Program-made: the position numbers and the translations under genes | Source of the DNA: Buttiauxella agrestis | GTDB lineage: Bacteria; Pseudomonadota; Gammaproteobacteria; Enterobacterales; Enterobacteriaceae | DNA: 64,000 bases | NCBI RefSeq assembly: GCF_900446255.1 | Contig: NZ_UIGI01000001.1 | Location: 3,746,763-3,810,762 of the forward strand | Direction: 5' to 3' | Notes under the pieces: model-generated | Told to the model about the DNA's origin: nothing | Seen by the model: the letters and a program-made list of their open reading frames with translations, nothing else | Database searches by the model: none | Shown: in pieces, positions 1-64,000 of the stretch | Layout of the letters: every line of letters starts with the position of its first letter | Numbering within the stretch: the stretch's first letter is position 1

Positions 1-598
1 GGCAATCATGAACCTCACCATGACTAACATTCGTACCGTGCTGGGTTCGATGGAACTGGACGAAATGCTGTCGCAGCGCGACAACATCAACACCCGTCTG
101 CTGCATATCGTGGATGAAGCGACCAATCCATGGGGCATCAAAATCACCCGTATCGAGATTCGCGATGTTCGTCCACCGGCTGAATTGATTGATGCGATGA
201 ATGCGCAGATGAAAGCCGAGCGAACCAAACGCGCTTATATTCTGGAAGCCGAAGGGATCCGCCAGGCTGAAATCGTGAAGGCCGAAGGTGATAAGCAGTC
301 GAAGATCCTGAAAGCGGAAGGTGAACGCCAGTCCGCGTTCTTGCAGGCGGAAGCCCGTGAACGTAGCGCTGAAGCAGAAGCAGCGGCAACAAAAATGGTT
401 TCTGAAGCTATTGCTGCGGGTGATATTCAGGCGATTAACTACTTCGTCGCGCAGAAATATACCGACGCGCTGCAACAGATTGGTTCGGCCAATAACAGCA
501 AAGTGGTGTTGATGCCGCTCGACGCCACCAGCCTGATGGGCTCAATTGCCGGTATCAGCGAACTTATCGCACAAAGCGGTACCGAGCGTAAAAAATGA
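1..598 (+). CDS. qmcA: QmcA, stomatin/prohibitin-family membrane protein (3' part)
   Basis: C-terminal two thirds of an SPFH (band 7) protein; the reading frame is open to the left edge of the window, so the first ATG at base 8 is internal and about 105 residues are missing. The visible part carries the end of the SPFH domain ([17 protein letters not shown]) followed by the long charged helical region with repeated KAEGE/QAEAR units, and then the conserved end with [12 protein letters not shown]. In E. coli the protein sits in the inner membrane and is a high-copy suppressor of protease defects in membrane quality control. It overlaps ybbJ by four bases (ATGA), so the two are translationally coupled. 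The match to E. coli QmcA is nearly continuous. Confidence 0.96.
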
Positions 599-1041
599 TA
601 GCCCTGCTGTTTACCCACGCGCATATCTTCTGGCTCACGCTGGGCGGCTTGCTGCTGGCGGCTGAAATGCTTGGTGCCAGCGGTTATTTGCTGTGGAGCG
701 GAGTGGCAGCGGTACTCACCGGTTTACTGGTGTGGATTGTGCCGCTCGGTTGGGAATGGCAAGGCGTGTGCTTTGCTGTTCTCACACTGGTTGCGGCCTT
801 TCTGTGGTGGCGCTGGCTCTCGACGCGTAAACAGCAAGAACCCGGCGAAGTGCTCAATCAGCGCGGCCATCAGTTAATTGGCCGCCGGTTGCGTCTGGAA
901 ACTACGCTGGTGAATGGCCGCGGCCATATCCGTGTAGCAGATAGCTCATGGCCAGTCATGGCAGACAGCGATTTAACGGCAGGCACAGAAGTGATTGTGA
1001 CCGCCGTTGAAGGTATTACGTTGAAAATACAGGCGCTTTAA
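595..1041 (+). CDS. ybbJ: YbbJ, NfeD-like inner membrane protein
   Basis: A 148-residue NfeD-family protein. The N-terminal half holds closely spaced hydrophobic segments (roughly residues 5-75, rich in Leu, Gly and Trp). The C-terminal half is the small soluble OB-fold typical of NfeD proteins ([22 protein letters not shown] onward). The start ATG overlaps the qmcA stop, as in other enterics, where NfeD proteins pair with an SPFH partner. The length is close to the E. coli protein (about 150 residues). In E. coli ybbJ is followed directly by cueR in convergent orientation. Here a 4.8-kb type VI module lies between them. Confidence 0.93.
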
Positions 1042-1048
1042 GTCTGTT

Positions 1049-1085
1049 TCTGTTGATGGCAGCATTCCGTGCTGCCATCAACAGA
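1049..1085 (+). terminator. Perfect 16-bp hairpin after ybbJ
   Basis: TCTGTTGATGGCAGCA (1049-1064) and its exact reverse complement (1070-1085) flank a 5-base loop, eight bases after the ybbJ stop. There is no T-run after it, so intrinsic termination is uncertain. It may instead stabilise the 3' end of the qmcA-ybbJ message. Confidence 0.6.
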
Positions 1086-1153
1086 AGATACTTCTCATGC
1101 TAAGCACCTGTAGAACAGGTGATTCATTTTGTAAGATTTCATATTCTTCCTTA

Positions 1154-1169
1154 TGTGATGTTCATCACA
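1154..1169 (+). promoter_or_regulatory. CRP-type site upstream of vgrG
   Basis: TGTGA-TGTTCA-TCACA is a perfect core match to the CRP consensus TGTGA-N6-TCACA. It lies about 130 bases before the vgrG start, in an otherwise non-coding 260-base stretch. This suggests cAMP-dependent control of the type VI module; no clear -35/-10 pair was assigned. Confidence 0.6.
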
Positions 1170-1301
1170 GTCAAACCCCTGTCCGCAAACTATCTTTCAT
1201 GCCCACTACGTTATTGATTTAATTATATTTATCTGGATGATAGTTCAGTTGTGACTATGTGCTCTGGTCAATAACTCCACGGACAGGAAAGGACTTCCAT
1301 C

Positions 1302-3551
1302 ATGGCTTCAGACGGCACCCGCTTTACCTTCACCGCCGGGCATACTCCGGCGGACACCTTTGCGGTGGTGGGTTTTAAGCTCAAACAATCCCTCTCTTCC
1401 CTGTTCAACCTGGAGATCACCGTCGCCTGTAATGACCCGGCGATTGGCTTTCAAAAACTCCTCGATGAATACGGGGTTCTCACCATCTGGCAGGGCGAGG
1501 TGATTAAACGCCGGGTACGCGGTATCGTCACCTTCTGCGAACAGGGTGACAGCGGCAAGCACCAGACGCTTTACTCGATGACGGTGCGCCCTGAGTTCTG
1601 GCGCAGCTCGCAACGGCAGAACTGCCGCAGTTTTCAGAATTACGACATCCAGTACATCTTCGCAAAGTTGCTCAAAGAAATGCGTATCCGCACGCATGAT
1701 GCGCTGTTCCGGCGTCCGCATCCGCCGCGCGAATTCTGTGTTCAGTTTATGGAATCGGATTACGATTTTATTGCCCGCCTCGCCGCGGAAGAAGGGATAT
1801 TCTTTTTCGAGGATGAATACCTCGACGACAGAGACCAGAAGCTGACCTTCACCGACGACCGCAGCAATCTGCGCGGCCTCGGGGCGTTTCCGTATAACCC
1901 GAACGCCGCCTCGGAATCGTCCATCTACTGCATCAACATCTTTCGCCGCAGCGCGCAAATCCGCCCGGCAAAAGTCACCACCCAGGATTACACCTTCACC
2001 GCCCCCGGCTGGCAGGCGCAGTACCAGGAAGAAGGGGCGGACCTGTCATATCAGCGCCCGGACTATGAAATCTTTGACTATCCGGGGCGTTTTAAGGATG
2101 AACAGCACGGGGCCGATTTTGCGAAATATCAGATGGACGGCTGGCGCAATAACGTCGATTTTGCCAGCGGCACCAGTAATTGCCCGCAGTTACAGCCGGG
2201 GCGCTGGTTCACCCTCACCGACCATCCACGCGAGGACTTAAACAGTCCGTGGCAGGTGGTGTCGAGCGAGATGACCGGCAGCCAGCCGCAGGCGCATATC
2301 GGCAGTTCCGGCCAGGGTACCACGCTCACCAACCGCTTTCATGTTATCCCGGCCACGCAGACCTGGCGCCCTGCGCCGTTACTGAAACCGCTGGTGGACG
2401 GCCCGCAAATCGGCATTGTCACCGGCCCTGCCGGGGAAGAAATCTACTGCGATGAGCACGGGCGTGTGACGGTGAAATTTACCTGGGACCGGTATAACAA
2501 AACCAACGAGGAAAGCTCGTGCTGGGTGAGGGTCTCTCAGGCGTGGGCGGGCACCGGATTCGGCAACATCGCCATTCCGCGCGTCGGCCAGGAAGTGATT
2601 GTCGATTTCCTCAACGGTGACCCGGACCAGCCGATTATCACCGGGCGCACCTATCACGCCGCCAACCGCTCTCCGGGCGACCTGCCGGGGACCAAAACCC
2701 AGATGGCAATACGCTCGCAGACGTATAAGGGTAATGGATACAACGAATTAATGTTTGACGACCAGACCGGCCAGGAATTGCTGTCGATGCATGCCCAGAA
2801 GGACATGAAAACGGTGGTGCTGAACAACCGCGATACGAATGTGAAAGTCGACCACAGCGAAACCATCGGCCATAACCAGCAGGTCACGGTCGGCCTGGGG
2901 CAGACGGTGAAAATCGGCAAGGAAAATGCCGCCGGACACGACCAGACAATCACCGTGGCGCACGACCGCAGCATCACCGTACGCAATGACCAGACGCTGA
3001 AAGTCACCCGCGACCGGACGGTAAACGCCGGCCGCGATGACAATCTGTATGTGGAGCGCGACCGCAAAGTCACGGTAAAAGGCAGCCAGCAGCAGAACAC
3101 CACAAAAGACCATATCAGCCTGGTGAAGGGCCATCACAGCCTGGAAGTGAAAGGCGACCTGGCGCAGAAAGTGGCGGGGGCGCTGGGCGTGGATGCGCAG
3201 GGCGACATCGTGTTGCAGAGCGGGAGCAAAATCACGCTGCGAGTGGGCGGTTCATTCATTGTCATCCACCCCGGCGGCGTGGACATCACCGGGCTGAAAA
3301 TCAATCTCAACGGTGGGGGAAGTCCGGGAGCGCCGGTGGAGACGTTGCAGGTGCCGGTGCTGAGCCGTCTGAGTGATGAGGATGATTCAGGGTCTGAGCC
3401 GCCGGAAGATAAGGACGGAAGTGGTGGCGATAACTCAGGTGAGCAGGATGAGCCAGAGTTGAATCATATGTTTGCTTCCCTCAAAGGAATGGATGGTATT
3501 CAGAGTAAGGAACTTATATTTAAAACATTTATTGAAGGGGAAATGGAATGA
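1302..3551 (+). CDS. vgrG: VgrG/TssI, type VI secretion spike protein
   Basis: A 749-residue VgrG. The gp27-like base (about residues 5-350) opens with FTFTAGHTPADTFAVVGF and includes the conserved block FMESDYDFIARLAAEEGIFFFED. The gp5-like OB-fold follows near 380-460 (DEHGRVTVKFTWDR, CWVRVSQAWAG, PRVGQEVIVDFLNGDPDQP). Then come short beta-helix repeats of the form HSETIGHNQQVTV and RDRTVNAGRDDNLYV (about 500-610) and a DUF2345-like end (GSKITLRVGGSFI). The last 60 or so residues are an acidic Gly/Ser-rich tail (DEDDSGSEPPEDKDGSGG), a likely cargo-docking extension. It overlaps the next gene by four bases. No other type VI structural genes lie nearby, so this is an orphan vgrG that must use a sheath encoded elsewhere. 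Confidence 0.96.
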   Translation: MASDGTRFTFTAGHTPADTFAVVGFKLKQSLSSLFNLEITVACNDPAIGFQKLLDEYGVLTIWQGEVIKRRVRGIVTFCEQGDSGKHQTLYSMTVRPEFWRSSQRQNCRSFQNYDIQYIFAKLLKEMRIRTHDALFRRPHPPREFCVQFMESDYDFIARLAAEEGIFFFEDEYLDDRDQKLTFTDDRSNLRGLGAFPYNPNAASESSIYCINIFRRSAQIRPAKVTTQDYTFTAPGWQAQYQEEGADLSYQRPDYEIFDYPGRFKDEQHGADFAKYQMDGWRNNVDFASGTSNCPQLQPGRWFTLTDHPREDLNSPWQVVSSEMTGSQPQAHIGSSGQGTTLTNRFHVIPATQTWRPAPLLKPLVDGPQIGIVTGPAGEEIYCDEHGRVTVKFTWDRYNKTNEESSCWVRVSQAWAGTGFGNIAIPRVGQEVIVDFLNGDPDQPIITGRTYHAANRSPGDLPGTKTQMAIRSQTYKGNGYNELMFDDQTGQELLSMHAQKDMKTVVLNNRDTNVKVDHSETIGHNQQVTVGLGQTVKIGKENAAGHDQTITVAHDRSITVRNDQTLKVTRDRTVNAGRDDNLYVERDRKVTVKGSQQQNTTKDHISLVKGHHSLEVKGDLAQKVAGALGVDAQGDIVLQSGSKITLRVGGSFIVIHPGGVDITGLKINLNGGGSPGAPVETLQVPVLSRLSDEDDSGSEPPEDKDGSGGDNSGEQDEPELNHMFASLKGMDGIQSKELIFKTFIEGEME

Positions 3552-5179
3552 CTTCTCAATTAACTCCAATTTTTGATAAAGCACATGATAAACCGAAACC
3601 CTATGATGGCTTACTGGGATGGTCAGCAGACTGGAAATTCGATATCGATCAAGAAAATAAACCTGTTCCTCTTGACGATATATGGTCATTGTCACCAGAA
3701 GAACAGAATGTAATTGTTCGTCAAGGAGACACCCTCGGAAAAATTGCTAAAGAACATTATTGCTCAGTCGAAGAACTGGTTTCATTTAATGCGTTAAAAA
3801 ATCCGTCATTAATTTATCCAGGACAAATAATTAAGATACCGACTGAACAGTATTCTTACCCGGATACAAAGGATGAACAAAGCGACGATCAATGTACCGT
3901 ATCATTCTCATTTGAAGATCTCATTGAGAAACCTATATCGGGACTTAAAGTTAAGGTTGTGTCAGCACTGGGCGATGTATATGAATCCATAACTGATGGA
4001 ATGGGACAAATAAAAAATTTTGCTACAAAAGCAGAAACTGAGCTGAAGGTTTTTGTTTCCAGCGCTGCCGGGAAGTTAAAAGAGGTGGCCAGTTTCACAC
4101 CATTGCCAGGGAAGGTAGCAGTCATCTTATCCAGCCCCAAAGTCAGGGTAAAAGGTAAAAGCACTGCTTTAAAAGGGTCAACTGGTGATGTTGAGAATAC
4201 CCCTGGAGATATTAATACAGTCAACGTAGGGCGCGACTCTCAGGGTGGCCCCAGAACTCATATCAGCCACGTCTGTCCGAACTCTTATGACCTGACATTA
4301 AGAAAGAATGTTATTTACTGGAATCAAATAATTGCGGCATCTGAACGGAGTGGTATTATTCCACAATGCATAGCAGCGGTGATCAGTGCTGAAGCGGCAA
4401 AGTATGCCGGTGGTATCTGGAAACCGACATCTGTTTGTAAATCCGGAACCGATCCAAAGACAAATATAACCAGTTATAAAAGTTCTGCTGCCGGTATGAC
4501 TCAGTTTTTAAATGGGTCATGGATGTCGGAAACTTTCAGAGAGAGGACGTATTTGTATGAAAAAGCAACTCAGCAGGGACTTATTGCAGATAAACCGGCA
4601 TTAGACAAAAATGGGAAAGAAGTAAAAAATAAAAAAGGTGAAGTAAAATATGAGAAGAAGTTTGAGGTATCTCCAGATGAATGGAGAAACTTAAAGGAAC
4701 TAAGAAAACAACATCTTACAACTGGTGTAACGCCGTATCCGCGCAAAGCTACGCATGCTGTTCAAAAATGGTTGGATCTAAGATTTAAGCCAGAGTATGC
4801 GATTATGGCAGCGGTAGATTACGGAGTGGCAAATTTAGCCTCACTTCAAAATGCCGGATATAATATTGATTCGCTTAACGATGCAGAAAAGGCCAAGCTG
4901 ATTTATTTGACACATCACTTGGGATTAGGGGATGCAATGTTATTTATAAAGAAAAAAATCCCAGAAGAGAAAGCAGGCCATTTATTAAAGGCACAGATTG
5001 GGGTGAGTTCGGCGTTAAAAAGATATTTATCCGCAGGAAGTTACGTAGAAGCCCACAGAGTCTGGTTGATGTATTACATAGATCAAAACATTAAGCTCAA
5101 CGATTATTTCTGTGATGAATTAATCGCCACTAATAAATTAGAGGATGTAGACTTAGATGTTGTCATGGGAAAAATATAA
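3548..5179 (+). CDS. Probable type VI effector: LysM plus lysozyme-like domain
   Basis: A 543-residue protein translationally coupled to vgrG (ATGA overlap), the usual position of a VgrG cargo. Residues about 55-98 form a LysM domain (VRQGDTLGKIAKEHY then NPSLIYPGQIIKIP), a peptidoglycan-binding fold. Residues about 115-200 look like a beta-sandwich linker (PISGLKVKVVSALGDVYESI). The C-terminal half (from about 237) looks like a lysozyme or soluble lytic transglycosylase fold: VISAEAAK with Glu282 as candidate catalytic acid, and SSAAGMTQF at 312-320, resembling the SSA-G-QF block of that superfamily. I infer that it cleaves peptidoglycan glycan strands in the periplasm of target cells. The AT-rich codon usage differs sharply from vgrG and points to cargo exchange by transfer. 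Confidence 0.75.
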   Translation: MTSQLTPIFDKAHDKPKPYDGLLGWSADWKFDIDQENKPVPLDDIWSLSPEEQNVIVRQGDTLGKIAKEHYCSVEELVSFNALKNPSLIYPGQIIKIPTEQYSYPDTKDEQSDDQCTVSFSFEDLIEKPISGLKVKVVSALGDVYESITDGMGQIKNFATKAETELKVFVSSAAGKLKEVASFTPLPGKVAVILSSPKVRVKGKSTALKGSTGDVENTPGDINTVNVGRDSQGGPRTHISHVCPNSYDLTLRKNVIYWNQIIAASERSGIIPQCIAAVISAEAAKYAGGIWKPTSVCKSGTDPKTNITSYKSSAAGMTQFLNGSWMSETFRERTYLYEKATQQGLIADKPALDKNGKEVKNKKGEVKYEKKFEVSPDEWRNLKELRKQHLTTGVTPYPRKATHAVQKWLDLRFKPEYAIMAAVDYGVANLASLQNAGYNIDSLNDAEKAKLIYLTHHLGLGDAMLFIKKKIPEEKAGHLLKAQIGVSSALKRYLSAGSYVEAHRVWLMYYIDQNIKLNDYFCDELIATNKLEDVDLDVVMGKI

Positions 5180-5192
5180 CCAGGAGGTTATT

Positions 5193-5729
5193 ATGAAGAA
5201 CTATCTGCCAATAATGCTATTTTTATTTTTCTATTCTAGTGCAAGCGAGGCTAAGTGCACTCCCACAACTTTGCGATGTATTAGTACGTCACTAGGTCTA
5301 CTCGAGCAGAAAACTCTGAGCGATTCTAATGATGGTTACTCGCATCTGTCACTTAATGGTAAGGAGATATATAAGGCAAAGACTAGTTATATTGTTGTGG
5401 GGTATGATAATGATGGTATCTTTAAAGGCAAAAAATATTATTTAACTAAAGCAACAATTTCATATACATCAGATGATTCATGCTACCCAGACAAACCAGG
5501 TGCACATTGTGGAATGAATGCCATTCTTGACCTGACAAGTGGAAGCCCCATAATTTCCAATGAATTTTTCTCTGAATTTGGAGAATCTAACATTACTTGG
5601 GTTTCATGGGGAAAGGCTAACTCCATCATAGTAATCGATGATGAATTAAGATTTAAATACTCAAATGGACATGTTGAACAAGTTACCAAAGATAAATACT
5701 CCATTACTGGTAGCTCTCGAAATAAATAG
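5193..5729 (+). CDS. Secreted protein, probable immunity partner of the type VI effector
   Basis: A 178-residue protein. I chose the ATG at 5193 because AGGAGG lies a few bases upstream and the product then begins with a clean signal peptide (MKNYLPIMLFLFFYSSASEA). An upstream ATG at 5157 would add 12 residues and spoil it. The mature part is acidic and beta-rich and holds several cysteines (CTPTTLRC near its start; CYPDKPGAHCG in the middle) that could form disulphides in the periplasm. I do not recognise a named family. The position directly behind a cell-wall-targeting effector, the export signal and the similarly low GC content all fit a periplasmic immunity protein. That role is inferred from context only. 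Confidence 0.7.
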   Translation: MKNYLPIMLFLFFYSSASEAKCTPTTLRCISTSLGLLEQKTLSDSNDGYSHLSLNGKEIYKAKTSYIVVGYDNDGIFKGKKYYLTKATISYTSDDSCYPDKPGAHCGMNAILDLTSGSPIISNEFFSEFGESNITWVSWGKANSIIVIDDELRFKYSNGHVEQVTKDKYSITGSSRNK

Positions 5730-5830
5730 AATTGAATCACAGATTGATATAAAAACATGAAAAATTAATATCAAATAAAGGAAGGACAACCATCACTTAT
5801 AGATAATTGCCCAACACCGAATACGAAGAT

Positions 5831-6232
5831 CTACTGTTTATGGCAGCAGCCCGCAAGATTATTAATAATCGGGCAATCCGCGCTGTCGTCGCCAGGGCAT
5901 GAATCCGCCAGCGCCATCAACTGTTGGCGCATTCCCTGTAGCTCTTCAATAACCTTTTCGATGTCTGCGACTTTCTGCAAAGTCCGCGCTTTTACGTCGG
6001 CACTATGGCGCGCCGGATCGTTGAACAGATTCACCAGCTCGCGACATTCTTCAAGATTAAAGCCCACCTGGCGGGCCTGGCGCAGCAACGTCAGCTCATC
6101 CAGATGCTTTTGCGTATAGCTACGGTAGCCGTTGTCAGAACGCAGCGGCGCCGTAACCAGACCCTTCTCTTCGTAAAAACGAATCGCTTTGCTGGTTAAG
6201 CCGGTTTTTTTCGCAACATCACTGATGTTCAT
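5831..6232 (-). CDS. cueR: CueR, copper(I)-responsive MerR-family regulator
   Basis: A 133-residue MerR-family regulator. The N-terminal winged helix ([30 protein letters not shown]) is followed by the dimerisation helix, the metal-binding loop with two cysteines ([11 protein letters not shown]) and the Cys-rich CueR tail (GCCHKQ). In E. coli CueR senses zeptomolar Cu(I) or Ag(I) and activates copA and cueO by untwisting a promoter with a 19-bp spacer. Exactly such a promoter lies before copA in this window (25042-25072). A strong ribosome site (AGGAGGAAAC) precedes the ATG. cueR is now 19 kb from copA because a large secretion block sits between them. Confidence 0.97.
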
Positions 6233-6239
6233 GTTTCCT

Positions 6240-6275
6240 CCTGAATTTCCGTCGACACCTGAATTTCCGTCGACA
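6240..6275. repeat. Two exact tandem 18-bp copies upstream of cueR
   Basis: CCTGAATTTCCGTCGACA occurs at 6240-6257 and again at 6258-6275. The copy nearest cueR supplies part of its ribosome-binding region on the minus strand, so the duplication lengthens the cueR leader or shifts its promoter by 18 bp. Confidence 0.85.
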
Positions 6276-6282
6276 GAAGTAT

Positions 6283-6316
6283 AACCCCTGCCCCCGGTTG
6301 GGCGCAGGGGGTTTTA
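6283..6316 (-). terminator. GC-rich hairpin after the autotransporter gene
   Basis: AACCCCTGCCCCC and GGGCGCAGGGGGTT pair around a short loop immediately after the autotransporter stop. It is a strong hairpin; on the minus strand it is followed by TTATAC and on the plus strand by TTTTATC. Confidence 0.75.
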
Positions 6317-9300
6317 TCAGAAGCGAATTTTTATACCGACCGATGCGGAAATATCAGAGTCCACTTGAGTATCGCCGCCGTTGTCCCAGGTTTTACCCAC
6401 TTCAGTATAAGTCTGCACTTCCGTGGTCACGGCCCACGTCGCTCCCACTGCGGCTTCGGTGGTCTGGAAGCGCTGATTGGCATCAATTTTCGTGGCCCCG
6501 GCGCTGTTTGCCGTATTGCGGTACGTCACGCTATCTTGTCCGTCCGACAATTCCTGCCAGTAGTTAACCCGAATATACGGTTTTACTTTGCCGTAATCGG
6601 TGTCGTAATCCGCCGCCAGACGCACGCCGAGACGACCGATCACCGCACCGTCAGCCTCAACCGACACTTTGGTTCTTGCCGGGTCTTTTAGCGTCACGTC
6701 ATCAAAATCGCTGTATTGATAGATGAGCTGCGCCTGCGGTTCAATCAGCCAGTTGCTGTTCCAAAGCTGCCACGGTTTGCCGACCTCGACCGACGCCACA
6801 AACGAGTTGCCGTCAGGGTTGTAAGTCTCCCGGTCGTTCATATTTTTCAGGTCAACGGAGTGATAACCGTACTGCAGGACGTTATCGACATAGAAACCGT
6901 TGGTGTCCGTCCAGGTACCGTAACCGCCCAAATAAGACGAGAAGGTCGAGTTGTACGCCGCACCGCCGCTCATCCCGGTAATGCCATTGATGGAGCTGTC
7001 GATATCCATAAAGGTGGTGTACAAACCGGCACGCCATTTATCGTCCTGATAAAGATCCAGCCCCATTTGCATACCGTTGTAGTTAGTGCTGCTCTGGGAT
7101 TGGGTCGGATCGTCATGCTTCTGATCGACCGATTTCACGATGTAACGCGCCCAGAATCGGCCGTCCTGATCTTCAGGGACTCCCGCCTGCCACGGTTGCT
7201 CGTCGCCAACACGCTGGTGAAGTGTGCCAAGCACGGCCAAATCAGCCTGGCGGATAATCGCCCCGAGCGTGTCGAACCCAGGAACATCCGGGCGATAACC
7301 GGCGCGTAAGAACCAGTCTTCACCCGCGCCCTGTTGGTTTCCGGCAAACAGCTGGTATTCCCAGGCTCCGGCGGTGAGCACATCGCCGCCGATATTAAAG
7401 GCATCTTTGGTGGTTTGCGCCGTCGTCGTCGCGCCATTCACCGCTTCGACTACCAGGATACCGTCGCCAGTGGTCGGTTCGCCGAGCTGACTGACGTCAA
7501 TATCCAGCAGCGTGCTGCCGGTAGCTGCACCGCCGTTGATCACCAGATGATCGGCAACGCCAGGGCTGTGTTGCTGGGCGGCAATTTTCAGCGTACCGTT
7601 CAGCCCGACGTAATCGCCGTTGACGGTCAATGTTGAACCGACATCACCGCCACGAAGATTGACCGTGCCCTGGTTCACCAGATTAGCCACGGTCTGATTG
7701 TGGCCGCCGGTATCGAGCGTCGCCCCGCTGCTGACAATATGAGTTGATTGACGGCTGAAGCTATTGCGGCTCGCTGCCGCCAGGGTGCCTTTCTCCACAA
7801 GCGTAATGCCGCTCCAGGTGTTTCTGCCATTGAGGAAAGTAGTGCCGCTGCCTTGCTGCAAAACTTGCCCGCTGCCAGAAATATTGCCGTTGAGGGTTAC
7901 GTTATCAGAGCGGTTAATCGCCAAAGTCGCGTCATCGACAATATCGCCGCCGACGCTGCCCCCGGTTCCGCCGTTGCCCAATTGCAATGTGCCGTTGCGG
8001 ATAGTCGTTTGCCCGTCAAATGTGCTGTCTTGCGTCAGCGTCAGTTTACCGTCGCCCTGTTTGGTTAAGGTGCCGCTGCCGGTGACTGCACTGAGCAGCG
8101 AAACTGAATTACCGTTGGTATCAACCGCCCCGCCACCGTTTGAAAGCGTGACCACCCGCGCGGTATCGAACGCCGCGCCGTAGCGTAATGTCCCGCCGCT
8201 CAGGCCAATTCCCGTTCCAGCGGCCCCCAGATTATTGTCGGCAGAAACTTGCAGTACCCCGCCGCTGACTTGTGTTCCGCCCTGGTATTGGTTGTTGCCG
8301 CCCAGGATTAATGTGCCGAGATCGGCTTTATTGATACCGCCTTCGCCGTCGATAACGGAGTTAATGGTCGCGGTGTAACGCGCACCCAGAAGAGTACCGT
8401 CGCCAACGCGAATCACCGTGTCGGCGGTATGCGTGGTGATGTTATCGCCACCAATCACATAGCCGTTGGTGGTAAATTGCGCCCCGCTGATGGCGACTTC
8501 ACCAAGGCTGGTGTCAACCGTGACATTCCCCGCCTGGCCGCCAAACACGGCAAACGATCCGTTGCTGTATGGCGTATTAAAGCGGCCATCCGGCGTGGTG
8601 ACATCGGTTGTCCAGTTGTCGTTGCCGGTGTTGTTTTGCCAGATACCATCGCCGCCGTTAATCACGCCGTTGTTTTTAAGCGATCCCCCCGTGCCACCCG
8701 CCCCGTCCCAGAAACGCATGACCGCTCCCGTACGGTTCACCAGGTTAACCTGGCCATCAATGGACGTTTGCACGTAGAGATCGTCTGCCGCTGCAGGCGC
8801 TGTGCCAATATCCAGGATGTTGTCGGTCAGCGCGCCGGTGTAGTTGAAGACGCGATAAACACCGACATCAAAGGATCCGCCCGGTGTCTGGGTGATATTC
8901 AGTTTGCCGTTAAGGCTAAGATCGCCATTGATATTAATCAGATCGTTAAGTGAGCCACCGACGGTAAACGGCCTGCCGAACTGGAAGTCGACCTGCGAAT
9001 CCTGGTTGAGTGTTAATGCGCCCATCTCCAGTACGCCAACACTTGCAAGATCCTGACCCGCCGCCAGATGGCCGCCATTATCAACTTCTACGCTGCCACC
9101 CAGCACGCCCGCACCGCCGAGAGTTGCGCCGCTGTTGACGGTGGTTTTTCCGGTTGCTGCGGCTTGATTACCATTTATCAGCAGCACGCCCTGTTGTGCG
9201 TTGGCGGTGCCAGTCCAGGTATTGTCGGCGGTGAGATTTAGCGTGCCGCTGCCGGTTTTCACCAGATTTCCGCTGCCGCTGATAATGCCGCTGATGGTGT

Positions 9301-12300
9301 CGTTACGACTTAACGCCCCTTCGACCAGTGTTGCCGCGCCAAGAACCACGTTACCCGCACCCGATAACGAACCGACCGAGGTGCTTGCCAGCGCCGCGCT
9401 GATGTCCACCAGCCCGCCAGCAAGGTTGGAGATCACCGCCCCTGCGCCCTGGGCGCTGTCAGCAAATGTGACTTGTCCGCTGTTGGTGACGGTCGCGGAG
9501 CCTGCATCTGCGTTTTCGTTCAGCGCCAGACGCGAAGTGGCATCGACCATGACGTTGGTATTGTTGCCCTGGCTGTTGCCGTTAAATTCCGCGTTACCGC
9601 TGTTGGTCAGATTAATGGTGCTTTGCCCCGCTCCGGCTGCGTCGTTAAACGCCAGCGTGGAATTGTTGACGGCAAAGGTGTGCGTCTCTCCAGAAGCAGA
9701 ATTGTTGAGATTTAAGCGCGCCAGATTCGTCATTGAAATCTGGCTGTCAGCCTTGCCAAATACGCCAGTTGCGTTGGCATTAACCGCCAACTGTCCATTT
9801 CCGGCATTGCCAACAATGTTGGTGTCTCCGAGATAAATATTTTGCCGGTTCAGCTCGAGGAAGCTGTTGTTGCCACTGGCAGACGTGTCATAAATGTTCA
9901 GTTGCCCATCACCACCAATCAGGCCGCCCGGAGTGAAGGTATTGCCGTAGAGATCGAATGCGCCGCCGGTTGCTCCATCGAGGAAGATGTTACGGTCGGT
10001 GGCGAAACTTGCCCCGGCCTGTAACGCAGAACCGTTTCTCAGCGTCACGGAAGTTCCCGCATCGCCGAGACTTAAATCTTTGGACACCTGAAGCGTGCCG
10101 CCCCAGACTTCCACCCCGCCGCTGAAATCGTTATTGCCGTTAAGGATCAAGCGGCCCGGATCGGTTTTCAGCAGTCGGACGACATTGCTGTCCAGTTCGT
10201 CCTGCACCAGATCTGCGTTGATGGTCGTCGTCACTGCCGGGTCGCCAGCTGCACCAACACGAATCACGAAGAATGAATCGGCGTCAGTTTCACCTTCAGT
10301 CTGGAAGCGGTTAGTCGGTACGGGAACCGGGATATCAAATGAACTGGTGACGGTGCTGATGTAGTGCAATTGTGAGGCTGGGTTGAGCTGTTGCAAAACA
10401 TAGCCATCTGTCAGAAATTGCATACCCGAAGTGATAACGCGGCCATTAATATCGCTGATGGTGACGGTGCCTTTTTCACCTTCAAAAATGGCGAAGGCAG
10501 TCTGCGCCCATGGCTCGTTGCCCAATCCATCTTGTTCTGTCCAGTTATTGGTTTGACCCAAAAGATTAGTACGCCACGTCCCATCGCCACCATTAACTTG
10601 CCGGTTCCCAGTCGACCCGTCGCCATGGTTCGCCGGGTCATCGCCATCCCAGAATTGCAATTCGGAAGCGGGGTTGGGGAAGTTTAAGATAAGGTTAACC
10701 TGCCCAGGAATAGCGGTCTGGATATAATAATTCGCCCGATCGGCAGTCGGTAACGTACCCAAAATCATATTGTTATCAGTCAGGCCGCCAGTCTGGTAGT
10801 TAAACAAGCGATAGACACCCGGAATGAATGCACCTCCCGCGGCCAGCGTGACGTTGACGACACCATCAAGAATAAGGCTGCCACCCACGTTCACCAGATC
10901 GTTAAGCGCACCGCCCGGCACATAGGCCTGGCCGAGTTCAAACTGGCTGTTCGTCGTGTTTGATAATGTGAGATTTTTATTGATGGTTAAGGTGCCGACG
11001 CCGCCATCTCCCGGAGTCAGCCGGGTAAGCGCATCAAAGACGACATCGCCGCCGATAGTTCCCGTCCCACCGAGTGTCGCATTGGTGTGAACGGTTGTCA
11101 GGCCAGTTGCCAGGCTTTGATTGCCCTTAACCAACAACGTGCCCTGGTTTACTTCGGTAGCACCCGTCCAGGCGTTGGCTCCACCAAGACGCGTCGTGCC
11201 TGCTCCATCCTGATGGAACGCACCGCTACCCGAAATCACACCGTTAAGAAGAATATCGTCAGAACGATCAATAGTCAGAATACCGTCGTCGGTGATGTTA
11301 GTCGTTTGGGACAAACTCCCCACCGTTCCGCCATCGCCCAGCGCGAGTTCTGAGCCTGCGCCAATGTAAGTATTTCCGGTGTAAGTGTTCTCGCCAAGCA
11401 GCGTCGTTTTGCCCGCGCCGATGCGTTCCATACCGCCGCTGCCACTGATAATTCCGCTGTAAATCTGGTCGGCAGCGCCATCAAAAGAGAGCAGGCTCGT
11501 CGCGCCGGAAGTAGAAACATTGTAGTTATGCAGGGTGGCGTCACCGGGTGTCGATGCACTGTCGCCCGAGCGCAGCGTTGCGCCGTTGTTGATGTTGATT
11601 GCCTGAGCGCCGGAAAGCGTCAGGTCGTCAACAATCCGCGCATCGGTGGCATCGCCATCCAGGGTCAGGGTGCTCCAGCCGGTGCCAATATTGGTGCCTT
11701 TTACCAGGTCGTCCGCGGTAAAACTTCCCAATAACGCAGGGGCGGTTCCCTGATGCGTACCGTTGAGCGTCAACGTATTGTTGGTGCCGCCTTCGCTGAG
11801 AATGTGCGTGACTTTTGCCAGCGAAACATCGCCAAGCGTGGCGCTGTCGTTACCATCCCCACCGGTAAAGGTGACGCCGCCGGTGTAAGCACCCGCCGTC
11901 CAGCTAAACTGGTCGTTACCGCTGCCTAACACAATTTCGCCACGGGTATCCGCACCCGCGCCGCTCAATGCCACTACATCTTTACCATTCCCGGTCAAAA
12001 TCGCCTGCGCCGTGGCATCTGCCGCCAACAACGAGCCGCTGTTATTCACGGTGGTATTGCCGCTGCCTGATGCATCAATAACGGGTGCGCCCGCGCCCAG
12101 ACTGGTGATATTACCGGTGTTCGTGATGGTACGGCTGGCGCCCGCCACGCCATCGGTTGCGACAATTGCCGACCCTGCGCCCGCCGCCATATTGATGGTC
12201 GCGCCAGACGTCACGTTATCCGTGGTTCTCGCCAGAATCCCGACGCTGCCCGCGCCATTACCGTTGATGGTGTAGCCGTTATCAATGGTGAGATTCCCGG

Positions 12301-15300
12301 TCGTGGGGTCGCCGTTCGCATTCATAAAGGCAAAGCCCTGGCCGTTTCCGGAAACGTTCAGTGTGTTACCGGCACCCGCCGCGCTAAACGTGACCGCCGT
12401 GCGGATCGCCGGGCCATTCGAGGCGTTAATCGTTACGCCGTTAAGGTTGATGTTCGAGGTGTCGGCGTTGTTATTAATCCCGGCACCGCTGTCGGATATG
12501 TCGATAACCGTGTTGGTCGCGGTAAATGATGTCGCGCCGGAGTCCATTCTTACGCCATCAGCGCCACCGGAGGCGGTGATATGATTGCCCGTTCCGTTGA
12601 CCGTCAGATTCGCACCCGTACCAATTAACTGTACTGCCGCCAACCCTCCAGTTGCATTAACGGTGCCAAGACGATTCACCACCGCATTCGCCCCGCCGAC
12701 GCGCAGCCCAACGTTGCCACTTCCGGTCGCGCCACTCACGCTAATCGTGTTGTTATTGGTCAGCACTCCGTTGTTCTGGATATTGACGCCAATATTATTG
12801 GTGCCCAAAACGCTGACCGGCGCGTTCACAATCGCCGAGCCATTATCGTGCAGAAGGATCCCGGTACTGTTCGTTCCGTTTAACGCAATCCCCGTGCCAT
12901 TGAGGGTTAATTGCCCGAGGTGCGAAACGTTATAGCCAGTAATACCGCTTTGCGAAGAAAGCGTTGTCGTCGCCGCATTCGATGTAACGAGCGTAATTAA
13001 TTCTTCGGGGTCGATGGTACTGTCGATATTGTAATTACGCCCATCAACCACAACGGCTGTGGTGTTATTTCCACCTAATACGATGCCACCATCACTAATT
13101 GTCCCTTGCGCACCACCGGTGACTTTCACCCCGACGGCACCATTACCGTTGACGTTAATTTTCGCCGTACCGGTATCGAGTGTCGTTTTTGTCCCGCTCT
13201 TTTCATCCAGACCGTTGGCGAATATCCCGGTCGCATTTTCGCCGGAAACGGTCAATTGATAACCCGCCGCCGACCCGCTGCCCGCAAACGTCGCGCCATG
13301 GTCTACCGCAAATAAAATCGAATCTTTCTGGCCGTTATCATTGATAGCCGCGCTGCCGATGTTAATTAGCGCTTCATTGCCCCAGGCGTAGTAGCCCATC
13401 TGTTGGGTGTTTTCAAAGGTGAGCGTTGAGTCGGCATTAATATCAATTTGCGCATCTCCGCGCGCGTGAACCCCGATTGCCCCGGCCGATAACAAACGAA
13501 TAGTGGAGTTCAGGTTAACCTGGGCATGTTGAGTATTCAGCCCTTCGGCGTAAACCGCATAATTGCGATAAGTATACGGTTGCCCGTCGCTACCCCCGGT
13601 ATCCCCTGCGGTCCCCACGGTAATAGTGCTGCCATCCGTCGAACTGACTGTCGCCCCTGAGTTTTGCGCCAGCACGTTGATGGCGATGTTGTTATCACCA
13701 TCAACGTTAATATCACCGTTGTGGGTCACGGTGCCGGTATTGTCGGCAACATTCAGGCCATAGTTTGCCGCAGCCGATCCGTTAGTCAGCTTCCCTAAAA
13801 CATTAATTGTGCCGTTGTTGGTTATCGCCCCGGTCGCACCCTGCACGGAAATCCCGGCAGCGTTACGGATATTTTCTTCCAGTGTGATAGTGCCGGTGTT
13901 ATTTACCGCCCCGGAACTTTGCGTGTGAATACCCGCAGAAAGATCGCCGCCCGTCATCGGAACTGGCGTTGGCGCGGTGGCATCGAAAACAGGCGTCACG
14001 CCGAGGTAGATATTCCCCGCATTCGTCAATGTCGCGCCATCTTGCAGGAAGATACCGTACCCGCCCGCTCTCCCGCCTGCATTCTTGATGTTACCCACCA
14101 GCGCAATGGTGGCGTCGGCGGCGTTGGTGACAGCCGTCGTACCTGATGCGCTGATCCCGCGCGCATTGTTGGTGGTGGTGTCTGTTATCGCGACATTAAT
14201 ATGACCATTGTTGGTTAATATGCTGGTGCCGCTGCCCTGCATCCCCACGCTGCCCGCGTTAGAGACATTTTGATTGTTGCCGTCTTTTTCAATAAACAAC
14301 CCGGCGTTCAATGTGCCGTTGTTGATCGCGTCGGCATTAGTGGTCAACATGCCGACTGAGGTTGGGCTACTGCCACTGCTGCGCCATGCGTTTATCGCAC
14401 CGTCGTTAGTGATAATCGCGTCAGTATCGGCGCGCATCACCGCCGAGGCACCATCCACGGCGAGGCTGCCATCGGCCGTGACCAGCCCTGAAGCATTGAC
14501 TCCGGTGGCATAAATTACGTTTAAATCCCCGGTGCCAAGCGTTGCGTTATTGGTGTGCCCGCTTTTGTCATCCCAAACGTGATAGGTCAGATTGATGCTG
14601 GTGTTTTCCTCTTGCGCCAGCATTCCGGTGATAATCGCGTCGTAGGTATTTTGCGCTTCAACCGTTGAATCAATGACTTCGCCGTTGACCGAAGCCCCCG
14701 CCGTCAGCCAGTACTGGATTTGCGGCTTGCCGGCATAATCCCCGTCGCCTACCAGGAAATCGTTAACCTCTGCGATATCAGTCGATGAGTTAATGGTGAA
14801 TGTTTTATTTCCCAGCAAAACCACTCGCGGCCCAATTTGCTCGTAGTTGGGCAGCGTGATAGTGAAATCGTATTTTGCACTTTGCGCACCAAGCTGTTGC
14901 GTATCGCTTTGAAGCTCAATCGCCGGGCGGAAAACAATATAGTTATCCGAAAGCCACTGCGTGCTGCTGGCAACACCTGCGCTGCCATCGGCTTTCGCCA
15001 GCACAGAGTTTTTGGTCAGTAAATTAATGGTATTGGCAGCGGCTGAAATAGGCGTGGTGGTATCGCTCGAACCGACATTGATATTGGCCTGTCCACCCGT
15101 TGACGCCACTGAGGCAATACCAAAATTATTAAAGATACGAATAGAATTATGATCATAAACGGGTAAAACCATTGCGCTTACGGCGGTGTCATCGGCGGAA
15201 ATAAAAGTCGATGAATCATAAACACTCACCACCTGGTAGCTGCCGTCCAGGCCCGGAACTTCAACATTCAGCTCCAGGCTTTCTTGTGGAACAGCCGGAG

Positions 15301-15808
15301 ATGGGGAATAGGTGTACTGGCTAATATTGGCTTCAGTTATCGTGGTGGCGGCACCTGTCGAATCTGTTGCCTCAATAACGGTGATGCGGTCGGGGTCAGT
15401 CCCTGTGCCGCCCGGCAGCGCATTGAGCACGGTGACGCCCGTGCTCGCACCGTTAGAACCGGCGGCAATAAACGGTATTGGGCCATTGATATTCAGGACG
15501 GTGCCTGGAATATAGTGGTTTGGCAGACCTTGATTATCAATCGTGAAGGCAAATCCGGTATCACGAATGGTATCGTAATCAATGTCCTGATTTTCCGGGA
15601 ATAAATAAGCGGGATACGCGGTTATCCATGTCACATCGTCCGCGATGGCGTAGCTTGTATAACTCCCGGTTAGCACAAGCGCTGCTGCTAATAATTTTTT
15701 CCCACCCCGGCCCGTTTTGCTCCCTTTTTTCCCACCCCGGGATATTTCTGCAACAGCAATATAGCTGTTAGCAACATGGCTCCAGACTAATCGATATATA
15801 TTATTCAT
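6317..15808 (-). CDS. Giant type V autotransporter adhesin with ESPR signal
   Basis: About 3163 residues from the chosen start at 15808. I chose it because MNNIYRLVWSHVANSY is the canonical start of an extended signal peptide region, followed by a basic stretch and a hydrophobic segment ending SYAIA. The ATG 35 codons upstream adds an atypical segment. The passenger (to about residue 2880) is a Gly/Asn/Thr-rich beta-helix: first TNNG-type repeats, then autotransporter-associated strand repeats (GSGTLNLTADNTWTG and similar). Two homologous modules of about 260 residues lie at 10391-11175 and 8450-9220. An autochaperone-like segment (LGAIIRQADLAVLGTLHQRVG) precedes the C-terminal 12-strand barrel (from about 2885, FWARYIVKS), ending in the Phe (GIKIRF) recognised by BAM. 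The role is likely adhesion or aggregation at the cell surface. It is co-oriented with the calpain-like gene upstream. Confidence 0.93.
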   Translation of the reverse strand: MNNIYRLVWSHVANSYIAVAEISRGGKKGSKTGRGGKKLLAAALVLTGSYTSYAIADDVTWITAYPAYLFPENQDIDYDTIRDTGFAFTIDNQGLPNHYIPGTVLNINGPIPFIAAGSNGASTGVTVLNALPGGTGTDPDRITVIEATDSTGAATTITEANISQYTYSPSPAVPQESLELNVEVPGLDGSYQVVSVYDSSTFISADDTAVSAMVLPVYDHNSIRIFNNFGIASVASTGGQANINVGSSDTTTPISAAANTINLLTKNSVLAKADGSAGVASSTQWLSDNYIVFRPAIELQSDTQQLGAQSAKYDFTITLPNYEQIGPRVVLLGNKTFTINSSTDIAEVNDFLVGDGDYAGKPQIQYWLTAGASVNGEVIDSTVEAQNTYDAIITGMLAQEENTSINLTYHVWDDKSGHTNNATLGTGDLNVIYATGVNASGLVTADGSLAVDGASAVMRADTDAIITNDGAINAWRSSGSSPTSVGMLTTNADAINNGTLNAGLFIEKDGNNQNVSNAGSVGMQGSGTSILTNNGHINVAITDTTTNNARGISASGTTAVTNAADATIALVGNIKNAGGRAGGYGIFLQDGATLTNAGNIYLGVTPVFDATAPTPVPMTGGDLSAGIHTQSSGAVNNTGTITLEENIRNAAGISVQGATGAITNNGTINVLGKLTNGSAAANYGLNVADNTGTVTHNGDINVDGDNNIAINVLAQNSGATVSSTDGSTITVGTAGDTGGSDGQPYTYRNYAVYAEGLNTQHAQVNLNSTIRLLSAGAIGVHARGDAQIDINADSTLTFENTQQMGYYAWGNEALINIGSAAINDNGQKDSILFAVDHGATFAGSGSAAGYQLTVSGENATGIFANGLDEKSGTKTTLDTGTAKINVNGNGAVGVKVTGGAQGTISDGGIVLGGNNTTAVVVDGRNYNIDSTIDPEELITLVTSNAATTTLSSQSGITGYNVSHLGQLTLNGTGIALNGTNSTGILLHDNGSAIVNAPVSVLGTNNIGVNIQNNGVLTNNNTISVSGATGSGNVGLRVGGANAVVNRLGTVNATGGLAAVQLIGTGANLTVNGTGNHITASGGADGVRMDSGATSFTATNTVIDISDSGAGINNNADTSNINLNGVTINASNGPAIRTAVTFSAAGAGNTLNVSGNGQGFAFMNANGDPTTGNLTIDNGYTINGNGAGSVGILARTTDNVTSGATINMAAGAGSAIVATDGVAGASRTITNTGNITSLGAGAPVIDASGSGNTTVNNSGSLLAADATAQAILTGNGKDVVALSGAGADTRGEIVLGSGNDQFSWTAGAYTGGVTFTGGDGNDSATLGDVSLAKVTHILSEGGTNNTLTLNGTHQGTAPALLGSFTADDLVKGTNIGTGWSTLTLDGDATDARIVDDLTLSGAQAININNGATLRSGDSASTPGDATLHNYNVSTSGATSLLSFDGAADQIYSGIISGSGGMERIGAGKTTLLGENTYTGNTYIGAGSELALGDGGTVGSLSQTTNITDDGILTIDRSDDILLNGVISGSGAFHQDGAGTTRLGGANAWTGATEVNQGTLLVKGNQSLATGLTTVHTNATLGGTGTIGGDVVFDALTRLTPGDGGVGTLTINKNLTLSNTTNSQFELGQAYVPGGALNDLVNVGGSLILDGVVNVTLAAGGAFIPGVYRLFNYQTGGLTDNNMILGTLPTADRANYYIQTAIPGQVNLILNFPNPASELQFWDGDDPANHGDGSTGNRQVNGGDGTWRTNLLGQTNNWTEQDGLGNEPWAQTAFAIFEGEKGTVTISDINGRVITSGMQFLTDGYVLQQLNPASQLHYISTVTSSFDIPVPVPTNRFQTEGETDADSFFVIRVGAAGDPAVTTTINADLVQDELDSNVVRLLKTDPGRLILNGNNDFSGGVEVWGGTLQVSKDLSLGDAGTSVTLRNGSALQAGASFATDRNIFLDGATGGAFDLYGNTFTPGGLIGGDGQLNIYDTSASGNNSFLELNRQNIYLGDTNIVGNAGNGQLAVNANATGVFGKADSQISMTNLARLNLNNSASGETHTFAVNNSTLAFNDAAGAGQSTINLTNSGNAEFNGNSQGNNTNVMVDATSRLALNENADAGSATVTNSGQVTFADSAQGAGAVISNLAGGLVDISAALASTSVGSLSGAGNVVLGAATLVEGALSRNDTISGIISGSGNLVKTGSGTLNLTADNTWTGTANAQQGVLLINGNQAAATGKTTVNSGATLGGAGVLGGSVEVDNGGHLAAGQDLASVGVLEMGALTLNQDSQVDFQFGRPFTVGGSLNDLININGDLSLNGKLNITQTPGGSFDVGVYRVFNYTGALTDNILDIGTAPAAADDLYVQTSIDGQVNLVNRTGAVMRFWDGAGGTGGSLKNNGVINGGDGIWQNNTGNDNWTTDVTTPDGRFNTPYSNGSFAVFGGQAGNVTVDTSLGEVAISGAQFTTNGYVIGGDNITTHTADTVIRVGDGTLLGARYTATINSVIDGEGGINKADLGTLILGGNNQYQGGTQVSGGVLQVSADNNLGAAGTGIGLSGGTLRYGAAFDTARVVTLSNGGGAVDTNGNSVSLLSAVTGSGTLTKQGDGKLTLTQDSTFDGQTTIRNGTLQLGNGGTGGSVGGDIVDDATLAINRSDNVTLNGNISGSGQVLQQGSGTTFLNGRNTWSGITLVEKGTLAAASRNSFSRQSTHIVSSGATLDTGGHNQTVANLVNQGTVNLRGGDVGSTLTVNGDYVGLNGTLKIAAQQHSPGVADHLVINGGAATGSTLLDIDVSQLGEPTTGDGILVVEAVNGATTTAQTTKDAFNIGGDVLTAGAWEYQLFAGNQQGAGEDWFLRAGYRPDVPGFDTLGAIIRQADLAVLGTLHQRVGDEQPWQAGVPEDQDGRFWARYIVKSVDQKHDDPTQSQSSTNYNGMQMGLDLYQDDKWRAGLYTTFMDIDSSINGITGMSGGAAYNSTFSSYLGGYGTWTDTNGFYVDNVLQYGYHSVDLKNMNDRETYNPDGNSFVASVEVGKPWQLWNSNWLIEPQAQLIYQYSDFDDVTLKDPARTKVSVEADGAVIGRLGVRLAADYDTDYGKVKPYIRVNYWQELSDGQDSVTYRNTANSAGATKIDANQRFQTTEAAVGATWAVTTEVQTYTEVGKTWDNGGDTQVDSDISASVGIKIRF
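15695..15740. repeat. 16-bp direct repeat, period 30, in the autotransporter signal region
   Basis: TTTTTTCCCACCCCGG occurs at 15695-15710 and 15725-15740. In the minus-strand frame it encodes a duplicated RGGKK ten-residue unit within the basic part of the extended signal peptide. Confidence 0.8.
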
Positions 15809-16129
15809 AAGCAATCTCTGCATGGCCACAAAAGTAATAACGCGCTGAAACATAAAGACAACGACAAACACGTGTCGAAATACTTTAAGTAACAGTAGTA
15901 CATGGCGGTGCAATGAAAAGCTGGCAGGAGAAAAAGTATTACTTAACTAATACTGCCTCACATAATGCTTTGAAAATGTAATATTAATAGATGCCCTCTA
16001 GCAGAGAACGATTAATTATCAAGGGTTGCCATAAAAATAATTAACCAGATATTTAGTGTGGTAATAATGTAATTAGACTTTTGATAAAATATCCCCATCA
16101 TTAAAGACAGGGATATGAATACTTAATTA
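15809..16129. other. AT-rich intergenic region between autotransporter and calpain-like genes
   Basis: About 320 bases, AT-rich, presumably holding the promoter and leader of the autotransporter gene. Apart from the weak hairpin at 16089-16116 I see no RNA gene, further repeat or convincing ORF. Confidence 0.6.
16089..16116 (-). terminator. Weak hairpin after the calpain-like gene
   Basis: ATATCCC (16089-16095) and GGGATAT (16110-16116) can pair. On the minus strand the hairpin is followed by TTTATC, downstream of the gene ending at 16130. The stem is short, so confidence is limited. Confidence 0.4.
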
Positions 16130-19100
16130 TCAGGCATGTGAAGCGGCAAGGGTGCCGTTATTCACATTGACGGGTAACGCAGCCGTGGAGAGCACTGCAG
16201 AAGGAGATGTGTTCATCGCAGCCATCGCGTGAACAAGTTGACCAGCAGCGTCAGCCGTTCCGTTTGAATTCACGATAGCAATCCCTGTACTGTAATTGCC
16301 ACCCTGCCACATTTGATCCATTGAGGCTTCAAATGTTCCCTGCACATTATCGTTGCGGAAAGCGCCCCACGGATTGGTGAGAATAAAATCATTCGTTACG
16401 TCGTCAAAACCGATAATCGCAAATGCGTGCGCACCGACAAGATTGGTTTGCCCTGTATCGGCATTTTGTGAGCTCTCCCAACTGGAAAATTGTACAGGTT
16501 GACCGTTGAGTACCGCGGTTTTCAGCAGATCAAAATCTGTGGTATTCCATTTTTCCTCGGTTGTATATACCGCTCTGAACGTTGTGTTGGTGTCACCGGT
16601 TATTTCTTGCAACTTGTCAAAACCACCAGGCAGACTTGAGTAGTCATTCACTTCATTCAAATAAGTCGCTTCAAAATCAACAACCGCACGTTCAATAATC
16701 GCCCCCCAACTTGAGTTTGCTGAACTTGTGCCGCTACCATCAACATTGCCATCTACGGTGACCCAATGCGCCACGCCTTCTTTAAAGAAACGCACGCTGT
16801 AGGTATCATTTGGGTTCTGAACGATCATTGACTTGATGAAATCAGGTGCCGTTTCCACAACCGCCTGAAGCGCGGAAAGAAGCGAACAATCCCCGACTCC
16901 TCCCTGCTGAATGTCATTAATTGTCGGGCCACCTTTTGCGAACACGGGGCGCCCATCAACATGATCAGATGAAGAAGATTTCGGGTCGTTCGCACCATCA
17001 AACCAGGTAGAAATTAACTGGTTAAATTGCGCGACTGATGAGCCTTCATTCAGGCTGCCAATTCGCTCGCCTTTCCCCGTAGCACTCCAGTAAACCGATG
17101 CGCCATTGGTGCCAATCAGCCCGTTCACCAGGGAATAGATTGCCGAGTCAGTCCCACAGACATTGCCAATTTCCTGAACATAATTTTTTATGTCGCTGTA
17201 CTGGCTTGCACTGAGGTTGCCGTTTATCTGTGAGGCGAAATCTTTAAGCACAGATTCAATGGTCTGGAAGCTGAACAACGAGGCATCGTTTGTCATTGCA
17301 TTGTGCATCAACACTTTCAGTGCCGGGTCGCTCATGTTATTGACCAGCGAAGTCCCGGTTTCCACAGAAGTGCTAATGAGCAAATTCTGGCTTTCTGGCA
17401 ACTGGGCCAGTTGCTCGACGGACATCAGTTGCGAAACGGTTAGCAGCTGATCGGTGGACAATGACGATATTAAATTGCTCAGTGCAGATAAATCATTAAT
17501 GGCCCAGAAGTGTTGATAATCCAGCCCTGCAAAGGCAACAGGATTCAACGTCCCCAGTTGTTCCGAGGTTAAGGCCGCAAAGGATGCAGTATCCAGATTG
17601 TTGAGGAAGACCGCAGGGAGCAACGATAAATCACTGCCGAAGCCCGCCATTTGTGCCGTTGTGAACCCATGGGCCGCCGCCGCCGGGATCCAGTCGAAAT
17701 GCTGCAATGCCTGAATTTGTTCAGCACTTAACGTCGAAACTTGCTTCGCTGTCAGCCCCTGATATTCCGTTTTGGACAACTGTTCAATGGTGGAGACAGG
17801 AAGCTTTGAAATATCTAAATAACCGAATTGGTCGCTGGTCAAATTACTAATATGGGGTGCATGTGCAACCTGCTCTGCGGTTAATACTGCCAGATGCTGG
17901 TTATCCCATTGGGTAAAAACATTCGCTTCAATATGAGTAAACTGTTCGGCAGTAATTCCTTGCATCGCCTCGGTACTTAAACTGTTATACCAGCCTGGCG
18001 TGAACCAATAAAAGTTCTGCGTGCAATTTTGAATCTGCTCGACCGTAAAGCCGGAAGCAGCATCATCCGGCATCCAGGCCGCATGCCACATGGCATTAAT
18101 TTGATCGGCACTTAAGGTGGAAATTTGTCCGGCGGTAAGCCCTGAATATTCCTGTTTGCTGAAATAGTTGAACATTGAATCAGGCAATTTGGAAATATCT
18201 AATAAACCAAACTGAGCACTGCTCAGGCTGCCAAAATTATTCATTCCGCCAATCTGATCGGCAGTTAATGCATGCAGGTGTTTATTATCCAGACCCGCTA
18301 ATGTGGCATTGGAAATCTGGCTTGCCTGCTTCGGCGTCAACGCCTGCAATGCTTCAATGCTCAGGTTATTTAGCCATGCCACGCTGAAGTAACCCATGCT
18401 GATAGCAATGCTTTGAACCTGCTGCGGTTTAAAGGCGGTGCCGGTTGCATCCGGCAACCATGAAGTGTGCGCCATTGCACCGATTTGCTCAGGGCTTAAT
18501 GTGGCCACCTGCTGAGGCGTAAACTTCTCGTACACTTCTTTAGACATGCCGCTGATGGCCGAAAGGGAAAGCCCGGAAACATTAAGCCCAGTAAATTGCT
18601 CAGTGCTGAGAGTAGAAAGCTGGTGTGCAGTGAGTGCTGAGGATTCCTTTTGCGTCAGGCTGCTAAGCGCCGAAACTGATAACCCTGAAATATTTAACAA
18701 GCCAAACTGGGCGCTGCTCAGAGCATTCAAATCTGAAATTGCGGTGACCTGTTGTGCTGTTAACGCTGAAAAGTAACCGTTCTCAAGCTTATTAAAAGTA
18801 TCAGCCGAGATTGCAGCAATGTGTTCGTTATCGAGCTGCGCAAAATTCGCCGTGGTGACTTCGTTAAGATGATCGGCGCTGATGGCGCGGAATGTTTCGA
18901 CACTCAGGTTGTTTAAGAAACCAGAAGAGAACCAGTAAAAGGTCGATTTCCAGTTTGAAATCTGCTCGACCGTCAGCGCCCCCGCATGTTGGCTATCCAC
19001 ACCGGTAAGACTGGTGCCAAGAAGCTCGGTAAGCTGTTGAGCCGTAATCGCCTGGAATGCCGGAAGAGATAAGCTATTCATCCATTTCGCATCGAACCAG

Positions 19101-19477
19101 TAAAAGCTGCAGCCCATCGCCGCAACTTGAGCAGGTGTGAAATCGGACAAATGGCTGGCATCCACACCACAAAGCGTATTCGCGGTGAACTGCCCCATTT
19201 GAGTCGGCGTAAGGGCTTGTAGCGCCTCAGTGCTGAGATTATTGAGCCAGCCGGGAGTAAACCAATACATACTGATACTAATTTTTTGCACCATTTCAGG
19301 TGTGAATCCGGCAGCCGCCGCATCTGGCATCCACGAGGTATGCGCCATTTGATGGATTTGGTCCGGGGTCATCTTACTGACAAAATCAGCGGTCAGGCAC
19401 TGGTAGTCGGCCTGGCTCCATGAACCAATTGAATTAAGATCGGGCATTGCAGGGTTGTTTTGTATTGAATCAGGCAC
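16130..19477 (-). CDS. Repeat protein with C-terminal calpain-like cysteine protease domain; candidate type I secretion substrate
   Basis: A 1115-residue protein with a GTG start preceded by AGAGGA at good spacing. Residues 1-690 are degenerate helical repeats of L-T-x-x-Q type. They include six copies of a motif like YWFTPGWLNNLS (near 70, 125, 180, 361, 489, 617) and a 128-residue super-repeat starting at HTSW or a variant (337, 465, 593; also 46). Residues about 840-1060 resemble the calpain (C2) catalytic core: GVGDCSLLSAL with Cys864, GAHAFAIIGF with His1017 and LTNPWG with Asn1035, the order and approximate spacing of the calpain triad. There is no N-terminal signal peptide and there are no RTX nonapeptides. 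The Ala/Ser/Val-rich C-terminus could be a type I signal. The divergent ABC/HlyD/TolC genes (19999-24990) make it the obvious cargo. It may be a secreted toxin or adhesin-protease; substrate unknown. Confidence 0.8.
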   Translation of the reverse strand: MPDSIQNNPAMPDLNSIGSWSQADYQCLTADFVSKMTPDQIHQMAHTSWMPDAAAAGFTPEMVQKISISMYWFTPGWLNNLSTEALQALTPTQMGQFTANTLCGVDASHLSDFTPAQVAAMGCSFYWFDAKWMNSLSLPAFQAITAQQLTELLGTSLTGVDSQHAGALTVEQISNWKSTFYWFSSGFLNNLSVETFRAISADHLNEVTTANFAQLDNEHIAAISADTFNKLENGYFSALTAQQVTAISDLNALSSAQFGLLNISGLSVSALSSLTQKESSALTAHQLSTLSTEQFTGLNVSGLSLSAISGMSKEVYEKFTPQQVATLSPEQIGAMAHTSWLPDATGTAFKPQQVQSIAISMGYFSVAWLNNLSIEALQALTPKQASQISNATLAGLDNKHLHALTADQIGGMNNFGSLSSAQFGLLDISKLPDSMFNYFSKQEYSGLTAGQISTLSADQINAMWHAAWMPDDAASGFTVEQIQNCTQNFYWFTPGWYNSLSTEAMQGITAEQFTHIEANVFTQWDNQHLAVLTAEQVAHAPHISNLTSDQFGYLDISKLPVSTIEQLSKTEYQGLTAKQVSTLSAEQIQALQHFDWIPAAAAHGFTTAQMAGFGSDLSLLPAVFLNNLDTASFAALTSEQLGTLNPVAFAGLDYQHFWAINDLSALSNLISSLSTDQLLTVSQLMSVEQLAQLPESQNLLISTSVETGTSLVNNMSDPALKVLMHNAMTNDASLFSFQTIESVLKDFASQINGNLSASQYSDIKNYVQEIGNVCGTDSAIYSLVNGLIGTNGASVYWSATGKGERIGSLNEGSSVAQFNQLISTWFDGANDPKSSSSDHVDGRPVFAKGGPTINDIQQGGVGDCSLLSALQAVVETAPDFIKSMIVQNPNDTYSVRFFKEGVAHWVTVDGNVDGSGTSSANSSWGAIIERAVVDFEATYLNEVNDYSSLPGGFDKLQEITGDTNTTFRAVYTTEEKWNTTDFDLLKTAVLNGQPVQFSSWESSQNADTGQTNLVGAHAFAIIGFDDVTNDFILTNPWGAFRNDNVQGTFEASMDQMWQGGNYSTGIAIVNSNGTADAAGQLVHAMAAMNTSPSAVLSTAALPVNVNNGTLAASHA

Positions 19478-19998
19478 AGTTTTTCCTCTTGCCGGAATGA
19501 GTCTTTATTTCGACTAAAATAAAACCAATAGATAGGTCAGGATTTATTTGATTGAATGACATATCTATTTTCATAAGAAATAGACACAGAGGCATTCGCA
19601 TAAATATTATCAATCAAAATATTTATCATCAGCTTTATTTTCAGAACAAGCACCAGGCTAAAAGATGAATATAGACATTTAAAACCAATTCTATATTTAC
19701 AACTTACAATCAGCTTTTACCAATCAAAACATATTTGACTTTTTTCTGATCAAAAAGCCGTTAAATAACAAAACCATGAAACTCAAGTGTTAAATAAAGC
19801 ACATAAACCTTGTCTAAAGTTAACAACCCCACACCTCAAAAATTAACCTGGTATATCCAAAAATACTCAATTCCCGATTAAATAGATATTTTACAACCCA
19901 GGCGACCTGTGTTATTTAATCGCGGATATTTTATATCCCTCCTCATATAGTGAAAAACTTGTTAATTAATATGACATCTTTGTCGTCGGCGGTATCCC
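19478..19998. other. AT-rich divergent regulatory region of the type I secretion locus
   Basis: About 520 bases between the divergently transcribed calpain-like gene and the ABC exporter gene. It is very AT-rich, with many A/T runs and an imperfect dyad TTTTT-CTGATC-AAAAA at 19741-19756. Both promoters must lie here. The composition suits H-NS-type silencing, but no specific operator can be named and I see no gene in it. Confidence 0.6.
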
Positions 19999-22170
19999 AT
20001 GGATAGTGGTTTTTTCTGTTTGCAGGTTATCGGAGCCTTTCATCAGGTTGCGGTCGATAAAATAAACCTTCAGCATAAATTCGCCGGCCACATGGAAATA
20101 TCACCCAGCGGACAACCCGTGTTCGGGCAACAGGCTATATTGCTGGCGGCAGACTCTTTAGGGCTAAAGACCAAAGTTGTCCGCCAGGATGCGCGGCGAC
20201 TGGATAAGGCCGTTTTACCTGCGGTGGCAAAGAACAGTGATGGTCGATATTTTATACTGGGTAAATATGACCCAGGCAGTAAAAATGATAGTCAAATCGC
20301 AAAACCCCGCCTGCTGATTCAATATGAAAATAGTCCTCCTGAGTTTATTTCTGTCGATGACTTACAAGAACTCTGGACAGGTGAAGTCATTTATTTCGCG
20401 AGCAAAGTAAATTTCAGCGGGACGTTAGCCAGGTTTGATTTCACCTGGTTTATTCCGGCAATGGTTAAATACCGGCGTATTCTTGGGGAAATTATGCTCA
20501 TTTCCCTGGTGCTGCAATTCATTGGTCTGGTAACCCCCCTTTTCTTCCAGGTCGTCATGGATAAAGTATTGGTTAACCATGCGATGAAAACCCTGCATGT
20601 GGTAGCCATTGGCCTGGTGGCGGCAAATATATTTGAAGCGCTACTCAGCGGTATTCGTACGTGGGTATTTGCCCACACCAGCAGTAAGCTCGACGTAGAA
20701 CTGGGTGCGCGCTTATTTCGCCATATGCTCAATTTGCCGATTGCCTATTTTCAGAGCCGTCGCGTCGGGGACTCTGTCGCGCGCGTGCGCGAACTGGAAA
20801 ATATCCGCTCGTTTCTGACGGGCAACGCCATCACCGTGGTGCTCGATATCCTTTTTTCATTCGTTTTCCTGGCGGTGATGTTCAGCTACAGCGTCAAATT
20901 AACCTTTATCGTCATCGCTTCCATCCCGCTTTACGTCTTTTTATCAGTCATATTCACACCGATATTACGCCACCGCCTGAACGAAAAATTCAACAAATCC
21001 GCTGAAAACCAATCCTTTCTGGTTGAAACCATCAGCAATATCGACACCGTAAAAGCCATGGCCGTCGAACCTCGCTGGGTTAAAAACTGGGATGACCAAC
21101 TGGCGGGTTATGTGACTTCAGGACTGTCCGCGACCAATATTTCAACCATTACCAATGGCGCTATCACATTGATTAGCAAGCTCGTCACCGCCGCAATTAT
21201 GTGGATAGGTGCCAGTCTGGTCATTGATAACCAACTGACCGTGGGGGCTTTAGTGGCATTCAATATGCTTTCCGGCCAGGTCTCCCAGCCGATTTTACGT
21301 TTAGCTCAGTTATGGAATGACTTTCAGCAGGTCGGCATTTCTATGAGTCGCCTGGGGGATATTTTAAACGCTCACCCAGAGGTTGTTGACCAGAAATCGC
21401 CCCTGCCGAAATTATCCGGAGCGATTGAATTCGATCAGGTTTCATTTCGCTATCGCCCTGATGCGGCGGAGGTTCTGCGTCAGGTCAGCCTTGCGATTAA
21501 ACCCGGAGAAGTTATTGGTATTGTGGGTCGTTCTGGTTCAGGAAAAAGCACGCTGACAAAACTGGTGCAGCGGCTATACATCCCCGAACGGGGTCGCGTG
21601 CTGCTGGACGGGCACGATTTGGCGGTCATCAACACCACCTCGCTCAGACACCAGATTGGCGTTGTCCAGCAGGAAAACAACCTGTTTAACCGTTCTATTC
21701 GCGCCAATATCGCGCTCACCAACCCGACGTTGCCCATCGAAGCGGTGATAGAAGCGGCGAAGCTCGCGGGCGCACACGAGTTCATTTGTGAATTACCAGA
21801 AGGCTACGACACGATGGTGGGTGAACAGGGTGCGGGCCTTTCTGGCGGGCAACGCCAGCGCATCGCAATAGCCCGGGCGTTAATCTCAAACCCACGAATT
21901 CTGATTTTTGATGAAGCCACCAGCGCCCTGGATTATGAGTCCGAGAAGATCATTCAGGACAATATGCGCCGCATTTGCGCAGGCCGAACGGTGCTTATCA
22001 TTGCACACCGTCTTTCTGCGGTGCGAGAAGCCAACCGTATTGTGGTGATGGAGCGCGGGCAAATTGCCGAAGTCGGCCATCACGATGAGCTTATCCAGCA
22101 ACCTGATGGAATCTATGCACATTTATATGCGCTGCAACAAGGCACAGCAAAAGAGGCGGCCAGCGTATGA
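19999..22170 (+). CDS. Type I secretion ABC exporter, HlyB-like
   Basis: A 723-residue ABC exporter that aligns along its length with HlyB. The N-terminal C39-like domain (about residues 1-125) has Ser where C39 peptidases have the catalytic Cys (DSG instead of DCG), so it should bind rather than cleave substrate, as in RTX exporters. The transmembrane domain (about 145-420) is followed by the nucleotide-binding domain with Walker A GRSGSGKST, signature LSGGQRQR, Walker B ILIFDEAT and the H-loop IIAHRLS. An in-frame stop lies shortly upstream, so the ATG at 19999 is the only reasonable start. It overlaps the HlyD-like gene by four bases. The likely cargo is the divergent calpain-like protein. 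Confidence 0.93.
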   Translation: MDSGFFCLQVIGAFHQVAVDKINLQHKFAGHMEISPSGQPVFGQQAILLAADSLGLKTKVVRQDARRLDKAVLPAVAKNSDGRYFILGKYDPGSKNDSQIAKPRLLIQYENSPPEFISVDDLQELWTGEVIYFASKVNFSGTLARFDFTWFIPAMVKYRRILGEIMLISLVLQFIGLVTPLFFQVVMDKVLVNHAMKTLHVVAIGLVAANIFEALLSGIRTWVFAHTSSKLDVELGARLFRHMLNLPIAYFQSRRVGDSVARVRELENIRSFLTGNAITVVLDILFSFVFLAVMFSYSVKLTFIVIASIPLYVFLSVIFTPILRHRLNEKFNKSAENQSFLVETISNIDTVKAMAVEPRWVKNWDDQLAGYVTSGLSATNISTITNGAITLISKLVTAAIMWIGASLVIDNQLTVGALVAFNMLSGQVSQPILRLAQLWNDFQQVGISMSRLGDILNAHPEVVDQKSPLPKLSGAIEFDQVSFRYRPDAAEVLRQVSLAIKPGEVIGIVGRSGSGKSTLTKLVQRLYIPERGRVLLDGHDLAVINTTSLRHQIGVVQQENNLFNRSIRANIALTNPTLPIEAVIEAAKLAGAHEFICELPEGYDTMVGEQGAGLSGGQRQRIAIARALISNPRILIFDEATSALDYESEKIIQDNMRRICAGRTVLIIAHRLSAVREANRIVVMERGQIAEVGHHDELIQQPDGIYAHLYALQQGTAKEAASV

Positions 22171-23564
22171 GCCTGAAACTCCGTTACCTTGCCTGGCGTG
22201 ATTTAGTGCAACATTATCGCAGCCACTTTGCCTATTTCTGGAAGCAGCGCCGCAGTCTGACGCCGCCATCATTAAAAGCCAATGAGGCAGATTTTTTGCC
22301 CGCAGCCCTGGCGTTGCAACTGGCACCTGTCTCGCCTACCGCGCGCTGGACGGGGCGTATCTTAATGATCTTAATTGTCTTTATGCTGCTTTGGGCGGTA
22401 TTTGGCAAAGTCGATATCATCGTTTCTTCGAGTGGGAAAATCATCCCCTCGTCTCATACCAAAACTATCGCCTCCGTAGAAACGGCACGCGTGGAGCGAA
22501 TCTATGTGCAAGACGGGCAAACGGTGCACGCCGGAGAACCGCTCGTTCTGCTGGATACGCATATGATTGATCATGAGAAAAACCGCGCGCAGGTCAGTGT
22601 GGATATGGCGACATTACAGGTCGAGCGCTCGCGCGCCCTGCTTGCTTCGATTAATGCCAACACATTTATTGCGCTAACTCATGTCGAGATGATTGCCCCC
22701 GAAAAGGTTGCGGACGCTCGCCATCTGCTTGATAGCCAGTGGCAAAATTTTGCCAGCCGAATAGCGGAGTCAGCCGGAGAAATAAACCGCTACAACCTGC
22801 AATTACCTATCGTGCGCAGCCGGGCGGAAAACTACAAAGAACTCGCCCGCAATCATGATGTTTCGGTTTCATCATGGCAGGAGAAAGAGCAGGACAAAAT
22901 TGAGCTTGAAGGCAAGCTTGCCGACGCGCGCCATCAGCTCGAATCGTTTATTACCGATACGCGCAAGAAAACGGAAGATCAACTCGCAGAAGGGTTAAAG
23001 CAGCAGGCCGAAGCGCTTCAGGATGTTCAACGAGCGACTGCGCATAAAACTCAGTTGCAGCTTACCGCCCCCGTTGATGGCACCGTTCAACAACTCGCGG
23101 TGCATACCATTGGCGGCGTAGTTACCGCCGCGCAGCCCCTAATGTTAATTGTGCCTCAGCAAAACCAAATTGAAATCGAAGCGATTGTCGAAAACAAAGA
23201 CATCGGTTTTATTCATAAAGGTCAGAATGCCGCGGTTAAAATCGAGGCGTTTGATTACACAAAATACGGCATGATGCAGGGGGAAGTGAGTTATGTTTCG
23301 CGCGATGCAATGAACGCAGGGGCCGGTAATCCAGGCGAAAACCCGCAAAGTCGTCAAAGCGATAACGCACAGAAACCGCAAAATTCTCAGTACGCAATTC
23401 ACGTCAGGCTGGACAACAAAACCATAGATATCGACGGCGAACCTTCGCCGCTGAAACCCGGCATGAGCGCCTCCATTGAAATTAAAACCGGCAGCCGTCG
23501 GGTTATCGAATACTTCCTCTCCCCTTTGATTCAACACACGCATGAGAGCCTGAATGAACGCTAA
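22167..23564 (+). CDS. Type I secretion membrane fusion protein, HlyD-like
   Basis: A 465-residue periplasmic adaptor. A cytoplasmic N-terminus of about 55 residues precedes one transmembrane helix (ILMILIVFMLLWAVFG). Next come a lipoyl half-motif (VERIYVQDGQTVHAGEPLVLLD), a long coiled-coil hairpin (about 140-290), the second lipoyl half (LTAPVDGTVQQLAVHTIGG) and a beta-barrel ending KPGMSASIEIKTGSRRVIEY, the usual end of HlyD proteins. It links the ABC exporter to the outer-membrane channel. It overlaps the exporter gene by four bases and the TolC-like gene by eleven, so the three form one operon. Confidence 0.93.
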   Translation: MSLKLRYLAWRDLVQHYRSHFAYFWKQRRSLTPPSLKANEADFLPAALALQLAPVSPTARWTGRILMILIVFMLLWAVFGKVDIIVSSSGKIIPSSHTKTIASVETARVERIYVQDGQTVHAGEPLVLLDTHMIDHEKNRAQVSVDMATLQVERSRALLASINANTFIALTHVEMIAPEKVADARHLLDSQWQNFASRIAESAGEINRYNLQLPIVRSRAENYKELARNHDVSVSSWQEKEQDKIELEGKLADARHQLESFITDTRKKTEDQLAEGLKQQAEALQDVQRATAHKTQLQLTAPVDGTVQQLAVHTIGGVVTAAQPLMLIVPQQNQIEIEAIVENKDIGFIHKGQNAAVKIEAFDYTKYGMMQGEVSYVSRDAMNAGAGNPGENPQSRQSDNAQKPQNSQYAIHVRLDNKTIDIDGEPSPLKPGMSASIEIKTGSRRVIEYFLSPLIQHTHESLNER

Positions 23565-24990
23565 CAAGGTTTTAATCGCGCTGTGTCTGCTTGGTTCGTG
23601 GATGGAGCCTGCGGCAAGCGACATGCTGGACGACCCATTACTGGCGCAGCCTGTGCAATTACAAGAGGGTGCAACGCTGCCGGACTCAAGCCGCATCGAC
23701 TGTGCAAGTGCGGTGGATTTTTCTCATCCGCTGGCGCTGACCGACGCCGTAGACACGGCGCTTTGCAACAACCCGCAAATCCGCGCGACCTGGGCAGAAA
23801 TTAAGATGCAAAGCGGGGTGGTCGGTGAAGCCCGTGCGGCGTACCTGCCCACGATTAACGGTTCTGTCAGCCGTCTTAAAGACACCACGACTTATTCTTC
23901 TGGGGCGCGCCAGCCCTCTTCTACCAGTATCGGCAACCAGTATTACGGTTCGCTAAACTGGCGCTTATTCGATTTTGGCGGGCGCAGTGCAAACCGTGAA
24001 GCCGCTAACGAAATGTTGCTTGCCGCACTTGCCGGGCATGATGCGGCATTACAAAAAACCATGGCATCGGTGATTCAAAGCTGGTTTGAAGCCATGACCA
24101 GCCAGGCGGTGATGGATGCACGCCAACACATTGCGCAGCTTGCGATGCAAACATTAAGCGTGGCTCAACGCCGTGAAACTAAAGGGGCCACCACCCAGGA
24201 CGATACGCTGCAAGCCGCAACGGCGCTGGCAAAAGCGCAGCTTAACGCCATCCACGCCAGGGGGGATTATCAAAAAAACCTCGCACTTCTCAAGCAGGCG
24301 ATGGGGATCGACCTCACCACGGATATCCATTTACCCGCGCAACCGGAGCAGGTTAATCCTTCGGATATTCATGACCTCAACCAGTGGTTGAAACAGGCGG
24401 AAAGCCGCCACCCGGCCATTGCGCAGGCAAGGGCAAAATGGCAGGCCGATAAAGATAAAATCATTCAGGTGCGATCGGATGGCCTGCCAACGCTGGATAT
24501 GACGGCGCATATCTCGCGCAACGGTTTTCCAAACCAGGGGCTGTCTAGCCTCAACCAGACAGACAAAGACATCGGCCTGACCGTATCTGTTCCGTTGTTC
24601 GATGGCTTTAGCCGCCACTATAAAATTCAGGAAGCACAGGCGCAGGCCGAACAAAGCGAAGCCCAGCTTGAAGACACTACCGCGCACATTCTGACAGACG
24701 TGGTGAAAGCCTGGGCCGATGCGAAAACCGCGCTTAGCGTGTTGAGCGTTAGCCAACAATTGTTGGATGCAGCCCAGGCCAGCGTGAATTCATCACGTCG
24801 TCGCTATGATAAAAATGTGGCGGATATTCTTGAGGTTTTGAACGCACAAAGCGCGCTGGCAGACGCCCAGCAGCAGCGCATTCAGGCTATTGCCGAGTGG
24901 CAATCCGCACGATTAAGCCTGCTGGCGAACACCGGGATATTGGGGCAGTTATCCGCAACCGCGCAAACGCGTAGCCAGGATATCCCCTGA
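23554..24990 (+). CDS. TolC-family outer-membrane channel of the type I system
   Basis: A 478-residue outer-membrane efflux protein with an N-terminal signal peptide (MNANKVLIALCLLGSWMEPAASD). It shows the two structural repeats of the TolC family: DAVDTALCNNPQIRATWAEI with YGSLNWRLFDFGGR in the first, and QAESRHPAIAQARAKWQADK with GLTVSVPLFDGF in the second. Long coiled-coil helices surround them, and NVADILEVLNAQSALADAQQ lies near the end. Its presence makes this locus self-sufficient instead of borrowing the housekeeping TolC. It starts inside the end of the HlyD-like gene. No clear terminator separates it from copA, 111 bases downstream. Confidence 0.92.
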   Translation: MNANKVLIALCLLGSWMEPAASDMLDDPLLAQPVQLQEGATLPDSSRIDCASAVDFSHPLALTDAVDTALCNNPQIRATWAEIKMQSGVVGEARAAYLPTINGSVSRLKDTTTYSSGARQPSSTSIGNQYYGSLNWRLFDFGGRSANREAANEMLLAALAGHDAALQKTMASVIQSWFEAMTSQAVMDARQHIAQLAMQTLSVAQRRETKGATTQDDTLQAATALAKAQLNAIHARGDYQKNLALLKQAMGIDLTTDIHLPAQPEQVNPSDIHDLNQWLKQAESRHPAIAQARAKWQADKDKIIQVRSDGLPTLDMTAHISRNGFPNQGLSSLNQTDKDIGLTVSVPLFDGFSRHYKIQEAQAQAEQSEAQLEDTTAHILTDVVKAWADAKTALSVLSVSQQLLDAAQASVNSSRRRYDKNVADILEVLNAQSALADAQQQRIQAIAEWQSARLSLLANTGILGQLSATAQTRSQDIP

Positions 24991-25041
24991 ACAGGGCGAA
25001 ACGCAGGAAAAAGGTAATTCGAGATATGACGGGGTTATCGC

Positions 25042-25072
25042 TTGACCTTCCCCTGAGGGGAAGGTTTACGCT
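25042..25072 (+). promoter_or_regulatory. copA promoter with CueR box
   Basis: The -35 box TTGACC (25042-25047) and the -10 candidate TACGCT (25067-25072) are separated by 19 bp, the over-long spacer of MerR-family promoters. The spacer holds most of a perfect palindrome, ACCTTCCCC-TGA-GGGGAAGGT (25045-25065), matching the CueR operator of E. coli copA. Confidence 0.92.
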
Positions 25073-25101
25073 TACCTTACTTTCAAAAAAGGAGTCTGAA
25101 A

Positions 25102-27609
25102 ATGTCTCATGTTATCGATCTAAACCTTGATGGTTTGACCTGTGGCCACTGCGTCAAACGCGTTAAAGAAAGCCTGGAGCAGCGCCTTGACGTTGAGCAG
25201 GCTGATGTCACACAAACTCACGCCAGCGTAACCGGAACGGCATCCGTTGATGAGCTTATCAACACCGTGAAACAAGCCGGGTACGAAGCGACAGCGGCCA
25301 GCCACCCAAAGTCTGATCCGCTGACAGAGTCATCAATCCCGTCGGAAGCACTGACAGCGGCTAATCCCTCGCTTCCGACAGCCACCGAAGATAACGACGA
25401 TAGCCAACAGTTGTTGATCAACGGGATGAGCTGTGCAAGTTGCGTGACCCGGGTACAAAGTGCGTTGCAAAACGTCCCTGGTGTCAGCCTTGCGCGGGTA
25501 AACCTTGCCGAGCGCAGCGCCCTGATTATGGGCACTGCCTCCGCTGAATCTTTAGTTAAAGCGGTGGAAAGTGTTGGATATGGCGCTGAAGCCATCGAAG
25601 ACGATGCAAAACGCCGCGAACGCCAGCAAGAAACCGCCAACGCCGCCGTGAAACGCTTCCGCTGGCAGGCGATTCTGGCGCTGGCCGTCGGCATCCCGGT
25701 CATGATTTGGGGAATGTTTGGCGACAACATGATGGTCACCGATGACAACCGTTCAATATGGTTGGCAATCGGCCTGGTCACTTTGGGCGTGATGGTCTTC
25801 GCCGGTGGGCACTTCTACCGCAGCGCATGGCGCAGTTTGCTCAATAAAACCGCTACCATGGACACGCTGGTGGCGCTGGGAACCGGTGCGGCGTGGATTT
25901 ATTCCATTACCGTGAATATCTGGCCACAGCACTTCCCGATGGAAGCTCGCCACCTTTACTACGAAGCCAGCGCCATGATTATCGGCCTGATAAACCTCGG
26001 GCACATGCTGGAACAACGCGCGCGCCAACGCTCATCTAAAGCGCTGGAGCGCCTGTTGGATTTAACCCCGCCGACGGCGCGCGTCGTCACCGAAGAAGGT
26101 GAAAAGACGCTGCCGCTGGCAGAAGTGACCGCAGGCATGATTCTGCGTTTAACCACTGGTGATCGCGTGCCGGTTGATGGGGAAATCACCCAGGGTGAGG
26201 CGTGGTTTGATGAAGCGATGCTGACCGGAGAACCGGTGCCGCAGCAAAAATCGAACGACGAACCGATTCATGCGGGCACCGTGGTGCAAGATGGCAGCGT
26301 ATTGTTCCGCGCCACCGCCACCGGCAACCATACAACGCTTTCACGCATCATTCGTATGGTGCGCCAGGCACAAAGCAGCAAGCCGGAAATCGGCCAACTC
26401 GCGGATAAAATCTCAGCGGTATTTGTTCCGGTTGTGGTGTTGATTGCGCTGTTTAGCGCCGCTATCTGGTACTTCTTCGGCCCGGCACCACAAATCGTGT
26501 ATACGCTGGTGATTGCCACGACGGTGCTGATTATTGCCTGTCCTTGTGCGCTCGGCCTGGCAACGCCGATGTCGATTATTTCTGGAGTGGGTCGTGCTGC
26601 AGAGTTTGGCGTGTTGGTGCGTGATGCCGATGCCCTGCAACGCGCCAGTACGCTCGATACCATCGTGTTTGACAAAACCGGCACGCTGACCGAAGGCAAG
26701 CCGCAGGTTGTCGCGATTAGCACTGACATCAACTGGTCAGAGAGTGAGGCATTAAGGCTGGCAGGCGCACTGGAGCAAGGCTCAAGCCACCCGCTGGCAC
26801 GTGCGATTCTCGATAAAACCGCAGGCGTGGAATTGCCGCAGGTGAATGCGTTCCGCACTTTGCGTGGGCTGGGTGTTAGCGGTGAAACCGAAGGGCGTCA
26901 GTTATTACTCGGGAACAAAGCGCTGCTGGTTGAACAAAACGTCGATACCACAACCATGGATGCAGAGATTGAAGCCCAGGCAAGCCGTGGCGCTACACCG
27001 GTTCTGTTGGCAGTCGACGGCAAACTCGTGGCACTGTTTGCGATTCGTGACCCGCTTCGTGCCGATAGCGTCAGCGCGCTGCAACGCTTGCATCGTAACG
27101 GCTATCGCCTGGTGATGTTGACCGGCGATAACCCAACGACCGCTAACGCCATCGCTAGAGAAGCAGGCATCGACGAAGTGATTGCAGGCGTATTGCCGGA
27201 CGGCAAAGCCGAAGCGATTAAAAAGCTGCAACAACAGGGCCGCCAGGTCGCGATGGTCGGTGACGGGATAAACGATGCGCCCGCGCTTGCACAAGCTGAA
27301 GTGGGGATTGCCATGGGTGGCGGCAGCGATGTCGCTATCGAAACCGCGGCAATTACCCTGATGCGCCACAGTCTGGTGGGTGTCGCCGATGCGCTGGCGA
27401 TTTCCAAAGCCACGCTGCGCAACATGAAGCAGAACCTGGTAGGCGCGTTTATCTACAACACGCTGGGGATCCCAATTGCCGCCGGGATTTTGTATCCGCT
27501 GACCGGAACGCTGCTCAACCCGGTCGTGGCAGGCGCGGCGATGGCACTGTCGTCGATTACAGTGGTCAGTAACGCCAACCGTTTGTTGCGTTTTAAACCG
27601 AAAGATTAA
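25102..27609 (+). CDS. copA: CopA, Cu(I)-exporting P1B-type ATPase
   Basis: An 835-residue P1B ATPase. There are two N-terminal heavy-metal-associated domains with CxxC motifs ([11 protein letters not shown] and [11 protein letters not shown]), then the membrane helices with the transport motif CPC ([12 protein letters not shown]), the actuator motif TGEP, the phosphorylation site DKTGT, the nucleotide-binding HP motif (SSHPLA) and the hinge [10 protein letters not shown]. It pumps cytoplasmic Cu(I) or Ag(I) to the periplasm. A good ribosome site (AAGGAG) precedes the ATG, and the CueR-type promoter sits directly upstream. E. coli copA can also make a short metallochaperone by frameshifting near the first domain; I did not find a clear equivalent slippery site here. 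Confidence 0.98.
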
Positions 27610-27614
27610 ATGTC

Positions 27615-27642
27615 TTCCCCACGGTGTAAAAACCGTGGGGAA
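27615..27642 (+). terminator. Terminator after copA
   Basis: TTCCCCACGGT and ACCGTGGGGAA form a perfect 11-bp stem with a 6-base loop, five bases after the copA stop, followed by ATTT. Confidence 0.85.
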
Positions 27643-27698
27643 ATTTGCACCCGACTCATCGCAGCGGTAGCATGACTTTTTAGCCAGGGAATCTGCAA

Positions 27699-28514
27699 AT
27701 GGGTCTGCTATCGCGAATTACCGCATTGTTTTCAAGCCTTTCAACTCCCCATTATCCCTGGCCTGCTCTGGATATTGTTCTGCCCGGCGATCGCCATCTG
27801 CATCTGGTTGGCAGTATTCACATGGGCACGCGCGATATGTCGCCGCTGTCCGACAAGCTCATCGACAAACTAAGGGACGCGGATGCGCTGATTGTCGAAG
27901 CTGATATCACCCAAAGTGGTTCTCCTTTCCCGCAACAATCCAATGAGCTTCCTCTCGAACAGCGCTTGTCTGCCGAAAACTGGGCGCAAGTGGTGTCGTT
28001 AATTCAGGAACTGGATATTCCCCTGAGCCAGATTGAAACCCAACCCGCCTGGCAAATTGCGCTGGTGCTGCAAGCTCATCAGGCGCAGCGTCTGGGGTTA
28101 CGGGCGAATTACGGGATAGATTTTCAGATGCTGGAAGCGGCTAAAGCCATGGCAATCCCGGTGATCGAGCTTGAGGGCGCTGAACATCAGATTGATATTC
28201 TCACCCGTTTGCCCAATGGCGGAATGCCGCTGCTAACCGATACGTTGACCCACTGGCACACCAATGCGCGCCTGCTGCAAATGATGATTAGCTGGTGGCT
28301 GGAAACTCCGCCGCAGCGTGGGAATGTGGCACTGCCCAATACGTTTGGCGATGAGCTATACGATGTTCTTATGCATCGGCGTAATCTTGAGTGGCAACAT
28401 TTTTTGCAGCAGTTACCTGCCGGACGCTACGTCGTCGCCGTCGGTGCGCTACATCTTTATGGGGAGGGTAATTTGCCGGACCTATTGAAAAATGCCCCTA
28501 AAAAACGGGGATAA
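27699..28514 (+). CDS. ybaP: YbaP, TraB/GumN-family protein
   Basis: A 271-residue TraB/GumN-family protein, close in length to E. coli YbaP. Conserved blocks are HLHLVGSIHMGTRDMSPL (the GSIHMG motif with the putative metal-binding His), ADALIVEADI, YGIDFQMLEAAK followed by PVIELEGAEHQ, and the end GRYVVAVGALHLYGEGNLP. The family is related to TIKI-type metallohydrolases; the function of YbaP is unknown. In E. coli ybaP also lies between copA and ybaK, although ybaQ, normally next to it, is absent here. The sRNA gene chiX converges on its 3' end. Confidence 0.93.
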   Translation: MGLLSRITALFSSLSTPHYPWPALDIVLPGDRHLHLVGSIHMGTRDMSPLSDKLIDKLRDADALIVEADITQSGSPFPQQSNELPLEQRLSAENWAQVVSLIQELDIPLSQIETQPAWQIALVLQAHQAQRLGLRANYGIDFQMLEAAKAMAIPVIELEGAEHQIDILTRLPNGGMPLLTDTLTHWHTNARLLQMMISWWLETPPQRGNVALPNTFGDELYDVLMHRRNLEWQHFLQQLPAGRYVVAVGALHLYGEGNLPDLLKNAPKKRG

Positions 28515-28597
28515 AAAAACGGCCAATATCGCTATCGGCCCGTCAAAGAGGAATTTCTATATTGTTGTAATTATGCTGGTCGAATAAACAACCAGTT
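28513..28597 (-). ncRNA. chiX: ChiX small regulatory RNA
   Basis: On the minus strand, bases 28513-28552 read as the conserved 3' half of E. coli ChiX: GAAATTCCTCTTTGACGGGC, then a hairpin of the type GGCCGATAGCGATATTGGCC and a run of seven T. Upstream lies GCATAAT and an A/T-rich linker, then a 5' hairpin CTGGTTG/CGACCAG in place of the E. coli CCGTC/GACGG stem. The length of about 85 nt and the position between ybaP and ybaK, antisense to both, match E. coli. ChiX is an Hfq-bound sRNA that represses the chitoporin mRNA chiP and dpiBA; the CU-rich pairing region is intact. The 5' end is estimated from the hairpin; a -10-like GACAAT (minus strand) lies at 28603-28608. Confidence 0.9.
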
Positions 28598-28722
28598 CAA
28601 GAATTGTCGCTCAATGTGACGATTAACGCTATCACTATTAGCTGACAGTATAGTAATTAAAAAATATATTACTCAGCTTCATTATTTGTGCGTTTTACAG
28701 ACAAAAGCACTAAGAAGGTGAC

Positions 28723-29202
28723 ATGACACCCGCAGTAAAACTTCTCGAAAAAAACCGTGTTCCATTTCAGTTACATGCTTATGACCACGATCCGAGCGAA
28801 ACTAATTTTGGCGATGAGGCGGTGCGTAAACTCAGCCTCAATGCAGAGCAAGTGTACAAAACGCTGCTCGTGGCTATTAACGGTGATATGAAACATCTGG
28901 CGGTCGCCGTGACCCCTGTTTCCGGGCAGCTCGACTTAAAAAAAGTCGCTAAAGCGTTGGGCGCGAAAAAAGTGGATATGGCTGACCCCATGGTCGCGCA
29001 GCGGATTACCGGCTATCTGGTTGGCGGCATCAGCCCGCTGGGGCAGAAAAAACTGCTGCCTACGGTTATTGACGCTGCGGCTCAGGCATTTTCGTCAATC
29101 TATGTTTCAGGCGGCAAGCGTGGGCTGGATATCGAACTGGCTGCGGCCGATCTGGCAAAACTGCTGAAGGCTACTTTTGCCGAAATAGCCCGCCGCGATT
29201 AA
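28723..29202 (+). CDS. ybaK: YbaK, Cys-tRNA(Pro)/Cys-tRNA(Cys) deacylase
   Basis: A 159-residue protein of the same length as E. coli YbaK and near-identical in its core blocks ([70 protein letters not shown]). It is a single-domain trans-editing enzyme that hydrolyses Cys mischarged on tRNA(Pro) by ProRS. The conserved Lys of KKVAKA and the [10 protein letters not shown] loop form the substrate site. It is monocistronic, with chiX divergent upstream and an ERIC element starting six bases after its stop. Confidence 0.97.
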
Positions 29203-29207
29203 CGGTT

Positions 29208-29334
29208 TATACCCAAAATAATTCGAGTTGCAGGAAGGCGGCGACGCAGTGAATCCCCGGGAGCTTACTTAAGTAAGTGACTGGGGTGAGCGAGGAAAGC
29301 CAACGCACATGCAACTTGAAGTATGACGGGTATA
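29208..29334. repeat. ERIC element, full length (127 bp)
   Basis: Terminal inverted ends TATACCC and GGGTATA enclose the classic enterobacterial repetitive intergenic consensus, including GTGAATCCCC-GGGAGCTTAC and AAGTAAGTGACTGGGGTGAG in the core. The length of exactly 127 bp equals the standard element. It lies between ybaK and the AraC-type gene. Confidence 0.95.
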
Positions 29335-29410
29335 CTCCTCCTAAAAGAGCAATTTCAGTCAGGACGGCGCAACGAGTGACTGGCAAAGTGAATGCCTTGA
29401 GGGAGGAACA

Positions 29411-30298
29411 ATGAAAAAAGACAGACACCAGCTTTACGCCCGACGTTTTGAGCAAGTATTTGCCTATATTGAACAGCATCTTGATAGCCCGTTAACCGTC
29501 GAGCAACTGAGCGAAGTGGCCTGTTTTTCGCGTTTTCATTTCCATCGGCAATTCAGTCAATTCTGCGGCATCAGTATTAGCCGTTACGTCACGTTAATGC
29601 GGCTGAAACGAGCCTCTTTCCGGTTGGTGAGCCATCCGCAGGAAAGAGTGATTAATATTGCCCTGGATGCCGGATTTGAAAATCCTGAATCATTTTCCCG
29701 TGCCTTCAAAAACACTTTCGGCCTGACCCCCGGCGAGTTCCGCAAAGATCCCGTGTGGGTTGACTGGCAAGTACATTTTCAATTTCCCGGACGGGAAAAT
29801 CAGCAGAGGTTAGAAAATATGGACGTGAAAATTATTACTGTCGAACCGATGGATGTCGCGGTGCTGGAACATCTTGGCGACCCGATGCGCGTCAATAATA
29901 CGGTCGCAAGTTTTATCGAATGGCGCAAAGAATCAGGGCTTTCGGACTACCTCACGCAAGGAACGTACGGTGTGCCTTACAGCGATCCCGCCACTACGCC
30001 GGGTGAAGAGTTTCGTTTTGATGTGTGTGGCGAGCTAATCCCGGAGGCTAACGGCCTGGTGCCTGAAAATCCACAGGGCGTTATCAGCAAAAAGCTGCCC
30101 GGTGGGCGTTGTGCGGTGGTTCGGCATGTTGGCGCTTATGAGCGAATCAGCGATAGCGTTTACTATCTTTACCGCCAGTGGTTGCCAAACAGCGGTGAGG
30201 AGTTGCGTGATTTCCCGGTCTATTTCCGCTACCTGGAACTGGATAAAAACCACCCGGAACATGCGCAGCAGACGGATATTTTGTTGCCGTTGAAATAA
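29411..30298 (+). CDS. AraC-family regulator with GyrI-like ligand domain
   Basis: A 295-residue two-domain regulator. Residues about 8-110 form the AraC/XylS DNA-binding domain with two helix-turn-helix units (LTVEQLSEVACFSRFHFHRQ; VINIALDAGFENPESFSRAF) and the signature end FGLTPGEFRK. Residues about 135-290 form a GyrI/SOUL-like small-molecule domain (DVKIITVEPMDVAVLEHLGD, GGRCAVVRHVGAYERI, DILLPLK). This is the Rob/SbmC architecture with the reader at the N-terminus. A strong ribosome site (GGAGG) precedes the ATG. The ligand and targets are unknown, and E. coli has no gene at this position, so it is an addition here. Confidence 0.88.
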   Translation: MKKDRHQLYARRFEQVFAYIEQHLDSPLTVEQLSEVACFSRFHFHRQFSQFCGISISRYVTLMRLKRASFRLVSHPQERVINIALDAGFENPESFSRAFKNTFGLTPGEFRKDPVWVDWQVHFQFPGRENQQRLENMDVKIITVEPMDVAVLEHLGDPMRVNNTVASFIEWRKESGLSDYLTQGTYGVPYSDPATTPGEEFRFDVCGELIPEANGLVPENPQGVISKKLPGGRCAVVRHVGAYERISDSVYYLYRQWLPNSGEELRDFPVYFRYLELDKNHPEHAQQTDILLPLK

Positions 30299-30302
30299 TT
30301 CG

Positions 30303-30382
30303 CCCTCACCCTAACCCTCTCCCCCAGGAGAGGGGATCACTTCTTTACTCCCTCTCCTGGGGGAGAGGGCCGGGGTGAGGGG
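30303..30382. repeat. GC-rich palindromic repeat (copy 1), between convergent genes
   Basis: Left arm CCCTCACCCTAACCCTCTCC... (30303-30334) and right arm CCCTCTCCTGGGGGAGAGGG... (30350-30381) are largely complementary. The element lies between the araC-type gene and ushA and probably terminates both. Related copies lie at 35325-35407 and 38649-38699. Confidence 0.85.
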
Positions 30383-30387
30383 AAAAC

Positions 30388-32040
30388 CTACTGCCAGCTC
30401 ACCTCGCTTTTCGGCTCGAAAGCATTTACATCGAGCGGAGAATTCTTCTCGATGTACTGTTTCAGCACTTCTGCATCCACAAAACCGGTGTTTACGTAAC
30501 CCGGTTTTTTATCAATAGCCGGATAACCATCACCACCGGAGGCGTTAAAGTTTAGCGTCGCCATACGGTAGGTTTTTGCCGGGTCAATCGGTTCACCTTT
30601 GATTTTCAAATCTTGCAGACCCGCAGCGGTTGCCACAAAGCTGACGTTCGCGAACTGAGGATAGGCGCCAGAATCAGGTTTTTTCTGCGCTACCGCACTC
30701 AGATAATCCGTCGCTTCTTTACCGGTCATATCGGTATAAACCACCGTGTTGCCAAACGGTTGAACCTTGAGGACATCTTTATACGTGATGTCGCCCGCTT
30801 CAATCGAATCGCGAATACCACCGCCGCTCATTACCGCGAAATCAGCACCGGTACGGTCCATTTGTGCCGCCAGCAGCAGACGCGCCAGGTTAGTTTGTAC
30901 GAAACGCACTTTGCTGCGATCCCCTTCCAGGTGGCCGTTTACGCTACCCACTTTTACGTTCAGTTGCGCCTGACCTTTGTTCTGGAATGGCGTCAGCAAG
31001 GAGAGCATTTGCTGGTTTTCCGGGATTTGTGGCGTGTAGAGCACGCGCTCACTTTCCCCGTTATCGTAGGTGATTTTCTTTTTCAGGTTGATAGGGATCA
31101 GCTGGTAATGCACCAGTTTCATCTCGCCGTTACGGAATTCGAAATCCGCGCGGCCCACATATTTACCCCACTCGTGCGCCTGAACAATCCAGATGCCGTT
31201 TTGCTGGTCTGGTGCACATGGCGTACCCGGCACGTAATCAACCTGCTTTTTGTTTTCCGCTGCCATACAGACCGGGTTTTGCGAATGCCCGCCGACAATC
31301 ATCGTCAGCGCACCCGCAGGCAGGCTACGAGCCATCTCGACATCGCCTGGCGCGTTTGAACCATGATCGCCATTATCGTAGTGACCCATGTGCGTTGCGG
31401 CGATCAGCACGTCCGGTTTTTCAGTGGATTGCAGTTCCTGAATCACCAGTTTTGCTTCGTCAGCCGGTTTACGGAATTCGATATCGGTGAAGTTTTCCGG
31501 ATTACCAATTTTCGCCGTGTCGTCGGTGGTTAAACCGATAACGGCGATTTTAATGCCCTGCGGCTTGAAAATAGCCCACGGTTTAAACAGACGCTCTCCG
31601 GTGCTTTTCTGGTAAATGTTGGCCGAAAGCAGCGGGAATTTTGCCCATTTTTCCTGTTGGCGTAAAACCGTCAGCGGCTTGTCGAACTCGTGGTTGCCGA
31701 TAGCCATCGCATCGTAACCAATCAGGTTCATGCCACGGAAATCAGGTTCCGCATCTTGCAAATCGGACTCAGGAACGCCGGTGTTAATATCCCCCCCGGA
31801 CAGCAACAGCACGCTGCCGCCCTTTTCTGCCACCTCTTTACGAATGCTATCCACCAGAGTTTTTTGTGCTGCCAGGCCATATTCAGCGTGTTCATTACGC
31901 CAGAAATGACCGTGGTGATCGTTGGTGTGCAAAATGGTGATGTTATAAGTTTTATCTTTTTCCCAGGCCAGTGCAGATGCGCTGGTTAAGCTGACTGCCA
32001 TTAGCAACGCGGTGGTCACCCCTTTCACTACGAACTTCAT
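30388..32040 (-). CDS. ushA: UshA, periplasmic UDP-sugar hydrolase / 5'-nucleotidase
   Basis: A 550-residue enzyme, equal in length to E. coli UshA. A signal peptide (MKFVVKGVTTALLMAVSLTSASALA) is followed by the calcineurin-like metal site motifs ILHTNDHHGHF, GGDINTG, GNHEFDKPL, ATHMGHYDNGDHG and VGGHSQNPVC. The C-terminal substrate domain contains RFVQTNLARLL, AVMSGGGIRDSIE and FNASGGDGYP. It hydrolyses UDP-glucose and 5'-nucleotides in the periplasm to supply nucleosides and sugar phosphates. It converges on the AraC-type gene and is divergent from fsr, as in the E. coli neighbourhood. Confidence 0.98.
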   Translation of the reverse strand: MKFVVKGVTTALLMAVSLTSASALAWEKDKTYNITILHTNDHHGHFWRNEHAEYGLAAQKTLVDSIRKEVAEKGGSVLLLSGGDINTGVPESDLQDAEPDFRGMNLIGYDAMAIGNHEFDKPLTVLRQQEKWAKFPLLSANIYQKSTGERLFKPWAIFKPQGIKIAVIGLTTDDTAKIGNPENFTDIEFRKPADEAKLVIQELQSTEKPDVLIAATHMGHYDNGDHGSNAPGDVEMARSLPAGALTMIVGGHSQNPVCMAAENKKQVDYVPGTPCAPDQQNGIWIVQAHEWGKYVGRADFEFRNGEMKLVHYQLIPINLKKKITYDNGESERVLYTPQIPENQQMLSLLTPFQNKGQAQLNVKVGSVNGHLEGDRSKVRFVQTNLARLLLAAQMDRTGADFAVMSGGGIRDSIEAGDITYKDVLKVQPFGNTVVYTDMTGKEATDYLSAVAQKKPDSGAYPQFANVSFVATAAGLQDLKIKGEPIDPAKTYRMATLNFNASGGDGYPAIDKKPGYVNTGFVDAEVLKQYIEKNSPLDVNAFEPKSEVSWQ

Positions 32041-32229
32041 CGCAAATCTCCATATTTAATAAATGCTTTCGCACCAATAGCAGAACCCTACTAGCATAGA
32101 CAAATAACTTTTCACTCTTGTGACTTTCTTCGTCCCTTTCCTGCAGGTATGTTAGCGGGGTAATGATTTCCTACGGTTCCATCAGTGAACTGGGTTAAAA
32201 AACAATCAATTCAATAATTACAGGTATTT

Positions 32230-33438
32230 ATGGCAATCTCGGAACAAACTCTCGCGTCAACGGAGCCGCAAAAGGCTCGCACCGCGTTTGGCATTCTGGG
32301 GGCAATTAGCCTCTCCCATTTGCTCAACGATATGATTCAGTCGCTTATTCTGGCGCTCTACCCGCTGCTACAAAGCGAGTTTTCGCTAAGCTTTGTGCAA
32401 ATTGGGATGATCACGCTCACCTTCCAGGTGACATCATCGCTACTCCAGCCGGTGGTAGGATACTACACCGACAAATACCCGATGCCGTGGTCGTTGCCGA
32501 TTGGTATGTGCTTCACACTTTGCGGCCTGGTTATCCTCGCCATGGCGGGCAGTTTCCCGATGGTGCTGCTGGCGGCGGGTCTTGTTGGCACAGGCTCATC
32601 GGTATTCCACCCGGAATCTTCCCGCGTGGCTCGTATGGCATCCGGTGGCCGTCATGGCCTTGCGCAGTCACTCTTCCAGGTGGGCGGCAACTTTGGTAGC
32701 TCGTTAGGGCCATTGCTGGCTGCGCTGATTATCGCGCCATACGGTAAAGGTAACGTCGGCTGGTTCGTGCTCGCAGCCCTGCTGGCGATTATCGTGTTGT
32801 TGCAAATCAGCCGTTGGTACGCCGCACAGCATCGTATGACGAAGGGCAAAACTGCCGCTCCGGTGGCGAACCCGCTACCGCGCAAGAAAGTGATTCAGGC
32901 GGTGTCTGTTTTACTGGTGCTGATTTTCTCTAAGTATTTTTATATGGCGAGTATCAGCAGCTATTACACCTTCTACCTGATGCACAAATTTGGTTTGTCG
33001 GTGCAAAATGCCCAGTTCCATCTGTTTGCCTTCCTGTTTGCGGTAGCGGCGGGGACGGTTATTGGCGGGCCGGTTGGGGATAAGATTGGCCGTAAATACG
33101 TGATTTGGGGTTCAATTCTTGGCGTCGCACCATTCACCCTGTTCTTGCCGTATGTCTCCCTGGAATGGACGGGGATTCTGACGGTGATCATCGGCTTTAT
33201 TCTTGCCTCTGCATTTTCGGCCATTCTGGTTTATGCGCAAGAGCTAATGCCTGGACGTATCGGCATGGTTTCCGGGCTGTTCTTCGGCTTTGCGTTTGGT
33301 ATGGGTGGCTTGGGGGCCGCGGTACTGGGCCTGGTTGCCGACCATACAAGTATCGAATTAGTCTATAAAATATGTGCTTTCCTGCCACTTCTCGGCATAT
33401 TGACCATATTCCTGCCTGACTATCGTCATAAGTCATAG
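32230..33438 (+). CDS. fsr: Fsr, fosmidomycin-resistance MFS transporter
   Basis: A 402-residue major facilitator protein with about 12 membrane segments. Typical blocks are SLSHLLNDMIQSLILALYPL, GYYTDKYPMPWSLPIGMC, GTGSSVFHPESSRVARMASG, QSLFQVGGNFGSSLGPLLA and GGPVGDKIGRKYVIWGSILG. The sequence follows E. coli Fsr closely. When overexpressed in E. coli, Fsr exports fosmidomycin; the physiological substrate is uncertain. It is divergent from ushA and followed by ybaL on the same strand. Confidence 0.96.
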   Translation: MAISEQTLASTEPQKARTAFGILGAISLSHLLNDMIQSLILALYPLLQSEFSLSFVQIGMITLTFQVTSSLLQPVVGYYTDKYPMPWSLPIGMCFTLCGLVILAMAGSFPMVLLAAGLVGTGSSVFHPESSRVARMASGGRHGLAQSLFQVGGNFGSSLGPLLAALIIAPYGKGNVGWFVLAALLAIIVLLQISRWYAAQHRMTKGKTAAPVANPLPRKKVIQAVSVLLVLIFSKYFYMASISSYYTFYLMHKFGLSVQNAQFHLFAFLFAVAAGTVIGGPVGDKIGRKYVIWGSILGVAPFTLFLPYVSLEWTGILTVIIGFILASAFSAILVYAQELMPGRIGMVSGLFFGFAFGMGGLGAAVLGLVADHTSIELVYKICAFLPLLGILTIFLPDYRHKS

Positions 33439-33442
33439 TTAT

Positions 33443-33469
33443 AAGGGCCGGAGAAACTCTCTGGCCCTT
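33443..33469 (+). terminator. Hairpin after fsr
   Basis: AAGGGCC (33443-33449) pairs with GGCCCTT (33463-33469), extended by an inner GAGA/TCTC pairing, just after the fsr stop. There is no T-run, so termination is probable but unproven. Confidence 0.5.
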
Positions 33470-33661
33470 CACCACCTACACATTCCGCCAGACCTTTCCT
33501 AAATTAAACGTACAAAACACCCGTCAGGCACCTATTTTTGTCTAAATGCGCCTTTTCTAAAGAAACTATCTATTTAACACACACATCGTTTAAAAAATTG
33601 TCATAAACTAAATGTTATATTTTGGACATATTGGATCTGATTAACCTCGAAAGGAGACGGA

Positions 33662-35320
33662 ATGCATCACGCCACCCCGCTTATCACCACCATTGTCGGC
33701 GGCCTGGTACTGGCCTTTTTGCTCGGTATGCTCGCCAACAAACTTCGTATATCACCCTTGGTGGGCTATTTATTAGCTGGGGTACTGGCCGGCCCTTTTA
33801 CGCCAGGCTTTGTCGCAGATACTAAACTGGCGCCCGAATTAGCTGAACTGGGCGTTATCTTGCTGATGTTTGGCGTCGGTTTGCATTTCTCTCTGAAGGA
33901 TTTGATGGCGGTAAAGGCCATCGCCATTCCCGGCGCTATCGCCCAAATTGCTGTGGCGACGCTGTTGGGTATGGCGCTTTCATCGCTGATGGGTTGGTCG
34001 CTGATGACCGGCATCGTGTTTGGCCTGTGTCTTTCCACCGCCAGTACCGTGGTGCTGCTACGCGCCCTTGAGGAACGGCAATTAATCGACAGCCAGCGCG
34101 GTCAAATCGCTATTGGCTGGCTGATTGTTGAAGATCTGGTGATGGTGCTGACCCTGGTTCTGCTGCCCGCCGTTGCCGGAATGATGGAAAAAGGTGACGT
34201 GGGCCTCGCGACCTTATCGCTCGATATGGGTTTAACCATCGGCAAAGTCGTGGCGTTTATTGCGATTATGCTGATTGTTGGCCGCCGCCTGGTGCCGTGG
34301 ATTCTGGCGCGAAGTGCTGCAACCGGTTCGCGCGAGCTGTTCACTCTGGCGGTTCTGGCGCTGGCGCTGGGTATCGCTTTTGGCGCTGTTGAACTGTTTG
34401 ATGTTTCCTTTGCACTCGGTGCGTTCTTCGCCGGTATGGTGCTCAACGAATCTGAACTCAGCCACCGCGCGGCGCACGACACGCTGCCGCTGCGCGACGC
34501 GTTCGCGGTGCTGTTCTTTGTTTCGGTCGGAATGTTATTCGACCCGATGATTTTGATTCAGGAACCGCTCGCCGTGCTGGGCACCGTGGCGATTATCGTA
34601 TTTGGTAAATCCCTCGCCGCATTCCTCCTGGTACGCCTGTTCGGCCACTCGCAACGTACCGCATTAACCGTCGCCACCAGCCTTGCGCAGATTGGCGAGT
34701 TCGCCTTTATTCTCGCAGGCCTGGGCATGGCGTTGAATCTGCTGCCACAAACCGGGCAAAATCTGGTGCTGGCCGGGGCGATTCTGTCGATTATGCTCAA
34801 CCCGATTTTGTTTGTGATTCTTGAGCGCTACCTGGCTAAAACGGAAACGCTGGAAGAGCAGACGCTGGAAGAGGCTATCGAAGACGAGAAGCAAATTCCG
34901 GTCGATATTTGCAATCATGCCCTGCTGGTTGGGTTTGGGCGTGTGGGGAGTTTGCTGGGCGAGAAATTAATGGCGCAGGGCATTCCACTGGTGGTGATTG
35001 AAACCTCCCGCAGCCGCGTTGATGAACTGCGTGAGCGCGGGATTCGGGCGGTGCTGGGAAATGCGGCCAATGAAGAGATCATGAATCTTGCGCATCTTGA
35101 TTGCGCCCGCTGGTTATTGCTGACCATCCCCAACGGTTACGAAGCCGGTGAAATCGTCGCGACTGCTCGCACCAAATGCCCGGACATCGAGATTATTGCC
35201 CGCGCGCATTATGACGACGAAGTAGATTACATTACCGAACGCGGCGCCAATCGGGTGGTGATGGGTGAGCGTGAAATCGCGAATACGATGATGGGGTTGT
35301 TGCATAAGCCGGTGGTGTGA
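33662..35320 (+). CDS. ybaL: YbaL, CPA2-family cation/proton antiporter with RCK domain
   Basis: A 552-residue KefB/KefC-related protein. The N-terminal membrane domain (about residues 1-390) begins HATPLITTIVGGLVLAFLLG and includes LVGYLLAGVLAGPFTPGF, LGVILLMFGVGLHFS and TASTVVLLRALEERQ. The C-terminal TrkA-N (RCK) domain (from about 418) has the nucleotide-binding glycine motif LLVGFGRVGSLLGEKL. E. coli YbaL is 558 residues and is an orphan member of the family, thought to move K+ or Na+ against H+. It lies between fsr and the convergent gsk, the E. coli order. Confidence 0.95.
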   Translation: MHHATPLITTIVGGLVLAFLLGMLANKLRISPLVGYLLAGVLAGPFTPGFVADTKLAPELAELGVILLMFGVGLHFSLKDLMAVKAIAIPGAIAQIAVATLLGMALSSLMGWSLMTGIVFGLCLSTASTVVLLRALEERQLIDSQRGQIAIGWLIVEDLVMVLTLVLLPAVAGMMEKGDVGLATLSLDMGLTIGKVVAFIAIMLIVGRRLVPWILARSAATGSRELFTLAVLALALGIAFGAVELFDVSFALGAFFAGMVLNESELSHRAAHDTLPLRDAFAVLFFVSVGMLFDPMILIQEPLAVLGTVAIIVFGKSLAAFLLVRLFGHSQRTALTVATSLAQIGEFAFILAGLGMALNLLPQTGQNLVLAGAILSIMLNPILFVILERYLAKTETLEEQTLEEAIEDEKQIPVDICNHALLVGFGRVGSLLGEKLMAQGIPLVVIETSRSRVDELRERGIRAVLGNAANEEIMNLAHLDCARWLLLTIPNGYEAGEIVATARTKCPDIEIIARAHYDDEVDYITERGANRVVMGEREIANTMMGLLHKPVV

Positions 35321-35324
35321 GTTC

Positions 35325-35407
35325 CCCCTCATCCCGACCTTCTCCCATAGGGAGGAAGGGGAAAACCGTACAGTTCCCTCTCCTGGGGGAGAGGGTTAGG
35401 GTGAGAG
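35325..35407. repeat. GC-rich palindromic repeat (copy 2), between ybaL and gsk
   Basis: CCCTCATCCCGACCTTCTCC... on the left and CCCTCTCCTGGGGGAGAGGG then TTAGGGTGAGAG on the right. This is a diverged copy of the element at 30303-30382, again between convergent genes where it can act as a bidirectional terminator. Confidence 0.8.
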
Positions 35408-35414
35408 CGTTTAA

Positions 35415-36719
35415 TTAACGCTCCCAGTAAGACTCTTCTAAGCTATCTTCGCGCTCTGGCAGACCACGCGTCAGGCGCGGAGAGTGCTGATTCAGCACCT
35501 GATAACTCACGCGGTTAGCGTATTTACACACCTGAGCCAAAGACGAATAGGTCAGCCACGTAAACTGGTGTTTGCTGGAATTAGGCACGTTGGAGCGGTG
35601 ATAGTTATTCGCCGTAATATCATGCAGCAGTGCCGCCAGTGCGCCATCGCCCGCGCCATTGGTGTTCATGATTTTCTCAGGCCCGCCCATGTATGGCGCA
35701 ATGTGCGAGAAAATACGCATCGGGTTCTGGCAATCTTTATGGCGCATCGCACGGCTAAATTCGTACTGGTTAAACTCAGCAATCGCGCCCGGCAGCAATG
35801 GATGCTGGGTGGTGCGTTTTGCTGATTCTTCAGTAAAGGCCGCCATATATAAGCCCACAGGTCCGGCGGTACAGAGCACTAAATCAACCCAATCCAGCGC
35901 TTTATCAGCCGCCAGCAGCGGGTCGTTTTCGCCCGTAAGCGCCAGCCCTTCTTCTTCGTTCATCGCCAGAATAGAGACGTGTTCCTTGAGGAACGCCTGC
36001 CACCACTCCGGGTTTTCCGCGATAACGTATTTTGTGCCGAGCGTCAGCACCACCGGAACGTTGTACTTTTTCGCATACGCGATGGCCTGCATGGTGGCTT
36101 CCGGCATCGGCTCGCCATCTTTGCAGCGCACCAGATAGGAAGTCAGAACCAGCGCAGACGCGCCAGCGATCACCTCTTCCGGGATGCTCTCGGCGCGAAG
36201 CTGATTCATGTGGCCAGGGCTTATCGCAAATGTCCGTTCGCCCTGCTCGCCAATCAGCGTAAAACAGCGGCCAATCGCGCCATTCACGCCTTGCAGGTAG
36301 TTGAGATCGGTACGGCTGGAGGTGTTGCAGAGGTAGCGGTAGGCATAGCTACCAATTTCGATATTGCTGCACATCACGCCCAGCAAAACGGAGCGATCGT
36401 CGGCTAATACCGAATAGTTGTGCATGGTGTTGCCAATGGTGCCACCGGCAAACTGGTGAGTGATCAGATCTTTTTTCACCAGTTCCTGATACAGCGCTTC
36501 TGCAACATCATCTTCAATCACCAGCGAGTGACCGAAACTCAAACCGTAACGATGAACAAACGCATCATCGACTTTGGCTTCGATATCGACCAGCGTTTGG
36601 TCTATCCCGACTATCCAGGAAGTTCCTGTCTCGTTTTCAGGCTGAACCTGTTGCAATAATGGATCGCGCGCGTTTACAGGGAAATAGTGTTTGGATTTAC
36701 GTTTGCCGGGAAATTTCAT
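35415..36719 (-). CDS. gsk: Gsk, inosine-guanosine kinase
   Basis: A 434-residue PfkB-family nucleoside kinase. I chose the start giving MKFPGKRKSKHYFPVNARDP, which matches the E. coli N-terminus; an ATG four codons upstream is the alternative. Conserved blocks include VGIDQTLVDIEAKVD, HQFAGGTIGNTMHNYSVLAD, the anion-hole motif NTNGAGDGALAALLHD and the end SPRLTRGLPEREDSLEESYW. It phosphorylates inosine and guanosine in purine salvage. In E. coli aes lies between gsk and hemH; here only about 60 bases separate them, so aes is missing. Confidence 0.97.
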   Translation of the reverse strand: MKFPGKRKSKHYFPVNARDPLLQQVQPENETGTSWIVGIDQTLVDIEAKVDDAFVHRYGLSFGHSLVIEDDVAEALYQELVKKDLITHQFAGGTIGNTMHNYSVLADDRSVLLGVMCSNIEIGSYAYRYLCNTSSRTDLNYLQGVNGAIGRCFTLIGEQGERTFAISPGHMNQLRAESIPEEVIAGASALVLTSYLVRCKDGEPMPEATMQAIAYAKKYNVPVVLTLGTKYVIAENPEWWQAFLKEHVSILAMNEEEGLALTGENDPLLAADKALDWVDLVLCTAGPVGLYMAAFTEESAKRTTQHPLLPGAIAEFNQYEFSRAMRHKDCQNPMRIFSHIAPYMGGPEKIMNTNGAGDGALAALLHDITANNYHRSNVPNSSKHQFTWLTYSSLAQVCKYANRVSYQVLNQHSPRLTRGLPEREDSLEESYWER

Positions 36720-36782
36720 GATGTTGTTCAAAAGTCGCTAATCAGGCCGGAAATGGTAGCACATTAACGGCCCTAAGCGAGA

Positions 36783-37745
36783 TCAGCGATATTTCTGCAC
36801 CAGGTTCATCATCATGGCGATATGAGCCGGGTCGTCATTCAGAGCTGGAATATATTCATATTTGGTGCCGCCTGCTTCGAGGAACACTTCGCGGTTTTGT
36901 ACCGCGATTTCTTCGAGCGTTTCCAGGCAGTCAGCAGAGAAACCAGGACACATAACCTGAATATGTTTTATCCCTTTTTCAGGCAACATTTTCAGGGTTT
37001 CGTCGGTATAAGGCATCAGCCATGGCTCGCGACCAAAACGCGACTGGTAAGTCATCATCACTTTTTCTGGCGGCAGTTCGAGGGCGGAAAGCAACTCGCG
37101 CGTGGTATCGCGGCAACGCTGCGGGTAATCATCGCCTTCGTTGGCATAACGCTGCGGAATACCGTGGTAGGAGAGCAGCAAAACATCCGGCTCGCCGTGT
37201 TTGGCAAAAGATTCTCTGACAGACGCCACCAGCGCGTTGATATACGACTCATCATCAGCATAATCGCGAATCAGGGAAATCGACGGTAGCGAACGATAAT
37301 CGGCAAAAATGCGCCCTAATTCATCCCAAACCGCAGCGACCGTCGAGCAAGAAAATTGCGGATACAGCGGCAGTACCACAATGTGATCGACGTGATGCGA
37401 CATCAACTCTTCCACCGCACTTTTCAGCGATGGCGTGCCATAACTCATGCCGAGTGCGACGGGAACATCTGGCAATTGCGCGGCAAGTGCAACCTGCTGA
37501 CGACGGCTATAAACCAGCAGCGGCGAGCCTTCATCCATCCATACTGACTGATAAAGTTTGGCAACACGTGAAGAACGCAGCGGTAAAATCACGCCGCGCA
37601 GCAGCGGCCACCAGAGTAAACGTGGGGTATCGACAACGCGCTTATCGCTGAGAAACTGGCGTAAATAGCGCTTCACCGCAGCGGGAGTAGGTGCATCAGG
37701 CGTACCCAGGTTTGCCAGTAAAATACCCACTTTTTCCTGATTCAT
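36783..37745 (-). CDS. hemH: HemH, ferrochelatase
   Basis: A 320-residue ferrochelatase that inserts Fe2+ into protoporphyrin IX, the last step of haem synthesis, at the inner face of the membrane. Typical motifs are [62 protein letters not shown] with the catalytic His, [15 protein letters not shown], and [16 protein letters not shown] with the catalytic Glu. The ATG is preceded by GGAG. It lies downstream of adk on the same strand but behind a strong terminator, so it probably has its own promoter. Confidence 0.98.
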
Positions 37746-37838
37746 TTCCGCTCCTTATCAACAAATTACTGATAATTGTAACGTAAAAGCAGCGCAGGAG
37801 AACCGATTACAGCGAAAGGCCGAAAAATGGGCAAAAAA

Positions 37839-37866
37839 ATACCAGGAACAAGTCCTGGTATTTTTT
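37839..37866 (-). terminator. Terminator after adk
   Basis: ATACCAGGA and TCCTGGTAT form a 9-bp stem with a 5-base loop. Runs of seven A on the left and six T on the right make it an intrinsic terminator in both directions; the biologically relevant one is for adk on the minus strand. Confidence 0.9.
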
Positions 37867-37880
37867 AATCGAAAATCCGA

Positions 37881-38603
<723 letters not shown>

Positions 38604-38648
38604 TCAAGAATAGCGGGGCTTGTGAGCGCTGTTAGTTGATTTGAAATG

Positions 38649-38699
38649 CCCTCACCCCGGCCCTCTCCCTCAGGAGAGGGAGAAAACCAGAGTGAGGGG
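38649..38699. repeat. GC-rich palindromic repeat (copy 3), between htpG and adk
   Basis: CCCTCACCCCGGCCCTCTCC... and GGAGAGGGAGAAAACCAGAG then TGAGGGG. This is a shorter relative of the elements at 30303 and 35325, here between two genes on the same strand. Confidence 0.8.
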
Positions 38700-38705
38700 T
38701 AAAAC

Positions 38706-40580
38706 TTAGGAAGCCAGCAACTGGTTCATACGACGGATAAACTGGTTTGGATCTTCCAGCGTACCGCGTTCAGCCAACAGCGCCTGGTCGAGCAGTAATT
38801 CGACCCACTCGCCGAACTGCGCTTCGTCCTGGGTGTCCGCGACGCGTTTCACCAGCCCGTGATCCGGGTTCAGCTCAAAAATGTACTTCACTTCTGGCAC
38901 CGCCTGGCCCGCAGCGGCAAACAGTTTTGCCATTTGCGTGCTCATGTCGTTGCTGTCGGTGGTGACGATAGCTGGCGTGTCGGTCAGACGGTGCGTCAGA
39001 CGCACTTCTTTCACGCGCTCACCGAGCAGGGTTTTCACACGGTCTACAAACGGCTCCAGCGCTTTTTCAGCTTCTTTGGCTTCTGGTGTTTCTTCGTCGG
39101 CCATTTTTTCCAGCGACTCGTCAGTTTTGCTGACTGACTGGAACATTTTGCCGTCGAATTCGGTCAGATAGCTCATCATCCACTCGTCGATGCGGTCAGA
39201 AAGCAGCAACACTTCGATGCCTTTCTTACGCAGCAATTCCAGATGCGGGCTGCTCTTCGCGGCGGCGTAGCTGTCGGCAGTGATGTAGTAAATCTTCTCC
39301 TGCCCTTCTTTCATGCGCGACACGTACTCTTCCAGCGAAACGGTTTGCGCGGAAGTGTCCGTGTGAGTTGAAGCAAAGCGCAGCAGTTTAGCGATAGCTT
39401 CCTGGTTCGCAGTGTCTTCAGCTGGGCCTTCTTTCAGTACCAGGCCGAAGTTTTTCCAGAAGGTCTGGTATTTTTCGCTGTCGTCTTTCGCCAGTTTTTC
39501 CAGCATCTGCAATACGCGTTTGGTCAGTGCGCTACGCAGGTTTTGCGTCACGCGGCTGTCTTGCAGAATTTCACGCGATACGTTCAGCGGCAGGTCGTTC
39601 GAATCTATCAGGCCGCGCACGAAACGCAGGTAGTTCGGCATGAACTGTTCAGCGTCATCCATAATGAACACGCGCTGGACGTACAGTTTTAGGCCGTGTT
39701 TATGGTCACGATTCCACATATCCCACGGCGCCTGGGACGGGATGTACAGCAGGCTGGTGTACTCCTGCTTCCCTTCCACACGGTTGTGGCTATAAGTCAG
39801 CGGGTCGGTGAAGTCATGCGCCACATGCTTATAAAACTCGTTGTATTCTTCGTCTTTGATTTCAGACTTGCTGCGCGTCCACAAAGCCTGGGCTTTGTTG
39901 ATTTTTTCCCAGCCAAGGATGGTTTCGCCATCTTTTTCTTCGCGGGTTTCGATCTCAACCGGCAGTGCGATGTGGTCAGAATATTTACTGATGGTGGAAC
40001 GCACGCGCCAGTCGTCTAAGAACTCATCTTCGCCTTCGCGCAGATGCAGGGTAATTTCAGTCCCGCGATCGGCTTTGGTGATATCCGCAACGGTGTATTC
40101 GCCCGCGCCTTCAGATTCCCAGAACACCGCTTGATCAGCAGGCACGCCTGCCGCACGGGTGCGCACAGTGACTTTATCCGCCACGATGAAGGCAGAGTAG
40201 AAACCCACACCGAACTGGCCGATAAGCTGGCTATCTTTCGCCTGGTCAGAACCCATGGATTCGAGGAACGCTTTGGTACCCGATTTTGCAATCGTCCCGA
40301 GGTGATCAATCGCTTCGTCGCGCGTCATACCGATGCCGTTGTCGGCAATGGTCAGGGTACGTTTTTCTTTATCAAAAGAGACACGCACGCGCAGCTCGCC
40401 GTCACCTTCATACAGGTCTGCCTGAGACAATGCACGGAAGCGCAATTTGTCTGCCGCATCAGAGGCGTTGGAGATCAGCTCACGCAGGAAAATTTCTTTA
40501 TTTGAGTAGAGGGAGTGGATCATCAGGTGCAGAAGTTGTTTCACTTCAGACTGGAAGCCACGAGTCTCTTGTCCTTTCAT
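38706..40580 (-). CDS. htpG: HtpG, Hsp90-family chaperone
   Basis: A 624-residue bacterial Hsp90, the same length as E. coli HtpG from the [13 protein letters not shown] start. An ATG two codons further upstream has slightly better spacing to GAGG, so the true start is one of these two. The N-terminal GHKL ATPase domain shows [34 protein letters not shown] and [11 protein letters not shown]. The middle-domain arginine sits in [11 protein letters not shown], and the C-terminal dimerisation domain ends FIRRMNQLL. It remodels client proteins together with DnaK. A sigma-32-type promoter lies upstream. Confidence 0.98.
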
Positions 40581-40636
40581 GGTCATTGATACCTCAACAA
40601 AATCAAAATACGCAGGGGTTTAAAACGTTGAGGGTG

Positions 40637-40665
40637 ATATGAGGATAAAAACGGAGGTTTTCAAG
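40637..40665 (-). promoter_or_regulatory. Sigma-32 (heat shock) promoter of htpG
   Basis: On the minus strand CTTGAAA (40665-40659) is followed after 14 bases by CCTCATAT (40644-40637), close to the RpoH consensus CTTGAAA - 13 to 15 - CCCCATNT. It lies about 55 bases before the htpG start. Confidence 0.85.
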
Positions 40666-40695
40666 CGGGAAGTATAAGAAACTCCCCGCAAGTGG

Positions 40696-41301
40696 TTAGA
40701 AATTAATCTTGTGACGCCCTGCTAAAGAATGTGAAAGCGTAGTGCCATCGACCATTTCCAGCTCGCCGCCGACCGGCACGCCGTGCGCAATACGGCTGGC
40801 ATCCACGCCATATTGTCCGCAAAGTTCGGCGATATAGTTTGCAGTGGCTTCGCCTTCTACCGTCGGGTTGGTGGCGAGGATCAGCTCTTTGATGGTTTCG
40901 GTTTCCAGGCGTTGCTCGAGGCGGTCAAGACCAATGTCCTGCGGTCCAATTCCGTCAAGAGGCGAAAGGTGGCCCATCAGCACAAAATAGCGGCCGGAAA
41001 ACTGGCCTGTCGCTTCAATGGCGTGAATATCCGCGGGCGTTTCTACCACGCAAATTTGGCCGTTTTCCTGGCGGCGAGGGTTGGCGCAAATGGCGCAAAC
41101 TTCTTGTTCGGTAAAAGTACGGCAATCAGCACAATGGCCAATTTCTGACATCGCACGAGTTAATGCTTGAGCAAGACGCATGCCACCACTGCGGTCACGT
41201 TGCAAAAGCGCGAACGCCATACGTTGGGCAGACTTTGGGCCGACGCCTGGCAGGCAGCGCAGGGATTCCATAAGGGTGGTAAGTAAAGGACTGGTTTGCA
41301 T
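40696..41301 (-). CDS. recR: RecR, recombination mediator
   Basis: A 201-residue RecR, the same length as in E. coli. It has the helix-hairpin-helix near the N-terminus ([17 protein letters not shown]), a four-cysteine zinc motif ([16 protein letters not shown]), a Toprim domain ([21 protein letters not shown] to [20 protein letters not shown]) and the end [16 protein letters not shown]. With RecF and RecO it loads RecA at gaps. In E. coli recR is the last gene of dnaX-ybaB-recR. Here a 2.8-kb three-gene insert separates it from ybaB, so it needs its own promoter. Confidence 0.98.
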
Positions 41302-41372
41302 CGCTCAGACTTCTGAAAAAAGAGTGGACCATAGCCTAACATTAGCCCTGCGCGAGGGTATAGGAAAAGATA

Positions 41373-41404
41373 TTCCCCCTGCGCGATGTCTCGCAAAGGG
41401 GGAA
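41373..41404 (-). terminator. Terminator after the isochorismatase-family gene
   Basis: TTCCCCC and GGGGGAA enclose an inner GCGA-TGTC-TCGC hairpin, just past the stop at 41410 on the minus strand and followed there by TATCTTTTCC. It would insulate recR from the gene upstream. Confidence 0.75.
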
Positions 41405-41409
41405 ATTAT

Positions 41410-42087
41410 TTAACCGCGCTGAGAGTCCAGTTGCTCTTGATTCGTCACCACATCCTGCGCTTTCTGGTAACTTTCCATCAGTAAGCCGTACTCAATAAAT
41501 ACGCCGCCCCACAGGTTTGCCCATTCCATTGCATCATCGCGATTCCAGGTGTGCTGGATTTCAGCCACGACGGCTGCGGTATCCATTGGCACGACACCGG
41601 CCTGAACGACACGCGCCAACGTTACTTCCTGCGCCATTTTGGAGTAGGTGCCTGAGGCATCAATCACCGCGAAGACTTTGAAGCCTTCTGCCACCGCACT
41701 TATCGCCGGGAAAGCCATGCATACGCTGGTCACGGTACCGGCAATAATCAAGGTTTTGCGCCCTGTTGCTTTGACTGCTGCCACGAAATCAGGGTTGTCC
41801 CAGGCGTTAATTTCGCCTTTGCGTGGTACGTACTGAGCGTGCGGAGCGTACTGGTGAATCTCAGGAATCAGCGGGCCGTTCGGGCCTTGCGGCACAGAAG
41901 CGGTGGTGATGACCGGGATATTGGCAAGCGTGGCGATTTTAGCCAATACGGTTGCATGGGTGCGTAGGGTTGGCATCGGCATGTCGTGCACCAGTTGGAA
42001 TAGACCGCTCTGGTGGTCGATAAGCAGCATTACCGCGTCGTTCGCATCAATCGTAGGGATTTGTCCGTTAAAGTTTGCAGGTGTCAT
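41410..42087 (-). CDS. YcaC-like cysteine hydrolase (isochorismatase fold)
   Basis: A 225-residue protein with the cysteine-hydrolase triad of the isochorismatase superfamily: Asp in [13 protein letters not shown], Lys in [11 protein letters not shown], and Cys in [17 protein letters not shown]. The blocks [16 protein letters not shown] and [12 protein letters not shown] are shared with E. coli YcaC, a hydrolase of unknown substrate that forms octamer rings. It probably forms a unit with the pirin gene 71 bases upstream, under the divergent LysR regulator. Pirin and YcaC-like hydrolases often occur together in small stress-linked operons. These genes are not at this place in E. coli. Confidence 0.85.
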
Positions 42088-42158
42088 GTTCAGATCCTCT
42101 TAGGGTTCAATAATCGTGTTGAAAAAACGGCTACCAAAACGGTAGCCGCTTAGGTTAG

Positions 42159-43025
42159 TTAAATTTTCTGGCCAAATTTGCCCTGGTTAAAGTCATCAAT
42201 GGCCTCTTTGATTTCCTCACGGGTGTTCATAACAAACGGCCCGTAACCCACCACTGGCTCGTTAAGCGGCTCACCGCTCAACACCAGCACAACCGCGTCG
42301 TTATTGGCTTCCAGCGTGACGGTTTCGCCTTTGGCATCCAGAACCACCAGTTGCGCTTCACGAGCCACTTCCTGGCCATTGACCAGTACGGTGCCTTTGA
42401 GCACCACCAGTGCAGTGTTCCAGCCGTCTGGCAGCGTCAAATTCGTGGTACTTTGCGCATTCAGGCGCATATCCAGCACACGCAGCGGAGAAAACGTGCG
42501 TGCCGGGCCTTTTGCGCCATCCATTTCACCGGCGATAACTCGCACCTGGCCTGCATTGTCTGGCAAATCCACTACCGGAATATCCGCATCGGTAATCGAC
42601 TGGTAGTTAGGCGGCGTAGATTTATCTTTCGCTGGCAAATTGACCCACAACTGCACCATTTCCAGAGCACCGCCCTTTTCACTGAAGGCTGGCGAGTGGA
42701 ATTCTTCATGCAGAATGCCGCTACCGGCGGTCATCCACTGCACGTCACCCGGGCCAATCACCCCGCCGCTGCCGGTGGAATCGCGGTGTGCCACTTCGCC
42801 TTTGTAGACGATGGTGACGGTTTCAAAACCGCGATGCGGGTGGACATCAACGCCACGCTGGCCTTTGTTGCTCGGCTTAAATTCCGCCGGGCCTGCGTAA
42901 TCGAGCAGCAGGAACGGACTTAGCTGTTTTTCAAATTTTGAATAAGAAAACAGTGAGCGAACCGGGAAGCCATCGCCCACCCAGTGGGACGCCGGTGCTG
43001 AATAAACGCCAAGAATTGATTTCAT
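42159..43025 (-). CDS. Pirin-family cupin protein
   Basis: A 288-residue pirin with two cupin domains. I chose the ATG at 43025 because GGAGAT precedes it and the product starts MKSILGVYSAPASHWVGDGF. Longer starts would run into the LysR promoter region. The metal ligands of the N-terminal cupin are visible: the two His of GVDVHPHRGFETVT, and His and Glu in SGILHEEFHSPAF. The C-terminal part ends AIDDFNQGKFGQKI. Some pirins (YhhW) act as quercetin dioxygenases; E. coli YhaK is a redox-sensitive relative. Divergence from a LysR gene mirrors E. coli yhaJ-yhaK, although the regulator here is of a different subtype. Confidence 0.9.
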   Translation of the reverse strand: MKSILGVYSAPASHWVGDGFPVRSLFSYSKFEKQLSPFLLLDYAGPAEFKPSNKGQRGVDVHPHRGFETVTIVYKGEVAHRDSTGSGGVIGPGDVQWMTAGSGILHEEFHSPAFSEKGGALEMVQLWVNLPAKDKSTPPNYQSITDADIPVVDLPDNAGQVRVIAGEMDGAKGPARTFSPLRVLDMRLNAQSTTNLTLPDGWNTALVVLKGTVLVNGQEVAREAQLVVLDAKGETVTLEANNDAVVLVLSGEPLNEPVVGYGPFVMNTREEIKEAIDDFNQGKFGQKI

Positions 43026-43054
43026 CGTTATCTCCATTGAGTGTCGATTTCTGT

Positions 43055-43072
43055 TGAGATAAAGCTTACTCA
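43055..43072. promoter_or_regulatory. Candidate LysR-type operator between pirin and lysR genes
   Basis: TGAG-N10-CTCA with an inner AAGCTT lies in the roughly 110-base divergent region, 30 bases before the pirin start. It is the right type of dyad and in the right place for a LysR-family regulator; this is an inference only. Confidence 0.4.
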
Positions 43073-43135
43073 TAAGACGAAACACGCGGTAGACTCTTAA
43101 AATGAACTCAGCGTTCCATATACAGGACAATGGTA

Positions 43136-44041
43136 ATGCAAGATCTCAACGACCTGTGGTATTTCGTGCAAGTGGTGGATAACGGAGGGTTTTCTCCGGC
43201 AAGCCGCGTTATCGGTATTCCGAAATCACGCTTGAGTCGCCGTATCGCGCTGCTGGAAGAAAGTCTGGAGACCCGCCTGATTCAGCGTTCAACGCGCAGT
43301 TTTACCGTGACCGAGGCCGGGCAGATTTTTTATCGTCATTGCAAGGCGATGATTATTGAAGCCGAGGCCGCGCAGGAAGCGATTAACACGCTGCGTGCCG
43401 AACCTCGCGGGCTGATTCGCCTGACCTGCCCGATTACGCTGCTGCACGTGCATATCGGCGACATGCTGGCGCGATTTATGACGTTGTATCCGCAGGTGAC
43501 GGTGCAACTCGAAGAAACTAACCGCCAGGTTGATGTGCTGAATGAAAACGTCGATTTAGCGGTGCGGGTGCGCCCATTACCGCTGGACGATAGCGATCTA
43601 GTGATGCGTAAACTGGCGGATCGCGGGATGTGCCTGGTGGCCAGCCCCGAGCTGGTGACGCGTTTTTCAAAGCCTCAGTCTCCTGCCGATCTTCAGCACT
43701 GGCCGAGCCTTGCGCTGTCAAAACCGCAGCAAATTTACCGCTGGTGCCTGTTTGGCCCGGATAATCAGGAAGTGACGCTGCACCATAAACCGCGCTTTGT
43801 GACCACCGATATGATTGCGCTGCGAGCGGCGGCTCTGGCGGGTGTGGGGATTGTTCAGTTGCCGATGTTGATGCTTAACAAACAGATTGCCGACGGGAGT
43901 CTGGTGCGACTGTTACCGGAGTGGCGAGCAAGGCGAGAGGTGATTCATCTGGTGTTTCCTTCCCGGCGCGGTCAGTTACCGGCGGTCAGGGCGCTGATTG
44001 ATTTTCTGGTGGAGAGTTATGCGGCGTTCGAGGAGGAGTGA
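43136..44041 (+). CDS. LysR-family transcriptional regulator
   Basis: A 301-residue LysR regulator. The start at 43136 is preferred because AGGA lies eight bases upstream; an ATG at 43130 is too close to it. The winged helix covers residues 1-60 (DLNDLWYFVQVVDNGGFSPA; PKSRLSRRIALLEESLETRL), with the effector domain from about 90 to the end (GLIRLTCPITLLHVHIGDML; MIALRAAALAGVGIVQLPML). It is of the subfamily with the DLNDL...F start, which in enterics includes many regulators of adjacent divergent oxidoreductase genes. The probable targets are the pirin and YcaC-like genes. The ligand is unknown. Confidence 0.9.
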   Translation: MQDLNDLWYFVQVVDNGGFSPASRVIGIPKSRLSRRIALLEESLETRLIQRSTRSFTVTEAGQIFYRHCKAMIIEAEAAQEAINTLRAEPRGLIRLTCPITLLHVHIGDMLARFMTLYPQVTVQLEETNRQVDVLNENVDLAVRVRPLPLDDSDLVMRKLADRGMCLVASPELVTRFSKPQSPADLQHWPSLALSKPQQIYRWCLFGPDNQEVTLHHKPRFVTTDMIALRAAALAGVGIVQLPMLMLNKQIADGSLVRLLPEWRARREVIHLVFPSRRGQLPAVRALIDFLVESYAAFEEE

Positions 44042-44049
44042 GAATGTCA

Positions 44050-44080
44050 TGTCGGGTGACGCTGCGCTTACCCGACCTAC
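44050..44080. repeat. REP-type palindrome
   Basis: TGTCGGGTGACGCTGCGCTT followed by ACCCGACCTAC forms the usual REP hairpin (GTCGGGT/ACCCGAC), directly after the lysR stop. Confidence 0.8.
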
Positions 44081-44105
44081 AAAAACTACGAAATTTCCGG
44101 ATTTA

Positions 44106-44163
44106 CCTAAATAATTCACGTTGTGAGCGCAGCCAACGCCCCCACAACGCGAAGAATGACGGG
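44106..44163. repeat. Probable internally deleted, degenerate ERIC
   Basis: CTAAATAATTCACGTTG resembles the left part of the ERIC element at 29208 (AAAATAATTCGAGTTG). GCCAACGC...CAACGCGAAGAATGACGGG resembles its right end (GCCAACGC...CAACTTGAAGTATGACGGG). The core is missing. It abuts the 3' end of ybaB. Confidence 0.6.
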
Positions 44164-44166
44164 AAA

Positions 44167-44496
44167 TCAGAATGGCATTTTGAAGCCTGGTGGCAACTGC
44201 ATACCGCTGGAAACGCCAGCCATTTTCTCTTTCTGCGCTTCACCGATACGACGAGCGGCATCGTTAAAGGCCGCAGCAACCAGGTCTTCAACCATTTCTT
44301 TGTCGTCTTCCATCAGGCTTGGATCGATCTCAACACGACGGCAGTTGTGAGCACCGTTGATGGTCACTTTAACCAGACCCGCGCCAGATTCGCCTGTGAC
44401 TTCCATTTGGGCGATTTCTTCCTGAACCTGGGCCATTTTTTCCTGCATCTGCTGGGCTTGCTTCATGATGTTGCCCAGACCGCCTTTTCCAAACAT
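44167..44496 (-). CDS. ybaB: YbaB, nucleoid-associated protein (EbfC family)
   Basis: A 109-residue YbaB/EbfC protein, the same length as in E. coli. It is a homodimeric DNA-binding protein of tweezer shape. The conserved sequence starts [20 protein letters not shown] and includes [20 protein letters not shown] and [20 protein letters not shown], with the end LPPGFKMPF. It lies 87 bases behind dnaX in the same operon. The normal downstream partner recR has been displaced by the insert at 41410-44041, so ybaB now ends the operon. Confidence 0.97.
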
Positions 44497-44561
44497 AGTC
44501 TTCTCTCTTTTGCTCGGGCCGACTAACCGCAGAGTACGATTATCGGCTATCAGGGTTTACA

Positions 44562-44584
44562 ACAAACCGGATGAGCCGGTTTGT
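44562..44584 (-). other. Hairpin between dnaX and ybaB
   Basis: ACAAACCGG and CCGGTTTGT form a perfect 9-bp stem with a 5-base loop, beginning at the dnaX stop codon. It could be a partial terminator or a processing site that sets the dnaX/ybaB ratio. Confidence 0.5.
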
Positions 44585-46500
44585 CAAATTGGTCGAATAC
44601 TGTCGTCATCCAGTTCCGCATCAAAGAAACGACGCAGCGTCTGGATATTGTTGTCAGCACTCATTGATTCCCGTGCCTGCGCCAGCTTCTCTTCGTAGAT
44701 AGCCTGACGCCACTCCAGCGGGGTGCGTTGTGCGAGATTATCATCTTCAATAATAGTCAGCTCAACTGTTTCGCCACTAAAATCACTCATCGCATCGGCC
44801 AGCGTTTTCATAGCCGACGGCGAATTGAGGTGGCGTAACGCCGGACGCAGATGCAGGCAAACGCGGTTGCCGTCCTGCTCTTTCCAGGCATTTAGCGCCA
44901 GTTGTTGCACTAACTTCGGCAACACGAGTTGGCTAATTTCAGCCGCCCAACCGTCGCGTTCTATGGCTTCGAGTGCCAGTTTCTGCGCAAGTTCCGGGGT
45001 TTTCTCATGCTCGAGCGCCCGCTTCAATGCTTTTGGTGTCGCGACCGGTTCTTCGACAACATCAGACACGTTCTGCGATACCCAGCGATAAGCCTCTGGC
45101 TTCGGTGCGGGTTTTTCTTCCACTATTGCGGGCCGGGACTGAATGCGCTCGGTGACCGAGGCTAAACGTTCCAGTGCGGTATTCTTCGCCGGCCGCGCTA
45201 CATTTTGCGCTGCCGGCTCATTCTTTTTTGCTTTGTTGGCTCCCTGCTGGCGCATGAGCTGTGTTCGCGCTTGCAGCACCTGGCTTGTGGTGTCTGGCAG
45301 CGTCGTTTCACTTTGCCGTGGCGGCGGGGCCGATGTTTGTTGGTGTACCGGAACAGGGTTTATCACCGGAATACTCGGTGCCTGTCGCGGTTGTTCAGGT
45401 TCGGGTAAAGGTTTGCGCGGATGGAACGCCAGCGCACGCAGCAACGTCATTTCAACGCCCATGCGGCGGTCAGGTGCCCAGGACAACTCTTTGCGCCCAA
45501 TCAGCAAAGTCTGGTAATAAAGCTGCACTTCGGCAGGCGGTACAACGCGAGCCAGCTCGCGCATACGTTGTTCAATGGCAGCCATGTCTGTGCCTAACGC
45601 GGCAGGTGAAAGCTGAACCATCGCCACGCGATGCAGCAGGCTCAGCATTTCCACCAGCAGTGCTTCCCACTCAACACCCCGCGCGGCGGCATCATTCAGC
45701 AAGCTCATGACGCGTTCACCGTCGGCATGAATCATCGCTTCAATTAGCGACAGCGCCTGGTCGTCGTCGAGCGTGCCGAGCATCGCGCTCACCGCGGCGG
45801 TGGTCACATGCCCATCACCGCTGGCAATGGCTTGATCGGTGAGACTGAGCGCATCACGCAGACTGCCATCTGCAGCACGGGAGAGCAGTTGCAGCGCACG
45901 CGTTTCACTTGGGATTTTCTCTTCGCCAAGAATATGTTCCAACTGATGGCGGATTTGTTCGACATCCAGCGCTTTCAGGTGGAATTGCAGGCAGCGAGAA
46001 AGAATCGTGACCGGGAGCTTTTGCGGATCGGTAGTCGCCAGCAAGAATTTAACGTGCGATGGCGGCTCTTCCAGCGTCTTCAACAAGGCGTTGAAACTGT
46101 GGCGGGAGAGCATGTGCACTTCATCGATGAGATAGACTTTAAAGCGACCACGCGCCGGGGCGTACTGAACGTTGTCCAGCAAATCACGGGTGTCTTCTAC
46201 TTTGGTGCGCGAGGCGGCGTCAATTTCAATCAGGTCAACAAAGCGCCCTTGTTCTATTTCACGGCAGTTATCGCACACGCCGCAAGGAGTGGCAGTAATG
46301 CCGGTTTCGCAATTTAACCCTTTCGCCAGCAAGCGAGCGATGGAGGTTTTCCCCACGCCGCGCGTCCCGGAAAAGAGATAAGCGTGGTGGATTCGGCCCA
46401 TGGATAAGCCATTAGCCAGCGCAGTCAGAACGTGTTGCTGGCCGACAACATCAGCAAAAGTTTGTGGCCGCCATTTGCGGGCTAAGACCTGGTAGCTCAT
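44584..46500 (-). CDS. dnaX: DnaX, DNA polymerase III tau and gamma subunits
   Basis: A 638-residue clamp-loader subunit (tau). The AAA+ domain has Walker A GTRGVGKTS, a four-Cys zinc module (CETGITATPCGVCDNC), DEVHMLS and sensor 1 LATTDPQKLP. The Pro/Gln-rich linker is followed by the tau-specific domains that bind DnaB and the alpha subunit (AYRWVSQNVSDVV; the end IQTLRRFFDAELDDDSIRPI). The slippery heptamer A AAA AAG at codons 424-426 with a -1 stop (GAA TGA) would yield gamma of about 427 residues, as in E. coli. It is downstream of apt and upstream of ybaB. Confidence 0.98.
   Translation of the reverse strand: MSYQVLARKWRPQTFADVVGQQHVLTALANGLSMGRIHHAYLFSGTRGVGKTSIARLLAKGLNCETGITATPCGVCDNCREIEQGRFVDLIEIDAASRTKVEDTRDLLDNVQYAPARGRFKVYLIDEVHMLSRHSFNALLKTLEEPPSHVKFLLATTDPQKLPVTILSRCLQFHLKALDVEQIRHQLEHILGEEKIPSETRALQLLSRAADGSLRDALSLTDQAIASGDGHVTTAAVSAMLGTLDDDQALSLIEAMIHADGERVMSLLNDAAARGVEWEALLVEMLSLLHRVAMVQLSPAALGTDMAAIEQRMRELARVVPPAEVQLYYQTLLIGRKELSWAPDRRMGVEMTLLRALAFHPRKPLPEPEQPRQAPSIPVINPVPVHQQTSAPPPRQSETTLPDTTSQVLQARTQLMRQQGANKAKKNEPAAQNVARPAKNTALERLASVTERIQSRPAIVEEKPAPKPEAYRWVSQNVSDVVEEPVATPKALKRALEHEKTPELAQKLALEAIERDGWAAEISQLVLPKLVQQLALNAWKEQDGNRVCLHLRPALRHLNSPSAMKTLADAMSDFSGETVELTIIEDDNLAQRTPLEWRQAIYEEKLAQARESMSADNNIQTLRRFFDAELDDDSIRPI
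45218..45229 (-). promoter_or_regulatory. Programmed -1 frameshift site in dnaX
   Basis: On the minus strand GCA AAA AAG AAT GAG contains the slippery heptamer A AAA AAG (45229-45223). After a -1 slip, GAA TGA gives a stop after one more residue, producing gamma. The heptamer and the stop position equal the E. coli signal. Confidence 0.92.
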
Positions 46501-46551
46501 ACGAGATAGGCTCTACATCGCGGGTGTGAATTCAGGGGGTAATGCTAACAT

Positions 46552-46576
46552 AAGCCTCACCCATCGGGCGAGGCTT
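46552..46576 (-). terminator. Hairpin between apt and dnaX
   Basis: AAGCCTC-A-CCC and GGG-C-GAGGCTT pair around ATC, 25 bases past the apt stop. It is only weakly T-rich on the minus side, so it may attenuate rather than end transcription into dnaX. Confidence 0.5.
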
Positions 46577-46600
46577 TAGACTGAAGAGGTGGGGCAGAAC

Positions 46601-47152
46601 TCAGTGGCCAGGGAAAAGTACGAGGCTGTAGCTTTTCACGCCCATTTTTTCCAGGCGCTGCTCACCACCAATATCAAACAGATTGATGATAAACGCCGCG
46701 TCAGTCACTTCCCCACCCAAACGGCGGATAAGTTTGACGGTGGCTTCAATGGTGCCGCCGGTTGCCAGTAAGTCATCTACCACCAGAACTTTGTCGCCAG
46801 GCTGGATTGCATCAACGTGGATTTCCAGCTGATCGGTGCCGTATTCCAGCTCGTAGTTTTCAGCGATAGTTTCGCGTGGCAGTTTACCGGGCTTACGAAC
46901 CGGCACGAAGCCGACACCTAATTCCAGCGCAACCGGTGCACCAAACAAGAAGCCACGCGCTTCAGTACCCACCACTTTGGTGATACCGGCGTCTTTAAAG
47001 CGTGAAACTAATAATTCAATGCTGGTGGCGTAGGCTTTCGGATCTTCAAGCAAGCTGGTAACGTCACGGAATAAGATCCCAGGTTTTGGATAGTCTGGAA
47101 TGCTTTTGATGCTGTTTTTCAGATATTCAAGCTGCTGCGCAGTCGCGGTCAT
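46601..47152 (-). CDS. apt: Apt, adenine phosphoribosyltransferase
   Basis: A 183-residue type I phosphoribosyltransferase, identical in length to E. coli Apt. It converts adenine and PRPP to AMP in purine salvage. Motifs are [18 protein letters not shown] near the N-terminus, [20 protein letters not shown] (flexible loop and base site), [13 protein letters not shown], and the PRPP-binding motif [16 protein letters not shown]. It is upstream of dnaX and downstream of ybaN. Confidence 0.98.
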
Positions 47153-47278
47153 AATTAATGCCTGCTAAAAACATGATTCTAACAAAGCACGAGACTGCTT
47201 ATTAATCAGTCATACCGTGCTCGAAAACGGTCGAATTTACTGGCTGGCATCAACAATTGCAACCACCGCAAATGCGGT

Positions 47279-47656
47279 TTACGGCTTTTGTTGCTTTTCG
47301 TCAATTACCGGCATGCGCCACATAAAGAACAGCAGCGCACACATCATCAACAATAATAGTAGCCTGACCCAAAGAATGTTGACCAGGTAAAGGGATACCG
47401 CAAAAGTTAACACGATAAAAATCAATGCCCTGGGTTTTGCTCCCGGCGGCAGTGCACGATGATTTTGCCAATGGCGGATATAACTACCAAACCATGAGCG
47501 ATATAATAACCAGTGGTGGAAACGCGGCGATGAACGAGCGAAGCACCAGGCCGCCAGCAGGAGAAATGGGGTGGTGGGAAGTAAAGGCAGGACAACACCC
47601 AACGTCGCAAGGACTACCGCCAGCCAACCAATGATGATTAATATTGTCCGTTTCAT
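47279..47656 (-). CDS. ybaN: YbaN, DUF454 inner membrane protein
   Basis: A 125-residue DUF454 protein of the same length as E. coli YbaN. There is an N-terminal membrane helix pair (TILIIIGWLAVVLATLGVVL; LLPTTPFLLLAAWCFARSS) and two further helices near the C-terminus (LIFIVLTFAVSLYLVNILWV; LLLLLMMCALLFFMW). The signature GVVLPLLPTTPFLLLAAWCF followed by SSPRFHHWL is typical of the family. The function is unknown. It is divergent from priC, as in E. coli. Confidence 0.95.
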   Translation of the reverse strand: MKRTILIIIGWLAVVLATLGVVLPLLPTTPFLLLAAWCFARSSPRFHHWLLYRSWFGSYIRHWQNHRALPPGAKPRALIFIVLTFAVSLYLVNILWVRLLLLLMMCALLFFMWRMPVIDEKQQKP

Positions 47657-47713
47657 TCAGTATTCCATCGATAACCTGGCGCTTAAACACGTACACCACT
47701 GGAGAGTCATTTT

Positions 47714-48250
47714 GTGAAAACCGCTTCGCTGTTACAAGCTTTGAATACTCGCGTCGCGGAACTCGCGCAAGCCATAGCGCCCGTCTCATTACAACGCGCC
47801 TCACAAGCCCGTTTCGATAGTAAGCTGTTTTCGACCCACAGCACGCAACTTAAAGATTATCTCAGCGAAGTTCAGGCAAATCTTGAACAGTTACAGCTTA
47901 GCGTGAAAGTGGGCCGAACGGAGCAAGTTGCCTATCTTGCTGAAAAACTGGTGGCGCAAATCGCTGCGTTACAGCGTGAACTGGCGACCGTCAAAATGCG
48001 AAAAAACGATCCACAACCCGTGGTTGCCGAGAATTTATATGAAAAGCTCTCGACGCATCAGGATTACGAACGTCGTATCCAGATTATGATTAGCGATCGC
48101 GAAAGCCAGCTTTCGTTGCAGGCAACGCTTGCCGGGCAGCAAAAACTCCAGAAGGAATTGGCCGCGCTCGAGGGGCGTTTGCAGCGCTGCCGTCAGGCAC
48201 TGACTCGTATAGAACGTGCCATCGAAAGACGAGAGCGTGGGCTAAGCTAA
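47714..48250 (+). CDS. priC: PriC, primosomal replication protein N''
   Basis: A 178-residue PriC with a GTG start preceded by GGAGAG. The protein is almost wholly helical and rich in Gln, Arg and Leu: [56 protein letters not shown], and a basic C-terminal coil ([20 protein letters not shown]). PriC recognises stalled forks with gaps on the leading strand and loads DnaB through SSB. It is followed after 32 bases by ybaM, the E. coli arrangement. Confidence 0.95.
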
Positions 48251-48282
48251 TACCCAAAATACACATTAACGAGATTAACGAT

Positions 48283-48444
48283 ATGTCGCTGGATAACGCA
48301 CCAGAAGAAGTCAAACTGGCGGTCGATTTGATTATGCTGCTCGAAGAACATGAAATCCCGACGGAAACCGCGCTCGCAGCACTTGAGATTGTCCGTCAGG
48401 ATTTTTTGCGTAAGCGGGAAGAACAAAAAGAAAACGGTGGATGA
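48283..48444 (+). CDS. ybaM: YbaM, small DUF2496 protein
   Basis: A 53-residue reading frame, [20 protein letters not shown]..., ending [10 protein letters not shown]. The length and sequence match E. coli YbaM ([20 protein letters not shown]), also called RsmS and linked to Rsm regulation in Pectobacterium. It follows priC by 32 bases and is probably co-transcribed with it. The stop lies at the edge of a REP cluster. Confidence 0.93.
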
Positions 48445-48509
48445 CGCTGACGCTTATCCCCCCTACAAACGCTTTACTGTTGGCCGGATAAGCGCAGCGT
48501 CATCCGGCA
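48440..48509. repeat. REP pair (BIME-like) between ybaM and mscK
   Basis: GATGACGCTGACGCTTATCC at 48440-48460 and GGCCGGATAAGCGCAGCGTC followed by ATCCGGCA at 48482-48509 are two REP units in opposite orientation, between convergent ybaM and mscK. Confidence 0.85.
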
Positions 48510-48516
48510 CAGCATC

Positions 48517-51500
48517 TCATTTCCCATTATTATCGCGCTTCACCTCGGTCAGTTCATCGCCTTTATCATTACGCAGATGCACTTCCAACTGGTTGAAGGC
48601 GATGTTAATTCCGTTCTCACGGCACAGACGATCAATGCTCCGGTTCAGCTCATCGACGGTGTAACTGCGGTCGCGCAGTTCACGCACATACAGACGTAAC
48701 TCATGATCGAGCGTGCTGGCACCAAAGGTGGTGAAGAACACGGTTGGCTCCGGATCGTGCATGACCTTTGGATGATCATGAGCCGCTTTGAGTAAGATCT
48801 CGCGCACTTTATCCAGATCGGATCCGTACGCAACGCCCAGGCGAATCACCACTCGCGTGATGGTATCGGTCAGTGACCAGTTGATCAGGCGCTCGGTGAC
48901 AAAGGCTTTGTTCGGGATGATCACTTCTTTACGGTCGAAATCGGTAATCGTTGTGGCACGAATACGGATTTTGCTGACGCTACCGGAGAAGGTGCCGATG
49001 GTGACGGTATCGCCGATACGCACCGGGCGCTCGAAGAGAATAATCAGACCGGAAACGAAGTTACCGAATATCTCCTGCAAGCCAAAACCGAGGCCGACCG
49101 ATAATGCCGCCGCCAGCCATTGCAATTTATCCCACGACACACCGAGTGAACCAAAGATGGTCATCGCCCCGACGGCAATAATCACATAGTTCAGAATCGT
49201 GGTAATGGCGTACGACGCGCCCTGGCGCATTTGCAGACGCGAGAGCACCAGCACTTCCAACAGGCCAGGTAAGTTGCGAATCAGCACCCACGCAATGGCA
49301 AAGGCAATCACCGCAAATAATAGACTGCCCATGGTGACATGCTTGACGATGGCGGCACCGGCTTCAGTGCCGTTGTAGCTCCAGAGCTGGATGCTATCGA
49401 GATAACCGAATACCCCGAACAAATCTGACCAAATGGTGTAGAACACGATGGCAAACAGTGCGAACAGCGCAATGATGGCCAGACGCATGGTTTGCTGGTT
49501 GATTTGGTCGAGTGCCAACGGTGGCTCTTCTACCGGCTCACCGCCTTCTGCGCCCTCTTTCACCAGGTTTTCACGGCGTAATACCGCGCGGCGATAGGCC
49601 ATACGGCGTGCCGCAACGCTTAACCCGCGCAGTACGGTCTGGTACACCAGGTTCCAGATAAGGATCAGGTAGATGGTTTCAATCCAGCGCCCCGCCAGGC
49701 GCAAGGTGGTGTAGAAATACCCCATCGCCGTCAGCACCATTAACACTACGGGTACCACGCCCATCATCGTGACGGTAAATAATTGAATGGTGTGGTTGTT
49801 TTTGTTGCGCCAGTTTTCGCGGCACATTGGGAACACCAGGGCGGCAATGAGCAGCAGGTTGAAGAAGATAATTAACTGCCCAAGCGCATCTTCCACCAGG
49901 TGCAGCGGAGAACGCTCACCCAATACCGACCAGAATAATAACGGCAGTAACGCACAACCAATCCGCACTAGCTGGCGACGATAGTGGCTGCACAATTGCG
50001 GTGCCATATTAAAGTGGCTGACGGCCACACCGTTGGTGGAAAGCACTTGATACGTTAAGCCGAACACTAACCAGGACAGAGAAAGCTGTTTGCAGAACGC
50101 CAGCATAGATTCGCTGATGTTCATCTCCATGCCAGCAAATACCAGCCCGATGGAGTAAATAACCAGCGCACCGGGCAGGACTTTCACCAGGGTGAGTGCA
50201 ATAGCTTTTGGCGTCAGCATCTGGCTGTCGTTGCGCAGTTGCCCTACCCGACTCGCCTGTTTTTCCAGGTAGCGATCGATCGCTTTAAATTTCCAGCGAA
50301 TGAGACCTGCCAGCAATAATGCCGGAATCATCAGCAACAAGATGGCGATGATTTTTAACGAGCTTTCTGGCCCTTTTAAGTTAATCCGGGCGCTTTTAAA
50401 CTGATCGCGCAACGAAGATGGCAATGATTTCAGCCAGTCCCAATCCATTGGCTTATTACTGGTCACCCAGAAAATCTGCTCGGTCAGAATTTGATCGAGG
50501 GATTTCGTGACGTTTTGCAGTTGCTGCTTATTGTTTTGCAGATTGATTGCCAGCATGAGTTGCATGCCGAGCTGTTTGTTCAGCTGGTCGAGCAATTCAC
50601 GACGCGTATCCAGAATTTGTAATAACGCCTCATGAACGTCAGGCGTCACTTCATCGGCGTGTCCGTCTTCAATTTTCTGCACCAGTTCATCTGGTTGGAA
50701 AAGGGCATCACGCTGCTGGTTGACATCAAACTGTTCGAGACGAATATCCGCAATACGGTTGGTCAGGTCTTCGGTGTCTTCCGCTGACGGCAAGTTTTGC
50801 TGCTGTTGTTGGTAAAGGATACGTGACAACAGCAGGCTGCCTTTCAGGACGGCAATTTGCTCTTTGAGATTACGTTCAGATTGCAGCGCCCGGTCGAGGG
50901 TATTTTTGATGCGGATGCTCGGCGGCACCATTTCATTGGCATGCTGAGTGGCATCAATTAAACGCTGGCTTAACTGGTGGTTGAGATCCAGCTCTTGTTT
51001 CACCAACGGGTTTTGCTGAATTTTGACCGTATCTTCAGAGTCTATCGCTTCTTGCGCTGTCTGCTGTGTCAGCGTTAAACGCTTGCTGCTGACCGCTTTT
51101 TGCAGCAGTTGCAGCGTGTGCTCCAGCTGATTGATATGGGCGTTGGTGTAGTCACGTTGTTTTTGCAGCGCATCCTGCAAGATGGTGTTGCCTTTCAGGC
51201 TGTCGCGCTGTTGATCGAGTTGCGCATTAAGCAACGCCTGTTGAGTCAGTAACAAGGTTTGCTGGCTTGGGCGTAGCTCTACCGCACCTGGCGTGACGCC
51301 GTTCAGACGGTTACGGATGGTTTCAAGTTGGGCCGACACCGTCATCATCGCATTTTGCACACGCTCGGGTTGCGTTTGCAGGGAAATTAGCTGGCTGTTC
51401 CAGGTGGCTAAATCGCTTTGTGAATTCTGTAAATCCGTCATCAAATCATTCAGACGCGATTCAAGCTGACGCAAATTCAACGATTCAATTTCGGCCTCTT

Positions 51501-51867
51501 CCGCAGCCTGATTTTCACGCTGGTTTTTGAGTTCGTTTAACGCCTCAGTGGCTTTGCGCAGCGCTTTTGGCGCTTCGGTTACCTGCTGATGAAGTTTTGC
51601 TGTTTCATCCTTGACGCGATCAATTTTGTCCAACGCTTCAAGCGTTTCATTGAGATCTTGCTGGGTGAGTTTGTCATTTGGCGACAGCGTTTTTTGCTTA
51701 TTCAGCGCGTTGAGCTGGTTTTGAATTTCTTCGCGGCTAGGGAGATCGCTGGAATTACTTTTCGCCCAGACTGGCTGCGCCAACATACAAAACAGGCTAA
51801 CCAAAGCGATGAGTAAAAACCGCGCGGAAACACGACGTGAATACAGTGAACTCATGAGTTGCGGCAT
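48517..51867 (-). CDS. mscK: MscK (KefA), potassium-dependent mechanosensitive channel
   Basis: About 1116 residues from the ATG at 51867, close to the 1120 of E. coli. That start gives a signal sequence (SARFLLIALVSLFCMLAQPVWA) at the N-terminus; an ATG 33 codons upstream is possible but unlikely, and one four codons downstream also fits. A long periplasmic coiled-coil domain (about 30-480) is followed by about 11 membrane segments and the conserved MscS-like pore and beta domain (YVIIAVGAMTIFGSLGVSWD shortened by one residue: GAMTIFGSLGVSWDKLQWLA; SVGLGFGLQEIFGNFVSGLI; ITDFDRKEVIIPNKAFVTE). It opens under turgor in a K+- and ligand-dependent way. It lies between ybaM and acrR as in E. coli. 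Confidence 0.96.
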   Translation of the reverse strand: MPQLMSSLYSRRVSARFLLIALVSLFCMLAQPVWAKSNSSDLPSREEIQNQLNALNKQKTLSPNDKLTQQDLNETLEALDKIDRVKDETAKLHQQVTEAPKALRKATEALNELKNQRENQAAEEAEIESLNLRQLESRLNDLMTDLQNSQSDLATWNSQLISLQTQPERVQNAMMTVSAQLETIRNRLNGVTPGAVELRPSQQTLLLTQQALLNAQLDQQRDSLKGNTILQDALQKQRDYTNAHINQLEHTLQLLQKAVSSKRLTLTQQTAQEAIDSEDTVKIQQNPLVKQELDLNHQLSQRLIDATQHANEMVPPSIRIKNTLDRALQSERNLKEQIAVLKGSLLLSRILYQQQQQNLPSAEDTEDLTNRIADIRLEQFDVNQQRDALFQPDELVQKIEDGHADEVTPDVHEALLQILDTRRELLDQLNKQLGMQLMLAINLQNNKQQLQNVTKSLDQILTEQIFWVTSNKPMDWDWLKSLPSSLRDQFKSARINLKGPESSLKIIAILLLMIPALLLAGLIRWKFKAIDRYLEKQASRVGQLRNDSQMLTPKAIALTLVKVLPGALVIYSIGLVFAGMEMNISESMLAFCKQLSLSWLVFGLTYQVLSTNGVAVSHFNMAPQLCSHYRRQLVRIGCALLPLLFWSVLGERSPLHLVEDALGQLIIFFNLLLIAALVFPMCRENWRNKNNHTIQLFTVTMMGVVPVVLMVLTAMGYFYTTLRLAGRWIETIYLILIWNLVYQTVLRGLSVAARRMAYRRAVLRRENLVKEGAEGGEPVEEPPLALDQINQQTMRLAIIALFALFAIVFYTIWSDLFGVFGYLDSIQLWSYNGTEAGAAIVKHVTMGSLLFAVIAFAIAWVLIRNLPGLLEVLVLSRLQMRQGASYAITTILNYVIIAVGAMTIFGSLGVSWDKLQWLAAALSVGLGFGLQEIFGNFVSGLIILFERPVRIGDTVTIGTFSGSVSKIRIRATTITDFDRKEVIIPNKAFVTERLINWSLTDTITRVVIRLGVAYGSDLDKVREILLKAAHDHPKVMHDPEPTVFFTTFGASTLDHELRLYVRELRDRSYTVDELNRSIDRLCRENGINIAFNQLEVHLRNDKGDELTEVKRDNNGK

Positions 51868-51998
51868 AGTTTGACAGTGTTTAAAAACAGGCCGAAAAGG
51901 TTGGCGAGTTAGAGACGAAATACGAGCCGCAAGATTAGCACGTCTTTTCGCAAAAACCTTGGGCAACTATGTTCAGAATTACCCTATTAATCCTATTT

Positions 51999-52640
51999 TT
52001 AGTGTGGACTTGATCGCAGGGTTGGGCAGTTTTGGAACATTTCCAATAATATAGCCACGTAGTCTTCCGCCTGACCGTGAAGATCAAAGCTGTCGGGCGC
52101 AACTAACCAGTTTTCAATCAGCCCGGTGATGTAACTACGAAGAAGAATAACAGCGTGGGAGAGGAGCAGGTTTTTTGGTAACATTTCTGCATCAATGCAA
52201 CGCTGTAAACTGCTCTCGATTCTTTCATTACCTTCCATATAAAGTTCGCGCCTGGCCTGTTGTAAAACAGCCAGTTCCCCGACAAATTCACATTTATGGA
52301 AGATGATTTCAGTCATCAAGCGACGGCGTTCATCGGTGACAGTTGCTTGTAATATGTAAATAAGTAACTCTCTGACAACAGAAAGTGGATCGTCAGGAAA
52401 TTTTGCCTGATACTCAGTTTCTAAGTCACCAATACTGGATTCCGTTAGCTCCCAGATTTCATTAAACAAATCCGACTTATTTTTGAAATGCCAGTAGATT
52501 GCACCACGGGTGACACCAGCTGCCTTTGCGATATCCGCCAGCGAAGTTGCGGAAACACCGTGTTGGGAAAACAAGCGGATTGCAACATCCAGAAGATGTT
52601 GGCGGGTCTCTAGTGCTTGTTGTTTGGTTTTTCGTGCCAT
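51999..52640 (-). CDS. acrR: AcrR, TetR-family repressor of acrAB
   Basis: A 213-residue TetR-family repressor. The helix-turn-helix lies in residues about 10-55 ([40 protein letters not shown]). The C-terminal drug-binding domain includes [20 protein letters not shown]. In E. coli AcrR binds dyes, antibiotics and other amphiphiles and then releases the acrAB operator. It is divergent from acrA, and the operator lies 29 bases upstream of its own start, so it represses itself as well. The sequence is complete; no disruption is seen. Confidence 0.97.
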
Positions 52641-52668
52641 AAGTGGGTGAAATTAAGGTAGTTAGATT

Positions 52669-52692
52669 TACATACATTTGTGAATGTATGTA
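52669..52692. promoter_or_regulatory. AcrR operator in the acrR-acrA intergenic region
   Basis: TACATACATT and AATGTATGTA flank TGTG in a 24-bp palindrome that equals the known E. coli AcrR binding site. The 143-base intergenic region must also hold both promoters. Confidence 0.93.
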
Positions 52693-52783
52693 CCATAGCA
52701 CGACGATAATATAAACGCAGCAATGGGTTTGTGGACACTTGATCCATTGAACAACTTTGAAATCGGACACTCGAGGTTTACAT

Positions 52784-53983
52784 ATGAACAAAAACAGAGG
52801 GTTTACGCCTCTGGCGGCCGTTCTGATGCTCTCAGGCAGCTTAGTGCTTACAGGATGTAATGACAAAGAGACACAACAGAGTGCCCCGCATACCCCAGAA
52901 GTGGGTGTGGTGACTTTGAAAAGTGCTCCTTTGCAGATAACAACAGAGCTACCGGGCCGTACCAGCGCTTACCGTATTGCAGAAGTCCGTCCACAGGTCA
53001 GTGGCATCATCCTGAAACGTAACTTCGAAGAAGGAAGTGAAATCAAGGCTGGCGTTTCGCTGTATCAGATTGACCCTGCAACATATCAGGCTGCGTATGA
53101 CAGTGCCAAAGGCGACCTCGCGAAAGCACAGGCAAGTGCAAACATTGCTCAGCTGACGCTTAAACGTTATCAGAAACTTTTGGGTACTAAATACATCAGT
53201 CAACAAGATTACGACACCGCGCTTGCCGATTCTCAACAGGCAAATGCGTCCGTCGTTGCGGCTAAAGCCGCCGTTGAATCTGCTCGTATCAACCTTGCTT
53301 ACACCAAAGTGACTTCACCTATTAGTGGTCGCATTGGCAAATCTTCTGTAACAGAAGGCGCACTGGTCACTAGCGGACAATCTGCTGCGTTAGCAACCGT
53401 ACAACAGCTCGATCCTATCTATGTCGATGTGACCCAATCCAGCAACGATTTCTTGCGCCTTAAGCAAGAGTTAGCTGACGGCAAACTGAAACAAGAAAAC
53501 GGTAAAGCTAAAGTCAAATTAGTCACCAACGACGGTATCACTTTCCCGCAGGAAGGCTCTTTAGAGTTTTCTGACGTGACGGTTGACCAAACCACCGGTT
53601 CTATCACTTTGCGTGCCATCTTCCCGAATCCAGATAAAACGTTACTGCCGGGCATGTTTGTTCGCGCACAACTGGAAGAAGGTACTAATCCAAATGCACT
53701 GTTAGTTCCGCAACAAGGTGTGACTCGTACACCGCGTGGCGATGCTTCAGCAATGGTTATTGGTAAAGATGACAAAGTGGAAGTGCGCAATATCACTGCA
53801 TCTCAGGCTATCGGCGACAAATGGCTGGTTACTGAAGGGTTGAAGGATGGCGATCGCGTTATTGTAACCGGTTTGCAAAAAGTGAAACCCGGTGTTCAGG
53901 TGAAGGCGCAGGAAGTGGCGGCAGAGAATAAAGGCCAGGATCAAGCAGCCGCTGGCGCACAGTCTGAACAAACGAAGTCTTAA
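52784..53983 (+). CDS. acrA: AcrA, periplasmic adaptor of the AcrAB-TolC pump
   Basis: A 399-residue lipoprotein adaptor. I chose the ATG at 52784, which gives MNKNRGFTPLAAVLMLSGSL and a lipobox LTGC at residues 22-25; a start nine codons earlier spoils the signal. Domains in order are lipoyl (EVRPQVSGIILKRNFEEGSE; NLAYTKVTSPISGRIGKSSV), helical hairpin, beta-barrel and membrane-proximal domain (ALLVPQQGVTRTP). It connects AcrB to TolC. The start lies behind the AcrR operator, and the gene is followed after 22 bases by acrB. Confidence 0.97.
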   Translation: MNKNRGFTPLAAVLMLSGSLVLTGCNDKETQQSAPHTPEVGVVTLKSAPLQITTELPGRTSAYRIAEVRPQVSGIILKRNFEEGSEIKAGVSLYQIDPATYQAAYDSAKGDLAKAQASANIAQLTLKRYQKLLGTKYISQQDYDTALADSQQANASVVAAKAAVESARINLAYTKVTSPISGRIGKSSVTEGALVTSGQSAALATVQQLDPIYVDVTQSSNDFLRLKQELADGKLKQENGKAKVKLVTNDGITFPQEGSLEFSDVTVDQTTGSITLRAIFPNPDKTLLPGMFVRAQLEEGTNPNALLVPQQGVTRTPRGDASAMVIGKDDKVEVRNITASQAIGDKWLVTEGLKDGDRVIVTGLQKVKPGVQVKAQEVAAENKGQDQAAAGAQSEQTKS

Positions 53984-54005
53984 CTTAAACAGGAGCCGTT
54001 AAGAC

Positions 54006-57000
54006 ATGGCTAAGTTTTTTATCGATCGCCCTATTTTCGCCTGGGTAATCGCCATCATTATTATGTTGGCGGGTGGGCTTGCGATCATGAAATTGCCTAT
54101 CGCGCAATATCCAACCATTGCGCCACCGGCAATTTCTATCTCTGCAAACTATCCAGGTGCTGATGCGAAAACGGTACAGGATACTGTGACTCAGGTTATC
54201 GAACAGAACATGAACGGTATCGATAACCTGTTGTACATGTCCTCTTCCAGTGATTCCTCGGGTTCTGTCACCATCACCATTACCTTCGATTCCGGCACTG
54301 ATGCCGATATCGCACAGGTTCAGGTGCAGAACAAATTGCAACTGGCAATGCCGCTGCTTCCACAAGAAGTCCAGCAGCAAGGTGTTAGCGTTGAGAAGTC
54401 CTCCAGTAGCTTCCTGATGGTTCTCGGTATGATCAATACCGACGGTTCCATGACGCAGGAAGATATTTCGGACTACGTCGGCGCAACCATTAAAGACCCA
54501 ATCAGCCGTACGCGTGGTGTGGGTGACGTTCAGCTGTTTGGTGCACAGTACGCGATGCGTATCTGGATGGACCCGAATAAACTGAACAATTACCAGCTCA
54601 CGCCGGTAGATATTATTAACGCTATCAAAGCGCAGAACGCCCAGGTAGCAGCAGGTCAGTTAGGTGGGACTCCGCCGGTTAAAGGCCAGCAACTTAACGC
54701 CTCAATCATTGCTCAGACCCGTTTGAAATCTGCCGATGAGTTCAGCAAAATTTTGCTGAAAGTGAATCAAGATGGCTCACGTGTTCTGCTCAGAGATGTG
54801 GCAAAAGTTGAGTTGGGCGGCGAGAACTATAACGTTGTCGCACGTTTCAACGGTCAGCCTGCGTCGGGTTTAGGTATCAAACTGGCAACCGGTGCTAACG
54901 CCCTGGATACTGCCAATGCGGTACGTGCCACCGTAGAAAAACTGCAACCGTTCTTCCCGGCAGGCTTGAAAGTCGTCTATCCATACGACACCACGCCATT
55001 CGTTAAAATCTCCATCAAAGAGGTAGTCAAAACCCTCGTTGAAGCAATCGTGCTGGTGTTCCTGGTAATGTATCTGTTCTTGCAGAACTTCCGCGCCACA
55101 TTGATTCCAACGATTGCAGTGCCGGTGGTACTGCTGGGGACGTTCGCTATCCTTGCGATCTTTGGCTATTCGATAAACACCCTAACGATGTTCGGGATGG
55201 TGCTTGCGATAGGCCTGTTGGTAGATGACGCCATCGTCGTAGTAGAAAACGTTGAGCGTGTGATGGTGGAAGAAGGATTGCCACCCAAAGAAGCCACGCG
55301 CAAATCAATGGAACAGATTCAGGGCGCTCTGGTCGGCATCGCGATGGTTCTGTCAGCGGTATTTATACCGATGGCGTTCTTCGGCGGTTCCACAGGGGCA
55401 ATCTATCGTCAGTTCTCTATTACCATCGTATCGGCAATGGTGCTTTCTGTACTGGTAGCAATGATCCTGACACCAGCACTTTGCGCCACTCTGCTCAAGC
55501 CGATTGCGAAAGGCGAACACCACGAGAAGAAAGGCTTCTTCGGCTGGTTTAACAACATGTTCGACAAGAGCACGCATCACTATACCGACAGCGTCGGTAA
55601 CATCTTGCGTAGCACCGGTCGTTACCTGGTGTTGTATCTGCTGATTGTGGTTGGCATGGCCTTCCTGTTTATTCGCCTGCCAAGTTCCTTCTTGCCAGAC
55701 GAAGACCAGGGCGTGTTCCTGACCATGGCGCAGTTGCCTGCGGGTGCAACGCAAGAACGAACCCAAGCCGTTCTTGATGATGTGACCAAGTACTACCTTG
55801 AAAAAGAGAAAGACAACGTTAACTCCGTATTTACCGTTAACGGCTTTGGCTTCTCAGGACAAGGGCAGAACACCGGTCTGGCATTCGTATCCTTGAAAGA
55901 CTGGGATGAGCGTCCGGGTGAAGAGAATAAGGTTCCAGCGATTGCTGGTCGCGCAAGCGCCGAATTCTCGAAAATCAAAGATGCCATCGTGTTCGCATTT
56001 AACCTGCCAGCTATCGTAGAACTGGGTACTGCAACGGGCTTCGACTTCCAGTTGATTGACCAGGCAAACCTTGGACACGAAAAACTGACTCAGGCGCGTA
56101 ACCAGTTGTTTGGCGAAGTGGCAAAACATCCTGACCTGTTAGTGGGCGTACGTCCAAACGGTCTGGAAGATACGCCGCAGTTCAAAGTCGATATCGACCA
56201 GGAAAAAGCGCAGGCATTGGGCGTTTCTATCAGTGATATCAACACCACGCTGGGTGCAGCATGGGGTGGTAGCTACGTGAACGACTTCATCGACCGTGGT
56301 CGTGTGAAGAAAGTTTACCTGATGGCTGATGCGCCATTCCGTATGCTGCCAAGCGATATCAACAGCTGGTATGTTCGCGGCTCTACCGGCCAGATGGTGC
56401 CATTCTCTGCGTTCTCAACCGCGCACTGGGAATACGGTTCACCGCGTCTGGAACGTTACAACGGTTTGCCATCCATGGAGATCCTGGGTCAGGCAGCACC
56501 GGGTAAAAGTACCGGTGAAGCGATGGATCTGATGCAGGAACTGGCGAGCAAGTTGCCAACCGGTATCGGCTACGACTGGACGGGTATGTCTTATCAGGAG
56601 CGTTTGTCTGGTAACCAGGCCCCTGCCCTGTATGCGATTTCCCTGATTGTGGTATTCCTGTGTCTGGCTGCATTGTACGAGAGTTGGTCGATTCCATTCT
56701 CGGTTATGCTGGTTGTTCCACTGGGTGTTGTGGGGGCATTACTTGCCGCAACCTTACGTGGTCTGACTAACGACGTGTACTTCCAGGTAGGCCTGCTGAC
56801 AACCATTGGCTTGTCGGCGAAGAACGCGATACTTATCGTGGAATTCGCCAAAGACTTGATGGAAAAAGAAGGCAAAGGTCTGATTGAAGCGACACTCGAC
56901 GCTGTACGTATGCGTCTGCGTCCGATTCTGATGACCTCACTGGCGTTTATCCTCGGTGTAATGCCGCTGGTAATCAGCTCCGGTGCTGGCTCAGGTGCAC

Positions 57001-57155
57001 AGAACGCGGTAGGTACGGGTGTAATGGGCGGGATGGTGACAGCAACTGTCCTGGCTATCTTCTTCGTGCCGGTGTTCTTCGTGGTTGTACGCCGCCGCTT
57101 CAGCAGCAAGTCTGAAGATGTTGAACACGCTCACGCAGTTGAACATCACAAGTAA
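54006..57155 (+). CDS. acrB: AcrB, RND multidrug efflux transporter
   Basis: A 1049-residue RND pump, the same length as E. coli AcrB. It has twelve membrane helices and two large periplasmic loops; the proton-relay Asp pair is in [15 protein letters not shown] and the second relay region is [16 protein letters not shown]. The switch-loop and pore blocks ([20 protein letters not shown]) are intact, as is the His/Glu-rich C-terminus ending EHHK. It exports bile salts, dyes, detergents and many antibiotics by proton antiport as a trimer. A clear ribosome site (AGGAG) precedes the start and a terminator follows. Confidence 0.98.
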
Positions 57156-57172
57156 GACTGAGTTCTGCATCT

Positions 57173-57200
57173 AAAAGGCCGCGCAAGCGGCCTTTTTTAT
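57173..57200 (+). terminator. Terminator after acrB
   Basis: AAAAGGCCGC and GCGGCCTTTT form a 10-bp stem with a GCAA tetraloop, followed by TTATTTAT: a standard intrinsic terminator. Confidence 0.95.
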
Positions 57201-57708
57201 TTATGTTGAGTCCTATTTGTCATATTAATTAATAATTAGTGCCGTCGGTTTTTCCGGCGATAAGTTTCAAAATGTTGCAATATAAACCCTGCAAATCCTG
57301 AGTCTGCGGCAAGATATTACTTAATTTTTCTGGAAAACCCGCAAAATCGAATCATACTTATTTATTAGGATAAATCTTAATCGATTACTTATATACATCG
57401 CTTTCGATTCACATCGAGCAACATAAAATTAACCTCTTGAAAATAAACTATTTCTTGAAGTAGTCTTTTTGGTTAATTTATAGGAAAAAGCTTTTAAAAA
57501 ACGTGAAAGTCTTAATAAACATTGCGTTAGGGTAAACTGCTTTTCAACAAATGTAATTTTTCGTAATACCGAAAGGAAATCTGGTACAGATTGATTTATA
57601 GTAAAAGTATATGGAATAATCGTTGTAATTGATCCCCACCTCATCCAGGTGTGTCCACCCCAACGCGTTATGTTTATCAAATTTTTGTTCGATAAAAGGG
57701 GCTGCATT
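57201..57708. other. AT-rich region upstream of tomB-hha
   Basis: About 500 bases without a convincing gene. It is strongly AT-rich and presumably carries the tomB-hha promoter. A small GC dyad (GCCG/CGGC) lies near 57241-57256; I see no repeat element or RNA gene. Confidence 0.6.
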
Positions 57709-58083
57709 ATGGACGAATACTCACCAAAACGGCATGATATCGCGCAGCTTAAGTTTCTCTGCGAAAACATGTATCATGACTGCCTAACCAACCTTGGCGA
57801 GAGTAATCATGGTTGGGTTAATGATCCTACTTCGGCCATTAACTTGCAGTTGAATGAATTGATTGAGCACATTGCGGCATTCGCACTTAATTACAAAATT
57901 AAGTACGATGATGAGAGTAAATTGATTGAACAAATTGACGAATATTTGGACGATACATTTATGCTGTTCAGTAACTACGGTATCAATGCCCAGGATCTTC
58001 AGAAATGGAGAAAGTCCGGAAACCGATTATTCCGATGCTTCGTTACTGAGAGCCGCGCAAACCCTGTAAGCCTCTCCTTTTAA
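57709..58083 (+). CDS. tomB: TomB, Hha antidote / biofilm modulator
   Basis: A 124-residue protein from the start [20 protein letters not shown], the length of E. coli TomB (YbaJ). An upstream ATG at 57649 would add 20 unconserved residues. The sequence is acidic and helical, with [40 protein letters not shown] and a conserved Cys near the end ([17 protein letters not shown]). TomB counters Hha toxicity, by Cys oxidation of Hha in E. coli, and reduces biofilm and conjugation effects. hha follows after 28 bases, as one operon. Confidence 0.96.
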
Positions 58084-58111
58084 ACTATTACAAGATGTAC
58101 AAGGTGATTTC

Positions 58112-58330
58112 ATGACTACAAAACCATTAACAAAGACCGATTATTTGATGCGCCTGCGACGCTGCCAAACAATTGATACATTGGAACGAGTGATAGAAAA
58201 GAATAAATACGAATTATCAGATAATGAATTGGCAGTATTTTATTCAGCCGCAGACCACCGTCTGGCAGAACTGACCATGAATAAGCTTTACGATAAAATA
58301 CCGCCTTCTGTATGGTCATTTATTCGTTAA
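58112..58330 (+). CDS. hha: Hha, H-NS co-regulator
   Basis: A 72-residue protein nearly identical to E. coli Hha ([40 protein letters not shown]; end VWSFIR). Hha binds the H-NS oligomerisation domain and silences horizontally acquired AT-rich DNA, and is toxic in excess unless TomB is present. The AT-rich secretion genes elsewhere in this window are the kind of target it would help silence, though this is inference. Confidence 0.97.
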
Positions 58331-58560
58331 TACTTCTGAATCGCTATTACGGTTTGGCATTTAGATTGACATGCTGTTACACCATCGGCCAGCAGAACTT
58401 ATATCCTGGTTAGCAACGCCTGGCGTGGCTAAGTAGCAATATTATTCTGAACAGTATCGTTATGCTCGAGGTTCGATATTCCTCGCTTTACCTGTAAGGC
58501 CTGCTGGAGCAATGCGTCTACAGCTTTCCTTCATCTTTGATTTTTAAACTCAGAATTAAC

Positions 58561-58576
58561 TGTGTGATTACAGTCA
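58561..58576 (+). promoter_or_regulatory. CRP-type site upstream of maa
   Basis: TGTGA-TTACAG-TCACA is a perfect core match to the CRP consensus, about 80 bases before maa in the roughly 330-base hha-maa gap. A sugar acetyltransferase gene is a sensible CRP target. I saw nothing else notable in the gap. Confidence 0.55.
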
Positions 58577-58658
58577 CAAAATGAAAGAGCGCTCACATTA
58601 ATTACAAACTAATCGCTTACGTTAACCGATGTCCCAACTATTTATTAAAGGCATCTCC

Positions 58659-59213
58659 GTGAGTGAAGAAAAACAGAAAATGATAGCAGGCGAGCTTTAT
58701 CGCCCTGCTGACACGCAACTTCGTGCCGATCGTGTTAATGCTCGTCACTTGATTCACCGCTTTAATCACACTGCCCCTGATGAGCAAGCCGTTCGCGCCG
58801 AATTACTGGGTCAATTGCTTGGTCAAAGCCTCGATGCTTATATTGAACCGTCGTTTCGATGTGATTATGGTTACAATATTTTCCTCGGCAAAAACTTCTA
58901 CGCTAATTTCGACTGCGTAATCCTCGACGTTTGTCCGGTTCACATTGGCGACAATTGCATGCTGGCCCCTGGCGTCCATATATACACCGCCACGCATCCG
59001 CTGGATGCCGAAACCCGCAACAGCGGCGTTGAATTCGGTAAACCTGTCACCATTGGGCATAATGTCTGGATTGGCGGACGCGCAGTGATCAACCCTGGCG
59101 TGACCATTGGCGATAACGTGGTGGTTGGCTCAGGCTCCGTAGTCACGAAAGACATTCCAGCAAACGCAGTCGTCGCCGGGAACCCAGCGCGGGTAATTAA
59201 AATGGTCGACTAA
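58659..59213 (+). CDS. maa: Maa, maltose O-acetyltransferase
   Basis: A hexapeptide-repeat acetyltransferase of the LacA/Maa family. I prefer a GTG start at 58659: it gives 184 residues beginning with [15 protein letters not shown] like E. coli Maa (183), and AAAGG lies eight bases upstream. An ATG at 58629 would add ten residues and has no ribosome site. Blocks are [38 protein letters not shown] with the catalytic His, and left-handed helix repeats ([20 protein letters not shown]) to AGNPARVIK. It acetylates maltose and glucose with acetyl-CoA, probably as detoxification. Confidence 0.93.
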
Positions 59214-59230
59214 CTGTTATGCTTTTTTTT

Positions 59231-59287
59231 GGCAGAACTGTTACTTTTTTACCCCTGGTGGGATTCTTAGAATAACAGTTCTCTGCC
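59231..59287. other. Long inverted repeat between maa and ylaC
   Basis: GGCAGAACTGTTA (59231-59243) and TAACAGTTCTCTGCC (59273-59287) pair over 13 positions with a two-base bulge around a 29-base loop. It could be a terminator for maa or a leader structure for ylaC. Confidence 0.5.
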
Positions 59288-59315
59288 TGTAGCGTTTCTG
59301 TTCAAAAGGCCCATC

Positions 59316-59774
59316 ATGACTGAAATTCAGCGCCTGCTCACCGACACCATTGAGCAACTCAATACCGATGAAAAACGCGATAATCGCCCACGTTTTAGCA
59401 TCAGCTTTATTCGCAAACATCCAGGTTTGTTTATTGGCATGTGGATAGGCTGGTTTGCCACACTTTGGGTGATGCTGGAATCGGACACTCTGTCAGGATC
59501 GGTCTGGTTATTAGTGGTGTTGTTTGCGCTGCTAAACGGCTTTTTCTTTTTTGATGTGAATCCGCGCTATCGATACGACGATATTGATGTGCTGGATCTC
59601 CGCGTTTGCTACAACGGCGAGTGGTATAACACGCGCAATGTGCCTCCAACGTTGATTGATAAAATCCTGCAATCCCCTGGTGTCGACGAACAGAAAAAAT
59701 CGCTACTGCATAAAATGATTTCCACCAAAGGCGAACTCTCTTTTTACGATATCTTTTCGCTCGCCCGTTCCTGA
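59316..59774 (+). CDS. ylaC: YlaC, DUF5362-like inner membrane protein
   Basis: A 152-residue protein closely matching E. coli YlaC (156). The N-terminus is soluble ([20 protein letters not shown]), then [20 protein letters not shown] starts two membrane helices (about 37-85, [17 protein letters not shown]), followed by the conserved segment [20 protein letters not shown] and the C-terminal helix with [14 protein letters not shown]. The function is unknown; in E. coli it is sometimes linked to acid or RpoS responses without a defined role. It follows maa on the same strand. Confidence 0.93.
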
Positions 59775-59777
59775 AAA

Positions 59778-59799
59778 ACAAGGGGCAAATGCCCCTTGT
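59778..59799 (-). terminator. Bidirectional terminator between ylaC and rpmJ2
   Basis: ACAAGGGGC and GCCCCTTGT form a 9-bp stem with an AAAT loop. On the minus strand it is followed by TTTTTCAG, right after the L36 paralogue stop. Confidence 0.85.
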
Positions 59800-59800
59800 C

Positions 59801-59941
59801 TTAACGCCGTTTCTTCCTGCCCTGCACCGCTTTAAAACGCGGATTACTTTTGCAAATCACATACAACCGCCCTTTGCGTTTCACAATCTGGCAGTCTGGA
59901 TGGCGCTGCTTAGCACTGCGTAACGAATTTAAAACCTTCAT
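59801..59941 (-). CDS. ykgO: YkgO, zinc-independent ribosomal protein L36 paralogue
   Basis: A 46-residue reading frame, [20 protein letters not shown]..., ending [12 protein letters not shown], matching E. coli YkgO over its length. It is the C-minus form of L36: the zinc-binding set CxxC...C...H of normal L36 is not complete. Under zinc starvation it replaces the zinc-containing L36 in the ribosome. In E. coli it is encoded with the L31 paralogue ykgM and both are repressed by Zur. Here it stands alone, with a Zur-like dyad just upstream. Confidence 0.93.
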
Positions 59942-59954
59942 GTCCACACCTTTT

Positions 59955-59980
59955 TATTGTTACTTTATAACATAACAATA
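59955..59980 (-). promoter_or_regulatory. Zur-like operator upstream of ykgO
   Basis: GTTACTTTATAAC (59959-59971) matches 11 of 13 positions of the Zur core GTTATA-N-TATAAC, inside a wider dyad TTGTTA...TAACAA. It lies 18 bases before the start codon, where it would overlap the promoter. Confidence 0.65.
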
Positions 59981-60162
59981 AGATAAAAGATGAGCGACCA
60001 AAACGCAAGCCAGTTTGTCTGCAAAACCCGCCATAGCTAAATCCCGCAAAAGCTTAGAACCCCGCACCGCGATAACTTAGAAGATAACAATATTGGGCGG
60101 CGTGACACGCTTGCGGCAATGTAACTTCCATGAACACCACATCGTTTCAGAAGGGATAAATC

Positions 60163-60291
60163 ATGAATCAGTATTGTTGTTGTCGGGCGAGAAAATCAGA
60201 ACGTATCAAGAAAACATCTGAAATAAGCGGAGTCCATGATGAGCAAAACAACGATCCAGGCATTGCCAATACTCGATCTCTTAGCCCTTGA
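60163..60291 (+). CDS. Short ORF with three consecutive Cys codons; candidate leader peptide
   Basis: A 42-residue frame beginning MNQYCCCRARKSERIKKTSE, with codons 5-7 all TGT. A strong ribosome site (AGAAGGG at good spacing) precedes its ATG. It runs out of frame into the next gene and ends 53 bases inside it, so its translation must influence that of the oxygenase gene. Cys-run leaders elsewhere control sulfur genes by ribosome stalling. The genes downstream encode a MetNIQ-type importer, which fits. I infer a regulatory role; no such peptide is known to me by name here. Confidence 0.55.
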   Translation: MNQYCCCRARKSERIKKTSEISGVHDEQNNDPGIANTRSLSP

Positions 60292-61276
60292 GGGTACAGC
60301 CACTGACCGCGCTGCTTTTCTTGAACAACTGCGCCTGGCGGCTCGTGATATCGGTTTCTTCTATTTAATTAACCACGGCATTAGCCCCGAACTGCAACAG
60401 GCGGTTCAGGATGAAGCCCAGCAGTTTTTCACGTTGCCAGAAGCTGAAAAGCAGAAAGTGGCGATGATCCACTCTCCTCACTTTCGCGGTTATAACCGCG
60501 CCGCCAGTGAATTAACGCGTGGCAAACCTGATTGGCGCGAACAGTTTGATATCGGTGCTGAACGCCAGGCACTTTCCATCAATGAATCTCAACCCGGCTG
60601 GCTGCGGCTGCAAGGGCCAAACCTGTGGCCGGAATCGCAACCAAGCCTGAAACCTACCCTTTTGCAGTTTCAACGCGAGATGACTGCCGTCGCACTCAAA
60701 CTGTTGCGCACCTTTGCTCTGGCGCTGAAATTACCGGCTGACAGCTTCGACAATCTCTATGGCAACAAGCCCAACGAGCACATCAAATTGATTCGCTATC
60801 CGGGCAAATCCGCAACGGATAGCAATCAGGGTGTGGGGGCGCATAAAGATTCCGGCTTCCTGAGCTTTTTACTGCAAGACCAACAGCAAGGTTTGCAGGT
60901 AGAAGTCACGCCTGATAACTGGATAGATGCCGCACCACTGCCCGGTAGTTTTGTGGTGAATATTGGTGAGTTGCTGGAGCTTGCGACCAACGGCTATTTA
61001 CGTGCCACGGTTCACCGTGTGATTTCGCCACCACCGGGGCAAGAACGCCAGTCCATCGCCTTTTTCCTCGGCGCTCAACTCGACGCCGTCGTGCCGGTTT
61101 ACGCACTGCCGCCTGAACTGGCGCAGCAAGCTTTAGGGCCGGAGAGCGATCCGCTCAATCCATTGCTCCGTGACGTCGGCTGGAACTATTTAAAAGGCCG
61201 CCTGCGTTCGCACCCTGACGTGGCAGAACGTTATTACCCGGATGTCTTGCGTAACAGCACTGAACTCATCGCTTAA
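60239..61276 (+). CDS. 2-oxoglutarate/Fe(II)-dependent oxygenase, isopenicillin-N-synthase-like
   Basis: About 345 residues; I prefer the second of two adjacent ATGs because GGAG is six bases from it. The N-terminal DIOX_N-type part reads LRLAARDIGFFYLINHGISP. The jelly-roll catalytic domain has the iron ligands His and Asp in GVGAHKDSGFLSFLLQD, the second His in LRATVHRVISPP, and the 2-oxoglutarate-binding Arg-x-Ser in RQSIAFFLG. The substrate is unknown. It heads an operon with a MetQ/MetN/MetI-type importer 18 bases downstream, so it may oxidise an imported sulfur compound or amino acid. The preceding Cys-run ORF overlaps its start. Confidence 0.9.
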   Translation: MSKTTIQALPILDLLALEGTATDRAAFLEQLRLAARDIGFFYLINHGISPELQQAVQDEAQQFFTLPEAEKQKVAMIHSPHFRGYNRAASELTRGKPDWREQFDIGAERQALSINESQPGWLRLQGPNLWPESQPSLKPTLLQFQREMTAVALKLLRTFALALKLPADSFDNLYGNKPNEHIKLIRYPGKSATDSNQGVGAHKDSGFLSFLLQDQQQGLQVEVTPDNWIDAAPLPGSFVVNIGELLELATNGYLRATVHRVISPPPGQERQSIAFFLGAQLDAVVPVYALPPELAQQALGPESDPLNPLLRDVGWNYLKGRLRSHPDVAERYYPDVLRNSTELIA

Positions 61277-61294
61277 ACATTAAAGGAAAACACC

Positions 61295-62104
61295 ATGAAA
61301 AATGCCGTTTTTAAACTGGCAGGGGTCGCGCTGTCTTTGACTCTGGCTTTCAGCGCTCACGCCGCAGAAACCTTACGCATTGCCGCAGATGCAGTGCCAC
61401 ATGCAGAAATTCTGGCCTTCGTGCAAAAACTCGATCCTAATTTAAAACTCAAAGTGGTGGAGCTGAGTAATGGCGTGAACGCCAACGAATTGCTGGCAAA
61501 TGGCGATGTCGATGCTAACTACTTCCAGCATGTGCCGTACTTACGCGACCAGGAAAAAGCGTTGGGTAAAAAATTCGCCGTTGCCGCCACCGTTCATATT
61601 GAACCGCTGGGGATTTATTCGCACAAATACAAAGATCTGAAATCCGTGCCGGATAACGCCACCCTCGCGCTACCTAATAACGTCACCAACCTGAGTCGCG
61701 CTCTTTATTTGTTACAAGACAAAGGATTAATCACCCTGAAGCCGGAATTTAAAGATGCGGCGCAAAACCAGGCCACGCCGCGTGACATCGCCAGTAACCC
61801 AAAACATCTGAAGATTGTTGAAATCGAAGCGCCGCAATTACCGCGTTCACTTGATGATGTGGATCTGGCGGTGATCAACGGTAACTACGCGCTGGAAGCC
61901 GGTTTAACGCCGTCAAAAGACGCGCTGGGACTGGAAAGTGCGACGCATAATCCATACGCCAATATCCTGGTGACGAACCCGAATTTGGCCAACGATCCGC
62001 GCATCAAAGAACTGGCGAAAGATCTGCAATCACCGCAGGTTGCTGAATTTATTCGTACGCAGTTCAACGGTTCTGTCATTCCGGTTGCCACGCCACAGTC
62101 ATGA
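61295..62104 (+). CDS. MetQ/NlpA-family periplasmic substrate-binding protein
   Basis: A 269-residue binding protein of the NLPA family (D-methionine type). Conserved blocks are [80 protein letters not shown] and [16 protein letters not shown]. The signal peptide ends AFSAHA followed by AET: there is no lipobox Cys, unlike E. coli MetQ, so the protein should be free in the periplasm. It overlaps the ATPase gene by four bases. The substrate may be methionine, a related thioether or another sulfur compound. Confidence 0.9.
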
Positions 62105-62892
62105 TTATGCTTGAACGGCTGAGCAAAGTGTATGCCGGAGGAGGCCAACCGGCACTGGATGATGTCTCACTGACTGTGCCAGATGGCGCAATCTACGGCA
62201 TTCTCGGGCGGAGTGGCGCCGGGAAAAGCACCTTGATTCGCTGTTTAAACTTGCTGGAGCGGCCCACGTCGGGCCGCATTCTGATGCACGATGTGGATAT
62301 CACTACGCTGAATAATCGCGAGCTGCGCGCTCATCGCCAGCGCACAGGAATGGTGTTCCAGCATTTTAATTTAATTCATGCCCGAAACGTGGCGGACAAT
62401 ATTTCCGTCCCGCTGGAAATCGCCGGGCAGCCGCGTGAAATACGCCAGCAACGGGTTCATGAGTTGCTCGAATTAGTGGGTCTGAGTGATAAAGCCCACG
62501 CTTTCCCCTCGCAACTGTCTGGCGGGCAAAAACAGCGCGTGGGAATTGCCCGCGCTCTCGCCGCTCACCCCGACGTGCTGCTTTGCGATGAGGCGACCAG
62601 CGCGTTAGATAGCGAAACCACCGCGTCTGTGCTGGCGTTGCTGATGGACATTAATCGCAAACTGGGCGTCACCATCGTGCTGATTACCCATCAACTTGAG
62701 GTCGTTAAGGCGATTTGCGATCACGCGGCATTACTTGAGAACGGCAAGTTAGTCGAAAGCGGCTCGCTGTCTGATTTACTGGTTAGCCCCTATTCCCGCC
62801 TGCGCCAGGCATTGCTCCCCGGCGACGCGGCAGAAAAAGCATTTTTACGCCGACTCGGCGTTTCAGGGAGAGTGTTATGCGAAGTCGCTTAG
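62101..62892 (+). CDS. MetN-type ABC transporter ATPase, short form
   Basis: A 263-residue ABC ATPase of the methionine uptake family. Walker A is [10 protein letters not shown], the Q-loop is [20 protein letters not shown], the signature is LSGGQKQRV, Walker B is [12 protein letters not shown] and the switch His is in VLITHQLE. E. coli MetN has 343 residues with a C-terminal ACT-like NIL domain that lets intracellular methionine inhibit transport. This protein ends near residue 263, so that domain is absent or vestigial. It overlaps the permease gene by 16 bases. Confidence 0.93.
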
Positions 62893-63548
62893 CCTGGGAA
62901 GATTTATGGCCATTGCTGCTCGACGGCACGCTCGACACGCTTTACATGGTGGGGCTAGCGGCTCTGTTTACGGTGATTATCGGTTTGCCGTTGGGCGTGC
63001 TGTTATTTCTCACTCGTCGCGATGGCGTGTTGCCCGCACCAAAACTGAATCAGATTATCGGTAGCGTGGTGAATGTCGGGCGCTCGCTGCCCTTTATTGT
63101 GCTGCTGATTGCCCTGATCCCCTTCACGCGATTAATCGTCGGCACCACGCTGGGCAGCACCGCAGCGGTGGTGCCGATTACCATTGGCGCATTCCCGTTC
63201 TTTGCACGGGTGGTCGAAAATGCGCTGGATGAAGTTGATAAAGGCCGCATTGAAGCCATTTTATCGATGGGCGGCAATGTGTGGCATATCATCGGCAAAG
63301 TGCTGTTGCCCGAAGCGTTACCCGCATTGCTGGCCGGTATCACACTCACCGTTGTGATGCTGATTGGTTTTTCTTCTATGGCGGGCGTTATTGGCGGGGG
63401 CGGCCTGGGCGACCTTGCGATTCGTTATGGTTATCAGCGCTTTAATGACCAGGTGATGTTTGGCACTGTGGTGATTCTGGTGGTAATGGTTCAGCTTGTG
63501 CAAAGTATTGGTGACCGCCTGGTGCGCCGCCTCGCGCACCGGCGTTAA
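62877..63548 (+). CDS. MetI-type ABC transporter permease
   Basis: A 223-residue permease with about five membrane helices. The family features are [20 protein letters not shown], a conserved [20 protein letters not shown], the cytoplasmic coupling segment with [18 protein letters not shown], and [18 protein letters not shown]. It closes the operon leader-oxygenase-metQ-metN-metI. A REP-like hairpin with a T-run follows as terminator, where it meets the convergent PTS gene. Confidence 0.94.
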
Positions 63549-63553
63549 AGCGT

Positions 63554-63595
63554 CGGATGACGCTTATCCAACCAGGCGTCATCCGCCAGTTTTTC
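63554..63595 (+). terminator. REP-like hairpin acting as terminator after the permease gene
   Basis: CGGATGACGC (63554-63563) and GCGTCATCCG (63576-63585) form a 10-bp stem with a 12-base loop, followed by CCAGTTTTTC. The sequence is REP-like and the T-run overlaps the end of the convergent gene. Confidence 0.75.
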
Positions 63596-64000
63596 AAGCC
63601 TTCTCACGTACCAGCAAAGTGGTCAACGTAAACGACAATCCCAATGCCAGCGCCACGCCCATTAAAGCAAAGATAAAATACGGGCCGATATACGCGGGCA
63701 GGCTAAAAATGCTCGATAAAATATAGCCATACAAGCGAACACCGAAGAAGGCGATAAACGCCGAGGCGATGGAGCTTGCCACAGTGGCGGCAATAAACGC
63801 TTTCTTATAGCGTGTCAGCACGCCAAATAACGCAGGTTCGGTAATCCCCAGCAGGGCAGAAATCGCCGCAGGTAACACAACGGCCCGCTCTTCACGTGAT
63901 TTACTTTGCATCCAGATAGCAAACGTCGAACCGGCAATCGCCATATTTGCCATAAACATCATCGGCATCAGCATGTCATAACCACGGTCAGTGAAGTTTT
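63594..64000 (-). CDS. PTS permease, EIIC domain (C-terminal part)
   Basis: Only the last 135 or so residues are inside the window; the frame is open to the right edge. The visible part is the end of a glucose/beta-glucoside/sucrose-superfamily EIIC: NMAIAGSTFAIWMQSKSREE, the hallmark SALLGITEPALFGVLTRYKK near the sugar site, then helices IAATVASSIASAFIAFFGVR and GPYFIFALMGVALALGLSF. It ends after ...LVREKA without a fused EIIA domain, so a separate EIIA must phosphorylate the EIIB part. The sugar cannot be told from this fragment; sucrose, trehalose or a beta-glucoside are all possible. Confidence 0.88.
   Translation of the reverse strand, partial: NFTDRGYDMLMPMMFMANMAIAGSTFAIWMQSKSREERAVVLPAAISALLGITEPALFGVLTRYKKAFIAATVASSIASAFIAFFGVRLYGYILSSIFSLPAYIGPYFIFALMGVALALGLSFTLTTLLVREKA

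Follow-up and report, generated by a model that had tools for sequence, protein, structure and literature searches.

A probable dedicated type I secretion module for an ALTTAQ-repeat, calpain-like protease in Buttiauxella

Type I secretion systems (T1SS) of the haemolysin kind use HlyB, HlyD and TolC, and the TolC of the haemolysin system comes from a gene at another locus. Serralysins are T1SS metalloproteases, i.e. zinc-dependent protease cargo with RTX repeats and an uncleaved C-terminal signal. RTX proteins are depleted of E, K and R in their C-terminal regions, according to the available part of PMC8861453. Among bacterial calpain (C2) homologues the Gloeobacter protein is the one RTX case, with N-terminal HemolysinCabind repeats, and its secretion is only suggested in the available text of PMC4631099. 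In the literature we found no earlier description of a calpain-like protease paired with a type I exporter.

The window analysed here is a stretch of 64,000 nucleotides of Buttiauxella agrestis DNA. It carries a gene for a 1115-residue protein, referred to as CAL, next to a set of exporter genes. The features are as follows:

16130–19477, minus strand: CAL, 1115-aa ALTTAQ-repeat/calpain-like protein, probable cargo (ORF, Pfam, orthologues and paralogues)
16133–16240, minus strand: probable uncleaved C-terminal type I signal, last 36 residues of CAL (composition; low confidence in the model)
16358–16951, minus strand: calpain-like (C2) catalytic core, CAL residues 843–1040 (Pfam, PDB profile search, Foldseek, dN/dS)
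16373–16375, minus strand: codon of Asn1035, NPWG motif (18/18 invariant)
16427–16429, minus strand: codon of His1017, general base (18/18 invariant)
16886–16888, minus strand: codon of Cys864, nucleophile (18/18 invariant; aligned to the calpain GDC motif)
17408–19438, minus strand: repeat region, CAL residues 14–690, predicted solenoid of about 5-residue helices (AlphaFold2, self-similarity)
19478–19998, no strand: divergent intergenic region between CAL and the exporter, 521 bp (conserved blocks, alignment of 6 orthologous regions)
19999–22170, plus strand: HlyB-type ABC exporter (TIGR01846 over cut-off)
19999–20406, plus strand: the exporter's C39-like domain, with substitutions at the catalytic Cys and the catalytic His (aligned with domain 3zua of E. 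coli HlyB)
22167–23564, plus strand: HlyD-type periplasmic adaptor (TIGR01843 over cut-off)
23554–24990, plus strand: TolC-like outer-membrane channel, operon-encoded (Pfam OEP 1.5e-58; TIGR01844 below cut-off)

The ORF list agrees with the original prediction of three overlapping T1SS genes divergent from a 1115-residue protein. CAL starts with GTG; the HlyB/HlyD/TolC operon spans 19999–24990 on the plus strand, with overlaps of 4 bases between the HlyB and HlyD genes and 11 bases between the HlyD and TolC-like genes. A promoter and terminator scan gave 14 versus 11.7 and 9 versus 11.1 in shuffles, which is near shuffle level.

Regarding the exporter, NCBIfam models place HlyB in the HlyB/PrtD/LapB group (TIGR01846, 975.9 bits against a cut-off of 725.55) and HlyD among the adaptors (TIGR01843, 302.3 against 208.65). 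HlyB stays under the PrtD cut-off (384.3 against 510.15). The third protein belongs to the TolC-type channels by Pfam OEP (198.1 bits against 22), but it is below its own NCBIfam cut-off (TIGR01844, 193.8 against 225.15), which counts against the type I reading. In the alignment to 3zua, a Tyr of E. coli HlyB corresponds to Ser in the window, and a His of E. coli HlyB to Tyr. We take these two positions to be those of the catalytic Cys and His of C39 peptidases. All eight aligned HlyB sequences (at least 85% identical, window included) have Ser and Tyr/Phe there, so the predicted lack of the catalytic Cys is borne out, and the Cys and His pair that defines C39 peptidase-containing ABC transporters of the bacteriocin type is absent from 8/8.

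The C-terminal part of CAL has a calpain fold. Residues 843–1040 match Peptidase_C2 (Pfam, 50.6 bits against a gathering cut-off of 23.8), a PDB profile search also places the domain with calpains, with Cys864 aligned to the GDC motif, and Foldseek on the domain model returned calpains at all ranks from 1 to 40 (best E 1.7e-10, TM about 0.5). The triad Cys864-His1017-Asn1035 shows no variation across 18/18 relatives. Thus both the calpain-like motifs noticed earlier and the papain-like character of the fold were recovered. The catalytic domain is under purifying selection, with dN/dS of 0.08–0.20 over the C-terminal 316 residues. Confidence in the domain model is middling (mean pLDDT 66.8; 102/316 residues under 50), which counts against our main reading. 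Calcium site 1 of calpain 2 consists of Asp96 and Glu175 (available text of PMC4631099). D855 and E929 at first resembled site-1 ligands, and we considered whether the protease core has a calcium switch. The Asp equivalent D855 is invariant among CALs; in our reading of the m-calpain alignment the Glu175 position falls on Ser beside a one-residue gap, and we dropped the claim. Note that only site 1 was examined and that it is not a requirement for bacterial C2 members.

CAL contains neither a GGxGxD motif nor a HemolysinCabind match (Pfam), i.e. it has no RTX nonapeptides (GGxGxDxUx), and its N-terminus is polar, judged by eye only; this agrees with the earlier view of a protein devoid of RTX repeats and Sec signal. 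Its last 36 residues hold no K, R, D or E. More generally, at most one charged residue is found in the C-terminal 36 residues of 14/18 CALs and of 0/46 other ORFs. These residues have low confidence in the AlphaFold2 model and are probably disordered. The final residue is A or V in 18/18 CALs and the penultimate one is His in 11/18. The published RTX ending [FLI][VAI] fits fully in only 4/18, which counts against the type I reading; the window CAL and 13 others match it at the last position only. Predicted pI is 4.2–4.6 in all 18, some of them being truncated pieces.

Cargo and exporter are also tied by their distribution. Of 12 Buttiauxella genomes, seven have a HlyB orthologue (at least 86% identity), and these are exactly the seven that encode CAL; the other five have no listed HlyB match above 34% identity. 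The chance of a perfect presence match over 12 genomes is 1 in 792, ignoring kinship. Copies of the four-gene unit are found in further genomes and occupy four chromosomal sites; in one genome (G298) a single island holds four CALs and three HlyB-class exporters. The copA site was compared in seven genomes chosen because they were not known to carry the unit there: copA adjoins cueR in four, it is followed by about 1.5 kb without unit genes in one, and by the autotransporter alone in two. The names copA, cueR, ybbJ, qmcA and VgrG are presumed, by sequence and by comparison with gene order of the E. coli type. The cargo-exporter gene set is movable. T1SS genes lie on the same contig as CAL for 14/18 copies, two of which (both on L017) have the TolC-like gene only. 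The remaining four copies come from the ends of contigs or from a short contig. One of them, L021, is probably the rest of a gene whose start adjoins HlyB at the end of contig L080, and for L018, L019 and L022 the linkage cannot be judged. HlyB and CAL-domain identities are correlated (rho 0.72 over 28 pairs, which are not independent of each other).

A whole-CAL search of genome contigs gave one locus, in B. izardii. Domain profile A1 matched 4/349 phylum genomes (G020, G347, G453 and weakly G599), 2/222 order genomes (G020 and a weak partial G1101) and 0/369 class genomes, the same profile having recovered G020 in the other sets; G599 and G1101 were excluded from the relatives. G347 encodes a 1816-aa protein with calpain and Calx-beta domains one gene from HlyB/HlyD on the same strand, a separate, distant case. 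In G453 two calpain proteins have no T1SS in view, which counts against the type I reading. The calpain protein of G268 (28% identical) has no T1SS nearby, and that of a Calothrix plasmid (30% identical) has 9 annotated features around it, none named as a T1SS gene and one called just 'transporter', in a stretch cut off by the record start; both match CAL's domain only. The expected linkage of homologues to a T1SS thus stands for 14/18 CALs and for the 12-genome comparison but does not extend to all distant calpain proteins. A phage origin was rejected (50,697 phage records gave no match; 106 pattern stretches and no relatives in viral contigs), as was a plasmid origin, the calpain domain matching 2/72,556 plasmid records, both distant. 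The DNA of the CAL gene had no match in the E. coli collection.

The N-terminal region belongs to a known repeat family: CAL matches PF20080 ALTTAQ_rpt above the gathering cut-off (Pfam, 46.6 against 26.4 bits). In the AlphaFold2 model, 48/77 helix spacings of the predicted solenoid within residues 1–660 are 8 residues. Self-similarity peaks at offsets 128, 24, 8, 16 and 165, and Arg makes up 0.1% of residues 1–700. The ALTTAQ_rpt model matched only two of the three CAL-bearing genomes scanned and exceeded its cut-off in one, which counts against the type I reading. The best plasmid-borne ALTTAQ matches, mostly from Rhizobium, Shinella and Cereibacter, reach about 25% identity over about 650 residues. 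Many other bacteria have ALTTAQ-repeat proteins and lack calpain, PF00648 being present in 1/26 ALTTAQ genomes (26 of 27 were searched; G020, already known, was left out). Six of seven ALTTAQ loci outside Buttiauxella have no T1SS within the 17–20 kb viewed; the exception is G659, whose transporter is 27.7% identical to the window HlyB. The repeats alone are therefore no marker of a type I substrate, and we rejected them as a general mark of such cargo. It is doubtful that ALTTAQ arrays are a calcium-independent equivalent of RTX arrays, forming a distinct unnamed class of type I substrates. If they were, the nearly Arg-free octapeptide array would be unfolded in export and fold outside into a helical-screw solenoid without calcium; it would supply the ratchet and the contacts with the C39-like domain otherwise provided by RTX repeats, and could carry cargo domains such as the calpain-like protease.

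Taken together, the sequence data make it highly probable that the locus encodes a type I secretion module dedicated to the export of CAL, a calpain-like protease acting extracellularly, much as originally predicted. We tie CAL to the exporter by the 12-genome match, the four sites with the empty copA site, contig sharing, the uncharged C-termini and the G347 case. HlyB, with its non-peptidase C39-like domain, HlyD and the locus-encoded TolC-like protein would form one channel. Directed by an uncharged signal at its C-terminus, CAL would pass through it in a single step, with the C-terminal end leading and without cleavage. Once outside the cell, its ALTTAQ array may form a long helical-screw solenoid used as a stalk or binding arm; the C-terminal domain would act as a cysteine endopeptidase. 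It is unlikely that exported CAL remains bound to the cell surface, acting there as an adhesin-like or processing protease that might cut or release the passenger of the giant autotransporter encoded beside it. A giant autotransporter related to that of the window adjoins the unit in the window, G166, G251, G297 and G299, autotransporter-like ORFs lie within the G298 island, the start of an ORF beside the unit in G303 resembles, by eye only, that of an ESPR autotransporter, and the predicted solenoid could serve as an anchor or binding arm. However, the autotransporter is present in G001, where CAL is absent, G020 and one of the G298 sites have CAL with no adjoining autotransporter, and a Pfam scan of CAL revealed no retention domain.

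That CAL is a cytoplasmic protease, the exporter carrying other cargo and adjacency arising from the shared mobile unit only, is very unlikely. The four-gene unit holds no alternative candidate cargo, presence and absence agree perfectly over the 12 genomes, the unit recurs at four sites, the C-terminus of CAL is uncharged and a distant genome also has a calpain protein near HlyB/HlyD. This has to be set against the calpain proteins with no T1SS in view (G268, Calothrix), a GH18-like protein that adjoins a second exporter type in G298 and G297, and the report of signal peptides in just 3/66 bacterial calpains (Rawlings 2015, available part of PMC4631099). We regard a contact or diffusible antibacterial toxin as highly improbable. 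T1SS-exported proteins can act between bacteria. Known interbacterial toxins include a cysteine protease (PMC12136450, as far as available). No clear immunity gene was seen next to CAL: between loci, only short ORFs (30–69 codons, both strands) are alike in the stretch separating CAL from HlyB and over 700 bp on the other side of CAL. CAL is most likely an uncleaved, RTX-free type I substrate that would act outside the cell.

If this is true, a calpain-family cysteine protease joins the type I cargoes, and the locus bears on the role of bacterial calpains. CAL would offer a naturally occurring substrate that is rich in repeats, lacks RTX and has an exporter and a channel of its own, and it lets one ask how the C39-like exporter domain handles an RTX-free substrate, probably without a calcium switch. 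Copy-number variants, empty sites and repeat-length variants occur naturally and offer material for comparison.

Compared with known systems, the exporter resembles the alpha-haemolysin type in having HlyB and HlyD over their cut-offs, and a C39-like domain without the catalytic Cys; an uncleaved C-terminal signal is predicted for its substrate, whose C-terminal composition fits in part. It differs in that CAL has no RTX nonapeptides, the TolC-like channel is encoded in the CAL-linked operon and the C39 His position is changed besides the Cys position. Like the bacterial C2 homologues described in the available text of PMC4631099, CAL has a C-terminal core with intact Cys-His-Asn and is patchily distributed within its genus; ALTTAQ repeats are in none of the architectures named there. 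CAL shares its repeat family with the PF20080 proteins and differs from them by its calpain domain, found in 1/26 genomes. With serralysins it would share protease activity as type I cargo and an uncleaved C-terminal signal, but CAL is a predicted cysteine protease without RTX, with a predicted N-terminal helical solenoid and an HlyB-type exporter.

The calpain-like protein CAL (1115 amino acids), the probable cargo, and HlyB are divergent with 521 bp between them. Overlaps of 4 bases (HlyB/HlyD) and 11 bases (HlyD/TolC-like) join the exporter genes. An ORF check of the window bore out the positions of all four ORFs in the original prediction:

16130-19477, minus strand: CAL, ORF
19999-22170, plus strand: HlyB, NCBIfam match over the curated cut-off
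22167-23564, plus strand: HlyD, NCBIfam match over the curated cut-off
23554-24990, plus strand: TolC-like protein, below its own NCBIfam cut-off, strong OEP match in Pfam

The HlyB domain in 3zua can be aligned with the C39-like domain of the exporter (2.5e-10). At the positions which we take to be the catalytic Cys and His of the C39 domain, all eight close HlyB sequences (window counted) have Ser and either Tyr or Phe, respectively. Since both positions are replaced, leader-peptide cutting by HlyB is not expected, and the non-cleaving exporter proposed from the sequence alone agrees with this.

Several results place the C-terminal domain of CAL among calpains. Pfam Peptidase_C2 scores over its gathering cut-off at residues 843-1040. 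With a limit of E <= 0.001, a profile of the 18 Buttiauxella domains matched 16 different PDB sequences. Fifteen bear the name calpain; the other is called 'thiol protease domains I and II' and is titled calpain I in the Foldseek result. The domain was predicted with mean pLDDT 66.8 and pTM 0.69, and calpains take all Foldseek ranks from 1 to 40 (best E 1.7e-10, TM about 0.5). The triad residues Cys864, His1017 and Asn1035, as well as Gln858, are invariant in 18/18 CALs. Comparison of the window domain with seven relatives gave dN/dS values of 0.08-0.20, compatible with an enzyme whose activity is maintained by selection. The calcium-site residues of calpain were taken from PMC4631099. According to our reading of the alignment, one acidic ligand position of site 1 is retained and the other is Ser; therefore, as far as site 1 is concerned, the domain is not expected to depend on calcium as calpains do. 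Judged by sequence, CAL belongs to the calpain family of peptidases and is encoded next to a type I exporter set, and the ORFs, exporter set and calpain domain are as originally stated.

The N-terminal two thirds of CAL consist of ALTTAQ repeats (PF20080, over cut-off in Pfam). In the AlphaFold2 model residues 14-690 form a chain of short helices with pLDDT mostly 80-95, falling near residues 210-222. Modelled helices in residues 1-660 have a median length of five residues and are spaced by exactly eight residues in 48 of 77 cases. Self-similarity exceeds the best of 300 shuffles at offsets 128, 24, 8, 16, 165 and 55. The sequence resembles the PDB entry named HeliScrew4 (3.6e-7); with the full model, Foldseek returned calpains first and helical solenoids weakly (e.g. 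mesothelin at rank 39). CALs not cut by a contig end vary from 735 to 1829 amino acids, the C-terminal domain size being constant despite this variation. Only 0.1% of the first 700 residues are Arg, and the predicted pI is 4.2-4.6 in all 18 CALs, some of which are truncated pieces. The last 36 residues contain at most one charged residue in 14/18 CALs, which are relatives and not independent, and in 0/46 comparison ORFs (minimum 3); the latter were complete, at least 250 amino acids long and mechanically chosen from 12 of the loci.

CAL occurs in 7 of the 12 Buttiauxella genomes and HlyB at least 86% identical to that of the window in exactly those seven; among the matches listed, HlyB identity is at most 34% in the five CAL-free genomes. 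A perfect match of presence would occur by chance once in 792 cases if kinship is ignored. The unit of CAL and exporter operon lies at the copA-cueR site in the window and in genomes G020, G166, G251, G297 and G299, and at other sites in G298 (two places) and G303 (one). Seven genomes were taken at copA since the unit was not previously known there. copA adjoins cueR directly in G296, G298, G300 and G301, G302 has about 1.5 kb without unit genes, and G001 and G303 have only the giant autotransporter. That of the window (6317-15913, minus strand; 3198 amino acids, ESPR signal and beta-barrel) adjoins the unit in several genomes.

At least one type I secretion gene is on the same contig for 14 of the 18 CAL copies. 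For 11 of them (window, G020, G166, G251, G298, G299, G303) the exporter set is in view, two (locus L017) share a contig with the TolC-like gene only, and one (L020) has a second-type HlyB/HlyD about 5 kb away. The copy opening a G297 contig (L021) is probably the second half of a gene whose first part, next to HlyB, closes another contig (L080). Linkage could not be judged for the other three copies, all in G297, since L018 is on a 6.3-kb contig and both L019 and L022 are cut by the end of theirs; the HlyB search found no match on these contigs. One G298 island (4.24-4.28 Mb) carries four CALs, one window-type HlyB/HlyD/TolC set and two more HlyB/HlyD pairs (HlyB 46.9 and 48.5% identical). 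HlyB and CAL-domain identities correlate (rho 0.72, 28 pairs, not independent), as would also be expected from vertical descent. At the genomic level, the cargo-exporter interpretation of the original prediction is well supported.

Other secretion genes were noted at these loci. At L014 2033-7065 and L020 1336-6810, on contigs shared with CAL paralogues, a GH18-like protein (match to PF00704 over cut-off) has as its neighbour an HlyB/HlyD pair of a second type, about 48%/28% identical to that of the window; the GH18-like protein is possibly another type I cargo. A 224-amino-acid protein with RTX HemolysinCabind repeats (L015 8653-9327) adjoins another HlyB/HlyD pair in the G298 island. Window 1302-5729, between presumed ybbJ-like and cueR-like genes, encodes what we take to be a VgrG-like protein, followed by one containing a LysM-like stretch and by a small ORF whose start resembles a signal; this is likely a type VI cargo module.

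The CAL domain is rare. It was found in 4/295 family genomes (three from Buttiauxella, the fourth a weak match at 28%), 2/222 of the order (one weak), 0/369 of the class and 4/349 of the phylum (among these G347, G453 and one weak match). A standalone calpain-like protein of 344 amino acids, 28% identical, is encoded in G268 of the same family (L011 8437-9471), with no match to the window type I genes within 19 kb. ALTTAQ repeats are commoner (27/398 phylum genomes); Peptidase_C2 was found in 1 of 26 ALTTAQ genomes searched, on a protein without the repeats. In the DNA-level family search PF20080 matched in two of three CAL-bearing genomes, in one over cut-off. Among the proteins scanned (a second G453 protein, L063, left out), the ALTTAQ-calpain fusion was seen in Buttiauxella alone. 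In G659 (same class; L066-L067) an ABC/HlyD/TolC-like set lies a few kb downstream of an ALTTAQ gene (open frame 5446 amino acids), on the opposite strand.

We propose that the uncharged C-terminus of CAL would be recognised by HlyB/HlyD, and that unfolded CAL would be threaded via the HlyD-TolC conduit and released uncleaved. The solenoid could then fold extracellularly and either space the protease from the cell surface or bind something, and the calpain core would cleave extracellular proteins. Export and extracellular action are probable and put forward as a proposal drawn from sequence, the demonstrated part being at the gene level. Short ORFs adjoin CAL and none is clearly immunity-like; on this ground, a protease acting on outside proteins is somewhat more probable than a toxin against bacteria.

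Searches of the open-licence literature for bacterial calpains, calpains with type I secretion, non-RTX type I repeat proteases, and Buttiauxella secretion or calpain found no such system among the papers listed, and ALTTAQ repeats were not found there; among those papers, no earlier description of the combination or of the repeat type was found. Rawlings 2015 catalogued bacterial calpain architectures and, in the accessible part, names none with ALTTAQ repeats; its sole hint of such export there comes from Gloeobacter, in a protein that carries HemolysinCabind repeats (PMC4631099). Cyanobacterial calpains are suggested to be cytosolic (PMC9380684). In the distant genome G347 of the same phylum, a domain scan of a 1816-amino-acid protein found a calpain domain together with 11 Calx-beta stretches:

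L062 5159-10609, same strand as HlyB/HlyD: calpain and Calx-beta protein of G347

An RCC1-repeat gene separates it from HlyB (36%) and from an HlyD that is partly in view, all on the same strand. The architecture is unlike that of CAL (Calx-beta versus ALTTAQ), so the pairing of calpain and type I system probably arose separately. The calpain proteins of G347 and G453 are at L062, L063 and L064, and no type I system is in view on the contigs of the two G453 ORFs. Tested for membership of the RTX exoproteins, CAL did not fall among them. The T1SEstacker authors describe RTX proteins as depleted in E, K, R and P, with a terminal [FLI][VAI] (PMC8861453). CAL contains Pro, and the full ending is present in 4/18 CALs, the window's not among them, the others matching the last residue only, but the low charge of the CAL C-terminus agrees with that of RTX proteins.
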